The notes under the pieces were generated by a model. It was not told the origin of the DNA and made no database searches. It worked only from the letters and a program-made list of their open reading frames with translations. From the NCBI GenBank assembly GCA_022059125.1, contig JAEUWY010000023.1, positions 248,001 to 312,000 of the forward strand: a stretch of DNA of 64,000 nucleotides. The letters run 5' to 3'. Source of the DNA: Corynespora cassiicola. Taxonomy: Eukaryota; Ascomycota; Dothideomycetes; Pleosporales; Corynesporascaceae. Position 1 is the first letter of the stretch. Each line of letters begins with the position of its first letter. Shown piece after piece: positions 1-64,000 of the stretch. A program made the position numbers and the translations under genes.

Positions 1-1398
1 TGGCTCGTGACTGGCGCAAAGGACAATACGGCTCGTCTGTGGCGATTGGACCCAGAAAACAACTCGTTTACGTGCGCTTCGGTCCTTACAGGCCATGCCG
101 AGTCTCTCGGAGCGATTGCACTCCCCCATACAGCGCCACCGGAATCATCGGCTGCATACACGGACCCCCTTTCTCATCCACCAGCATACGTCGTGACTGG
201 CTCCCAGGATCGGACAGTCAAACGCTGGGACATTGGCAGGGAAGTCAAGCAGAAGCTCCGGGCAAAATACACGCGCAAAGCACACGACAAGGACATTAAT
301 GCCATTGACATTGATCCTTCGGGCAACCTTTTCGCCTCGGCATCGCAGGACCGCACGGTCAAAATCTATTCGGCATCAGAGGGCGAAGCAATTGGAGTGC
401 TGAGAGGCCACCGCCGCGGTGTGTGGACTGTAAAGTTTGCGCCAAAAGACTCGCAACCCCCCAACTCTGGGAACAAGGGTCTGATCGCGACGGGCAGCGG
501 AGACAAGACGGTCAAGATTTGGAGTCTGGCAGACTACAGCTGTCTGCTCACGCTTGAGGGCCATTCAAACAGCGTGCTGAAGCTTGCTTGGTTGCCCTAC
601 CGACCAGTCGATGCCCGAGACAAGCGTGGCCCTCAAGTCGCCTCGGCTGCTGGCGATGGTCTTGTCAAGATTTGGGATTCGGTGAGCGGTGAAGCAATGT
701 CGACTTTGGACAATCACACAGACCGAGTGTGGGCGCTGACTTCGCACCCGACGACGGGTGCTCTGATCTCGGGCGGTGGTGACAGCGTCATTACCTTCTG
801 GAAGGACACCACCAACGCAACTCTCGAGGCTGCTACCTCAGCCGAGACGGAGCGCGTGGAGCTCGATCAGAAACTGCAGAATTACGCATATTCGGGCAAC
901 TATCGTGAAGCCATCACGCTGGCCTTGCAGATGGACCAGCCTGGTCGACTCTTCACATTGTTCAAGTCGGTCGTCGAGACTGATACGCCAGATGAGGATA
1001 GCATGTCGGGCCTGATGGCTGTTGACGAGGTCCTTGCCAACCTGGCCGATGAGCAGCTTTACAAGCTGCTGCTTCGCCTGCGAGACTGGAATACCAACGT
1101 TCGATCTGCTCCCGTTGCGCAAAAGATTCTCTGGACGGTCGTGAAGTCGTATCCGGCAGCACGGTTGTCCAGCCTGAGACCTGCTGGCAAGGTGGGGGCC
1201 AAGGGCAGCTTGAAGGACATTTTGGACGCCATCAAGGCGTACTCGGAGAGGCACTATAAGCGCGTCGAGGAGCTGATTGATGAGAGTTATCTCCTGGACT
1301 TCACGCTCAGAGAGATGGATGAGGTTGGCGATGTGAGGGCCATCACCAACGGGACGTCGAAGTTGGGGGTGAAGGGCGACGTCGTCATGGCAGAGTAG
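1..1398 (+). CDS. UTP13: UTP13, small-subunit processome WD40 protein (3' part)
   Basis: The reading frame is open from base 1, so the 5' part of the gene lies outside the window; about 465 residues are present. The N-terminal half holds WD40 repeats with recurring blades such as SGGGDSVITFW, ASQDRTVKIY and GSGDKTVKIWS. The last ~180 residues form the helical Utp13 C-terminal domain, with a recognisable stretch around YAYSGNYREAITLALQMDQP and LADEQLYKLLLRLRDWN. In yeast the protein belongs to the UtpB subcomplex of the U3 snoRNP processome and acts in the nucleolus on 18S pre-rRNA. No intron is visible in the part shown. The family call is firm; only the N-terminus is unknown. Confidence 0.93.
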   Translation, partial: WLVTGAKDNTARLWRLDPENNSFTCASVLTGHAESLGAIALPHTAPPESSAAYTDPLSHPPAYVVTGSQDRTVKRWDIGREVKQKLRAKYTRKAHDKDINAIDIDPSGNLFASASQDRTVKIYSASEGEAIGVLRGHRRGVWTVKFAPKDSQPPNSGNKGLIATGSGDKTVKIWSLADYSCLLTLEGHSNSVLKLAWLPYRPVDARDKRGPQVASAAGDGLVKIWDSVSGEAMSTLDNHTDRVWALTSHPTTGALISGGGDSVITFWKDTTNATLEAATSAETERVELDQKLQNYAYSGNYREAITLALQMDQPGRLFTLFKSVVETDTPDEDSMSGLMAVDEVLANLADEQLYKLLLRLRDWNTNVRSAPVAQKILWTVVKSYPAARLSSLRPAGKVGAKGSLKDILDAIKAYSERHYKRVEELIDESYLLDFTLREMDEVGDVRAITNGTSKLGVKGDVVMAE

Positions 1399-2014
1399 GG
1401 TTAGAATCGCATATACCCGTTACCCGTTTTTGATAGCATTTAAAATTTTGGCGAAATCAATCAGTGTCGATAAGGCCAATGGCGTCGGTGCGGTGATCAA
1501 TGCGAGATGGTAGTGACTCTGTCGCGGGCCGTCTCGCTTCGTAGGGGGTCGTGGCACTCGCGGACTCGGTTATCGGACGGTGCGCCAAGACATGGTGCAT
1601 TCATGCTGTAAGGCTGCACGCCCGGTACACTTTACATCATAACGCTCCTAGACCGGCGATCCGGCATGGTCAATTGGAACACCTCGCTCCGTCGTCACCT
1701 TGGGCCAGCGCGCGGGACGAAGGGGCCAGGCGTGATTTAACGAGCAGAGAGCGCCACGCGTATCGCCAGCCACGCGAACTCTCACCTTCCGTAAAGAGGT
1801 TACTGCCCAGAGGCCGACCTTGGGCTCGCCTTTGCCATCGCCGGGACTGCCTCGATAAGCAGACCCCCCAGCCCAGCTCTTCCAAAATCCCCAAAATTCC
1901 CGGAGCTTGCCCACACGCGACACCGCAGCCGACCCGACCGCTCCCACACCCACAACTTCCTGTCGACCCTCCGTTCCATCACCACCAGCCTGCCTGCCAT
2001 CTCGCGCCTGCACC
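1399..2014. other. Intergenic, UTP13 terminator region and SHR3 promoter
   Basis: Holds the 3' flank of UTP13 (AT-rich just after the stop) and, further right, a C-rich pyrimidine tract leading to the SHR3 start, common in fungal promoters and leaders. Long frames on both strands here are low-complexity (Pro/Arg/Ser) and look like composition artefacts. I see no gene. Confidence 0.6.
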
Positions 2015-2770
2015 ATGTCCAACGCAAACTCGTTCGGCGCATTCCTCATCATCGGCCGTACGCCGCCCCCTTCCCTCCTCCTGCTGTTCCTCCCCGCAAC
2101 CCCATGCAGACCCTGAAATTGCTTATCCCAACGTCCCGCACCCACCCACGCCCCATCCCTCCCCCAAAAACAGCGGTTACACCCCAAACCAGCACAGCTA
2201 ACCCATTCTCCCCTGCGCACAGCAACATGCTTCTTCCTGGGCATCCTCTTCGCGTCGTTCCCGTACGACTACAACGTGCTCTGGACCACCCCCGCCGATA
2301 AGGAGCTCTACTTCAATGTCCTCGAAGACCACATCAAATTCCTCTACGCCTCCCCGCCCATCATATCGCGCATCCTGCACATCGTCATCGGCACCGGCAT
2401 GCTCGGCTTCCTGGTGAAGCTGTACGGCGGCGGCGAGGCAAACATGCTGTTCGACGGCGCGTCGCTCGTGCTCTACGTCGCCGGCATCATCGTCTACATC
2501 ACCAACATCGTCAAGGGCTTCCGCGTCGTCACGGCGGGTATCTATGGCGCCGCGGAGCACCTCGAGGAGGGTGCGCCGGACGATTACATCTCGAGGGAGG
2601 ATACGTTGAGGGTTTTTGCCGCGAGTAATACCATCTTGGCCCTGGTTTTGGTGGGGGTTTTGGTGTTGCAGGCGGGGCAGTGGTATGCGCTCAGGAAGGA
2701 GGAGGCTGAGATTGCCGAGATGGATAAGAAGGCTGGGGAGAAGAAGACGGCGGGTAAGAAGAAGCAGTAG
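2015..2770 (+). CDS. SHR3: SHR3-type ER packaging chaperone for amino-acid permeases
   Basis: Two exons, 2015-2057 and 2223-2770, with a 165-bp intron (GTACGC donor, CTAAC branch site, CACAG acceptor). The joined protein is 196 residues. Exon 1 gives MSNANSFGAFLIIG and exon 2 continues with FFLGILFASFPYDYNVLW, which is how Shr3 proteins open. Four membrane segments follow, then a lysine-rich cytosolic tail ending KKTAGKKKQ, suited to ER retention or COPII contact. In yeast Shr3 is an ER membrane chaperone that lets amino-acid permeases fold and enter COPII vesicles. Length and topology fit the family. The first exon is too short to stand out and would be lost if the gene were started at 2276. 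Confidence 0.88.
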
Positions 2771-3322
2771 AGAGGGGGGAGATTTGGACACGTTGCGTGT
2801 GAGGTGAGGGAGCGCGTTCTTGCCAATATCGGTCTCTTGGTGGCATCGCGCCGCTGAAGATGCGTGGCATGGTAAATTCTGTTTCTTCTTCTAGCTTCTT
2901 CTTAGCAGTCTCATGTCTGTTTTTGGACGTTTATAATTGGGTTGGGGATGGGCTGGGCTGCATGTGTCCTCTTGCAGGATTGCATGCTCTGTAAGAGTTA
3001 TATACCTGGGTAAAAGGCTTGGGACGCCGAAAGGCGAATCGGTTCTTCGGCCGAGTGGAAAAGGGCTTGTAGATCATGACTCAGGAAATTGATGAATGAT
3101 GCTGCATTGAGAGGCGCCAATGATTGTTTGAGTGGTAGCGCTGGCTCTTTCCTTTCACTCTGCCTCGACGGACGTCACGTGATTAGCAAACGCGACCGTT
3201 CACCGTTTCTTGCCTGCCTTCCAAGGTGGTTTATCAACCGCCCACCACCAGATTCTTCCTCCCAAAACCTACCCCCTTGTAGAATCGCACAGTCTGTCAT
3301 CAAAACTACCAACGAGTTCAAA
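2771..3322. other. Intergenic, between SHR3 and the RRM-like gene
   Basis: 3' flank of SHR3, then the promoter and leader of the gene starting at 3323. A CCACCACCAGATTC-type pyrimidine/CA-rich leader lies just before the start. No gene recognised. Confidence 0.5.
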
Positions 3323-4158
3323 ATGGGCGGTCCTGCCGTCCAACGCAACCCTATTTCGGGTAAGACATCAAGTCTCCGCACCGTTCCTTGTGCGAGTCCG
3401 AAGGACAAACGGATGAATGTCAAAAGATGGCTAACCCTACGAATTACATACAGCCTACACATTCGACTCCACCCCCTCCAACACCACCCTCAGCAGCAAT
3501 GCCTCCACCCTGCTCCCCCTCTGGCCCGACGACGAAGCCGCCAAGCGCGAAATAACCGCCTTCCTCCAAGCCCTAGAAATCAGCAAGAAGGGCACCACCC
3601 CGATCAATCTGTTCCCCTCGTCATCCTCAGTGGACAGTCCCACCGAGCAGATCCCCCCGCCCTCTACCCCGACCGCGCCGCCGTCCCCCAAGCCCTCATC
3701 CAACGGCACGGTGACCCGCGTCATCAGACCGGAGAACTTTGCTCACCTCACCGCCTCGAGCGGGCACTACGGGGACAGTGAGTACGTCGAGGATATGAGG
3801 CGTCAGGATGCGCTTGAAGAGGAGCGACGGCTGCCGCGGCGCGTGGTGGTGGGCAATATCGCGGCCGGGGCGGAGGAGGAGGATGTTAGTGTGCTCTTTG
3901 ATAAGTTTTATTATCAGATGTGAGTTTTTTTTCTTTGTTCCGTGGAGCTAACGGGCGATGTTGCTGTTGGCGCGGAAGGTACTGATGTGTCTGTCCAGTC
4001 AAGAGATTCGCTTCGTTGGGGAGCGGCATCCGGTTCATGGGACGCGGACGGCGTATTTGGAGATGGTGTCGAGGGGGTGGGCGAAGAAGGCGGTGTTTCA
4101 TCGGGGGCAGATTTTTGGGCTCAGGGTTCATGTTAGGCTTGCGGTTGAGGAGGAGTAA
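3323..4158 (+). CDS. RRM-like domain protein of unknown role
   Basis: Three exons: 3323-3359, 3454-3919 and 3999-4158. All introns are GT-AG with CTAAC branch sites and consistent phase; the product is 220 residues. Residues ~20-60 hold an LLPLWPDDEAAKREITAFLQ segment, ~65-100 is a Ser/Pro-rich linker, and ~142-218 looks like an RNA-recognition motif. That domain shows an RNP2-like VVVGNI, a helix EDVSVLFDKFYY, a strand EIRFVGE, an RNP1-like RTAYLEMVS and a terminal strand LRVHVRLAV. I infer RNA binding; the aromatic residues of classical RNP1 are only partly present, so it could be a degenerate or protein-binding RRM. I do not recognise an orthologue. Confidence 0.7.
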
Positions 4159-4478
4159 CGGGGTTTGGGTGGGTTCAAGGGTCTCTCTATGCATGTCCTA
4201 GGTGGCAAGATGTCGATGTTCATTCTGGCATCAGGCGTGATTGTGGGGAGGGGAGGGTTGGGTATGAAGGACTTAACGGCATGTAGGATAGCTTTGGTTG
4301 CATTTATCTAAATCGTAGTTTTGGCAAGGTTCGCGTGGATAATGATGTTATCATATCACTAGTTGGCTCATGAATGGTACCTTCGTGGTACTCTCAGAAG
4401 GACGTTCGATGATTTGCAATCGCCTGGTTTTCTTTTGAGTCTAATAGTACAAGGATCATCTCATGAAATAAATATATC
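4159..4478. other. Convergent 3' intergenic spacer
   Basis: Lies between the stops of the RRM-like gene (plus) and the NLR (minus). AT content rises toward the NLR. No gene or repeat seen. Confidence 0.5.
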
Positions 4479-7400
4479 TTAACGCCAAAGAATATAGATA
4501 CGAGAGTCGTACGATTTGATGTCGTCGAAATTCTCCGCAGAAGGGTCGTGTTGCTTGAGCAACATCTCTGCTTTGCTGCGGAATTCTGCTGCCTCTTGCT
4601 TATTCTTTGGATTTGATTCATCATTTGAGAGAGCTTTTGAAAGCATGAAACAGCAACGAGCTTCAACAATGCGATTCCCACCTGAATACATGACCAAATA
4701 GTAAACCTCCCGGAAGTCACAACTAAAAGATGATCAGATATGTACATCGGTCTTCGAGATTTGACAAAACCTACATAGAGAGTTTGAATTTTCCCAGCTC
4801 GTAATTTAAACACCCTTGACGGTAAAAGAGAGCCGCCTTAAGTGATGTCGAGAGCATGGTGAACGAACGCGCTACCCTCAAGAGCGATTCAGCTTTCCCA
4901 AGATGCCCGTTCCGCAGGGAACGAAACCTTATGGCGGTAACCAACCGAGATCTTGGCGTCTTGTGATCCTCCTGAGCTTCTATCTCCTTGAGCCGAAGGG
5001 TCGCAAGGGCCAAATACCAGCTTTTTCGATCAGCAAATGAGCAAGTAGCGTTTCCCCAAGTACTCACCGAGTGTACAGACTATCGCCATCGGTTTCAATG
5101 CTCCATAGCTCTCTGGTGATCGAATTCCAGATATTCTGAAGGGCATGTGTTGTCTGTTTGGGCCGCGGCTGAGATCTTCCCAGCAATCTCGATTTTTCAA
5201 GAGCTTTCTCAATCAAATCATGAGCTTCATTTAAATGGCCTGCCCACATGTGTACAATGCCTATATCGAGCACAGTCTCAAAAATCTTTTTGTCATTTTC
5301 CAGATCTTTGTAGAAGTCCAAAGCCTTTTCATGTTCCTCGAGGGCCCGGTCAAAAAGGCTCATACTTGCCAGGGCGTTTGCAAAATTCCTGGAAGCCCAC
5401 CCATATTCTAGAGGCCAAACAGAATTCTGGCTGAAGAAGAACTGCCGTGATTGGTCCAACAAGGGAAGTCCTTTCGAGAATTTGCCTTCGCGAACGTACA
5501 TCTGACCTTCGCTCAAACTTAGTAAGGCTTGTCTAATTTTAGCATCTTGGTTTGTCGGAAGCAACTTATTGACTATGCGGTTAGTTTCGAGCAGCTCGTC
5601 GTATTTTTTGAAGTTGTTGCAATATTCGTAATACCTTTTTGCTATCAGCTGAGTTCAAAACAAAACAGAACATATTGTACCTTTGAGCCGAGTAGTTCAA
5701 TTCGAAATAACTTTCAGGTGGAGTGTATAGTGTATTTGCGCGTCTTTCTTCATGAAAATATCGTTGCAGAAAATCTACTTGTTTCATGATGTCGCGGAGA
5801 GACAATTTATCCAAGCTGAGATTTCTTTGAACTACCGTAGATGCGATGAGTTGTATCGCATTATTAAGACTTTGCTGTCTTGCTGGGGCGCTCATATTCG
5901 CCTTGAAGGTTGCCACTACTAAGCGATGCACTCCCACGGAACAGCCTTCTATTTTCCATTTCACAAGTGACAAGCTTATCAATTTTTCCAAAGCAGACTT
6001 GAACATACTACATAAATATTAATCAACCCAAGATGTACATATATAGGAATGATGTACTGACTCTGAATCAATCTGGAGAGCCTTCAGTACCATACTTCCC
6101 TCGATGGGAATGAGTATATCACCGGGGCCAAGAAAGCAAAGCATCCCCAAGATTATGAAGCTAATGGAATCGAGCAATTCATAAGAATTTGAGAAAGCTG
6201 TGCTCATTGTGTCTTGAATACTAGGTCTATCGTTTGGGTGTGTTTTTGTCGTGCCAGGTGCCTTGGCGAAAGCTTCGCTGAACTCTCTAAAAGTCAAGTG
6301 AGTCTCGTTGATGTATTTTGAGGCCTGAATGAGACTACGAGGATTATACTCTAGCTGTGACGATAATTTAAGCACAAGATACGGTTTCTCGCGCCTTCTG
6401 TAATCTTTGGGAAGATTGCGAAGGAGAAATTCGGCCGCTATATCATTTGGCCATGGCTTGATGATGAGTTCTCTGTGAAATTTTTGGGTTAACAGTCTTT
6501 CTTTTCTTGTTGTTATTAGGATTCGCCCATTGTGCGTTTCCTTCGGCCAGTATTCGAATATGACATTGTCATCATCAACGTTGTCAAAAACCACAAGCCA
6601 CGAAAGTTCTGTGTCCAAATATTAGTAAAACGATCGTAGCTACCTTGCAAAACTCACCAGTCTGGCCTAGCCAGCTCAATAAAAATGAAGAACTATCTTC
6701 TTTTTGGATACTTCCACGATAGGCAGTTTTGAGGTCGAGTTCTGATGCTATAACCGAGAAGCTCTGCTGTATCGATTGCCGACTCTCGCCACGCACCCAA
6801 AATATCACATTGAATTCCTGAGCCTGCAATTTTGCATACTCTAAAGCAGTGGCAGTTTTTCCGATTCCTCCCACCCCGGATAGAACAAGAGACTTGAACT
6901 TTGGATCCTCATCGCTGTAACTCAGAAGGTTCCCAATGTTGCGGAGTTCTTCCTCTCTGCCCCAGAACTTCCGGGCCGACAGGCTGAATGGAACAGCAAA
7001 ATATCGTCTAGCACGTATTTGTGACAGATTTCGTGCAGAATGTTGGTTCTGTAAGGGCGTCATAGCACCGTCAAGGCTAAGTATGTTCTCTACGGCTTCT
7101 ATTACAGAAGCATAGTTGTCTCGAACCACTTCTGCGCCTAGTCTCCTGCGAATTGCTTTCTCAATTTCTCTCCACTTCTGCCTTTCGATGTATGGGATCG
7201 ATGAAGCCGAATAAAATGTATAGTAAGAGGATAGATCATCTGCATTGCCTTCATGATCGCTAGTTTGGCTTTGATTAGACTGTTGACACTGTACCATGAT
7301 TTCTCTGATCAGGGCAGGATCAATCGACTTGTTCGAGGTGTGAATGGTATTAAGCTCCAAATGTAGGCTGAGCAATTTGGTCCTGATATAGATGATGTTA

Positions 7401-7842
7401 TCGTATATTCCTTGGGTTACGAACAGACGACGGTCGTCGGTACCCTTGTCGCTGATGTAGTTTCGAAGCGAGTCTTCCAAAGTTTCTACATCCGATAGTA
7501 TCGAAGCGTGCTTTCGTAGGGCCTCCTGCAACCCGGGATGATTGCGAGGGAGAATACCCTGCAACTTTCTTGCATAACCCTCCACATTACTGCTTGTCTC
7601 TTTGAGGTCATCGAGTCGCCCCACAAGTCTATCAGACACATCCAGTGATGTACTGCATATCGTTGGAAGGTGATCCGTGACGTGCTTTACTGCAGGCAGT
7701 GGATCTAATGTATTTATTAGCTAAAGTGGTCGAAATACAAGTAAAGCATGCAGTATGACTTACTGATGATGATGGTGAGATCCCTACCAACGGAGATGTC
7801 GCCGAAGGCTGCGCTAAGACCATCAGCTGCGACTTGGTCCAT
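4479..7842 (-). CDS. NLR: N-terminal amyloid-type motif, NB-ARC, TPR (PNT1-like)
   Basis: Seven exons join in phase: 7842-7764, 7704-6658, 6608-6062, 6007-5635, 5564-5068, 5020-4775 and 4722-4479, giving about 1010 residues. Exon 1 encodes residues 1-26, with the motif FGDISVGRDLTI at 13-24; it is easy to miss because a frame from 7823 overlaps it. Residues ~30-250 form a mostly helical region of unknown type. NB-ARC follows, with a P-loop GVGGIGKT at ~303-310, a Walker B WLVVFDNVDD and a VHRLV motif in the position of the MHRLV of related fungal NLRs. The C-terminal third is TPR-like and ends ..YDSRIYILWR, a typical ending of fungal NB-ARC/TPR proteins. Family role: ligand sensing by the repeats and nucleotide-driven oligomerisation, with the N-terminal motif templating an effector. 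The divergent neighbour carries the matching motif. The amyloid role is inferred. Confidence 0.85.
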
Positions 7843-8223
7843 CTGAGTACAGTTCAGTTCTATGAACCATCGGAGTAGCTTTACAGGAGGCACCCAAGAT
7901 TGTTATGGAGCTTTTTGTTCCGGGTGTGAGAGGAATGGAAGATAGTGTGAGAGTACTATGAATAAGATGAAAGGCTGGATCTTGGCGTCTACCCCGCTCT
8001 CGCTCCTTCGCGCGCTTAAGACGCTGTGGCCTTGTTTGGGATAATGTGTTTACTTCGCTCGACGACATTTACATATCGACGCCTAGACAAAACAACACCA
8101 TTTGAGTTTTACGCTCGGTGGCCAGCCTTTTCTCCGTCGCACTAGCAAAGCACACAACGATTGTACCTAACAACGGTGTTACGGGGCTGTTTGTTCAGCC
8201 TTGCTAGATAGTATACGGAGGCC
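7843..8223. promoter_or_regulatory. Divergent promoter shared by the NLR and hydrolase genes
   Basis: 381 bp separate the two start codons (7842 minus, 8224 plus), so both genes must be driven from this interval. A minus-strand frame at 7823-8068 covers part of it but is not needed by the NLR gene model. No clear operator was found. Confidence 0.6.
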
Positions 8224-9517
8224 ATGCCTCCGTGGACTAAGTTTTGGCATCGGAATGAGGCAATACTACCGCAGGTGGAAGATGCCGTTGTTTCAAACCA
8301 GAATCTCTTCAGCACAGAGGGAGAGTATGGATTAAAGACCATGTGGGATCCAGAGGGCGCTATTGTAGAGTAAGGCTGATCGTCTTTTCCAGAATGCGAA
8401 TGATTTCGTCAGAGCAATCTAAGCTCATGATCCCTACAGTATAGTGTTTGTCCATGGCCTGACTGGTAATCGTGACACTACGTGGACCTATAACGACTCG
8501 GTTTTATGGCCGAGGGACCTTCTTCCTAACGACATTCCCTACGCACGGATTCTTACTTTTGGCTACGACGCAGATGTTGCCCGGTTCTTCAGCATTACCA
8601 GCTCCAATACAATCCGCGATCATGGAAAATCGTTTGCCCAAGACCTGGCAATGTTCAGGGCACGCACAAAGACCGTCAGTATCGAATTTGGCCGAGGCGG
8701 AAAAATATACAATAACTGATCAAACCAGGGAGATCGTCCCGTTATATTCGCTGCGCACAGCCTCGGAGGCTTGGTGGTGGAACAGGCAATACTGATCGCC
8801 CGTGGATCATCCCAAGCTCACGTCAAGTCCCTACTCGACGCCACAGTCGCGATCGCTTTCATGGGAACACCGCATCTCGGATCTAAAAAGGCAGAATGGG
8901 GCAAACAGATTGCACGCTTTGCATCTCTGTTTAGGCGAGTCAATCGAAAAATCGTTGCCGTTCTCGAACCTGATTCAGAGATGCTGGCAAACCTGCAACA
9001 AGAATTCCATACACTTTTGGAAGATAGAAGGAAGAACCAATGGAAGGAAGTGAACATTTACTGTTTTTATGAATCAATAGATGTTGCAACCATAGGAAAG
9101 GTATGTGCAATACCATCAATCATATTAATTTCATGTCTAACAATGGGCCCGAAATAGATTGTTCCAGACCAATCCGCGATCCTCCCGCAATATCCAAATC
9201 AGAGCATACAAGCAGATCACTCTGGAATGACAAAATTCAAAAGTCGGACGGACCCTGGCTATGTTCAAGTCAGCGGGATACTGTGGTTGTGGGTACAAGA
9301 GATAGAAAATTCGAGACAGAGCACGGCTTCGCAACAACAGAGCCCACGTGAGTCCCAGCAAGACATGACTGACAACAGCCAAAGAGAAGAGATTGCGCAG
9401 CGGAACAGGATTGGTGCAGCCAGCCCCGCTGAGTCCTATAGAAGTTCCAGTTTCACGTTCAGCTCTGGAAACATCAGTGTCGGAAGGGATTTCAGTATCC
9501 GCCGTGGAGCACAATAG
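8224..9517 (+). CDS. SesB-like alpha/beta hydrolase with C-terminal amyloid-type motif (SBP-like)
   Basis: Four exons (8224-8369, 8440-8674, 8729-9100, 9158-9517) give 370 residues, all junctions in phase. The fold opens with DIVFVHGLTGNRDTTW (from residue 49), typical of SesB-like serine hydrolases found as effectors or NLR domains. The nucleophile elbow AHSLGG puts the catalytic serine at about 138; a likely catalytic histidine is H272 (ADHSGM). After ~residue 305 comes a polar Gln/Ser/Arg-rich linker, then the last ~20 residues hold FTFSSGNISVGRDFSI. This matches residues 13-24 of the divergent NLR. Known precedent: in Chaetomium globosum, SBP is a SesB-like lipase carrying the PP amyloid motif and activated by the NLR PNT1. 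Inferred role: a lipase-type cell-death or defence effector switched on by templated aggregation. Confidence 0.87.
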
Positions 9518-9905
9518 TCATCTCTAAACCAAGAACTATGAGAACCAGTTGCCGTGAAAACAATGAAATGGAAAAAAATATTTATCGGCTAATTAGATAT
9601 GAATGGAATTTCACATATGCATTTTCTAGAGCATTATCTGCCCTCACCACACAACTCGTTCGATCCAGACACAATCTGCAAAACTCAATAGATGAGCGAA
9701 AGACTGAACATACTAAATCCTCATTCGTGGGTATTTTGATGCCGAAGATGATGCTCCTCCCCATGCTTCAATTTCATATCATCGTACTGCCATGTCTGCG
9801 TTACATATTCCTCCCCTCCCCGCAATGACTCGTCGAAAACCAGGCTCCTTAAGCCCATGCATCGAAACCAAAAATGAGAGAATGTCACGATTCATAAATC
9901 AGAGT
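9518..9905. other. Convergent 3' spacer, hydrolase and NAS genes
   Basis: AT-rich region between two stop codons. A short frame at 9538-9828 has no recognisable domain. In particular I see no HeLo-like pore-forming gene here. Confidence 0.5.
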
Positions 9906-11134
9906 TTATCCTTTGACTTGGAGAACAATGACCGAATTCACCACCTTCGTCCAAGGATGAACCTCAGCGAGGATATCGTATCCGACATTCGCCAATTCCT
10001 GAGAAAGCTCCAAAATCTGTCAAAAATAAGCCTACACCCCAACAAACCCATTGTCGCAAAGGTTTTAGTTCCACTTACAGGATACAGCACACTCCTCAAC
10101 CCCTGCGCACTCCTCGCCACCACCAAAGTGCCCGGCTCCAGTTTCTTCGCAAGCGACGCGAGAATCCCCATCTTCGTCTGGGTATCCATACCCACCAGGG
10201 CCGCCAAAAATACCACCTGGAAGCCTTTCCAAGCCGTGCTTGTCGCTATACCCGCAATCGGGTCTATGCTGATCGAAGCATCCACGCTGACGTCTTCGCA
10301 CGAGAAGGACATGCGCGGGCCATATCCTAGCCGATGGGCCAGGCTCCGCGACGTTCGGAGTGCCTGCAGATCGCGATCCACGTTATGTACGATGGCTTCT
10401 GGGTAGCGATCTAGGACACAAAAAGAGGTCAAGGGCAAGGGTCCTGAGCCGATGAAGGCAATCTTGCAGGGGGAAGGGCGACAGTCGGGGCTGCAGACGG
10501 GCAAGAAGGCTTCCAGTGTGCAGCACTCTAAGCGCGAAAGGTCGATGTAGTTCTGGTGGTATGGAAAGGAGGAAAGCAGCTTTTGGGTATGGGAAGACGA
10601 TACTGTCCCCGGTCAGTGCACGGTCTTGGTCATAGTGCAGGAGAGGGGTGGCAAACCGAGCGGGGTGGATGCACTGATGATGCGCTGGGCCCAATACAGT
10701 TCCAACTGTCCTTCTGCAGTGGCGCAAAGTGGGCGTAGCTGAAGACATAGCGCTTCCACTCCTCTAATGCTAAGCACATAGGATGCAAAGTCTTCGCCTC
10801 GAGGTGTTATGCATAGATTCACTAGTCGTGTGAGCAGTGAATTGACTTGCTCTCCAGGCGCAAGACTTGGAAGACTGCTAAGTGTAGAGTGAATGTGTCT
10901 CAGTTCCTCAACAAGTTCGTGTGCGGCAGAAGTCATGGCAGTGGGGGTCGCAGGAGGGGAATCTTGCGTCATCTGCTGGCTGTGTGCCTTCAACTTCGAC
11001 TTCCCCACGTCGGCAAACGAAGCATATTTGTTGTCCATTTGGGAGCAGTAGTGATGTGATAAGTGTTCGTGAGGTTGTGATTGCATGGGTGAATGGGTTC
11101 CTGGAAGTGTGTGTCCACCGGAACTTGCAGACAT
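9906..11134 (-). CDS. Nicotianamine synthase
   Basis: Three exons: 11134-10657, 10602-10079 and 10016-9906, about 370 residues. The SAM-binding motif GSGPLPLTS lies at ~211-219 and is followed by AIVHNVDRD, both diagnostic of nicotianamine synthase. Upstream FPYHQNYIDLSRLE and the C-terminal DILAEVHPWTKVVNSVIVLQ also fit the family. The enzyme condenses three S-adenosylmethionine molecules into nicotianamine, a cytosolic Fe/Ni/Zn/Cu chelator; fungal members are patchily distributed. The donor of intron 1 is uncertain: GTTTGC (exon end 10657) and GTGCAT (exon end 10675) are both in phase and differ by six residues. The second intron has a clean GTAAGT donor. The first ~70 residues are low complexity; I chose the MSASSGG start over the in-frame ATG at 11194. 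Confidence 0.88.
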
Positions 11135-11610
11135 GGTGAAGAGATTTATAGGCCTGCAAGGGACGGGGATAGGTAGGCTGAAGTAAGAAAACAAAACCTC
11201 GTGACAAACTCTTCAAACTGTCAAATTCGACCGGAGGGTATAGCGGTAATAACTACTGCCTGGTTGGTTCGGCTTGACATGAGTACCTTGTTGGCCTGTG
11301 GGGGGTTAGTTCTTGCCGGCAACGGAAGCTATGCCCAGTGTGGTGGATTTCCCAAGGAGGGGGGTCAGGCAAAGGCAATAAGAGGGTGAGAATGTAGACA
11401 TTGAACATATTAGATCTAGTGTGAAGGGGCCAGGCTGGCGCTAGGCCCTATTCCCTGTCGGCATATCATTCGGCGAGCGGTCAATTCGATAACGTGCCGT
11501 TTGCAAATTCTCACCACATGCAGGCCACCCTGGCGTAGGTGCGGGTATCGCGCATTTCTCTCTGCTTGGCTGCCATGCTGCGTGGGAGTGCCTGTGGGGT
11601 ATTGCTGTAC
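11135..11610. other. Intergenic, NAS promoter and amidohydrolase 3' flank
   Basis: 476 bp between two minus-strand genes. No gene recognised. Confidence 0.5.
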
Positions 11611-13693
11611 TTAGGGCTTTGACCTCCACGGAGGATTGTCTGGACCAGCGCGTTTGTAGACCAGTTTGCCACCAACCCACGTCTCCCTGACTGTTGCTTT
11701 CCGCAAAGATTCCATATCCATCAACTCCAGTGGCTCGTCGAGCACTACCCAGTCGGCGTAAGCGCCCGCCTCGATAGCGCCGGCTTTGCCTTCGAGGAAG
11801 GCCGCGTAAGAGGGATTCACGGTGAAGCCTTCCAGAGCATCCTCAAAGGTGACGGTTTCTGAGGGGTACCAGCCCTCTGTACCACCTTCAGTATCCAGAC
11901 CGGTCCGAGGACTGCGCCGCGTCACAGCCGCATAGATCCCTTCGAAGACATTGGCTGGTTCGACAGGAAAGTCACTTCCAAGGACTGGATTCAACGGGAG
12001 AAGCGAACGCATGCGATAGGCCTCTTGTTCCGTACGCTTCTTGCCCAACCTGGTCTCCGCGTAATACATATCGGAAGTCGCGTGCGTCGGCTGGATCGAC
12101 GGAATGATACCAATCTCGGCCATTCTTTGCTGGTCGTCGGGGTGGATGATCTGCGCGTGCTCGATGCGGAAGCGGTGCTTCTTCTGACATTCATGCAGGG
12201 TCGAGTCTGGGCATAGCACCTTCAGCGCAGACTCGAAAGCATCGATGGCTAATCGATTGGCGAGGTCGCCTATCGCATGGATATTGACCTGGAATCCAGC
12301 TGACGCCCATTGGTGTGTTAACTGGGTCAGCGTGGTGGCATTGACCAGGAGAGACCCAGAAGATGTTTTTTTGTCACTGTAGGGCTCGATCATGGCACTG
12401 CCCCAACTTCCCAGCGCGCCATCTGTTCGCTGTAAGCATTATCCCTGCACGCATGGCAGCTGTACATACCTCCGAACAATTTCACGCTGTGCACGTGTAA
12501 CTTCCCGTTGGGCATGCTGATCTTGTTGGCATCCTTGGGACAGAAGGTATTTCTTGTCTCGCACTCAATCATGGCATTCACGCGAACGTTCCAGTCGTCG
12601 TCATTGGCAAGCTCTTGATAAAGCTGCAACTCGGATGGGAAAACGCCAGCATCGTGCATGCCCACGATTCCCAATTTGTTCAACTCCCACATGGCCTCTT
12701 TGATGAACTTTGTCTGACGCTGCCTGTTTGGTCGTGGATAGAACTTGGCGATAATATCCATGGCATTGTCGCAAAAGACGCCCTTGGCCGGAATTTCGCC
12801 GCCTGGAACATCAGGCAGGGGCGATGGTAAAAGGGACAGAACCTTGTCTGAAACCCAGATGCAGTGGACATCGATTCTATCGAGCATGACATATTGGTCT
12901 TTGAACGTGTCCCCAATTTCCAGGTCCGACTGATCGACGTTAGCTTCCAGCCTCAAGCAGCAGTGCGTTATTGGACGCAATTTTGCCAAGCATTCGCCAA
13001 TCGTATTGGGAGGAAAACAAAGCAGCACTGGTAGAATCGAAGTTTGGGATAACATACTGCCACGGGCCATCTCCCCTGGAAATGTGCCTGGTCCCAGCCA
13101 ATTCCCCGCAGCCACTGCTCACTTGTCCCAACCTCGGGGCGTTGAGTTTTGTACTGTACGAGTCTCTCCTGGACCTCTTCCATGGACTTGGATCCGAAGA
13201 GGTCCACCGAGTCTAGCAACTCTCCATACTGGAGAAGGTGGCCATGGCCATCCCAAAGACCAGGGACCACGTGGCCGGTGCGGTAGGCTTTGCTGAGCTC
13301 GAAGGACGTGTCGTCAATGAAGACGCGAGAGAACCTTCCGTTGGAAACACTGAAGCACTCGGCGTGTGGCAGCGCTGAGCTAAGGGTCCGGACACTAACG
13401 TAGCAGTGTGTAGTCGAAAAAAGATTACGGATGATCTTGAAAAATATGTTATCTGGAATGAGCTTGAGCAAGAGTGACAGGGCACTGGGGGCGCCAATTT
13501 GGTAGACGAGGGCGGCTAACAAAATGGGCAAAGAGGCCCAAAACAGAGTCGACACGGACGGCATCGTGCCCCAAGAATTGTCGTTTGCAATGGGCCGGGG
13601 ATCAGCGTTGGGAGTCAGAGGTTTTCTCTCTGGGCTGGCTTCCGTTGCAGGAGGCGTGCTTATCGATAGGGACAGCCGCGGTTCCCCGACCAA
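11611..13693 (-). CDS. Membrane-anchored YtcJ-type amidohydrolase (amidohydrolase 3)
   Basis: Exons 13693-13058, 12929-12470 and 12422-11611 give about 635 residues; introns have GTATGT donors and keep phase. A hydrophobic segment at residues ~49-76 precedes the catalytic domain, so the enzyme is probably a type II membrane protein or cleaved at a signal anchor. The metal-binding entry motif WDGHGHL is at ~148-153. Later family motifs are DRIDVHCIWVS, LFGDGALGSWGSAM (made only after the second intron is removed), NIHAIGDLAN and HAQIIHPDD. The C-terminus has the FTVNPSYAAFLEGKAGAIEAGAYADWVVLDEPL signature that closes the composite beta-sandwich of amidohydrolases. Substrate unknown; relatives hydrolyse N-acyl or exo-amide bonds. 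Confidence 0.9.
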
Positions 13694-14390
13694 TTAGGAA
13701 GGTAGGGAGTCGTGCGATAGCGCGCCAGTTGGACCCGGGCGTCACCGTCGCCATCGACACGGCGACTCTGCCCAATATTGCCTGCCATGTGTTCGTCCGT
13801 GAACAGACGGGCAGTGCGGGAATCAGAATGGCGCCTCAATAAACCCGGTCCCCTCGGCTCCCAGCGTGTGCCGACTCCTCTGACCCAAACCGCCGGCCCT
13901 ACCGCGACCCCGCCCCATGAAACCTCATGGCCCTATCCCGATGGATGGCTAGCTTGAAGCTTGTTACAGCTTTATGGCCTTGTCGGACCCTCATGCTGGG
14001 GCACCGACGGCCGTTGGCTCCAGGCGACGGCTTGTCCGGTCAAGGCAAAAGGCGGTGAGGGCCAATTGACAATGCCATCCCGACGACTGTGGGCTTTTCT
14101 GACAGCGCCGTGGACCAGTTCGAGCGATCCTTCACCACTTTTTAAACGCATCGCGTGCGCAAGCAAATGCATAAATGCCTTGGCCCGGATACGCATTGGC
14201 CCAGCCGTCGACATGCCAGCACGCAGAGGCTCGGCAATGAGCCGGGCTAGTGTGGGGGCCGACGTTAAATATCCCGCGCTTCCCCGGTCGAAAATGAGGA
14301 GGCTGAATAGAGCCTCACGACCGACTTTGCGGCGCGTCCTGTGTGTAGCGTGACACCAAACCCCCCACATCACGGGGCTGTAAGAGTCGT
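13694..14390. promoter_or_regulatory. Divergent promoter, amidohydrolase and CorA-like genes
   Basis: 697 bp between opposite starts. A TTAAATA element near 14265-14272 sits ~120 bp before the CorA-like start and could be a TATA-type site. Nothing else recognised. Confidence 0.45.
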
Positions 14391-16855
14391 ATGGCTACGA
14401 ATGATGTCGAGGTGCTCAAGAAGCAGCTAGAGACGCTTCAGCGGTCACACGAGACCCTGCTAAAAAGCTTGTCCTCGTCCAACGGGTCGTTCGGACCCTC
14501 CGAGATACCACTCCAGCGATCAACCACGGTGCGGGATGAACGCGTCAACGCCGTCTTTGCCGACACTTCCACTCTCTCCGACGACAGCGACGACGAGGAC
14601 GACTCGTTCTTTGTCCAGGGCGATCTACCCTCGCAGTCATTTGACCATGAACACTTGCGCGAGCACCTGAAGACTCATGACTGGAAAGAGCATGGCCGGG
14701 AAATTCTGGCCTCGATCGTTTCGAACCCTGCTCGAATCTCAAAACAGCCGCATCTATTCCACACGGGACCCGGGCCAGCCGAGGACAGGAGTCATTACTC
14801 ACATTTCCAGTATACCCCCCTCCCCAGATGCCGAGTTCCGTCCCCATTGCTGAACAAGCCAGGGTCTACGATGTCGGCGTCGATGGCAAGGCCGAACTGG
14901 TGGAGATGAGTGGAGCAGACAATAACATGTCCAAGGCAACCGAGATATGGCATTCCATCAGGGTATGCCTAGCCGATGCCAATTTTGACCGCGGGCTGAC
15001 CAGAGTCTTCCAGAATATCGGCGTGACCAAGAAGGAAGGGCAACAAACCGTCGGGCGTGTCACGTGAGTCCTCATCATGCCTCCAGGGCTCCCATCCGGG
15101 CAACCATGGGAACCGTACTGCCTCGACACGGCGTCGGCTGACAGTCATATCACAGCATTGCTCGCGAGCCGGCCCCGATACTGTTTGGTGCTCTCCATCT
15201 TACCATGCATAAGACTTTCGATATGGATGAGCTCTTTAAACACCTTGTTGAAGCAGAGGCGTCTTCAGTAGGTCATCAGGCAAAGAACTCTTCCTTCACT
15301 ATCGCTACTGACGTATTGCCGTAGGCGAGTATGCATCGAGCATTCGACGAGGATCCAAAACACCAAAAGACGTTCTTCTTCACATTCGAATACTACACCA
15401 TCATTGGCGAAGACTGCAAGCCTATGCAATGGCAACTTGCTGATAAACAAGACACAGGTCCAAGTGAGAGCCACGTACCCTTGACGAGATGCGGTGCGGT
15501 TGTGGCCTTGGCTCTGTATGATGACAAGCCCCGTCGGCTTCGGAATCGTTCCAGGCGAGCAAAGACCAAGTACGGATGGGTTCAAGACATTTGGTCGCCA
15601 TGGCAGGTTCTTGTCGTAGAATGCTTTCCGTGAGCAATGCGCAGGTTCATCTTTGTTTTAGATGCTGATTGTATACAGTGATTGGAGAGCCACGGCGGAC
15701 ACATACGAGACCGGACATCGTTACCTGAACGGACCAGAGGCTTTCCTCCACGCTCTCTTGACAGAGTATCGCGACGCTCGGCGACGCTACGAAGATATAT
15801 ATAAGCGCATCACAGAATTAATCACACCACCCCTAAGTTTTATATTTGACGCCGACTTGCGGGACGAGCGTCTTTTCGAGGACCGAAACTTTACCTGGAC
15901 ACGACGCTACTTTTACGCACATCAGACTCTGGGCAACGTCAACGACTCGATAAAATCCATGATTGACGCTTTCGAAGACACTTTCACAGACGAAGTGTGG
16001 GACGGAAAATCCAAGACGCTATGGCCGCTATTCGAAGAATCGCCACGGAATGATCACTGGCTGCGAAGACTCCGGGTCCTCCGCCTGCAATTCGAGCGCG
16101 AAATGAAGGAACTCCGTATCCTCCAACGCGAAAACAACGAACGCCGCCGCGAAATCGAATCGCTGCAGGAACACCTCTTCTCTGGCACCTCGATCCAAGA
16201 ATCGCGCAAATCCGTCGAACTGTCCGACATCACGGTGCAGCAGGGCCGTAACATCAAGCTCCTCACCATCGTCAACCTCTTCTTCATGCCCCTCACCTTC
16301 GTCACGTCCGTCTACGGCATGACCAACATGCCCGAGCACCCCTCGAGCTTCTGGCCCTTTGGCGTCACCCTCTTCGCAATCTGCATCCCCTTCTTCTCCC
16401 TCATCGGTTTCCTGTCCACAAACTTCGGCTACATGATGTGGGTCTCCAAAACCAAGCAACTGTACCGCTGGCTCCGCCCCAAGCCCAAGGAAAAGAAGAA
16501 CTCCCCCAGCAGCGAAGTCGAACCTGGCGTGCAGCCTGGCCAGGTGAACCGCACGATGTCCACCGAGGTGGGCATGCAGCTGCGCATGGGTCAACAGGCT
16601 CCCGTGGGCGGATCGGCGGCTCCTACGCGTCCTGGCACGCCCTCACAGCAGCAGCTCAATTTGCAGCGCCGCATGAGCGCTGTGGCGCGGCCTACACATC
16701 CGAATATCGGGCGCATGGTGGCGGCCATGGGGGAGGGGAAGCAGAGCAGTCTTGTGCGCATGGGGACGCTTCGGGGGAGTGTGGATGAGCTGCGGGAAAA
16801 GGATGGGGATGCGAGTACGGGGCGGGAGACGGTGATTGATGTGCATGAGCGGTAG
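14391..16855 (+). CDS. CorA-like divalent-cation channel domain protein
   Basis: Five exons: 14391-14809, 14863-15063, 15156-15267, 15325-15629 and 15679-16855. All are GT-AG and in phase, giving 737 residues. The N-terminus has a short coiled coil (VLKKQLETLQRSHETLL), then an acidic patch (DDSDDEDD). The middle ~300 residues are the fungal CorA-like cytosolic domain (VYDVGVDG, EPAPILFGALHLTMHKTFDMDEL, VLVVECFPDWRA). A long helix leads to two C-terminal membrane segments (about 540-558 and 573-592). Between them the YGMTNM signature (~558-563) replaces the bacterial GMN selectivity loop, as usual in fungal relatives. The cytosolic tail is rich in Pro, Gln and Arg. Probable Mg2+ or other divalent-cation conduction at the plasma membrane or an internal membrane; ion not provable here. 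Confidence 0.88.
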
Positions 16856-17433
16856 GCCGCAAGAAAAGATTGGGGAGAAGAGAAACAAAGTACGAGCAAA
16901 AGAACAGAGCCAGGAGTTGGCGGGATGCGAGAAGCTTGTGGGGGGGTGGAGAACAAGGTAATGGATGGAAATGCGTATGCCGGCATGATTACTACGACGA
17001 CACGAAGCTCGCGAGCAAAAAAGTAAAGGGATATTCGCAATGAGCTAGGTAATGACTAGATGGGATGATCACTCATTGGACTGGTGGAATTGTAACATAT
17101 ACACTCCTTAGAGGATAAAAGCCACGAGGGTTTGCACGCTGTTTGGACGTGCTGCTAGATGATGTATCAAACGCAAAATGGATGCAAGATGGAGGATAGA
17201 GAGATAGAGACAACATATGTACAATCGCTACGACGCGGAATAATACAGTCAATGGTATTACATATTGAAAATCAAGACTTGACATGAACATCGCCCTCGG
17301 CCCAGATCCCTACGCTTGCGGCGAGAACTGGGAAAAGGTAGTCTAGCAGCGATCAAAAAGCTGGCATTAGCACAACGCATAAGCCCAGAAGAAAAGAAGA
17401 TAGAGGGCGAAAAAAAGAAAGAAAGGGCCAAGG
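16856..17433. other. Convergent 3' spacer
   Basis: 578 bp between the CorA-like stop and the stop of the minus-strand gene at 17434. AT-rich in the middle. Nothing recognised. Confidence 0.5.
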
Positions 17434-18945
17434 CTATGATCCACTCCCACTCGAAGCCTGACCCGACGACACCGCACTTGTAGCATTAGCAGCAACAGGG
17501 AAAGCAGGTAGATTCGCCTCTCCTTCCGCAATGCCCATCTCCATGTGCGAGAGGCTATCCACATCATCCTGCTTGTCCCCGAGCAGCCCCTCCGGTACCC
17601 TCGCCCCGGCCTCTCTAATCTCCCTCTTGATGACCGCCCCATCCACACCGCGGGTATACTTGACCGCCAGAGAAAACAACCGCGCCGAACCCGCAACATC
17701 CGCGGCCGTCTCTTTATACTCTGCCAACTCGCCACTCCCGGCATCCTCCATCTTCTGGAACGCAATGGCGGTGCGCAGATAGATGTGCCCGACATCACTC
17801 GCGCCGACCCAATCGGACAAGAAGTCCTCAAACTCGGTGTCCATGGCCTCGCGCATGATCTTGATGGAGCGCATCCCCCAGTACACCGCCTCCTCCCACT
17901 GCGCGAGCTGGATGTGGGCCGCGCACACGCGCGCCACGAGCTTGATGCGCAGCACGATGCGCACCGTCGCGCCCGTCTGGCCCGCAAACTTGCCCTCGGT
18001 GATCTCGTCGTGGAAGAAGTGGTCCGCCTGCACGCGCCGCGTGCGCCCGGAGATGAGGATGTGGATGGCGTGGAACGCATCAATGTACACGGCCAGCGCC
18101 TCTGCGGGCAGCCTGTCGGCGAGCAGCGCGTCGCCGCGCTCCATGATGGCGAAACCCTTCTCGCAGCACTGCGCGAGCGTGTCGTTCGGAACCGCCATTT
18201 GCCGCTCGAGCTCGGCCCGCACGCCCGGCTCGAAGCCCTCGACGTCGACCTGGAACAGGCCCTTGACGCAGCCGAACGGGAGCAGGATCTGCTTCTGCAG
18301 CGCACAAGGGATGGCGCGCGGCGAGGCCGGGTAGTAGGGGTCGCGCAGCACGAACCCGACGCGCAGGTGCTCGTTCAGCGCTGGGTAGTTGAGCGCCGAG
18401 TAGTACCACACGCGGCAGAAGAGGTGCAGGTCCGGGAGCAGGATGACCATGGTGTGCTCGGGGATCGTCTGGTGCACCGGAGCCGTGATTTGCACGAGGG
18501 CGTGGTGCGAGGTGAACTTTGAGGCGCGGGGGCCGGCCGCTACGATGGGGACGAGCCCTTCGGCGGAGATGTGGTTCACTGCGTTGATCCAGGCTACATC
18601 AGCGATTAACGTCTTGCGGAAGAGGGCAGCGGCGGTGACGAAGGGCGGTTTGCGGAGGGGTGGGCGGGCGAATGGCAGCGCGCCGTCCTCCGCGGGCCAG
18701 AAATGTAGATGGATACACGTACCTGCCGTGGGCCATGGTGTTTCAATGCGCACAAAGACGTGCTCGCGGCGAAACACGGTCTGCGCCTCGTAGTATAACT
18801 GGCGGTTTACGCGGTAGAGGTCGAGGTCGAAGTGGTACTGGCCGCCGCCGAATTCACCCTCTTTAGTCTCTGGTTGGAGATAGAGAGAATATATCTCCTC
18901 GCGCAGTTCCAGCGGAAGGCGCAGGAAATGGCATGTGGCGGCCAT
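17434..18945 (-). CDS. F-box-like hypothetical protein
   Basis: A single 503-residue frame starting MAATCHFLRLPLELREEIYSLY. The LPLELREEIY pattern near the N-terminus is the usual opening of fungal F-box-like or DUF proteins. The rest shows no domain I can name. Residues ~260-430 are helical and repetitive in layout (EALAVYIDAFHAIHIL, KLVARVCAAHIQLAQWEEAV), which would suit a TPR-like scaffold. The C-terminal 60 residues are polar, Ala/Ser/Gly-rich and probably disordered. High third-position GC gives long shadow frames on both strands; this frame is chosen for its start, its composition and the F-box-like motif. Confidence 0.75.
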   Translation of the reverse strand: MAATCHFLRLPLELREEIYSLYLQPETKEGEFGGGQYHFDLDLYRVNRQLYYEAQTVFRREHVFVRIETPWPTAGTCIHLHFWPAEDGALPFARPPLRKPPFVTAAALFRKTLIADVAWINAVNHISAEGLVPIVAAGPRASKFTSHHALVQITAPVHQTIPEHTMVILLPDLHLFCRVWYYSALNYPALNEHLRVGFVLRDPYYPASPRAIPCALQKQILLPFGCVKGLFQVDVEGFEPGVRAELERQMAVPNDTLAQCCEKGFAIMERGDALLADRLPAEALAVYIDAFHAIHILISGRTRRVQADHFFHDEITEGKFAGQTGATVRIVLRIKLVARVCAAHIQLAQWEEAVYWGMRSIKIMREAMDTEFEDFLSDWVGASDVGHIYLRTAIAFQKMEDAGSGELAEYKETAADVAGSARLFSLAVKYTRGVDGAVIKREIREAGARVPEGLLGDKQDDVDSLSHMEMGIAEGEANLPAFPVAANATSAVSSGQASSGSGS

Positions 18946-19341
18946 GGCTCAGAATCGTCCTTGCTCGGCAAAGATGGAATGCTCCTCGACAGATTCGCTC
19001 GGCTTCTATGGCCCTGTCGCAACGAAAGGACAGAGGATAACGGTAGATAGGTGTGAGGGTGGGTTTAGTGAGACGTCACGGAAACACCCCACCACTTAAC
19101 GCCGATCGATTCCGGGTGGGTGGCCCAAGCTTCTCGAACCGGTCAAGATGAAAGCCATTTCATCACTATTGTACGATGCTGATTTGATACCAGCTCTATA
19201 ATACAGGTGCCCGCCATACAGGCCTTTGGATCAGCACAACCGCCCGGCTTACCATATGCAAATCGCTTCTAATCAATAAGAGTGGAAACGCTACTTGTTT
19301 TATAGCCAGAACTCCATGCCACCTTTTCCCGCAATCTCCCT
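18946..19341. other. Intergenic, promoter of the F-box-like gene and TIM50 3' flank
   Basis: 396 bp between two minus-strand genes. No gene recognised. Confidence 0.5.
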
Positions 19342-21006
19342 CTATTTCTTCTCTTCCGAGCTGCCGGAGGAACCTCCGCCCAGCCAGCTGAAGGCGCTGC
19401 TCTTCATGCTCTTCATGGCCTCCTCCTGCATCTTCTTCTCTTCCTCGGCCATCTCCTTGAGCCACCTCTCGCCGTTCTCGCGAATCTCCTTGTCCATGGC
19501 CTCATAGTTCTTCTGGCCGATTTCGCGGAACATGTCACTCATCATCTTGCCCTGGGCCATGCCTTCGGAGATGTTCGTGCCGTCGCTGAGGATCATCTGT
19601 CCCTGTCGGTTGTTGATGCCAAGCGCACCGGCAACGCCGCCGAACAAGCTGGCCTTGCCCTTCCTCTTGCGCTGCTCTTCGAGATCCTTGTTGAACTGCT
19701 CACGGAGCTTTGCCTCACGGCGCGCAAATTCCTCAGGGATGTCCTTGCCTTCCATTGACTTCAAGACTTGGCGGACGTCGAGAGGGCCGCTCTGTGACAT
19801 CATGGCAAGGTATTCGAGGAACGGGATCAGAGAGACGAGGCCCTTGTCGCCGGAGGTTCCTTTCCATTTGGGAAGCACAATGGCGTTATCGGGCTGGAGC
19901 TTAACATGGCTGGGGTCGGTGTCAATGATGATGGTCTTGGACAGGTCACGGTTGAGGTAGGTGAGATCCTATGTTGTATTAGTTTTTTTTTTTCGTCGTG
20001 TGGGGCCAAACAATCGTACCTTGATGTACTCGCCGTTCTCGTAGCGCGTAGCCTCACGGAAAAGAGGCCACATGACGACGCGGAAGGGGTCGAGCTTTCG
20101 GATGATGAGGTCGGCATCCATGGACCTGACCGAAGTGAAGATGACAAGCTCGTAGTACTGGCTCAGGTAGCGGAGGAAGTAGTCGACGCCAGGGCGCTTG
20201 GCCGTCCTCCAGCCGTGCTGCCTATCCCATTCAGAGTGCACCAGCAGGTCTTCCAAGCTGAGCACAAGGGTGAGCGGCGGCGCAGGGTCCATGTCTGGCA
20301 GCAGCTTGGGGAAGGTTGGCTCGGTGTAGTAGCCCACCTGGCCACCAAGACGAGCTTTGGCGCGGTTGTACATGGCCGAAGGGCTCCATCCCGCTGGCGC
20401 ATCTGGGTTGGCCTTCTCCTCCTCTTCAGTGTCCCACGGCCTACCCAGGTAGACAGCTCCGATGGTGCTCATGACCAGGGCAGCAATGTACGAGTAGTTG
20501 GCAACGCGGTTCCGCCGCCTGTCAGTGCTCGTCTCGTATGCAGACTTGGGGAGCTCTCCGCCCTCACGGCCGCCGGCACCGCCAGGTGCGGGCTCTCCAG
20601 TGGGGTCTCCGGTGACGTTGTTGGGATCGGCCTCGCCGGCCTTGGACTTGGCCTCTGCCTCGCCGAACTCGGCGCCAAAGGTCGACGGGATGCCCTGACG
20701 GAGATCTGGCAATGGCTTCTGGGGCTTTGGGGGCTCCTCGGGGGTGGTGTTGCGCTCGGGCGCGGCGGCGGCATCGAACTCGGGCTGCTCCTCTGGATGG
20801 ACGGGGCTCGGGCGCGACTTGTTTGTCTCATCGAACTTGACGGGGCCTGACTTTTTCCACGTCTGGTCCTTTCCAGGCTTCGACGGCGGCGGCCTGTTGC
20901 TCGCGTAGGAGCGTGTCCAGTGCGACGATGCGGCCAGAGGAGCTGTGCGAGGGCGGGTCAAGGCCGGGTTGGCGCGCAGGGCGCGAGTGGCTGCGCGCGA
21001 CAGCAT
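19342..21006 (-). CDS. TIM50: TIM50, TIM23 translocase receptor subunit
   Basis: Two exons, 21006-20020 and 19968-19342, joined at GAATACATCAAG / GATCTCACC, giving 537 residues. The intron is 51 bp (GTACGA donor) and contains an A-run. An Arg/Ala-rich mitochondrial presequence occupies residues ~1-35. A Pro/Glu-rich linker follows, then one membrane segment (YSYIAALVMSTIGAVYLG, ~171-188) and the FCP1/NIF-like domain (LTLVLSLEDLLVHSEWD...RPGVDYFLRYLSQYYELVIFTS). The catalytic DxDx(T/V) of FCP1 phosphatases is replaced by SLEDLL, as in other Tim50 proteins, so phosphatase activity is not expected. It receives presequence proteins in the intermembrane space and hands them to Tim23. Confidence 0.95.
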
Positions 21007-21405
21007 TGCGATTGGGGCGCGTGGGGGCAGGCGGACGACTACAAATTACAAGGGGAATGCAGGGCTACAATACATTGATGGAAGAGAAGGTCGGCTTGGT
21101 CGTCCTGGGGGCGGCGTGGAGCTCAGCGCAGAATCGGTCGAGTCTGCGGTCTCCCGACCGATGAAATAATTGATGGACGCCGCGCTTGGCAGCGTGCCCC
21201 GTGCTCTGCGCCGCTGCCGAAGGTAAGGTGTCACGTCTCTTTTTGGAGACCCTCCCCAGCGCGCGTGCTTATAAGCACAGCACTGTCGCCGAACCCCCGA
21301 GTCCTCTTCTCCAGACCGGCCCGTAGACTACATTCCTTTTTCCCTGTCCATTTGCCCCCCTTGTGGCCAGTCCCATGTCTCCGCCCCGAGACTGCGACGA
21401 CTGGC
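21007..21405. promoter_or_regulatory. Divergent promoter, TIM50 and EDEM genes
   Basis: 399 bp between opposite starts. No specific site identified. Confidence 0.45.
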
Positions 21406-24400
21406 ATGCAATTCACTGGGAGGCCTCTGCGGCGAACGGCGCACATGCCCGGAGGAGCCACCTTTCAGCTGATATGGCTCTTTCTGCTGTGGATGTCGTG
21501 CTGGGCCACGCCAGGGAATGGCATGACCGATGAAGCCATCTCGCGCCTGCGGTATGCTTGGTTCCGTCCTCGGTGCGACGTCGAGCGCACACTGATCCGC
21601 GCAGTCAAGAAACACGAGACATTTTCTACCATGGATTTGACAACTACATGAAGCATGCCTTCCCCGAGGATGAACTCCGCCCCTTGACCTGCGGGCCCCT
21701 CACCCGCGACCGCGCGAACCCCGCCCACATTGAGGTCAACGATGTGCTGGGGAACTACTCCTTGACACTGATTGACAGCTTGTCGACCTTGGCCATTCTC
21801 GCCTCGTCGCCCCCGCCCGACAAGCGAGGCCGCAACAAGCCGCTGGACGACTTCCAAGACGGAGTCAAGGCCCTGGTGGAAAATTACGGCGACGGCTCCG
21901 AGGGCCCCGCGGGCCAGGGAGCGCGCTCAAGAGGCTTCGACCTGGACAGCAAAGTACAGGTCTTTGAGACGGTGATCCGCGGAGTTGGGGGGCTGCTGAG
22001 TGCCCATCAATTTGCCGTGGGGGATTTGCCAGTGCGTGGCTATGAGGCCAAGGTGGAGAAGAAAAATGGTAAAGAGGGGGTATTCTGGCGCAATGGCTTG
22101 GTCTACGACGGCCAACTCTTGCGCCTCGCCACAGACCTTGCCGAGCGTCTTATGCCCGCCTTTCACAGTGCGACCGGCCTTCCGTATCCGCGCGTGAACC
22201 TTAGGCATGGTGTGCCCTTTTATGCCAATTCTCCCCTCAACGCCGACGATGAACACGGGCAATGCGGCAAGGATCCAAATGACAAGGGAACCGAGATTAC
22301 CGAGACATGCAGTGCCGGTGCTGGCAGCTTGGTTCTGGAGTTTTCAACTCTTAGTCGACTGACTGGGGACCCGCGCTTTGAGATCGCCGCCAAAGACGCC
22401 TTCTGGGCTGTCTGGTCACGTAGGAGCAACATTGGATTGATTGGCGCAGGTATCGATGCCGAGACGGGCCAATGGGTTGCGCCCTTTACCGGGATTGGAG
22501 CTGGAATAGACAGCTTCTTTGAATATGCACTCAAGTCGCACATTCTCCTATCCGGTCTTCCCTACGATGCCGAGCATGCTGATATCGACTCGCCCGATGC
22601 TTTTCTGAGAGCCTGGGAGGACGCACATGAAGGCATCAAACGCCACATCTATCGTGGTGCGACTCATCAGCATCCCCACTACATCCAAGCCGATTTGTAC
22701 ACTGGCGCCATGAGGGCCTTTTGGATCGACAGTCTCAGCGCTTACTATCAGGGTCTGCTGGCCATGGCCGGCGAACTAGAGGAGGCTATCTCGACACATT
22801 TGCTGTATACGGCTCTGTGGACCAGATACTCGGCCATGCCAGAGAGATGGTCAACAGCGACTGGCAACATCGAAGGCGGTCTGCGGTGGTGGGGAGGCCG
22901 GCCAGAGTTCATCGAGTCGACCTGGTATCTGTACCGAGCAACCAGCGATCCGTGGTACTTGCATGTTGGAGAGATGACACTTCGTGACATCAAAAGGCGC
23001 TGTTGGACCAAATGCGGTTGGGCTGGATTGCACGATGTCCGCACTGGTGAGCTAACAGATCGCATGGAGAGCTTTTTCCTCGGCGAAACCGCAAAGTATC
23101 TGTTCTTGTTGTTCGATCCGTCGCATCCTCTCAATACTTGGGATGCGCCGTACGTTTTTACCACCGAGGGCCACCCTTTGGTAATCCCCAAACGCCTGCG
23201 AACGTCGAAGCCTCAGCGCAATGAGCCAGTCCAAGACTGGCAACGAGCTCCTGGGACATGCCCTCTTCCGCCCCAGCCTATCCCATTTACTATCTCGGCT
23301 ACGGCTGCTAGGCCTGATATCTTCCATGCTGCGAGCTTGGCTCGGCTGCATCTAATGCCTACCCAGGAAACACTCGAGTCACCTCTGGTGGAGTTTAATG
23401 CAGACCATCCCAGCATATCTCTATCCGACATCCAATCGCCTTCAAACTATACATACTATCCGTGGACGCTGCCTCCGGAGCTTGTCCCACAGAATGCAAT
23501 GAGCTCCAAGATGGCTATTCGGACTACGTTCGATCTGTCTTTCCCAAATCTACCAAACAATCTGCAGATGGGCGCTCTACAGCGTGTCCACGAGGGCATT
23601 CTGGTAAACTCCATGAGTGGACTCCGTCTTGGCATGGTTCGCGAACCAGACGTGATCAAGTCTGGCAACCAAATCATGATGGACGAACATTTCCGCATCT
23701 ACGCCATTTCCAACATGGCACTCGGCAGAGACGAAAAGGTCTACATGTCTCGCCAGACCATCGAGAGCTTCAATCCCCTCGATCCCTTCTTTACCCGCAC
23801 AAGAGATGGCCAGACCCTCGACTTGGTCATCGACGCCGAAACGCACCCTACCACAACCCCCTCTGCCGGCGCCCTCTCCGACCTCCTCGAAGACGCCCTT
23901 GGCGACAACGCCAATCTCTCCAACCTCGAAATGGTAGACGCCTTCGACGTCGACGTCGACCCAGACGCCCTCACTGGCGAACCCGGCTACCTCAACTCCC
24001 TCCTCTCCTCCATCCAATCCCTCCTCTCCGTCCCCGACCCCACCGCCTCCCCCTTCTCCTCCACGCCCCCCTCCCCCCGCGAACCCACCACAAAGCGCAC
24101 CACCATCCCCGGCACCCTCCCCATCGGCCCCGGCTCCGCGCCCCTCCCCGATACCCCAGACCCGGACCTGACCTTCACCCCCGCAAACCCCCTCCTCTGG
24201 TCCTCCATCTACATCCACCCCACCCCGCTCTGCGACGACCGCTTGCCCCCCGACGTCCCACGCTCCCACCAGGTCATCGTCGTGCCCCGCGGCGGCTGCA
24301 GCTTCAGCGCAAAGCTCAGAAACATTCCCGCGTTTCCGCCAAAGGCGGCGTCGCTGCAGCTCGTCGTCGTAGTCAGCTTTCCGGAACATGAACAGGCCGC

Positions 24401-24698
24401 GGACCCGCAGTTCGAGTACGCGCCCAGAGATGGCAAGAAGGGGGGCGGCAACAACAACAACAAGATGAAGAAGAAGAAAAATGCGCACGAGGATATCGAT
24501 TCCCTGGTCCAGCCCTTGTTGGATGAGCTGCAGTACACGCCGTCCGGGCTGCCGCGCCCGAATCCGATCCCGCTCATCATGGTTAGTGGTGGCGAGGATG
24601 CCATTGCGCTGCTCAGGAGGGCGGGGGGCGTGGGGGTGAGGAGGAGGTATTATTTCTTGAGCCAGGGGGTGAGGATTGGGAATTTGATTGTCTTGTAG
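21406..24698 (+). CDS. MNL1: EDEM-type alpha-1,2-mannosidase (Htm1/Mnl1 family, GH47) with PA domain
   Basis: Exons 21406-21551 and 21605-24698, 1079 residues. Exon 1 supplies a signal peptide (core FQLIWLFLLWMSCWA); the ATG at 21445 is an alternative start leaving the same core. GH47 begins at ETRDIFYHGFDNYMKHAFPEDEL, with GIGAGIDSFFEYALKS (~345) and RPEFIESTWYLYRAT (~480), both conserved in EDEMs. The C-terminal third contains a protease-associated domain (~910-1048) with PRGGCSFSAKLRN, interrupted by an Asn/Lys-rich insert. EDEM proteins trim mannose from misfolded glycoproteins in the ER lumen, usually in complex with a protein disulfide isomerase, to mark them for ERAD. Length matches long fungal EDEMs. 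Residues ~760-900 are Pro/Thr/Ser-rich and probably disordered. Confidence 0.93.
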
Positions 24699-25361
24699 AT
24701 GCGGGAAGATTCTCTTGATGAAGAAAAGGCTTGTATGGGGTGGCATGTGTTGCCATTTTTTGGATGATGGGCGTTATTTTTTGGCGTTTACATGATTTTC
24801 ACAATCCAAGAATAGATGATGAAGATGATGATGGAGGAATACCGTATAGAAGCGCAGGCTGCTTGTTTATCACAGGTTTATATGAAGGCTTGCCTGGCAC
24901 GCATCGCATCACATCGCTATAGCCACTCAACCCAACTTGATATGCAGTTGCATTTTTTCCAATTGTGATTAGACTCAATTAAAAGGAACTCCGAGCCTTT
25001 TGATCCCGTAATGAACTTCCACAATAACCCTCTGCGTTCTAGTCCTCCAAGAAAATAAAACCAGCGACCGTGGATCGGGTTTCATGTAGAGGACCTGATG
25101 CCGGGGGTATTGGAGTCTAGAAAAAAGGTAATTGTGAACCGTAAATAAACCATCTAAGATGGAGCAGATGGGTCGTGACGTGAAGGGATGCCGAGGTAGC
25201 CCGATGTCCTAGCCTATATGGTCAGTCAGGATCGCAATACGGGCCTCGGGTCAGGATTAACTCACCAATTGTGAATTAAATCATACCATTGAGTCGTGAA
25301 TTACGAGTATTAAGCTAGTTATGAGCATCGTGGGCACTCACGGCTCACCTCCCACAAATAT
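24699..25361. other. Convergent 3' spacer
   Basis: 663 bp between the EDEM stop and the stop of the coiled-coil gene. Lower GC, no gene. A possible unannotated 3' UTR intron cannot be excluded. Confidence 0.45.
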
Positions 25362-27227
25362 CTACCATTGTGGTCGAGCGTCACGAGTGACGAGCCAACC
25401 GTTAGCATCGTGCACAAGCTCGCATGGCTTGTCCGGGCATTGCTTGAACACATGTGCCATCGAGCACTTCCAACGAACGCAGCTGTCAGAAATATCAACA
25501 CAGTTGGTGCAGGGATTTCCATTGTCGCAGTCGCGGTTGTTGATATAGCACTCAATGCAGGAGAAGACGGTCTTGGGTAGCTTGGTGGTACTTGCAGGCT
25601 TGACGAGGTGGGCAGCACCACGGATGCGGACATTGGTGCCAGCCAACTTTTGGATGGTCATGTTCTTGGATTCAAGAGCTTTGTTGAGCTCATTGAGTTG
25701 GTTGCGGAACCGATCAGCTTCTCTCGTCTTCTCTAGCAACTTTTCCTTGGTATCCTCGAGTTCCCGTTCCTTGGGGAGCTGCTGAAGGAGGTCTTCATGA
25801 GAGCCTTGAAGATCTAGATACTTGGCCTGGAGAGCAGCATGTTGCTCCTGAAGAGATTTCACCAGCTTCTGTTTGCCATGAAGGGTCTCCTGTAGATACC
25901 GGATCCTCTGTGTCTGTTCGTTGCTTTGATGCACTGAATAAGAGAGTTGGGAGGACAGATCGCGATTTTTTTGGTCCAAAGTTTCATTGTCTGCTTTGAG
26001 TGTGTGCAACTTTTCGTGCGTGTCACCGAGGGTAGCCTGAGCAGTGCTGAGCTTCTTTTCCTTATCGGTCAGAGCTGAGCGAAGATAGTCCAACTCCAAG
26101 TCGGGCCTGCCGGTATGAATTGCATTGTTTTCTGCCATGGTCAAACGAGAGAAAGTGGCGTCAAGATCGCCTTGCCTCCTCTGAAGTTCCACATCTTGAT
26201 CGGCAATAGCACGGCTCATGAAAGACTTTGCGGTCTTGCTGATTTCCAGCTGCCAACGCAGTTCCTGGTTTTGCCTAACGATTGCGCCAGGGTCAGTCGT
26301 CAGTTTCTCCAATCGCGATATCTCTTGCTGAAGTTTGTGGTTTTCCTTCTGGAGTTTATCGACCTGGGTGATGGCAGAGCGGTAGATCGAATCGGTTGTA
26401 ACAGGACTGTTGACTGCAAACGCCGGACGGGCGTTACCAACCATGGCCTGTAGCTGCTGGTTTGACTTTTGAAGATCTTCCAATCTAGTGATCAATGCTG
26501 TGTAGACAGGTTGAGTAAGTCTGACTACAGGTCCATCGCCGGCGTGTTGTGAGAGATGGGCAGCGTGGCTCATAGTTGACTCTAGGAAAGATGGAACAAC
26601 GTTTTCTGGCTGAGGGATGTTGTCCCTAGCAGCGGGATTCTCGAAATACTCGGAAAGGTATCCGTCTTCCTGCACGACAGGCTCTGAGTGAGTCTGCTCA
26701 GTAGCGAAGTTCTGGTCCTGAACGAGCCAGTCTTTGGTTCGGGCAACTACGTCTTCAAGGTATCCCATTCCCGCGGTGAAATTGGTCACTTCTTCGGCCT
26801 TGGCCAACTCAGAGGCAGTTAATGGCTTTGGTAGTTTCGTCTCTTCGCTGGAAGCAGACGAAGGCCCATCTGGGACAGCGAGTGAGCCGCGGGACTGTGG
26901 GGGCGTTAAAGGCACACGATTGAAGTTGCAAAGCACGACAGCGGAGTGTGCCTGCGAGGCTTCGGTAGAAATCTCTCGTGCTATGCTCTCCTCGTAAGCT
27001 AAGTGCTCGGAATCAAAGTATGTTGGGTAGTCTTCACCTTTGGCAGAGGGTCGAGACTTGTATACCGGCTTGGCCTTCATCAGGCTAGTGAGGTCCGCGA
27101 AGCTATCGCGCCCAGTGGATTTGGGTCGCTCAATAGGTCGAGACATGCTGGGGAAGGTAACGATCGAGATGGGGTTTTTTGCGAGAGGTGACCTTGCAGA
27201 AGACGAATTGGGTGAGAGACTACTCAT
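25362..27227 (-). CDS. Coiled-coil protein ending in a Zn2Cys6-type cysteine pattern
   Basis: Single frame of 621 residues from MSSLSPNSS; the frame is open upstream to 27428, but that extension is Ser/Leu/Cys-rich and unlike coding sequence. Residues ~1-270 are polar and low in structure. About 280-550 form a long coiled coil with heptad-like runs (VYTALITRLEDLQKSNQQLQ, ISRLEKL, RELEDTKEKLLEKTREAD). The C-terminal 65 residues contain C-x2-C-x6-C-x5-C-x2-C-x6-C (CIEC...CVDISDSC, ~557-583), which is the exact spacing of a fungal Zn(II)2Cys6 cluster, followed by four further cysteines. Such clusters normally sit at the N-terminus of transcription factors. I do not recognise the protein; DNA binding is inferred only from cysteine spacing. 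Confidence 0.78.
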   Translation of the reverse strand: MSSLSPNSSSARSPLAKNPISIVTFPSMSRPIERPKSTGRDSFADLTSLMKAKPVYKSRPSAKGEDYPTYFDSEHLAYEESIAREISTEASQAHSAVVLCNFNRVPLTPPQSRGSLAVPDGPSSASSEETKLPKPLTASELAKAEEVTNFTAGMGYLEDVVARTKDWLVQDQNFATEQTHSEPVVQEDGYLSEYFENPAARDNIPQPENVVPSFLESTMSHAAHLSQHAGDGPVVRLTQPVYTALITRLEDLQKSNQQLQAMVGNARPAFAVNSPVTTDSIYRSAITQVDKLQKENHKLQQEISRLEKLTTDPGAIVRQNQELRWQLEISKTAKSFMSRAIADQDVELQRRQGDLDATFSRLTMAENNAIHTGRPDLELDYLRSALTDKEKKLSTAQATLGDTHEKLHTLKADNETLDQKNRDLSSQLSYSVHQSNEQTQRIRYLQETLHGKQKLVKSLQEQHAALQAKYLDLQGSHEDLLQQLPKERELEDTKEKLLEKTREADRFRNQLNELNKALESKNMTIQKLAGTNVRIRGAAHLVKPASTTKLPKTVFSCIECYINNRDCDNGNPCTNCVDISDSCVRWKCSMAHVFKQCPDKPCELVHDANGWLVTRDARPQW

Positions 27228-27886
27228 GTGTCGGCATGGCAATGATGCCACGCACGCGAGACTGGGAGTCGTCTGGACGAAGGTGTGTATAGCAACGAGT
27301 TCGAGAGGAGAGGAAGAGACGAGTGTGGGTAGAGAGTGTACGGACAGAGTAAAGGTGAGTGGGCGACAGCAGCGCCAAGCTTTGTTTTGGCAGGAGCAGC
27401 CCAGATGAAGGTGAGAGCAAAGCGGCAATCAAAACAAAAACAGGCAGAGGGCTGGGAGTCTCAGCACGAGCGCTGACCCAGAGAGCCTGGGAGATTCTAG
27501 TGTATAGTCATCGAGGAACTACCGGAAGGATCGGTGGGCTCATGTAAAAAGCTTTGCATGAGTGGTCAATAATGTTCATGGAAACCCAAGTGTCACGTCC
27601 CAAAACAACACTGACCATCTCTCTGGGGCCCCCAAAGCGCTCCGTACGTCCAACTAGTTCGAGAAAGTGATGGATGATGGCTACAACACATTTTTATCAG
27701 ACCAAGAAGCAACATGCAAAACACCTTGTCTCCATCATATACCCTTGTCTTGATATGACCTAAGCCCTAGCAATAGAGATCTATGATGCATACACAGCAC
27801 GGGTCAGGGCTGATGAATGACCTACGGCCAAGTCCTACCCCCCAAGACAGCAATGCCGCCTACCAAAACCCACCGCTCGCCAACGC
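27228..27886. other. Intergenic, coiled-coil gene promoter and permease 3' flank
   Basis: 659 bp between two minus-strand genes. Nothing recognised. Confidence 0.45.
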
Positions 27887-29498
27887 CTACCGCCCAAACT
27901 TGCTCAGTTCCCAGACACGAATCGGAGGAAAAACAATCGCTGCCCAGGCGAAGCCGACGTAGTTGCCCATCTGTGTACATCGTTAGCGCCATCCATGCAA
28001 GACATGGAACTCGACCCACATCAGCTCCATAATCACCGACCAAGGCTGCAATGGGCCCGATATACCACACCTGAGCCATACAGAGAATGGCACCGATCCA
28101 TCCGATGACGAATGCAATCAAAGCCGCGATTCCCAGTGGGAGCTTCTTCTGCTCGTTCCACACGGTCCAATTGAACCCACTCTTCCGGCGGAAGATGAGA
28201 TGCTCTTCCAAGATGATGGCCATCCAGATTGACACCCAGTAGCCCATCAAAGCCAGGAAATTGGTGAAGATCTCCGCGAGGTGGGCTCGCCCAGCAAGAG
28301 CACAGACAGTGTAGATGACAACGCCAATCGTGTTCCAGACGACGCGGGGAACGGCACCGGCCCACCGTCCCAGGATCTGCGCATCGATTCCTGACGAGTA
28401 CGTGGGGACGATCAGATTGGCCACCAGACCCAGCGCCACGACGACACCACAGAAGCTCCCGAACCCTCCGAGAGGCCGGTATCCCTCGACGATGAGCGCT
28501 CCCTGGGACACGCCGTAAGCTCCCTCCCAAGCGGCATTCTGCAACATGCCAGATGCAAGGCCAATGCCGAGGACAAAGGCAAACGTGAAGCTCATCGTCA
28601 ATCCCATCATGGTCACGCCGAACAGCTTCCATCCGGCCGTGTGTTCGGGATAGTACACGAAGTAGTCTGCCGCTCCCCCGCCATACGTAATGGCCGCGGC
28701 CAGGTTCAAGCCGAAGAAGGAAATCCGGTGGCCAATGAGGGTCCGACGGTCGCCCTGAGACTCGGAGGCGATATTGAAATGGGGCCCCGCAACACCCGCC
28801 AGGACGGAGAGCACAAAGAGCTGTGGCAGCCACGCATAACGCTCGTAGTAGTGAAAGATCTGGTATCCAAACGTGGTGATGCCCCAGGCGATGACGGCCA
28901 CCACAATGATCCCAACCACAACGGACATGTCGTTCGTGGACACGGCAGACAAGATCTGGCCTGCTACCACGCAGTCGATCATTGCGTAGCCGAGGAGCAC
29001 GATGATGTTGAGCACCACCACCATCTTGGACGGCCACCAGCCCATGATGTACCGCGAGAATATCAGGGTCCTGTTGCCGCTCTTCGGCCCAAACGTCGCA
29101 ATGTAGGCCACGGCCAGGCATCCGACCAACGCCCCAAACACGGCGCAGAGGCACGAATCCAAGAACCCCAGCGCGAACACGGCCGGTCCCAGCATACCCA
29201 ACGTGATGTTGTTCGCAGCGAGGTTGATGGAAAACCACATGACGGCCACCTGCGAATACCCGAGGGAGCGAAGATCGTGTCGTTCATCCGGCTCGACGCG
29301 CTGGATGCCACGCGCTTCGAGATTGTATGCGACCAGCTGTTGCTCGAATTTCTTCCAGCGCAATTGCAGTCTGCCGGCATACGTCGAGGCATTGGGCTGT
29401 GCGCCCGGGTCGCTGGTCGGGAGGCCTTCGCTCGGGGCGAGGACCATGCGGGTCGTCTTCTCATCGTTTGCGGGGGAAGGCTGGCGATCGGGGTCCAT
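27887..29498 (-). CDS. NCS1-family permease (Fcy2/Tpn1-like), probably thiamine-linked
   Basis: Two exons, 29498-28020 and 27970-27887, with a 49-bp intron; the last exon encodes only 27 residues (MGNYVGFAWAAIVFPPIRVWELSKFGR starts at the exon border), total 520. Reading through the intron would give a wrong 65-residue tail. About twelve membrane segments are visible, with family motifs WFSINLAANNITLGMLGP, FGPKSGNRTLIFSRYIMGWWPSK and GGGAADYFVYYP. The clade includes purine-cytosine permeases and the yeast vitamin B6 importer Tpn1. The leader carries a TPP riboswitch (29546-29677), which points to import of thiamine or a precursor such as HMP rather than nucleobases. Substrate is inferred from regulation, not from sequence. 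Confidence 0.9.
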
Positions 29499-29504
29499 GG
29501 CGAC

Positions 29505-29697
29505 CTAGCCTCATCAGCGGGTCGCCTTTGGGGTGAGGGAGCAAAGCATGAGGTCCTTTCGCAGGTTTTACCCTGATCAAGTTCAGACCGTATTTCTCAG
29601 ATCGCCAGCCAGATCACCGCACATCGTCTGGATAGACGAGGGTACGGAGAGCTGGCTGGCGAACACCGGTCTCATGCAAGTTTGCTACTGTCAATAC
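29505..29697 (-). other. Candidate alternatively spliced 5'UTR intron holding the TPP aptamer
   Basis: A shared acceptor GAGGCTAG ends at 29505, six bases before the permease ATG, with a GCTGAT branch-like site just upstream. Two donors fit: a distal AAG/GTATTG (intron from 29697, 193 bp, removes the whole aptamer) and a proximal CAGG/GTAAAA inside the P5 loop (intron from 29571, 67 bp). This arrangement matches how fungal TPP riboswitches control splice-site choice. Inferred from sequence; no transcript evidence. Confidence 0.55.
29546..29677 (-). promoter_or_regulatory. TPP (thiamine pyrophosphate) riboswitch aptamer
   Basis: Read on the minus strand the element closes with P1 GCATGAG / CTCATGC (perfect 7 bp). 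P2 is GACCG / CGGTC, and P3 is GCCAGCCAG / CTGGCTGGC with a fungal-type P3a hairpin TCGTC / GACGA. The pyrimidine-binding CTGAGA, the TGAACTTGATC segment, P5 CAGG / CCTG and the pyrophosphate-side TGCGAAAGGA follow in the consensus order. It lies between a candidate distal donor and the acceptor at 29505. An ATG inside P1 opens a 30-codon uORF that ends in the P2 3' strand, and a second ATG (3' strand of P1) opens an 11-codon uORF; both precede the real start. In known fungal TPP switches ligand binding changes 5' splice-site use so that uORFs stay in the mRNA and lower translation. Confidence 0.93.
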
Positions 29698-30819
29698 CTT
29701 GATCGGGACGTGTTCTGCTACTCAGCTGCATGTTGTCTGGTTGTGGCCGTACTTGTGAGTGCGGTTCTGGTTCAGATTGCAAGGATTATTCTCGACTCCA
29801 AGAGCAGGTCGTGCTGTAAGTTTTGGGGAAGCAATTGACTGAGTATAGGTGGACTCGACGATATCAACCGAATTTCGATCACCCGAGACGATGACTGATC
29901 GCGTCTCCGTGGAGAAGGATTTGATTGGTTTACACCCCGGTCCTGCGCGCTATCGTGAAAATTTGTCGTTCCCCTGGCTGTTTGCGCTTATAGCCATTCC
30001 CTCTCGTCTCATTGACTCTTGAGCCATGCTGGACGGAGTTGTGACAGCATCCACGAGTACCGGTGGAGGGGAAGCTCTGACAGGTACAAGTGGGACCGAG
30101 TGTCAAAGCTCCAACTCGCGTCAGCACGCGTGGGCATTGCCGTCAACCCTTCCGGCGCCACCGGTCGCGATAGTGGAACATTGTTAACTGCATTCATATA
30201 CTCTTAGCAATTGTGATACCAAAGACCAGAAAAAACAAGGTGGGCAATATCTACTCGTGGTATCCGGGCGTCAAGGCGGCCCCACGTGATGGTTCCGCGC
30301 TACTCCACCCCCGCTGATAAGGACTCGATTGAGACACGACGAGCTTGAGTCGGTACAGCGGCTTTCTCGTCAAGACACCCTCACTATCAGGCGTCATTTC
30401 GGTCCAAATCCCTCGAGACTGAGCATCGTCGCGACTCTTCCTATGCCCGCCAGGCCGATCACTGCATCCCCGGACGGGCACCATGTCTGATCCAGCAAGT
30501 CCATGCGACGCATGTCACGCTCCTTTATCTCATCTCTACGCGTCAATTTAAAATATCCGATGCATCCTGCGCCGTTCCTGTCGGTGACATGGCGACTAGA
30601 GCGTGCAACTCCTTCATTTCGCCTAGCCCCAGGGATGGCTTTCCCCGGCTTATCGCAGAGACCGCAGCGCTGGGAACGCATCCTTGGTTCGCTGGCTTGG
30701 TTCCATGGTTGCGGGGAGATGTACCTGCTGCCCACGGTATTTAGATTGCTGCGTGTGCCTCTTCCCACGGTACTCCCAGCGCTCTCTTGCGCCTCTTTTT
30801 TGTGCGCATTGTAAGTAAC
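29698..30819. other. Divergent intergenic, permease leader and polyamine oxidase promoter
   Basis: The left ~200 bp should be permease 5' leader. The rest is promoter for the plus-strand oxidase. A 103-codon frame at 30503-30814 has no recognisable features. Confidence 0.45.
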
Positions 30820-32558
30820 ATGTCGAGTAGTCGTTCTTTACTTTTGGCTGGCTTGCTGGGGGTGCAGGCCATTGCTGCTCCGGCTTTTCAACGTCACGAT
30901 AACAGCACTTGTAAAAGGACCACGGTTGCCATTTTGTGAGTTGTATGCCATTGCTATGTCTATGTGATCCTGACTCTTGGATATCAAAGAGGTGGGGGTG
31001 TCGCTGGGATTACAGCTGCTGTAGGTTGGCCCGTGAAATGCGTCGATTTTTACTCATAAACATTGTTTTAGCAAGCGTTGTCCAACCAGTCCATCACAGA
31101 TTTTCTCATTGTCGAGTATAATGGAGATATCGGCGGACGCGTGATTCACACGGAATTCGGAGCAGATCCAGATGGCAAGCCCTATGTAGTAGAGCTTGGC
31201 GCCAACTGGGTGAGCCTTCAAGCTTGCACCCAATATGACCACATGGCTGATTGGAGTAGGTTCAAGGTCTAGTGACCGAAGGTGGGCCTGAAAACCCCAT
31301 ATGGACATTTGCAAAAGAGTACGAGATTGCGAACGAGTACTCGAATTACTCCTCGATCCTGACGTACAACGAAACGGGAGCTGCCGACTATGCGGATATG
31401 CTGGACGAGTTCGAAGAGTACTATACCACCTCCGAACAGAATGCAGGCTATATTCTGACGGACAACTTGCAAGACCGGAGCTTCCGGGCAGGGCTCCGTC
31501 AGGCTGGATGGAATCCCAAGAAGAACGACATGGCAGCCCAGGCTGTTGAATGGTGGATGTGGGACTGGGAAACATCGTCTACCCCGGAAGAGAGTTCTTT
31601 GGTCTTCGGAATAACCGGATACAACCTCACTTTCTATCAGTACTCGGAAGACAACAACTTTGTCATTGACCAACGTGGTTTCAACTACTGGTTGAAGGGC
31701 ATTGCGTCGACCTTCCTTCGGCCAAACGACACGCGACTGCTGCTCAATACCATCGTCACTGACATCGAATACTCCAGCGACGGAGTGACTGTTTCGATGG
31801 AAGACGGCAGCTGCATCGAAGCAGAGTACGCCATCTGCACATTTTCCCTGGGGGTCCTCCAAAACGAAGTCGTAACATTCAAGCCAGAGCTACCGGAATG
31901 GAAGGACACGTCCATTGCAACCTTTTCCATGGGCACCTACACCAAGATCTTTTTGCAGTTCAATGAGACCTTCTGGGATCCCGACACTCAATTCTTCCTA
32001 TACGCGTCACCCACGACGCGCGGCTACTACCCAGTCTGGCAGTCACTGTCGACGGAGGGATTCATTCCCGGCTCGAACATTCTTTTCGTCACCGTAGTTG
32101 GGCCGCAGTCCTATCGCATCGAAGCTCAGGACGACGAAACCACCAAGGCAGAAGTCATGGAGGTGCTTCGCGAGATGTTCCCTGATGTCTACGTTCCCGA
32201 ACCTACAGCGTTCATGTACCCGCGCTGGACGCAGATTCCTTGGTCGTATGGAAGCTATTCGAACTGGCCCACGGGCACGACTTTGGAAAACCACCAGAAT
32301 CTCCGCGCCAATGTTGAACGTCTCTACTTTGCTGGTGAGCATACGTCTGCCGAGTACTTTGGTTTCCTGCAGGGGGCTTGGTTTGAGGGGAGGGAGGCTG
32401 GTCAACGCATTGCAGGCCAGCTTGGCAAGGATTGTTCCAACATCGAGTCGGGCTGTGGAAACTACACTACTTATGATGTCTTGCATGGTACGACGACGCT
32501 GGACGAGTATAATGCTTTCAACGGCATGTCGGTTAGTCCATTCTTCGTCGCTGGGTAA
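30820..32558 (+). CDS. Secreted flavin-dependent polyamine oxidase
   Basis: Four exons: 30820-30935, 30990-31020 (31 bp), 31072-31209 and 31260-32558, all in phase, 527 residues. A signal peptide (SLLLAGLLGVQAIAA) is followed by the FAD dinucleotide fold LGGGVAGITAAQAL at ~39-52, which is split by two introns, and by GGRVIHTEFG. The mid-region VVELGANWVQGL and the C-terminal FAD motif YFAGEHTSAEYFGFLQGAWFEGREAG identify a flavin amine oxidase of the polyamine oxidase type. Several N-glycosylation sites (NYS, NET, NLT, NDT) fit secretion. Likely reaction: oxidation of spermine or spermidine, or their acetyl forms, with release of H2O2. The 31-bp exon is unusually small but needed for the Rossmann glycines. 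Confidence 0.9.
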
Positions 32559-32866
32559 GGCTATTATCTTGCATCTTGCCAAAAGCAAATATAAAATCTG
32601 CTTAAACCCGATATATATGAATCAAAATATATTCTTAATATCATTTCACTCGGGTTGCTACCTGTGGTCCATGTTAACCTTCTCGGCTATGTGTGCAGAT
32701 AACCTTGCCGAGGTTTCTTATTTCGGTAACGGGCTAGCCTCTTCAAGGTCGAAATTATAAGGTCGGCTATATGCCTCCAACATCGTCATCGACCAACGAC
32801 GCCTGGCTCGTCGACGTATATGTATTCCAAACACATCATTACCTCTTGATACGCTCGCCTTCAATC
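32559..32866. other. Short tandem intergenic spacer
   Basis: 308 bp, AT-rich on the left (oxidase 3' flank). The acyl-CoA dehydrogenase frame is open upstream to 32771, but the 32867 ATG gives the better targeting peptide. Confidence 0.5.
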
Positions 32867-34189
32867 ATGTCAAGTTTCATGCCAACAAGGCTTCGGCCAT
32901 TGGCCCGTTCTGTCCTCTCATCGCCAACATGCCCCGCCAAACGATCCCCTCGACGTACATTCTCAGCCACAACCCAAAGCCGAATCATGGAGACGACCGG
33001 CTTCACCGACACCCAGCTAACCGTCCGCGAAGCCGTCAGCGCAGTCTGTTCCCAATTCCCCAACACGTACTGGCAAGAGCACGACCAGCTCGGCACCGAT
33101 CCAAAGGACTTCCACGCCGCCCTCGCCAAAGACGGCTGGCTGGGCATCGCGCTCCCCGAAGCCTTTGGCGGCTCCGGCCTCGGCATCTCAGAAGCCACCA
33201 TGATGATGCAGACCATCGCCGAGTCGGGCGCGGGCATGGCGGGAGCCCAGGCCATCCACGCAAACGTCTACGCCACGCAGCCGCTCGCCAAGTTCGGCAC
33301 CGAGGCGCAGCTCCGCGAGACGATCCCCAGGATCATCAGCGGGGAGTTTAGGACGTGCTTTGGGGTCACAGAGCCGAATGCAGGGCTGGATACGTTGAGG
33401 TTGGGGACGCAGGCGAAGAAGTTGGATGATGGGTCGTATAGTATCACGGGGCAGAAGATATGGATCACGTGTGCGCAGGTTGCGGATCGCATGATTTTGC
33501 TTGCGCGAACGACGCCGCGGGAAGAGGCAGAGAAGCCTTCTAAGGCGCTGAGTCTGTTTTGCATACCGCTCGATCGATCCGCGCCGGGGCTCGATATGCG
33601 CAAGATTAAGAAGATGGGCGGGCGCGCGGTGGATGCGAATGAGGTCTTCTTCGACAACTACAAGATCCCGGCCGACTGTCTGATTGGCAAAGAGGGTGAC
33701 GGGTTCAAGATCATTCTGCATGGTATGAATGCGGAGAGGTGTTTGCTTGCTGGGGAGGCCTTGGGGTTGGGCTATGCGGCGCTCGCAAAGGCGAGTGCTT
33801 ACGCTAGAGAACGTACCGTCTTTCAGCGGCCAATTGGTATGAACCAGGGCATCGCACATCCGCTTGCAGATGCCTACATGCGTCTGGAGGCAGCCAAGTT
33901 GGCGACTTACCATGCGGCTCGGCTTTATGACAACAGCAAAACGGATGCGTCCATCAGGCAAGATGCAATCGGCGTGGCGGCCAATAGCGCCAAATACGTC
34001 GCTGCCGAAGCGGCTTTCACGGCATGTGAGCGGGCGGTCCTGGCGCATGGAGGCATGGGCTATGCTCAAGAGTATGATGTCGAGCGATGGTTCAGAGAGT
34101 GTCTTGTACCGAGGATCGCGCCCGTCAGTAGGGAGATGATCCTGAACTACATTGGCGAGAAGGTTCTTGAACTTCCGAGGAGCTACTAA
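32867..34189 (+). CDS. Mitochondrial acyl-CoA dehydrogenase
   Basis: Intronless, 440 residues from MSSFMPTRLRPLARSVLSS; the first ~35 residues are Arg/Ser-rich without acids, a mitochondrial presequence. Acyl-CoA dehydrogenase motifs follow: GWLGIALPEAFGGSGLG, CFGVTEPNAGLDT (FAD contact), ITGQKIWITCA and the C-terminal VLAHGGMGYAQEYDVERWFRE that binds FAD and the substrate. It should catalyse the FAD-linked alpha,beta-dehydrogenation of an acyl-CoA in the matrix; chain length or branched specificity cannot be read from this. The next gene, an Old Yellow Enzyme, reduces enones, but any link is speculation. Confidence 0.92.
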   Translation: MSSFMPTRLRPLARSVLSSPTCPAKRSPRRTFSATTQSRIMETTGFTDTQLTVREAVSAVCSQFPNTYWQEHDQLGTDPKDFHAALAKDGWLGIALPEAFGGSGLGISEATMMMQTIAESGAGMAGAQAIHANVYATQPLAKFGTEAQLRETIPRIISGEFRTCFGVTEPNAGLDTLRLGTQAKKLDDGSYSITGQKIWITCAQVADRMILLARTTPREEAEKPSKALSLFCIPLDRSAPGLDMRKIKKMGGRAVDANEVFFDNYKIPADCLIGKEGDGFKIILHGMNAERCLLAGEALGLGYAALAKASAYARERTVFQRPIGMNQGIAHPLADAYMRLEAAKLATYHAARLYDNSKTDASIRQDAIGVAANSAKYVAAEAAFTACERAVLAHGGMGYAQEYDVERWFRECLVPRIAPVSREMILNYIGEKVLELPRSY

Positions 34190-36066
<1,877 letters not shown>

Positions 36067-36141
36067 ATGTGACGACTAGACTTTGATATCCCATTTCATG
36101 ATAGAGAATAGACTCGAATAGGTCCAACCAACATGCTAGAT

Positions 36142-36603
36142 TTAGCTCTCCTGGCTCTTTTGCGCGTACTCTTTGTCATCTACCTCTTCTAGCCATTCTA
36201 CGCCGCCCATTGACACCGCCTGATGCACCATGTACGAACCATCATCCGCGCCGTGCCAGTGAGTCGTTCCTGGGGGGCACCACACTACATCGCCAACGTT
36301 GAGGCGAACAGGTTGCTTGCCTTTGTCGCAAACCCAGCCTGATCCGGCAAGAACCTTGTACGAGTGAGCTACTTCTGCCATCGAAATGCTTGATTGCTCT
36401 CCTACCGTAAGAACTTGCCCTCCTTCATGCGTATGCCAATGCGTTCGCGCACAGGGGCTGAAATTTACATTCGCAACCGACAGCCCGGCGGCGGCAGAGC
36501 CAACGACGGGGTGGACGTAAACGTCGTTTCCGGTAAATGCACCAGGGATCTTGGTGTTTCCGTGAATAGAGGGTCTGCTGTCGGTGAGATGAGAGTGTTG
36601 CAT
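36142..36603 (-). CDS. Small cupin-fold protein with an in-frame intron
   Basis: The uninterrupted frame is 153 residues, but it contains a 51-bp GT-AG intron (36405-36355). Removal of 17 residues restores the cupin consensus GGQVLTVLAGSGW, so the likely product is 136 residues from exons 36603-36406 and 36354-36142. Cupin motif 1 is TRTHWHTHEGGQ-like (H55, H57, H59), and motif 2 is GDVVWCPPGTTHWHGA. Such HTH-x2-GQ cupins are small metal-binding enzymes or sensors of unknown substrate, often near catabolic genes. Tail to tail with the OYE gene (75 bp apart). Confidence 0.82.
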   Translation of the reverse strand: MQHSHLTDSRPSIHGNTKIPGAFTGNDVYVHPVVGSAAAGLSVANVNFSPCARTHWHTHEGGQVLTVGEQSSISMAEVAHSYKVLAGSGWVCDKGKQPVRLNVGDVVWCPPGTTHWHGADDGSYMVHQAVSMGGVEWLEEVDDKEYAQKSQES

Positions 36604-37699
36604 CTTTGCTAAGATACTCGAGGTGATGGTTGTGTAGTGATGTTGAATAGTAGGAAAAGAGGCCGATACAGCAGAGCGTTGGTAGTGTTGATGGGCGTGG
36701 GTAGGTTCCTCTTAAGTACGAGTTCTTCTCCACATTCCATCATCGCGCACCTTAGTTTTGTTCAAGCTTTTCTCCATCTCGCTTAAATCCACTGTAAGCA
36801 ATCCCCAAGCCAAACCTATGGCTGTGGGTTCGATTGTAGCTCTACACCCAAGGGGCCCGGTTTATTTCCGAAAGGAGTATAGTTCGCGGGTTTAATGCAC
36901 CTGGCTTACAGCAACTAGGATGGCCAGAGTTTGCCGAACGCTTTATCTCCATTTTTTCTACGTGACACTAAAAACAGAAGAGGATACGCGTCTGTGTGTG
37001 TCTAAAAGGTGTAGAGACAAACAAGGCCCGGGCGACCAGATCTTCGGGACGTGTATCACCGCCTTCGAGGGTGATGACAGTTATGCGCCTCGCCAGTATT
37101 CGTGTCGCAAAGAGAAGCATGACTCGCGAATTTTTTTACAGCGAGCATTCGTGAATCGTGCAATTCCAGTCCTTCAAGCTTCATGCACGATCTATCCGGC
37201 TGCTGTGCTCGTGCGGTTGCCCATGTGGATCCACAAACGTATCCCTTGGTGCAGTGCAACGGTTGCACTGCCTGGGGTATGAAGTGCGACGTCCGATTGC
37301 TGAACAATCATGGTTTATATATCATTCTATGTTGTGTCATATAGGAACCAATAAATTTCAGCTAGTTGGCGCGCGCCAGCTCCGGCCTGATTATTGGTAC
37401 CTTCCATGGTTGTGATAGTGACGATCACGTGACACATCGGCATTCGCACACCGGTGGGTGGTAGCTCCTCTATCTGCTTTAGCTTGGAGTGGACACAGAT
37501 GGCGTCTTAATTTTTAATTTTTTTTTTGCGATTTGAAGCTTCGAAAATACACATTATCTGTTAATAAGACTCCCCAAAACTGCTGTTGTACCCCGAAAGT
37601 TCAATGCGAGGCAAGGTAGCTCTGTTTTTCAAGGTGATCAACGTTATTTAACAAAAGTTTCAGTTTCTTTTACATTTCCTCTTGGTCATAAAATCTCCC
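36604..37699. other. Intergenic, lower GC
   Basis: 1.1 kb: cupin promoter on the left and 3' flank of the membrane-protein gene on the right. The 120-codon frame at 36920-37282 shows no domain. Nothing else seen. Confidence 0.45.
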
Positions 37700-38913
37700 T
37701 CATCTTGGAACTTCATAGTACCCAAGTTCAATATCATGTCTGACAGATATTATTCCATTTAGTTCTCTGGTGCTCTCCGTATCCCCGGGAGACCTTGCAT
37801 ATCCTGCCACGCTTCCCAGATTCCCAAATCTTTTTGAATTGCCAGTACTGATCTCTGTATTTGAGGAACTCCTAAATCGAAATACGGAAAATTTTGAAGA
37901 CAGCCACGATCCAATCCCTCCCTGGTCTGTGGAGAACAGAGGCCGTAGCATAGGTAGTGAGGCAGCCACAACAGAAACGTTCGGTTCCAACTGTGCCCAT
38001 ATATGCGCTTGATTGAGCTTATAGTATTCGTTCAGACTATTAGTATAGTCGTGTACGCTCTCGTAAGATAGGCGTAGGCGTGCAGCTCCGCAAACGCAAC
38101 ATAGTGCGCCGAGCCAAAAGACTAGCATGACGCCGATTTTGCGACGGAGAGGCATTTGAAGTTTTCGGATAACGAAAATCGGCATGATGAGGATTATGCA
38201 ATCGAAGGCGAGAGACATGGCCGCCACCGAGATTACATAGGCGGAGTCGTTAATCGCGTACGTTTCTTCAGGGTTCGTCCAAATGCCAGATACGGGATTG
38301 GTTTTGAATATCGATACCTGTTCCGAATTTATCTGGTTAGCGCTAGTGTAAACAGAAACAAAGGAAAGTGTATGTGTGACGTACGAGTAGGATTGCGATA
38401 GTCCACATTGTAATAATTATAATCATGGCCCAGGATACTTGCTTGAAAAGTGAAGCAGAGAATAATCGCGCATAGAAGAGTAAGATTGAGATCTTTACGA
38501 GGCCGAGTACGATGGAAAACGGCATCTCGTTGACCCAAAGAAACTAGCCCAGGTCAGTAGCTGACACACATTCCACAAAACTGGAGTCATGCCTTTGATA
38601 TGGTCAATGCTGCGTCTCGCTGAGGGATTATGGTCATGTTTATACCGACTATCGGGGCAAAGATCCAAATATCTATGGATATTGCCCAACATAATAGCTG
38701 TATCTCGATTAGTTCATCTTCAAGTGATACCGAGAAGAGAGAAGAACAGACCACACAAGCGATGATTGTCCAGTCCTCCCAGTATAAGCTCTGTCTTTGC
38801 CTATGTTTCACAAAAAGACGTAGAGCGACAACGAATGAGGCCAAACTCGGAAAGACCACAGATATCACGATTGATGCTGTCGTGAAGAGGGAGGTAGTCC
38901 TCTCTGTATCCAT
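37700..38913 (-). CDS. SAT4/rhodopsin-domain fungal integral membrane protein
   Basis: Proposed exons: 38913-38752, 38697-38593, 38543-38385 and 38332-37700, 352 residues. First ATG is at 38913 (the upstream in-frame GTG is not a start). Seven hydrophobic segments are expected; visible landmarks are EDWTIIACV, VNEMPFSIVLGLVKISILLFYARLF and SVAAMSLAFDCIILIMPIFVIRKLQMPLRRK, the fungal SAT4/'rhodopsin' domain pattern. Intron 1 (54 bp, GTCTGT...ATACAG, ACTAAT branch site) is in frame and removes a charged stretch. Intron 2 appears to be a GC-AG intron, AAG/GCATGA...GGCTAG, since the coding sense TISK/FLWVNE requires it. Role unknown; relatives are often seen in fungal pathogens and secondary-metabolite loci. 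Confidence 0.78.
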
Positions 38914-41441
38914 GTCCACTTTGGCCTTTTTAGTACCTAGAATTTAGGCCTAGCGAAGCCAATGAAGAAGCAAAATGGTAGAAAAAAAATGAAAATGGGT
39001 TTCCTAGACATGCAAAGCGAAGTCGTACTTGCAGTTGGCAAAGGGAAGAATTATCAGGTTACGTGAGTGTCAGGTGAAATGTGTCAGATAAAGTAGCCCA
39101 TACGCAGAAGAGGAAGGGGTCTTAATTAAAAAAGTGAGACTGGAGCCGAGTTATCGGGAAAGCAAGAGAAACAGGGCAAGTACATGCCCGTATGACGAAT
39201 GATCGTGCGTGAGGGGCTGCGTCAGACAGCCAAACTGACGTTTCTTCTAGGTTATCTTCCAGGAACTGATGGCAGTGAGGAATAGATTTGTCTCAGCTTA
39301 CTCCCCGAATAGATCCGAGAAGGGTTGTGACAGTAATGTAGTTCTGACACATAAGCAGCTCCAAGTAATGGTATACAGATGAGGCCTCTGGAGAAGGGGA
39401 GCTTTACATGCAAAATCCATAATCTTGTCTGAATAAACTAGAATTGTTAAAAGCGTGGAATATGAATATTGAGAGATGAAGGTGGATGGTACAGTCGATT
39501 ATTGCATTCATACATTCGGCGACTTTTTCGCTCTTTCGGTGTTTTCCTCGCCAAGTACGAGCAACGATAAGACCAACTTCACCACTTTCACCATAATCAA
39601 AGGAAACGATGGAACTCAACCAAACTTTTTTGTACCAAGAAATACGACTGAAGTTAGCCATTTGTGTTGATGCCGACCATTGGGATGACAGTATGACTTT
39701 AAGATTTACGCAATGCTGAGCCGATTTAAAGCGCCAAAAGTTAACTTGGATTAGCAACACGAGCCACTAGATAGACACATTGATCTCCTAGATTATGATT
39801 CAGATTTACACTGTAGACTAAGAGACCGAGGAAGTTATTGTATTTCTTTTTCGTAGTCCTCTCGGGGGAGTCTTACCGGGCTCACTTGTACGATGCACGG
39901 ATACGAGGTCTGCGATCTTTTACTAATAATACTGACACTGAACATATTAAGAAGGCTTTATAAGCCCTGGGGTTCATGATTTCATGATCAAAAGACTAAA
40001 GATAAATACTGGCTCCCAACATCATGAATGTAGCTCTCATGATGAGTATATCCATCTCTTCCTGAGGAATCAATGATACGAAAAACAGTTTTGAACGAAT
40101 AGCACTTTTGGTTTAGCAAAAGGATCAAACTCGATAGGAATCAAGAAAGGGAAATAAAAAGGAAAAAAAAGGGGGAGGGGGGGGGAGTGGAAAGCCAAAT
40201 GTCATCCACAGATCATGGATCGTCCAAGTCTAGTCCGATAGTGCGTCTAATTCGAATCTGAGGCAGAAAATCGATTTTTAGCCACGTGAGTGCGTCACAT
40301 TGGGACCCATGAGCATGCGCTGATGGTACGACATCATATCTAGGAACATCCATGGGTATCCGTAGGATACCCCATGCCCTCGTAATCCCATTTCGATATC
40401 CTCAATAACTGGAATCGGTCAAATCAAATACTCGACATGTCTGAAAGATTGTGATCTAACCCTGTCTTTGATTGGCTCTTCTCGTCTCCCACCAGGTACA
40501 CACGCCAACAATGAGAGAGGCTCCACCAACGGCAAGTGTTGTGATGATTTCAATACCTGCCATAAAATTGAGGTAGCTGTAGAGTAAGTTGGAAGAATGT
40601 GCGGCTTTTTATCGTGGTGGCGAAGGGAGATTCAGAACGTAGGACCCCTTTTTTTGCGTATTTGATTTGTGTATCGAAGTTGTGGTGTGCTTCTATCGTC
40701 AAGAGTTAAGTACAAGAGAACAGATATTGAAGTAGTTTGGGTTTTTTCTCGGTGCTGCAGGTGTAGGATGGGCTGAACACGCATTCTCAAATCGAAGCAG
40801 GGCTTATGGCCTTTATAAGCTTCAAGCTAAATGTAATTGGCGTACACACCCAGAGGTCGCCGACTACCCCACGAATTAAAATCGAGCCCATACGTTTGTC
40901 TATCCACATAAAATGCGTAACCGCGCAGTCCTTTTGAGGTTAAAGGCCGTCTTTCTCCAGGGTTGAAGGATCGATCATCTTGTAACACCGCAATGGTAGT
41001 TTCGGATTGATAAGACACCAAAATATTGAGATCGCTGGCACTAAAAAAAGGGGGATCAAGATAAAAAAACCCGTGAGCTTCCGATTTTGGAATAGCAGGT
41101 TGCATACTCTACCTAGGTAACAAAGTTGCGTGCAAGCACTAATTCGAATTGGGATTCGAGACGTAAATGTCACGTCCCACCACCACGGGCCGCGCTCGAC
41201 TGGGACAGCATGCATAACGCACTTGAGTTCCGCAAAGGCTGCAGATAGGGTTCATACGTTTAAAACCCATCAACCGTCATGGGAGCAGGCAGCACTCGGT
41301 ACGACGCGCATGCGCGGATCCCATCCCGCGACAGCCAAGCGATGATAGCGCTGTGCTATTACAGCAGCTTCTTATCCGTTAATACTTGGTGGGAAAAATA
41401 TTTACAGAGAAGAGACCTAAATTCCTTTATCCAGGCTTAGT
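38914..41441. other. AT-rich gene-poor spacer
   Basis: 2.5 kb. Contains homopolymer A/G tracts near 40155-40190 and one small membrane-peptide candidate (40456-40563). No transposon ends or other genes recognised. Confidence 0.5.
40456..40563 (-). CDS. Candidate 35-residue single-pass membrane peptide
   Basis: ATG at 40563 and TAG at 40458-40456 give MAGIEIITTLAVGGASLIVG, then VCTWWETRRANQRQG: one hydrophobic segment followed by a short basic tail, positive-inside topology. It is the only coding-like signal in a 2.5-kb spacer. No family is recognised; such peptides could be real microproteins or chance. Low confidence. Confidence 0.3.
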   Translation of the reverse strand: MAGIEIITTLAVGGASLIVGVCTWWETRRANQRQG

Positions 41442-42527
41442 CTAGTCACGACTAACCGTCGGATCCCAGGTACAAGGCTCGTATACTCCAGTCTCCAGGC
41501 TCTGCATCTCCTCGTCGGTAAGCTCAAAGTCGAAGATGTCCGCATTCTCCTCGATTCTCGACTTGGTCACTGATTTGGGGAGCGGTACGAAACCCTAATC
41601 ACAGGTCAGACACGTCAACACATCGCACAAGGCGCAAGGCCCGTGCAACCTACTCCGATGCATGTGCGTCCCAGTCGGGCGCGGTTGAAAAAAAAAAAAA
41701 CAGGAACACACCTTCTGCAGACTCCACCTCAGTAGCACTTGCGCAGTACTCTTCGCGTACTTCTCCGCAGCAGGCACCAGCAACGGATCCCCCATCTTCG
41801 TCGCCCGAACCAACGGACTATACGCCTGCACCACCACCCCCCTCTTCCGACACCACCCCACAATATCCTCCCTCGCCAACCACGGATGCAGCTCGACCTG
41901 GTTAACGCTCAAAACTCCTCCTTTCCCCTCCCCTTGCTCTTCCATCCACCCCTCCAGCTCCTCAAGATGATGCACCCCAAAATTACTCACCCCAATACTC
42001 CTAATCTTCCCCTCCTCCACCCCCTCCACCAACGCCCTCCACGCCCCCACCCTCGCCTCCCTCCCTCCATACGGCGCATGCAACAAGTACAAATCCACGT
42101 ACCCCAGGCCCGTCCCCTCGAGCGTGGCCTCGATGTGCCGCTTCGCGGTCTCGTACCCCAAGTTCCGGGGCGGGATCTTGGTGGTGAAGAAGACGGAGGA
42201 GCGGGGGAAGGCCGAGGCGCGGATCCCGGCGGCGGCGGCGGGTTCGTTGCGGTATGCGACGGCGGAGTCGATGTGGCGGTAGCCGGCGGTGGTGAGGGCG
42301 TGCTCGACCAGGGAGGGGGCTTGGGCGGCGGGGGTTTGGTAGAGGCCGTAGCCTAGGACGGGGATGTCGTAGCCGGAGGGGAGGCGGTAGGTTGAATTGA
42401 GGCTTAAAGCAGGCATAGTGCGGGATTGTGGTGGTGGTTGTGGGGGTGGGGGTGTGGTGGAGAAGGGTTTGTGGGGGAGGGTGTGGTGGTGGGTGAGCTG
42501 GGAGAGGCGGGAGAAGGGTGTGCGCAT
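41442..42527 (-). CDS. Aldo-keto reductase
   Basis: Exons 42527-41712 and 41594-41442, joined LLRWSLQK / GFVPLPKS, giving about 322 residues. The intron contains a poly-A/T tract and ends GATTAG. AKR motifs: GYGLYQTP, AGYRHIDSAVAYRNE (Asp and Tyr of the tetrad), FFTTKIPPRN (Lys), YVDLYLLHAPYG (His), IRSIGVSNFG, QVELHPWL and VPLPKS. The enzyme reduces aldehydes or ketones with NADPH. Two starts are possible: 42527 gives a 37-residue Pro/Ser/Thr-rich, mitochondrion-like leader, and MPALSLN (42416) gives the bare enzyme; a GTG further upstream is not a start. Confidence 0.9.
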
Positions 42528-45500
42528 AATAACGTGGGGAGAGCTGCGAGGAAAAGGCTTGGGTTTCACGCAATTACAGGGGCCTTCTTCAGATTCGGAG
42601 ATGGCGCTGGTGTTGAGTAACTATAGGCGTGGCTAATTGTGCGTCCATGGAGCTGTCAAAAGCTACCTCCGAGTTCGGTATGACGTCTGCTGGCTTATCG
42701 ATAAGCTTGGCGCAGACGACCTCAACACCATGTCCACATCACGAGTATCAAGCATCATGATTACTTCACTGTTGGCGGTGGCAACGATTCGAAAAAAGAA
42801 AAAAAAGCTAATTATCACCCATTGCAAGAGCTTTCCCCATTCAGTTGAAATCCTCGCATGAGGTCTGTCGCAAGTAGATCAGGGGTGCATTTCGGCAGAC
42901 CCACCTCAACCCACAATATCTAGAACATGCACCTTTCTCGCTCCCACACGCCTCCATAATAGATCCTCAAGCGGGCAATGCGATTACACGATCAGCAGTA
43001 GGCCATCAGCCCTGCCACCCCTTTCCCCTGCTCGGCGCCCCCCTTAGCGTATAGGCCCCCAACTCGTATTCCGGACTTCAGCAGCAAGTCATCTCAGGAA
43101 CGCCTTCTCGAAGGATCCTCTCGCCTTCCTCGCCTCGCCCAAGCTGCGAGACACAGAGGAAAATCTCATCTGATGAAATGACTCCTTCCCTGCAAGCTTC
43201 TAGGCGGATCCATCCAGGATTCCCCTAGCCTTCTTGTCCACCCCCTCTCTCTCCTCGCCGAACTCAACGGTCTCGGCGAGCCACCCTCGATCTAGGCGTC
43301 CAGTGTGTGTACCGTACCTGCGCCTTGCGCCACCGCGGTCGAGCCGCGAGGAAGACAGCTCGTAGACTAGGCCGGCCTCGAGCTGGTGGGGAAAGAAGGA
43401 AGGGCGCCGTAGGATCAACGACCCGTGCCGAGCTGGCTAGAATCCCATCTCAGGCTTCCAGCCAGCCTTGGGGTGGGATGAAAAATGGAGTGCGAGGTAA
43501 TAGAGAACCTGACCATTGAGTTAGTTTGCTCATTTCTCACAGCTAGCTCTGCGCGAATGGTTCGATTTCCCGATGTAAGCCTCACGCCTCGGGCCTAACG
43601 TCTGGGCTCGGGTGAGAAGGGCAGGCCCGCGGGTTCGCATTCGCGGTGTCCATTTCTATCCGCTGATACCCATGATACAGGCCGATGCTACCAGCTTGAA
43701 ACGGTATCCCTTATCTTTGAGGCTTTTGGGGACGCGGGGTTTAGGATGCTTGGCGCGGGTAGCCCGTCATGGTTGGTGCAGTCCTTGAGATGCCGTTTCC
43801 TGTGTGTCGTGCGTTCGTCTCAAGGGCGGTGATCGGTGAGCTTCCAGGCTCTCGCACGTGGTATGTGTGTGTATGTGGGATGCGGTATGGGGAATAAGGC
43901 GGTGCTTCCTCCAAGCGCGGCGGGGCTTTGTGGGAGGTAAGGCTGGCCACTGCGCCACCAAGGACACGCTTGGCCATAGCAAAGGCGCAGTTCATGCAGT
44001 ACAGTGTAGGACTTCGAAACTCAAGAACCAGTTTAGAGCCTTTCCATCGCTAAAGTGAATTGCTCGGTCGGGCTATTTTCAAGACATACGCGTGGGTCCA
44101 GTGTCTTCGAGCGGCACGGGACAACGACGACAGGCAGGGACATGTCCATTATCGGGTGACCTGGGCGGCAGAGTTTGGTAGGGACCCGCAACCTGTTCCA
44201 GATCGTTTGCTAAAGCTGGCAAGAATATGCTTTTTTCATACTACACCGCCCATGGAGGCGGGATTTGAAAGAGTCCTCTGTGCAGATGTGCAAATCCAGT
44301 GGCAAATGTTGGTTCATGTCCTCGAGGGTACCGCGGAGGCCGGAAAATCACAGTGCTATTGTCTAAGCAGGGCTTCTCCCTTGCGCTGGGTCGCCATGCG
44401 CACCTGCACGAGACTAGTGTTCATGACTCCGTAACCGCACTGTCATGCCTTCCCAAAGCCAATTCTGAGCCTTTGAATAGCAGCCGGTAGCCCATTCTGC
44501 TATTGCACAGGGCCTCGCGATATGGTGCCGCACAAACATCAGCCTATACATCCTGAAGTTATCGTACCCTGGTGACTTGCTAATTGAATGGTTCTCAACA
44601 CCTGCAGAGAGTGAAGGATTTGGCGTCCCGTGCAGCCAGAAAAACTGGGATCGCTTAATGTTCCCAAGATGCCCACACTGCTCTGCCGGCAAGGTATATA
44701 GCATATATCTGTGGTCCAAAGGGGCTTCATCCAGCCTTTTTGTCACTCTACATAGTCGTTGGGGAATGCCGATGCTCTTGCCGCGCCACTCCTGCCGCGG
44801 GAAGGATGCCGCTGCTGGTGACTAGGTCAGGATGTACATTGCTTTGTGTCACCGGGTAAATCCACATGAATCGAAAAATAAGTTTGAACACACGAGCAAG
44901 GAGTCATAGAAGTTCCCAAGAAATGAAAGAACCTAAACAGGACTACAGTGGTGATGTGGGACTAAAGGTGGAGATCGAACGGTTGACGCGGCCCAGCGAG
45001 CATAACAGCGGCGTAGGAAAAAAGTTTTTCGGAAACTCAACGACCGCGGCGGGAGGTATAACCCTTGATCGCCAATTCTCCTAGGAGTAAGTAAGTACAC
45101 GAACTCACAGGCGCGGTTGTGGCACGAAGCGCGCCGAAGATGCTAGATCGACGTGGCACAGTGAACGACGGCGGCCGATGCGATGAGCGCAAAAGCCTTT
45201 CGGGATATAGACAGGGAGACCGATGATGGTTCTTGAACGTCAAACTGCACGTCAGTCTTGTTAGCGGGTGCCTTTTTGTCGTGGCCCACGAATGAGGGTG
45301 GAGAGTTGGGAAGGCACCAACATTCCAGATGACAGACTGTGCCGCCTCAGCCAATGACTGATCTGTAAGCCGCATTCAGACCGGGCCGGATTGGCGGAAT
45401 CTAAGCTTAGATGGGGGCGGATGAGTAGATGTGGTCCTCTTGCAGCGATCTCAAGAGTCAAGTTGAAACTTGTCCAGTGATGGCTTGTGAGTCCTTGATG

Positions 45501-46802
45501 GACCAGAGGGGATGCGGTATGTGTTGGCAAACTTAAGCGCCATTAGCCCACCAGGACGTGATAAATTAGGTATGCACAGAGCTTTGTGACTGGAGAGCAA
45601 CATTTGAAATGATTTCTTGAAGAATTGATGATTCCAGGCTTTGAAGAGCCACCAGTGGTCAGGGCGTAATCCTGCACCCCAAGAAGCTTTCTGAAGGATC
45701 ACGGTCAGCAGCCATGATCCACGTGGCGGACTAATCCAAAGATTACGCACCGGTAAGGAAAGCCCCTATAAGATGATGGCGGCCAATCAGTGCTGACACT
45801 TGAAACAATCACACAGTCATACAGGCCACACATGATGCGGGCCGTGGATTCAACGGTCGAGTCCGTCGCTGAACCCATCTGACCACTGTCTTAAACGTGG
45901 CACCACGCCCCCAGCGAACCACCCGCGACTAGGCCAAGTAAAAGGAATGGCCATTGCGATTGGTGAGCTTCAGCTGTCAGAAAAATCTTCCGCGCTCGGT
46001 AGGCGTCTGTCAGGGTGCAGAAAGCGGCTTTCCGCAGGAAAGTTCCTCCGCATGACCGTAAGAGCGCTCAATCGTGGGCTAACCGACGGAGGCCCTCGAG
46101 CTTTCACAAATGACGCTTTAGGGGCAAAGTCTTCGAAATGGGCGCCCCAAGACTATTGGAAGGATGCCAACCGGGTTTGTCCCGTCCCGGTGCTCTAGAG
46201 CGGATCTCCCTCCCGACGCACACGGGTAGGAAGATACGCCGTCCCGATAAAATGAGGAAGTGAAACATTTTCGAGGGGTGAAAGAGATGTGCAAGCATCC
46301 CGAAATGGCTTTTGCGGTCGCCCGCTCAGTGTAGTGGCGGCAGCTGGATAAAGTCCAGCCGCCCGCTCTGGGCCCCACCAAGCGATAAGCCGGCATGGCA
46401 CGGGAGAAGAAGACTCGAGCGCTCAAGGAGAGTGGAGAAGAGAGAACATGTTGAAGCGGTATGAAATTGAGGCTGCGGTGGCAGCTACGGCCCTTGCCGG
46501 CCGCAAGGCCGGCGGTAGGGCGCGCAGTGGTGTCCCCGCAGAAAAAGGTAATCGGCACTGCTGTTCTGCGAGTGTTCGACTCCTGCTGGTCTAAAAAAGA
46601 CAGTGGAAAAAGCTATATACAATAACAATAGAAGAACGTTATACATCAGGGGTATGTCGAACGTAAGCATGAGTGCGCCGATTGTATGATGCCGTTGATA
46701 GCGGCCAACCTGCGCCGAACTCCAGCGCCACTAGAGAGGTGCCACTCTCGTCTGGCGAATGAAAGAGACCCGTTAAATGGGGCGCTGTTGCGCAAAAGTG
46801 AT
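42528..46802. other. Gene-poor interval, 4.3 kb
   Basis: No frame above ~150 codons and no recognisable domain on either strand. The short frames at 44060-44434 (plus) and 46118-46558 (minus) have no motif. No tRNA, rRNA or transposon ends seen. Probably regulatory or non-coding. Confidence 0.5.
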
Positions 46803-48202
46803 TCATGGGATATGCAAATAGGGCATGAAAGGAGGCGCCTCGACTGGACTCATCGTGTATGGGGCGTATGATGGCGTAGAATGGTGGTCATAGGTCGTGT
46901 ACGGCGTTGGCCCCGGGTCGATCTCTGCCCACTTGCGAGCGCATTGCCGAGCTGTCCACTTCTCTGCCGCGCCGTATTCGAGCATCTTTGTTGAGTCAGT
47001 CTCCATTTTCGCGGCGTCACGGGGGGCTGGGCTCACCTTCTGGCTAATGATGTCGAACTTGCTCTGGACCCAGTACTCATGCGCCATGCGCAGGGCCCTG
47101 ACGTCGGATTCGGTCCAGACTCGCATGCGTTCTCTGAGGCGCTTAAGGCGCATCTGCAGGGCAGGAATCTGGTAGGTCTTTCCAAGATCAGACTGGAAGC
47201 GAGCCGCGATATCCTTCCATGGCATGCTCTCCTCGTCCTTAAGCTGGATGAGTAGTCTGTCCTCCTCGCCCAATTCCATGGTCGCGGTGTTGGAATCGGA
47301 TCGCTTCCTCCTCTTGGATTGCTCCGCGGGCTCCTCCTCTTCTCGGGAACGCTTTGGTGCGCTCGTTCTCTGCGGGCCAATTGGGTGGGGTGCGATGGGT
47401 GCGTACATGCGTCGTGGCTGCGGTGCGGCTAGGTCAGCGGGGAGTTCCATAGCCGGCTCACTCATGCGGGGACTGCGGATTCGTACCGAAGGAAAGGTTG
47501 AGCCTGGGTAGTACTGCTCGTGCATTGATGGAGTGGAGATGCCCAGGGGATTCATGTTCCAGGGAAATTCAATGCCTGGCCCGCTGGGAGCTTGGTGAGG
47601 AGTGAAGGCGCTGGGACTGCTGTGCGGACGGCCGGGGGTAGCTTCGATGTTGAGATGGGTGTTGGAGGGCGATGTCGACTGGTCCTCGCTGGGCTGGACA
47701 AATTCGGCGTGGCCGGGATCGGAAACCTTGGAGTACTCTGATACGGGGGAGTAGGCGGCGACGGATGCATCCACCTTGGTGGCGGTCGAAACCGGAGCGT
47801 CTGGAGCCTTTGAAAATTGAGAGGGAGGCGAAAAGGTGACGGATGAAGTGTGGGGAGTCACGTATGGCTGGTCGTAGCTAAAGGGAGCGTAGGCAGTCTG
47901 AGGGGGCGGTCGGTCAGTAGGGCACAAAGCGAGCAAGGGGTCTGACGTACATCGTTCTGGACGTCCGGAGCCGGCACTGAAGGGCCAAACCAACCAGAGG
48001 TGGGGAGGGCACCGAGATCCTGGGAGGCGATGGGGTTGTCGTGGAGGTGGGGTATGTACGAGTTCAGAGACTCGGGAGACATTGGAACGGGCGAGGAGGT
48101 GGGAGCACTGGGGAACTTGAGGGGAGAGAAGGATGACCACGACGATTTGGTGGTCAGGTGGAGATGGGGTGGGGGCACAGCACCCTCAAGTACAGCAGAC
48201 AT
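46803..48202 (-). CDS. SANT/Myb-like transcription regulator
   Basis: Exons 48202-47951 and 47897-46803, joined ...DVQND / TAYAPFSYDQP, 448 residues; the 53-bp intron has a GTACGT donor. The N-terminal ~250 residues are Pro/Ser/Thr-rich and disordered. A basic stretch (PKRSREEEEPAEQSKRRKRS) is followed by a Myb/SANT-like helical domain with spaced tryptophans: LGEEDRLLIQLKDEESMPWKDIAARF, LRERMRVWTESDVRALR and EKWTARQCARKWAEI. It probably acts in the nucleus as a DNA-binding or chromatin regulator; no named orthologue recognised. The large gene-free interval upstream fits a regulator with a long promoter. The start MSAVLEG is chosen as the last ATG upstream with good composition. Confidence 0.8.
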
Positions 48203-48860
48203 AAGGACTGGTGGAGCTTTGCCGGCGGAGGGGGGTCGTGGAAGTGGACGTGGACGTTTGGTTAAGAAGGGCGTATTCGTGGTTAGGAGAGCAACCAACA
48301 ATAGCCGGGCATAATAATAAACGGAATGGGGCGGCGTGGGGCAGGCGGTGGTGGACTGAATGGAGAGAGGAGGCGGCAGAGAACATTTATCAAGGCATTC
48401 TCGATGGAGACGAGGCACTGGGGACAGGCTCGAGCTGGGCTGTCGAGACAGCTCTAGTGCGACAACTCTATCGTGCCCCCGGTTCGCGGATTTGAAGGAT
48501 GCTGGCCACGCACTGGCGCAGGTCGGGTCATGCAGCTTAGCGCTGGGCAATGCACCCATGCTCCCCAGACGACATCGACGGTCCACGGACCCCTCCAAGG
48601 GCTGAACGTTGCTGGCCGGCCAGGGGCCTGGCATTTTGGGCTGGGAGCATGGGAGGGCTGGTCACCGCGCTTGAGCCGCGTTATGGCTGGCCTGTCCTGG
48701 CCTCTCCTGCGGTTGTGCCCGGCCCAATTGCGGGCTGTACACCTGCCAGGAACGGACTGCCGGGACCCCAGGCTGGCAGCGCGCGAAGATCAGAGGCCCA
48801 TGGGCGACGGCACGGCGGCCGAGCAGCCTGGCCGGCGACGGTGGAGCAGCGGTGCAGAGG

Positions 48861-48946
48861 TGCAGCGGTGCGGCAGCGCAGCGCAGCGCAGCAGCAGCAC
48901 AGCAGCGGGCGGCGGCGGCAGAAGCAGCAGCCTCGCCGACGATGAA
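48861..48946. repeat. Imperfect GCA/GCG trinucleotide-like tract
   Basis: Runs of GGTGCAGAGGTGCAGCGGTGC, then GCAGCGCAGCGCAGCAGCAGC and GCGGCGGCGGCAGAAGCAGC. Low complexity, in the gene-poor interval. Confidence 0.7.
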
Positions 48947-49163
48947 ACGACTGCGCCATGATGGCGGTGATGGCGGTGGAGGTGATTTGGCGATCATCTG
49001 GAGGTGGTGATGGAGGGGGGTGGGTGGAAGACGTCGTGGTGGTGGGTGTTCGGGAGCATGCGTCCTACCAGCTACCACCTTCCACCACCAGCAGCGGCCT
49101 GCCCATCTCTTGGGCGATTCCAGCGCGCCGGAATGCGCGTGCCTCAACAGCTCTCAACACTGA

Positions 49164-49208
49164 CGGTGCTGCTGGTGCTGGTGCTGGTGCCGGTGCTGGT
49201 GCTGCTGC
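49164..49208. repeat. GGTGCT hexanucleotide-like microsatellite
   Basis: About seven imperfect copies of GGTGCT in a row, with one CGGTGCT and one GCTGCT variant. Confidence 0.75.
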
Positions 49209-52200
49209 CACCGCTGGCCGCCAGGCCGCCCGGGAAGCCGTCGGCCGCTCGCGTCGACAGCAATCTCTCGCGCTGCAGCGTGATTGTGACGAGCGAACGT
49301 GTCCGTGCTGGCCGTCGAGGCCGGTGCCCACGGTGCCCACGGCCCTCTGCGGTCTGGCGACGGTTAGCATGTCTCTCGCGGCACCCTAAGGACCGGGGGG
49401 GCAATCCTCCAGCAGGGCCAGCTCTCACCAAGTGCCTCGAGCAGGCGATGCAGCCACGCTCCCATTCGGTCAATTAAGGCGGCGAGGTCAGCGATGCAGG
49501 TCGGGAGGCGTCGCAGGGCGCGTAAAGGGAGCAAAAACGCCTTGAAACGGCAGAAGCGCCTCTGAAACACGGCTCGCGCAGGCGCGTAGACGGGCCCTTG
49601 GATGGAGCGGGCGGCCGTGGGTGGAGGGGCGGCGGCGGGCGGTGGTGGGCAAAGACCGCTAAATAGCTGTGCCCCCGGCTAAATGGCTGCTAATTCGCCC
49701 AAAGCGGCCCCGGCATATGCTGCTCATGTTATGCTCACCACCCTCTCCACCACCACCGCCCACACCACACCCACACCTGCCACACCTCGCTCGTCCTCGC
49801 CCGTCCCAACAGCCTCTGGTGCGCGCCTGTTGCCGCTGCTTCTTTGTCTGCGAGTCTGCCTCTGCTCAGCCTCACCCCTGGCTGCCAGCCAGCATCATCG
49901 TCGTCGTCGACGACATACATGCTCGAATCAATCCACGTCCTCGACGGCTAAACTGGCCCAGTCCGCACCGCACCGCACCGCTCAGCCGTGGCCAAGCCGC
50001 CAGCTGCACTGCTTGCGCCCTCGAGAGAAGCGTCGACACGACGCTGGGGCGAGGCTGCCATGGTGGGCGCACCGTCATCCGTGACCGTGACCACAGGTGC
50101 TGCAACCCCCACCTCCTCACTCTCCTCTCCTCTGCCCTCTTCTGCCCCCTCTGCCCCCTCTGCCCCCCTCCATCTACGCGAGCTTCCCGCGACGTCGCAG
50201 CCACTGGCCGCCTCAACGCGAGCACAGGTTTCAGGGCCATCTGTGCCTCGTCAGCTTGTTTACTGCCGGACTCCGACCCTCGCTACGATTGCGCTCTCGA
50301 GCACAATTGCGTCAAGCCCAAGCCAGGGCAAGCTCATCTAACCCTGACTGTCCTGCTGCTGCTGCTGCTTTGGTCCCTCTGCTGCAACCACGCCTCCAGT
50401 TGCCTGCTTCCCGTCGTGCTGCATTATCAGTTACTTGCAGCTGTCTGCCTCCCCTCCCCATTCGCTGCCCGCTGACCGTACACCGCACTCCCACCCCCTC
50501 CTCCCCTCCACTCTCCTGTACGCCTCCCGCTGCCTCAAATCTAACCAAGCAGACATGCGCCCGAGGCCTGTGAGTCCGTCGCGTCTGAGGCCGGGATCCG
50601 ACGTCAAGCCGTCTCGAGGCCTCACGCATGTCCTCACGCATGTCAGCTTCTAGAAGGGCGGCAGTTGCTTCGTCCGAGCTAGGGCTCTCCCCTCGCCGAT
50701 TCCGCGGCGAGGTTGGCGACGGACACCCCATGGTTGAATTGCCATCAGTTCATGGCCCTTCTCCTATTTAGGTCCCAGCTTTCCATTGCGGGCGGCAGCG
50801 GCTAAGTTCGACTCGTAGCTCGCGACCATCCCTGATGCTCGTGGGAGCCTCGTGCTTCTCCCCACGCCCTGTCGAGCTTGTGCTGGCGCTGGAGTCCCTG
50901 GCTGTGGTCATGGGTCGCGGATCCTCTATGCACGGCCACGAGTGCGCGGGGATTACCTCCCGCAATCTATCCAGCATTGACGAGCGGACTGATCTTCGTA
51001 GCCTCCTGCAGCCATCTTTCACCGTGTCGAAACAATGCCTTCCGTCATGGCTACGGCACTCTGAGCTCAAGACCTGAGGGCCAGCGAGCATGACACCAAT
51101 CCTGCCCTCCGATCGGCCTCCCGCGGGCCACGGGGGTCAGGGCAACCCCGCCTCGCTCATCACCAGGGCCGCTCCCATGCCTCTGCGCACGCTATCCACT
51201 TGCAGCGAAGGATTCGCGCCAAGACATTTTGGTGCGCCATTCCGTCGGGAGTACCCTCGCTCCCCTCGCGGCCTGTCAGATCGCCGTTTTCGCCTGCCAT
51301 CAGCCCGGCGTTGAAACAGTGCGTTACACGCAACTCGACTGAAAGGCTGCTTCTGCTGCTTCTGCTGCTTCTTCTCTATTCAGAAGTCATTCTACCATGC
51401 GGGCAGCTAAATGCGCGAGTGACGCCTCCTGTGTCAATCATCGCAGCAAGTTGTGTCTAAAAACGTCGCGCGCTCGCTTTCGACTGACTCAGTCAGATCC
51501 ACCACTCTGGCCCAAAGCTCAGCCTGTAATCGAGGCATGTCCATGTGTCTGAAACAGACAATACTGCAGTCTTCTCTTGGGAGCAAGGAGCGGGTCGGGT
51601 CTGGGTCGGGTCTGGGTTGAACCCACACACGTGCCTGCACCTTCTCTCCACGCCCTACCGTACGAGTGTGCTACCCACTGGGGTTCATTGTGGATAATCT
51701 GTATGACAATCTCCTGACTTCCGACCCGAACCCCATCGACCCCAGTTCTCGACTTCGCCCCAGTTGAGCAGGCCTACCTCAAGGTCGATGGTTGGGGTGC
51801 GCACACACCGCCCCGTTTAGACGCCATCGTCGTTTCTGCACCGCTCAAATCCCGAGTAGCGTCCCGCTTCTTCCAGAGTGATTGGGCCTTGCAGCAAGAG
51901 ATTTGGCAGCGTGCCAGACTTGACCCTCTTGGAGCAGTGGGCCTTGCATGCTCCTGCATCAACCTCCTATTCCACAAGGCTGCCTTGGAGCTTCGATGGG
52001 GTTGCAAGTCACTGGCAACGAACGGAAAACTCTACTCGGTTGGCTGCCGCTTGTTGGGACCGCATTATTCACCATGGAACTGCAATATCCTTGATCCTAC
52101 AGGCTTTCCTATCTTCATCTAGCCCACATTCATTGCCGTTGCGGCATCGTGCCAGGAGTTGCGTTCATTCCGAGATCGAACATCAGAATCCTTTGACTAT

Positions 52201-53908
52201 TTTCGCAGTCTGCATGTCAATCTCTGTTGGCCGTCTCTGGACGCTAATATGGTCAGTGTTCGTTTTCCGAATGCCTCCTACAGAGCATGGTATTGAGCGT
52301 ACAACAATGGCTTTACTAGAGGCCTTAGCGGCTGAGCTGTCAAGAGCCGATCACTTACCCGCCGCTCTCCGTCTGTCACTGGCTGACATGCTAGCTAACT
52401 CCGAATGTATTCTCGAGCTTTCGGTCACTTTCACACCATGGGACCCGCACCCTTCCACTCAGGCTTGTGCTGCTAGACAACTACTGGAAGCTCCGGATCG
52501 CCTTTCTTCTGGGGTCTTTGCAAACCCGGGGCAACTCAAAGCGGCACATTCGCCGTCCTTGACAGGTCCAGGAAAACTAACAAAAGAGGACGGTGGCATG
52601 TAAATCAGCCAGTGTCCTTGAGTAAGTCTTGCACGCGTGCAAGCAAGGTGTACATGACTTCAGTGAATGCCTAGGCAGTAGGCTTCTCTTGCCTGACAGT
52701 GCTGTTTGAATTATTGCCATATTTCTCGCCAGTCGGATCTTTGCCAAGTAGAAGACGTCTTGCGTAACGCACCAGTGCAGGATTTTCACGTGCCTTCGCA
52801 GTACTAACCTATATCGAGTCTAGGGATATGCTGTGCCCACGTCCCTTCTCCACAGATCAAGTCTTCCATCTGCCAGAGTCCTCGACTGCTGCATCGGATT
52901 CGCACATAGCCCAACATGACAAGTCATTCTCTGGAATTCCTCATGCCCCACATGTGGATGGCTTTGTCAACTCTGTGCTCTCCAAGACAGTTTCCCTAGT
53001 CGCTTCCATATGCATCGGTCGCATTGCGGCACTTCCTCCTCTCGCGATCATGGTGCGATTTCCAACCGCACATATCTCAGGGCGACTATGCTTAAAAGGA
53101 AGTGCAATTCCGTTGGGTATCTCCCCCGGAAATCTGCCGGTCCAAGCGAGAGACAAGGCCTTGACGTGCCCCTCACTCGTTTGCATCTGGATGTGCCGGT
53201 ATGGATCCTACTCGCACGCCGCACAACGTCTCTCGCGCGTAACAGAAATGTTATATGGCATGTTATAGGGCAACATTCTTCCTGGAGACAAGTTGTGGAG
53301 CTCTGCATTCTTGGAAGAGCTAGCAGTTGTGCGAGCAGGGTACCACGGTGCCGTCCCAATCGAGACCAGCCGTAGGACAGAGAACGTTCGGACCATGGGG
53401 TTGACCGCAGACTAGCAGGCACCTCGGTGCCCTCGCTACCTGGGAATAGGGCGGCTATCGTCTGTAGGCACATTCCATTAAGCGCGCGCTGTTTGTTTGG
53501 CCGTCGCCGCATAGCACTGTCGACTGCAGTGCAGCAGCAGGCGGGCGGACGTTCAGAGGGCTGTGTCCCTGGATGGGGTGAAGTCAGCCTTGCGCAGCTT
53601 CCCATCAGGCCGTAAACAGCATAGCGCCGAAACATGCAGGGCTTCGTGCCAAGCCCCCCCCGGAGACAGCTTGGAGCTTCACGTCAACACCACCTCTCAG
53701 CTAACAATAGCATCATCACCATCACCAGCCGTCCGACCCCTGCCTGTTCCCGAGGAGGAGCTGTCGAGCCACACCGTTCCGTCTTGTGTGGCGCCTATTA
53801 CCGACTGAACACCCCACCACCTACGCGCTGTGCGCTCCCGCACCAAGCTCCGCTCCGCGACCGGCACTGGGCTCCCGGCCTCGTGCTGTGTAGCCACCGC
53901 TCTGCAGG

Positions 53909-55166
53909 ATGAAGTTCAACGTCTTCCACATCCTCGGAGATGTGTCGCATACCACGTCCAAGCTCATCTTGATATGGGCCATCCACTCCAACAGCAGCGC
54001 TGAGGGTAAGCCGACGCCGCCTCCCCCTCCGGCTTCTCCGCCTACAGTGCTGACCATGCTCCGGCAGGTGTCTCGCTCATCACCCAGGTCCTCTACGCCC
54101 TAGTATTCTGCACAAGGTATCTGGATATCTTCACGTCGTCGGCGACGAAAGACTTTTGGCACTTATGGAACTTCTCGCTCAAGGTGAGGACAGCTGGCAT
54201 AGACATGCATGCGACCGAGTTGCGGTTAGGCTAACATCTGGGGTAGATATTCTACACCCTCTCCTCCTTCTACATAATCTTTCTGATGACTAGTGTATAT
54301 GCGAGGACAAGGGAGCGAGAAAAAGCATGGAAATTTGGCATGTACTGCCTGCTAGGCAGCATCGTGTTGGCGCCTATCTGGTATCTGCTCTTCAAGAAAT
54401 GGGTCATCGGGACAAGCACATTCTTGATGGTAGGTTTTGGACTTGTCGTTACCAATGTTTGTTGGGCAAAATATGTTGCTAATCATTATTTCAGGTCCTG
54501 TGGGTCTTCTCCGAGATCTTGGAGTCTGTCTCTGTCATCCCGCAGCTGCTGCTTCTCCGACAAACCACTGTCCCTACCGTTTTGGATTCGTTCTATTTGG
54601 TTGCGCTTGGAACATATCGCTTCCTGTACATTCTAAACTGGATCACCCGCGGAGCCAAGGAGAAGGATTATGCGGACCCGACATCCTGGGTCTGGGGAAC
54701 CATCCAAACCGCCTTGATGATCGATTTCGCATGGGTCTACTACACTCGCCAGCGCGTAAAACTCCGAAGGGGAGGCGTGGTTGACTCTGAAGACTTGGGC
54801 CGCGGGTGGCTAGTCGGGCGGTTCGTCGGGCGGAAGAGCGTCGACTTCGACTTTGATGAAGAGGCGGCGGCAGCTCGAAACGCTGGACAAGAGGACCGCC
54901 CCAAGAACAAATGGGGTCGCCGGGGTATTTCTGTATCAGCAGATGAGGGGGTGCACGATGCACCACGACGAAATGGACCAGCCAACTCCGATCCTGAGGC
55001 ACAGCCTTTAGCGGATCCTGCCGCCTTCGAGGATGAGAGCGACGATGAGGCGCCTCCGCCGGCTGCTCCCGCTTCGTCATCCCACGCAAGCGGAGTCAGG
55101 GGCGGCGACGAATGGAATGACGACATTGACGACGACGCACAGGAGCACAGTGGCATCGCAAAATAG
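53909..55166 (+). CDS. ERD2: ERD2-type ER-retention receptor with a long acidic C-terminal tail
   Basis: Exons 53909-54005, 54068-54183, 54247-54429 and 54495-55166, 355 residues, every junction in phase. The receptor part matches KDEL/HDEL receptors: MKFNVFHILGDVSHTTSKLI, GVSLITQVLYALVFCTRYLDIF, VLWVFSEILESVSVIPQL and YRFLYILNWITR. Seven membrane segments are expected. It should bind HDEL-type tails in the Golgi and return cargo to the ER by COPI. The family norm is ~210-220 residues; here ~135 extra residues follow the last segment, basic at first, then acidic (DEEAAAARN, DDIDDDAQEH), rich in Ala, Pro and Asp. The usual dilysine-type end is absent (ends SGIAK). Could be a fungal long paralogue with cargo or coat differences. 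Confidence 0.9.
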
Positions 55167-55690
55167 AAGCACATACTCGACGAGGACACTGCTAGATGGT
55201 GTTTATGGTTTGCCTTGGGCTAAGAGCAAAGACCTCGGAGCTCGGTAAGCATGCATCTTTGGCTTTTTGGCGCATCTGGTATCAGGGGAGGGTCTGCTTT
55301 TGGAAATGAGCATTATGCAAGGTGCATGTTTTTCCTCTCCCTCTCTCCCTCCATATGGAGTCTCTGCTTTCTTGTTTCTGTGTTCGTAGTAGGTAGCGCC
55401 GCTCTGGAAATCGGGCGATTACTACCCTGCAGTTTTGAACGTCTGAAATAGTCCACTCCTCACTCATCGTTAGCATCGCATCCGGCTTCTGTTCGTTCCA
55501 TCCAGTGCTCGTGCCCGTTGGTTCCCCACCATCATTATCATTGCCCATTTCGATGCCCTCGTGTCTATTTCTGTAACGAACTAAACCGAAGGGGAAGAGG
55601 AAGCGGAAAGTTTTGAGCAACACATGATTTGGAATCGCACATACCTGGTAAGCCAGGTTAAAGGCCATTTACACGTGCGCGCTCTACTAG

Positions 55691-55732
55691 CTACCTACCT
55701 AGGTAGGTAGGTAGGTAGGGTAGGGTAGGTAC
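55691..55732. repeat. CTAC/GTAG repeat with a 20-bp perfect palindrome
   Basis: CTACCTACCTAGGTAGGTAG (55691-55710) is a perfect inverted repeat, followed by GTAGGTAGGGTAGGGTAGG. A strong hairpin or cruciform is possible. Confidence 0.8.
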
Positions 55733-55929
55733 GGCCCCCGCCGGCCGCCGCCGCCGCCGCCTGCCGCTGCCACCACCATATGAGCTCGCCGACCATGCCG
55801 AAGCCGCCCTGAATCCTCCCCGAACCCAACGCAACGCAACCTCGGACGGGACGCCGCGGCATTGGACGAGAGGTAGGAAAAGCCAAAGGGAAATCGGGTA
55901 GGTGCGAGTCAGCAACGTACATCCGGGCT

Positions 55930-55975
55930 GGTTTGGTTTGGTTTGGTTTGGTTTGGCTGGCTGGCAGACAGGCTG
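55930..55975. repeat. GTTTG then CTGG short tandem repeat
   Basis: Five GTTTG units followed by CTGGCTGGC copies. Confidence 0.75.
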
Positions 55976-56944
55976 GCAACCACCTTCCCGCTCCGACAAA
56001 AGCCACCATCCTTCTAGGGTGGTATCGCGCGGGTTTTGGGTGGGGTGGGGTGGGATGGCCTGGGCGGGGCGGCCGAGGGATTGGGATTTGGCTCTTGGGC
56101 GTATATTTAGGTGGTTTTGTTTGAGGTGGGAAGGCTGAGGGAGGCAAGATGGGTAAGGTGGTGGTGGTATGGTGCAGTATACTACAAGCGCATGCAAGAC
56201 GGCGTCTTGACAGTTACCGCGCAAGCGCATGGTCCCGGGAGAATAGATGCGACTACCCCCAGCGCTGGAACTCTCGCTCGCTCCCGTTCTGAGCATCGGC
56301 ATTAGGTAGAACCAGCCAGCCAGATCGGTTCTCGGCAGCAAAGTTGAACCCCCTATATACCGCCTCACGCGCTTCCTCCTTCCCCTCCCTCAAGAGAGAG
56401 TATGAACCCTCAATAGCACGCACATGCTCCCTCTCCAGGCCCCCCTCCCGGCCGCTAAATCCGCGACTCCGCGCCACCCTTACGGCGCCACACCGCGAAT
56501 GGGCCCGTGGACCATTCCCTCACTCCCACAGGCGCGCACCAAGGACAGAAGTATCGCATAAGTAGAGGGGATCCAGAGGTCGCCCCAAAGGCGATCAAGA
56601 ACGAGGGTGGCGCCGACCACTTAGCCAGAAAACGGCCTTGCGCCCGCCCCCGCCGAAACGCCCCGACACGCAGCCAATCGCGACGCCGAAAGGCCCGAGC
56701 CTAGGAGTGCTCTGCTTGCGAGGGAGCTGGGCTTTTGCGGTCATTGGTGGAGTGGGGGGAGGGTTTGGGCCTGGGGGAGAGGACGCGTATGTGTGCGGTT
56801 TGAGAGCTATTTGGAAAGATGGAGCGAGGGAGCCAGGCCGGATTGGAGCAGTGTGGACAGGAAGGCGTCCAAAGTGTATGCACCGAGCATCTATGGTCTA
56901 TTACCTAACTTCACGGCGGTATGTAGTCTTCAGTCGGACGAGTG

Positions 56945-56985
56945 TGTGCATGCGTACGTACGTGCGTGCGTGCGTGCGTATGCGC
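56945..56985. repeat. GTGC/GTAC tetranucleotide microsatellite
   Basis: Alternating TGCG and TACG units for about 40 bp, purine/pyrimidine alternating. Confidence 0.75.
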
Positions 56986-57618
56986 GTGTCGAGTGCGCCC
57001 GCGCAGAGAGAGATGCGGGATGCATGCACAAAGCAGGAGAAGGTCCCGCACGGTACAGTGGGCGCGATTGCGTCATTCTGCTCAGGGCAGATTGCAGGCC
57101 AGCCAGGAAAGCAGGCTTAGAAGTCTAGAAATCGGAGGGATGGATGGGTGGATGGATGGAGATCCATGGTGTGTTCCTGATTGAATGCACGCAAGAGTCC
57201 CCATCCGAATCAAGAGGGCCCAGAACGCAACAATATACCAAGGTCCGTATACATGTATCCCTACGCCGCCGACTCACAGGTTATCACGTACATGTACGCC
57301 GTTAGGACAGAGGGAAGGAAGGAGCTTGCGTGCGGGGAGCATGCTTGCCTACTCACCGACGGGCAGAGCGACAAGACGCTCCTTTCCCTTGTCCGGGTAG
57401 GGCTAGATGCATTTAGGGGAGATACCGTGATGGCGGAGCTGCTGCAGCACTATCACCAGCATAAGACTGAGCGAAATTGAGCGGAATCGACGCGTTCGCT
57501 CGCGTCGCGGCGCGGGGGCCCTTGTCGTCGAGCTCTACGGATCCTACGGTGCGAGTTTCTCCGTTGGTTCCCCGGCAACCTTCGCCCAGCGGAAGCTTGT
57601 CATAGATAACAGCTACTT

Positions 57619-57636
57619 GGGGGGGGGGGGGGGGGG
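57619..57636. repeat. G18 homopolymer
   Basis: Eighteen consecutive G followed by CGGG. A mononucleotide tract of this length can be a real microsatellite or partly a sequencing artefact. Confidence 0.8.
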
Positions 57637-60600
57637 CGGGTTTTCAGCTTTGAAAAAAAAGGTTGGGGGGAAGCACGAAGGGGATGGGAAACCACCTCCG
57701 CCGAGCACACGCGCGTGTCACTGGCAGCTCGTGCGACAGGAAATTTGCCACGGGCGCCCCGTTACCGAAACTTTGGTATGGGACCCTTTACAAATTGACG
57801 ATTGATTGAGCGGCGTCATGCGAGGAAACCGCCCGTCTGTACCGTTGAGCCAGGGTGAGCGAAGTGCACTTGTGTAGGTAGGTACATGCTGTACGGCCCT
57901 GGTAGATACATGCGCACCAAGTGACAAGCCTAGGTCCGCTTGGTCAATCTTCTCACGTGGCGCCAATAGCAGGCGTCGGAAGCTCGCCTGGAGACGCTGA
58001 AGGGGAAAAAAAAAAGATTGGCAGAAGGAGGAAAAAATCGATAGGTTAGGTATCCAGACCCTCGGAGAGCATGGTTCACGAATCCGGAAAGCGGAAATAA
58101 CCTGCGTCCCTTCGAAGGAGACGGACGCGTAGGGGAAATGAGGGCCATGGAGTCGAGGGTCGCAAATGCGGATGGCTAGGCTTGGCCGGCTGGTGGGCTG
58201 GCTAGCACAGACAAGCGCATCCGCACCCGAGAGGAGTGGAACCGTCATGTCGGCAAGGTAGTCCAGGATGGCCATGAACGGCGGGTGCGCGCGCAGCCCC
58301 CTCCTCTTCCGTCCCCTACGTGGGCCGCCCGCGAGAATGCCGCGGGTTCCAGGCAGGGGTACAAGGGAGCAGGGCGTCCCCTCCCTCGAGGATATACACG
58401 TGCGGGTTAATCGACATTGATTAATATGTGAAGTCGGATATCAACGTCTCTGGATGTGGTATGGATAGAGAGCGAAGGAGCGCATAATTACAAGGCGCTC
58501 GAAATAGAATCGTTGCTCCCGCTCTTAGTCCCTGTCGAAAGACTGGCAAGTGGTGCGAGGGACAACCATCGAAGACGCATACCCTTCCGCCCTGACTTCC
58601 CAGAGATTGATGAGCTTGATGATCATGACTTGAAAATGATTGATGTGACGGGCCTTGCCTTGTCCCGGAGACATGCTGCCGAGTACGGCAGGCGGGCGAC
58701 ACCCGCATGCGAACTGCAGGTGTGCAGGCTGCAGAGGTGCATTCTCTCTTTTCCATAACGCGCTGTCATTTCCACGGGCCCTCGCGCAATCTTGCTCAGC
58801 GAATACAGTCGAAATGGCACGGCGCACCTTGGGGAGAGGAAGCAAGCAGGACGTCGCGAGCAAGCCAGCCACAAGCCACAAGAAAGCCAGCCGTTGCTCG
58901 TCGTTGTAGGCAAGCCTAGACCTTGCCTGCACGACAGCTGTAGCGACAGCGGCGCCGTCCGATCGTCCCGGTGTCAAATTTCAAACTCTAAAAACTCTTC
59001 CTTCCCAGGGAACGCATACACGGCTCGCAATTACCTATCGATACGAATCTTCGCCGTCGAACCATTATTGACTTTTTGCCCTGCGCGAAGGAATCTGCTG
59101 TGCAGAAGGAGATGAATGCTGGCTTCGGGATGGATGGACGGTCCCGTGTGCTGCGTATAGCGATGCTGTGATTAATCGATAGTCTAGCCAATGGCAACTT
59201 GCCCCTCAATCCTTCAAGAGACAGATCCGCGCTAGAATGAAGGCGGTTTGGCGTTCGGAATCCGCTTCAATAATGGCGGTGCGCGGACTAACTACATGTG
59301 GGGAAGGTGCTGGGATGGAAAGGCATCACAAAAGAAGTTGTGGCTAATTAGCCAAACTTCTTTCGCGACTTAACTTTGCAGGATTGGAAGATAATTATGC
59401 GACTTTGAAGCCGAAACGCCTTAGCTCGGGAACCGTGCGTTTGGCACGGTGAATGGCAACTGCACGTGCGCGGATAAATGTCTTCTAGCGACTTTCTAGA
59501 AGGGTGATGCATCAGCTCATAAGCCGGCTACTGTGGACCCGGCTGGATGTTGAGGGGTGGGAGCCGTGCCAGCTGAAAAAAGAAAATCGATGATGCAGTG
59601 ACCATGTGGTCACAACATTAGCCGCCCTGTTCGTCAGCATGTTTCCAGCCTCTTGCTTTGTGATTGGCGGCATCCCTGCGTATACCCTTGAGCGCGACCG
59701 TGATAGTGGGATTTCCCGTTTCGGAGACGGGTAGTGCTCCCATTTGCGTGAGCTGTATCAAGACCGCCCTTCGTGCAATGCTATGCAAGAACAATTGGCC
59801 TGTACAACCCGAATTATGTAGCTGGTTGCCTTGGGATAGATTGCCAGCGTCCTGAAACCATTCTTGTGGTGCTGGCGGTGTGGTGAGGGAGGTAGGGTAA
59901 AGGCCGCGAACCTCGCGCAAGACCCATACGTGCAGGTGATCATGCTGGGATCGTACAACTGGGGCTATCCAGGAATCCTTCTGAAATACGCTACTGGACG
60001 GTAGTCTGTCTCGTAGAGCTTACGGCTTCTGCACTTTGCCCGCCCGCGTCCCATGCCTCACGCTCGCGCGTGGCATGGCGGGGATTATCACCTTCTAGCG
60101 CTCTTCCAGAATGCCGCCAGTGCTTCGAGAAGTCTCGCGTACAGACCCATATGACGAGATGGCTTCGGCTTCTGCGAGCTTGGCTGCATTTTCGCGGTAT
60201 CAAGTACATTGGTGAGCTCATAGTTGATTCCCCGGAGACCGAAATGTAGGCTGCGCTAAACCACTTTGGTACATATATAGTGGAGCAGGGACCAATCAAG
60301 GCATTTGAGGTATGACGCTGAGGTCAGACCCAGATCGTGCGAGTTTATCGTGCAAGAGGATTGATTCGCCTGGTTGAGGATTGGGTCCGACCCAGAAAGA
60401 CCTGCAGGTACCTGCAACTACCCTAGGGATCCGTTCGTACATGCGCCCCATATGCATGCTCGGGGTCTCGATAGTAGACTCAGAATTGAGGCTCGCGGAC
60501 TCTTGCTCTTAGCTGCTCTCGTTATTTCCCAAGGTGGCCATTGATACCTCTCGGACAGTTTCCGTACCTGCATCTTAGGGCTGGTCATAAATCCACACAG

Positions 60601-62783
60601 GCAATGCTCTCGTAGCTTGCAGTGCCTCTAACATATTCGGTCGTATTGATCGATGTCCCAAGCTCTTTGATCCCCTATTAGATCTTCAAAATGTACAAGG
60701 CAGATAGTGCCAATGGAATTCGCATTTTTCCTGTTCGGGCGGCCCCTGCCACGCGGAGTTGCGGCTCGTAGCATTGAAACATCGGCAATTCTGTCCACAC
60801 AAGTCACACGCCTCAGAGTATGATTTCTCCCAAATTTTCAGGCCTTTTGTCCCTTAGGTGCTATCGCCCTCGACGGTTTCCGTATATGCAAGTGTCGAAA
60901 CAAGGCTTGCCCATAGGAAGAGGCTTTTTCGTAGCTCGCATAACGTTTTGCCACTCTCGCCCCGGTCCGCCGGCGGGCCTTGAAACGCAAAGATCCATTG
61001 TGAACCACAAGGCTTTTTCTCTCACCCAGTAAAAAGGTCACTGCCGCATACGGGGTCCGTAATGGTGTTGTAACAATTTCGGGTTAAGGATACGGCAAAC
61101 TTCTGCGCGAGATGGAATCTTGGCTCTGTACAGCATCCCTCGAGACGAGATCTGCATTCGGTGAGAGGTAAAACAATGCAGTATACTATCTTGGGATCAA
61201 CATCTGCGTCTAGACCGAGAATTCAGCCTTCTTGGTGCATGGTCCAATGTAGCTGGTCCTGCGGTGGACCCTGAGATGTATAGTAAGTTTCAAAAGCATG
61301 CAATCAATCAGAAGGTCTCCGGACGTTATGCAATACTTCAATGCCAGTCAGATCACATGCATCCAGACGAACCAAGCTCTGTGATAGGTGATTTTCGAGG
61401 GGACTTCCTATTCAGTGTTTGCTAGGATTAAATACAGCAACTTGCATGACTGACGATGCAACTGGTATCATGTCCAGGCCATGTGTGCAAACAGGAGGTC
61501 GGGCGAACCTACTGCTGGGTTTCTTTACCGTTATCGTTGATAAGGTGGCGTTCGTGGTTCCGTTTAATAGGCTGAGTGGATTGTAGCCAATGAAGCTCAT
61601 TCAGATGGCTGGCCACAGCTCGATCGGTTTTTTGCCGGCCCTGCTCGTGGCAGTGAGAAGCAGAAAGAGTGTTGCGAGTTGAAAGGGGGGATATGAAAAG
61701 GCTTTTGAAAGGTGGTGATGGGACGGTATGGGAGTGGTATGAGGTTGAGGAGGATTCTTGTTGGAGGGAATGGGCTCAGGATCGCCGGGCGTGCACAGAA
61801 AGCAGCCGCGCTAGTCTCGTGTGAGGCAGGAACCACCCGTTACCCCTGTGCTCCACTGTGCTCCTCTCCAGCATACAACCACCACAGCCAGCATCGAGAT
61901 GATACCATCAGCTACCTGAAGTAATTTGTGCCTGTTTGAACCTTTCATGAGCCTGATGGCTGCTCTCAAGCACCTCCTCGCCTCGTCATTGCGGCGCGGG
62001 TCACAGGGTGGACGCTTCAAAAGGAGGCGAAGAGATTCTGAACGATTATTCCATCAATAACAGAACAATCCCCGTGTTTTAAACGAATTAGAAGATACTT
62101 AAAGTCGATAGTGCACCATCATACGCCTCTAGAAACTCGACAGCCCCGCTCACACCACTGCTTTGTTGGGTTCCTATTTCTAAGAGCAACCACCACTAGC
62201 GCAGTACAATTGCCAGCCTCAGGAATACCCCTTCGAACCGGCAAGTTTGATTTTGAATGCCAGAAGCTTGTGTTAAGCAAGTGAACTTGAGGACTGTATT
62301 GAGTTGAGTGTGTCTCGTATTGCTCGACATTTGTGCTTACAGATCTGATTTAGTCAAAATTCGTCCCACGAGCGATTTCCTTCGTTCGAAAACTGTTTGA
62401 ACCGTTCGTTTCTGTGCCTACATCAATATATTATGTGTTTTTGAGAATATTTATGAACGGAAGAGTTGGGTCGGGGGACATGCAGATCAAGGGCTCGAGA
62501 GAATTTGCACACGTCAAGGATACCAACAGGTATTCTCGGTATGACGGCAACTCATGTATAAAACGGCTATTCAAGAAACCCATAAAAAGCCCTGAATATG
62601 GTAGAAACAGACACAGAGTTAGTACTAGAAGGCAGATAGTAATAGATACTTGTTTTACGAAACTTGCTATTCCCTTCCACGGCAAGCTAGTAAAATACAC
62701 TTCGGGGTGAAAACAGGCAAGTGTATCTTGAAACCAAAGGAAACAAATATCTACCAATAGATGGATAACTAGTGATTGACGTT

Positions 62784-64000
62784 TCAATCGTCTTGCCCTT
62801 CGCTCGTAGATGACTCTTCTTCAATCTCCTTCCGCCTTTCCCGCTTCTCGAACCACTTTATCAAGAAGATGGCTGAGAACTGCAACACACTAATACCTGC
62901 CATGACCGAGAACCCCATTTTAAACCTTGGGGCATATTTTCCAACATCCAAGATTACTACCGGAACCCATGCGATGAATGCCTGTCCAAATGTCTGTGCG
63001 ACACCGATTACAATAGCTCTTTCCTCCATATCTTTGTGCATGACCTCGATAGCCCAAGCATACAAGATTGGCCAAAAACCCCATGAGGTCGCATTGAGCA
63101 TGTAACCGAGGAATGTAGCACCATAGTTTGGATATGATGCTACAAGCACCATGCCAATAAAGTTCAGTACAGCTGGAATAACCAGTATTTGCCATCTCTT
63201 GCTTAAGCCATCAGAGAGCCAGCCATAGGCGAGTGTAAAAACCAAGCCTGTAGCCTGAGCAGCTGTAGGAAACAAATTAATCTGGTAGACAGTGAAGCGA
63301 TTGAGTGATTTCAGCCAGACAGCGAAGTAATTCAGCGGCTGTGTCACGATGCAATGGCAACTAAGATGGAACGTCAGTGGCCTGTTCCATTCTGAACAGA
63401 TGGTCTGATACTTACATCAGTGCAAATGTAAATGCATAAAGCGGCCAATGAGTAGCAATCTTCCGTAGCTTGGCCCAACTCAGTGGCACCGGCTTCCTTC
63501 GATCAATCTTCCTCATGCGTTCCAGGTGCATATCGAGGTCCTTCTCCGGCATCCATCTGGCTTTAGTCGTATATGGGTTATCTGGTACAGCATAGTATCC
63601 CCAGAGCGGGCCCCAGATGGATATGATGCCACAGAAAATGAAAAGCCATCGCCATCCTGGGAGACCTGCCGTACCATTCATCCCCCTGTATATGGCTGCC
63701 TGGAGATAGCCACTGAACATGCTAGCCGCGTATGAGGCACTGTAGAATATGGCGATTCGCTTGCTGAGTTCGCGCGGGGTATACCAAGAGCCCATGAGTG
63801 TAAGGACACCGACGGCGAACGGTGACTCGAGCATGCCGAGAATGAATCGCAGCGCAAACACTGTTTTCACATTGGGTACAGCGGCGAAACAGAATGTCAG
63901 AATTGACCAGAGGAGCTCGACTGTAGGCAGGTATAGGGAAGGTCGGACTGTTGAGAGTTAGTGAAGAGAGTTTGGAATATTTAGATGAGAAAAAAGGTGT
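62784..64000 (-). CDS. MFS transporter, allantoate permease (Dal5/Tna1) type, 3' part
   Basis: Two exons are visible, 63947-63416 and 63360-62784; 63948 to the window end reads as intron (CACTAAC branch site, CAACAG acceptor), so the 5' exons lie outside. The visible product is ~370 residues, covering roughly membrane segments 3-12. Signatures: GMLESPFAVGVLTLMGSWYTPRELSKRIAIFYSA, GWRWLFIFCGIISIWGPLWGYYAVPD and FGQAFIAWVPVVILDVGKYAPRFKMGFSVMAG, all typical of the anion:cation symporter branch (allantoate, nicotinate, vitamin or carboxylate uptake). The tail ends KRERRKEIEEESSTSEGQDD. Substrate not decidable. Confidence 0.9.

Follow-up and report, generated by a model that had tools for sequence, protein, structure and literature searches.

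Gene pairs in which a fungal NLR carries at its N-terminus a short motif that recurs at the C-terminus of a neighbouring effector are an established arrangement. In the ses locus of Nectria haematococca (sesA, sesB and het-eN, with the sigma motif), an NLR and a SesB-type hydrolase share such an N-/C-terminal motif (PMC3321046, in excerpt). The excerpted text also reports an intron in the 5' region of het-eN, NB-ARC and TPR forms within the ses-type NLR class, extensions of NLR/sesB pairs that are more alike within a cluster than among orthologues, and a link of SesB to growth alteration that is a proposed model, not a demonstration of killing (PMC3321046). The CgPNT1/CgHELLP/CgSBP system of Chaetomium globosum places SBP, a putative lipase, under a motif-matched NLR and also includes the HeLo-like killer HELLP (PMC7885112, in excerpt), and HET-S/NWD2 has the same layout of motifs, but with a HeLo effector bearing two 21-residue repeats. 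PUASM (PNP_UDP effector) and GDQN (SesA effector) likewise belong to adjacent NLR/effector genes (PMC9815663, PMC12261475, both in excerpt), and the bacterial motifs BASS1-10 follow the same gene logic (PMC9815663, in excerpt). As far as the excerpts of this literature extend, named motif families with paired effectors are few, comprising HRAM, PP, sigma, PUASM and a provisional GDQN, plus unnamed ones.

Here we describe a divergent gene pair in a 64,000-nucleotide stretch of the Corynespora cassiicola genome (the window) that is most likely an NLR/SesB-type amyloid-signalling pair. We assign a probability of about 0.6 to the reading that it forms a two-gene NLR/effector module of the fungal amyloid-templating kind, whose GRD-tail motif is distinct, by the tests made, from PP/RHIM, sigma, HRAM, PUASM and GDQN.

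Gene models and domains of the divergent pair

The NLR gene (minus strand, 7842-4479, seven exons, 1018 aa) and the hydrolase gene (plus strand, 8224-9517, four exons, 370 aa) were modelled from GT-AG introns, six of which, at 46-59 nt each, interrupt the NLR, including one in its 5' region as in het-eN. These models match exactly the span 4479..9517 assigned to the locus by an earlier sequence-only reading, and they bear out its NLR start at 7842, the first ATG downstream of an in-frame stop: the first 50 residues, which span the exon 1/2 junction, are unchanged in P0121, the NLR deposited from C. cassiicola Philippines, for which the hydrolase is deposited as well (P0001). The features are as follows.

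4479..5396, minus strand: TPR-type C-terminal region, with weak TPR_12/TPR_10 matches from residue 747; includes two introns (Pfam)
6493..6952, minus strand: NB-ARC, residues 278-414, with P-loop GVGGIGKT from residue 303; includes intron 6609-6657 (Pfam and exon-derived coordinates)
7004..7702, minus strand: NLR residues 28-260, predicted helical stretch (single-sequence AF2)
7771..7803, minus strand: NLR-side motif GDISVGRDLTI, residues 14-24, within the 79-nt exon 1 (spliced model)
7842-7764, 7704-6658, 6608-6062, 6007-5681, 5634-5068, 5020-4775, 4722-4479, minus strand: NLR exons (GT-AG model)
7843..8223, no strand: divergent intergenic region, 381 bp from start codon to start codon (model coordinates)
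8224-8369, 8440-8674, 8729-9100, 9158-9517, plus strand: hydrolase exons (GT-AG model)
9467..9499, plus strand: effector-side motif GNISVGRDFSI, residues 355-365, with the C-terminus five residues further on (spliced model)

The 381-bp region probably serves as a shared promoter. The NLR has an NB-ARC match (Pfam E 7.5e-8) and TPR matches under curated cut-offs, to which P0121 adds a TPR_2 at 924-953; NB-ARC and TPR forms are those known from the ses-type class. An additional stretch between the motif and the NB-ARC (residues 28-260) matches no Pfam family above cut-off and is predicted by single-sequence AF2 to be all-helical, at a mean pLDDT of 49.6. A search of the genome with the NLR gives 30 matches, those at other loci starting at residue 227 or later, and residues 1-280 are 96% identical to P0121.

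The neighbouring product is a SesB-like alpha/beta hydrolase with a DUF676 fold (DUF676 E 6.3e-7, Abhydrolase_6 1.5e-6), a fold different from those of the PUASM and GDQN effectors. It contains Ser138, Glu242 and His272, a putative Ser-acid-His triad in which the acid residue was assigned from conservation; among the 120 homologues listed of 774, Glu242 is invariant and the other two nearly so. The AF2 model of the orthologue P0001 has a mean pLDDT of 82.7, falling to 45-55 in the tail (residues 341-370), and in a Foldseek comparison with the PDB its matches are alpha/beta hydrolases, the top one at E 2.7e-9 with a TM of 0.38 to the query. Between the window and Philippines hydrolases there are 9 changes within residues 1-310, 10 in the 40-residue linker and one in the 15-residue motif region, where the Philippines protein reads GRN in place of GRD.

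The pair thus has the general form of such modules: a short N-terminal motif on the NLR replaces an annotated effector domain, and the adjacent product ends in the same motif. The locus differs from ses and from the C. globosum PP locus, as excerpted, in that neither a sesA-type gene nor a pore-forming or HELLP-type partner was found there (PMC3321046, PMC7885112), and neither pattern searches nor the six flanking ORFs yielded a third motif-bearing gene. The sequence-only reading had called the locus a complete cell-death module, which is too strong, because no pore-forming partner was found and the excerpted source ties SesB to growth alteration by a proposed model, not to demonstrated killing.

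A shared 11-residue segment at opposite termini

The spliced models confirm the observation that prompted that reading, namely that NLR residues 14-24 and hydrolase residues 355-365, at opposite protein ends, are identical at 8 of 11 positions; the remaining pairs are D/N, L/F and T/S. Its statement that the codons differ at many synonymous sites holds for half of them: four of the eight identical residues (G, S, V, G) have synonymous differences, including TCC versus AGT for Ser, and four have the same codon. As that reading had stated, the shared stretch is no fresh DNA copy.

When NLR residues 1-60 are aligned with the last 60 residues of the hydrolase, the best local alignment scores 41 and lies exactly at the motif, a score reached in 3 of 20,000 double shuffles; eight identities in an ungapped 11-mer occurred in none of 600 shuffles (maximum 6). 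Between the whole proteins, the best local alignment scores 44 and lies away from the motif, and among 1500 whole-protein shuffles 296 reach 44 and 548 reach 41. Since the motif is not the top whole-protein alignment, its significance hinges on testing the two termini alone, which is where signalling systems of this type would predict the match. Across 44.35 Mb of the organism's own genomic DNA (23 contigs), the strict pattern G[DN]IxVG[RS]D, with no mismatch, occurs only at these two sites, and GRD cores also appear in unrelated proteins, as in a proline-tRNA ligase (NVNVGRDFNV, E 3.7).

Comparison with described motif families

The sequence-only reading had seen in this locus a PNT1/SBP-like pair. 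What stands of this is the architecture, an NLR with a SesB/SBP-like hydrolase as at the ses and pnt1/sbp loci; the PP/RHIM assignment does not. The PP core is published as G-phi-Q-phi-G (PMC7885112, in excerpt) and its pseudopalindrome as NxGxQxGxN (PMC9815663, in excerpt), and the Pfam family Ses_B (PF17046), called 'misnamed' in PMC12261475, is the PP model. Both patterns are absent from the two window segments, whose spacing is G-x-I-S-V-G without the Q on which the C. globosum motif is centred, and neither segment matches Ses_B; a Ses_B search of the organism's own genome was empty, with its 14 controls equally silent. It is accordingly very improbable that the segments represent a true PP/RHIM-type pair with a decayed core, even though the architecture equals that of PNT1/SBP and I-S-V-G is reminiscent of (I,V)-Q-(I,V)-G, the core of RHIM, since PP patterns were found by regex in none of the 120 tails listed of 774 and the tail of the hydrolase's clade is of the AGRD type described below.

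Similar considerations apply to sigma, described as an A/B unit, GxGxQFNxx and GGTQNINT, that occurs three times and has a high content of G, N/Q and aromatics (PMC3321046, in excerpt). The original sesB motif is sigma, and tails such as SGGGAVFQGTQRAGRDINT (P0007) loosely echo its layout, so the segments could be a diverged sigma motif in which GRD replaces GTQN within the A and B layout. We consider this quite unlikely: NACHT_sigma (PF17106) matches neither the two window proteins nor ten homologues and is not one of the 25 families, out of 63, listed for the 120 homologues, the A and B patterns are missing from the window segments and from the 120 listed tails, and the window motif is present in a single copy per protein. 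The corresponding search of the organism's own genome was empty, its controls being silent too.

HRAM is described as a 21-residue motif, as a rule present twice on the effector, that has hydrophobic residues at positions 5, 8, 10, 16 and 18, favours R/K at 15, carries G at 19 and occasionally has T at 10 (PMC4518210, in excerpt). At positions 5, 8, 10, 15, 16, 18 and 19 the NLR reads A, G, S, D, I, V and G, and the hydrolase R, S, T, N, I, V and G; with a clear fit only at 16, 18 and 19, a single copy and no Pfam match, an HRAM/HET-s assignment was rejected. PUASM was rejected with FxGxGxQxxGxGxF absent from both segments, and GDQN on its core, the sole part of NxxxGxQYxxxGxGDQNxVSxxxxQxN tested, which neither segment contains. 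Comparison with PP, HRAM and sigma, which the sequence-only reading had advised, therefore yields none of these signatures in full and no Pfam match. GDQN is itself present in 4 of the 120 listed homologous tails (P0040, P0055, P0097 and P0101). Short likenesses are reported elsewhere: NLR-side PUASM segments tend to ARD on their C-terminal side, and BASS2 has an ARD 3-mer (PMC9815663, in excerpt). Prokaryote genome scans gave no confirmed relative, and of 80 pattern loci, judged on the loci themselves, none made a convincing candidate.

A GRD-type tail family and its possible role

Many SesB-like homologues end in a recurrent tail with the consensus SGGGxxFxGNxxAGRDF[TS], detected by regex in 26 of the 120 homologues listed of 774 found, in Cucurbitaria, Lophium, Paraphoma, Alternaria, Sporormia, Penicillium, Candelaria and other genera. 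In a quick tree built from 119 catalytic domains (P0081 and P0084 omitted as fragments), the tail requires 11 changes against a shuffled mean of 23.0, with none of 500 shuffles as low, and 23 of 25 bearers fall in a 41-row clade (SH-aLRT 93) that contains the window hydrolase, the smallest starred clade around which holds only it and P0001. The tail is most simply ancestral in this clade, and the window motif, by its sequence, looks like a drifted form of it, matching in the GN..GRDF core, position and descent and having lost the SGGG part. An environmental homologue, P0084, reads GNISAGRDFSY, identical to the window hydrolase motif at 9 of 11 positions. With a profile of 23 AGRD tails, the window hydrolase tail scores only 3.6 bits, against 6.6 for the best of 4000 shuffled proteins, and the NLR segment and the Philippines hydrolase are both missed. 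In the excerpted article text of the fungal amyloid-motif literature, we found no earlier description of this tail.

NLR residues 1-60 also resemble this family. Against 25 GRD tails outside Corynespora the mean score is 30.8, a value reached in none of 2000 shuffles, although these tails are mutually related and do not amount to 25 independent tests; the best score is 41 (7 of 2000 shuffles), whereas 94 other tails average 19.6, with a best of 35. Ungapped over 20-22 residues, the P0008 tail scores 41, and P0003 and P0084 39 each. Because P0008 thus ties with the neighbouring hydrolase in free local alignment (41 each), and because the hydrolase core is nearer to P0084 than to the NLR, the neighbour is the best match only for the NLR and only in the 11-residue core, where it shares 8 residues and the 25 other tails at most 6. 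Both Corynespora hydrolases and the NLR have V for the A of AGRD, a change seen in none of those 25. The sequences retrieved include no NLR partner of a GRD-tail hydrolase from another genus, so that co-evolution is observed for a single lineage.

Could the likeness be chance or convergence between unrelated termini, the hydrolase tail pairing with another partner? The failure of the AGRD profile to report the NLR segment would fit, as would a score of 39 against the hydrolase tail for one of the first 60-residue segments of 22 other NLR-search matches (P0134). The shuffle results for the pair and for the mean over the GRD tails, the two sites genome-wide, their adjacency and the common V-for-A change nevertheless make this highly implausible. 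Somewhat less remote, though still unlikely, is a functional pair whose segment is a non-amyloid docking motif, homotypic or heterotypic, acting by short beta-strand pairing or by binding of a third protein. The segment is short, poor in N/Q and outside all amyloid families tested, and the low confidence at which the tail is predicted would be expected of a flexible docking peptide; against this, the positions at the NLR N-terminus and effector C-terminus of adjacent genes are those of validated amyloid motifs, and the G/N/aromatic make-up of the tail family resembles fungal motifs as described (PMC3321046, in excerpt).

Under the preferred amyloid-templating reading, the TPR half of the NLR would sense a ligand and the NB-ARC ATPase would, as in its family, oligomerise, whereupon the GRD-type motifs at the N-termini of several subunits may gather and take a cross-beta fold. 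The SesB-like serine hydrolase would have its own copy of the motif, on the flexible C-terminus, templated by this fold; once clustered, the enzyme would become an active lipase/esterase on lipids of the same cell, with arrest or death of the compartment as the outcome. More broadly, and at even odds in our estimation, GRD may be a family of amyloid-signalling motifs that is widespread in fungi and so far undescribed. Its main bearers would be SesB-type hydrolases in Dothideomycetes, Eurotiomycetes and lichen fungi, each under an adjacent NLR whose N-terminus has the cognate motif; the Corynespora partners would then have drifted in step (A to V) while the NLR's sensor half diversified fast, like an allorecognition receptor. 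Such a further motif family, tied to an effector of the lipase type, would enlarge the sequence space known for functional amyloids and account for profile searches missing SesB pairs, and the 11 shared residues would offer a short natural pair with which to define the minimal sequence needs of specific NLR-to-effector templating.

The gene pair and its products

The two divergent genes proposed by the sequence-only reading were recovered at exactly its coordinates through splicing of GT-AG introns:

4479..7842 (-), NLR gene
8224..9517 (+), SesB-like hydrolase gene

The first exon of the NLR gene (79 nt) codes for little beyond the shared motif, and its proposed start at 7842 holds: this is the first ATG downstream of an in-frame stop, and the first 50 residues are identical, across the exon 1 junction, in the deposited Corynespora cassiicola Philippines orthologue (P0121). 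C. cassiicola Philippines supplies the closest relative of both proteins, with 96% identity over NLR residues 1-280 and, among the listed homologues of the hydrolase, 94% identity over 370 aa, which makes the host a pleosporalean fungus of Corynespora type. The module coincides with a low-GC island (4001-10000, 43-50%, against 53-58% in the surrounding kilobases, 1 to 4000 and 10001 to 15000) and is flanked by housekeeping genes: UTP13 and SHR3 to one side, and genes for nicotianamine synthase, an amidohydrolase and CorA to the other. The nicotianamine synthase-like gene (9938-11134, -; Pfam NAS, E 3.1e-16 and 1e-13 in two ORFs) adjoins the module, and a second GC dip in the window (37001-41000, 42-46%) contains short ORFs.

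The NLR matches NB-ARC in Pfam (E 7.5e-8), with weak TPR matches; its residues 28-260, considered as a candidate second effector of HeLo or Goodbye type, are predicted to be helical at low confidence (pLDDT 49.6) and gave no Pfam match above cut-off. The hydrolase matches DUF676 and Abhydrolase_6, and among 120 listed of its 774 homologues two carry sesB-type source names (P0080 and P0096) and several the name SERAC1. Ser138 and His272 are nearly invariant (at least 90%) and Glu242 invariant in the alignment of these 120. AlphaFold2 modelled the C. cassiicola Philippines orthologue (P0001) with confidence as an alpha/beta hydrolase (mean pLDDT 82.7), except for its C-terminal stretch, where pLDDT falls to 45-55 across the final three blocks of ten residues. 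Foldseek comparison with the PDB returned thioesterases, esterases and lipases, the best at E 2.7e-9 with a TM of only 0.38 to the query. The effector peptide and the motif profile had no significant match in the PDB.

The shared segment and its motif family

NLR residues 14-24 (GDISVGRDLTI) and hydrolase residues 355-365 (GNISVGRDFSI) were confirmed as a shared segment: when only the termini are aligned, an equal or better score arises in 3 of 20,000 shuffles, none of 600 shuffles reaches 8 identities in 11, and the strict motif pattern occurs in the whole genome (44.35 Mb, 23 contigs) only at these two sites. In an unrestricted comparison of the two proteins, the best alignment lies elsewhere than the motif. 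The earlier claim of many synonymous codon differences stands in part, in that half of the 8 shared-residue codons differ and half do not. Widening the pattern to V/A and D/N yields seven genome sites, the two known and five others, all five within short open frames of 55-121 codons and two of them, at L022 and L021, 11 and 14 codons ahead of a stop. These five, rejected as a third motif-bearing gene, are otherwise unlike the tail, and no SesB-like match lies nearby.

The suggested PP/RHIM assignment was not borne out, since its core is absent from both segments and the Pfam motif model gives no match. Nor did the other described amyloid-signalling families tested fit: neither segment contains the sigma A or B, PUASM or GDQN pattern, HRAM fits clearly at positions 16, 18 and 19 only, and the Pfam motif models for sigma and HRAM are without match. 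Regex searches of the 120 listed tails (of 774 homologues) found PP, sigma and PUASM patterns in none and GDQN in four; in the Pfam scan of the 120, neither sigma nor PP is among the 25 families listed of 63. None of the amyloid-signalling papers listed in a text search contains the string AGRD, although an equivalent may have been described without that label. Several other tails also recur among the listed SesB-like homologues, for example FNGPISGR.VIPGTQ.TGGT.NFNF (24/120, regex) and GGK...G types (9/120, regex), and these, together with the GDQN-type tails, are candidates for further signalling motifs.

A different tail, SGGGxxFxGNxxAGRDF (the GRD tail), recurs in 26 of the 120 listed of 774 homologous hydrolases (regex), and a tail profile adds P0020 and P0040, both departing from GRD. 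In a quick tree of 119 catalytic domains, comprising the window protein and 118 homologues covering at least 200 of 261 columns (P0081 and P0084 were excluded as fragments), 23 of 25 GRD bearers fall within a 41-row clade (SH-aLRT 93) that contains the window protein, so that the simplest reading of the window tail is as a GRD tail that has drifted. The smallest starred clade with the window hydrolase in it consists of that protein and P0001 alone. Going by its tail, P0084, an environmental sequence reading GNISAGRDFSY (9/11 with the window hydrolase), bridges the gap between the window tail and the GRD tails. A profile of 23 tails gives the window tail just 3.6 bits, against 6.6 for the best shuffle; the NLR segment and the C. 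cassiicola hydrolase both go unreported by it. The NLR can be aligned, with no gap, to the tails of P0008, P0003 (Lophium mytilinum) and P0084 over 20-22 residues. Against the 25 GRD tails from outside Corynespora it scores 30.8 on average, a value reached by none of 2000 shuffles in what are not 25 independent tests, the tails being related; against the 94 other tails the average is 19.6. These pairwise alignments and shuffle scores strengthen the GRD family reading a little. Among prokaryotes, the tail DNA pattern occurs in at least 117 stretches; 20 of the 80 listed loci examined lie near a stop codon, which in two falls within the site, and 4 lie close to a start, none of the 80 resembles the tail by eye, and none of 4 pattern matches was confirmed as a relative.

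Covariation and divergence of the receptor

The 11-residue core of the NLR shares 8/11 residues with the neighbouring hydrolase and 7/11 with that of C. cassiicola; with the other 25 GRD tails it shares no more than 6/11. V takes the place of A ahead of GRD in the NLR and both Corynespora hydrolases, a change that none of those 25 tails shows. Against a neighbour-specific match, the P0008 tail ties with the neighbouring hydrolase in free local alignment to the NLR (41 each), and the hydrolase core is nearer to P0084 (9/11) than to the NLR. The window and C. cassiicola hydrolases differ at 1 of 15 motif residues (D to N) and at 10 of 40 residues in the preceding linker. Such conservation, seen in one lineage, is to be expected of a pair maintained at the protein level. 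One protein search with the NLR found P0121 only, and another, scoring the 7996 candidates that share most words, found 22 further proteins, none with such an N-terminus.

The NLR and its C. cassiicola orthologue differ by 17 substitutions and no gaps over residues 1-350, and by 189 substitutions and 19 gap columns over residues 351-1018 (about 6730-4479, -). This step fits a receptor whose signalling half has been kept and whose sensing half has been diversified or exchanged, although recombination with a different allele could also account for it. Residues 351-1018 read as a hypervariable or recombined sensor half, and the NLR is possibly an allorecognition receptor.

Elsewhere in the genome, NLR genes form head-to-head pairs in inverted repeats that are nearly perfect, with arms of about 3.1-3.5 kb that are 96.6-99.9% identical:

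Inverted-repeat NLR pairs
L033, G000:C3:28300-38200, inverted-repeat NLR pair
L034, C22:30700-39700, inverted-repeat NLR pair
L035, C2:4783700-4792700, inverted-repeat NLR pair
L036, C1:330700-340600, inverted-repeat NLR pair, second family
C6 pair, 2.753/2.758 Mb, known from matches only

Each arm of L033 carries a 326-aa frame and then a longer frame, which on the + arm match PNP_UDP_1 and NB-ARC/TPR, respectively, in Pfam; the NB-ARC/TPR frame contains 123-bp (41-aa) repeats whose identity is about 90% or higher. This element is found at three places (97-99%) and resembles a palindromic NLR pair that has been copied and is perhaps mobile.

A putative signalling mechanism

The mechanism is read by analogy with NLR/sesB pairs (PMC3321046). 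A ligand would drive NB-ARC oligomerisation of the NLR, whose N-terminal motifs would then become ordered and template the hydrolase tail as a putative amyloid; the templated hydrolase would cluster and be activated as an enzyme on a putative substrate, with cell death as the putative outcome. The flanking ORFs tested yielded no pore-forming partner, nor did the genome show another convincing site bearing the motif, so that the hydrolase would stand as the sole known executor at this locus. The module is probably a signalling pair of NLR and hydrolase that share a homotypic motif, and this motif appears to represent a further family or subfamily.
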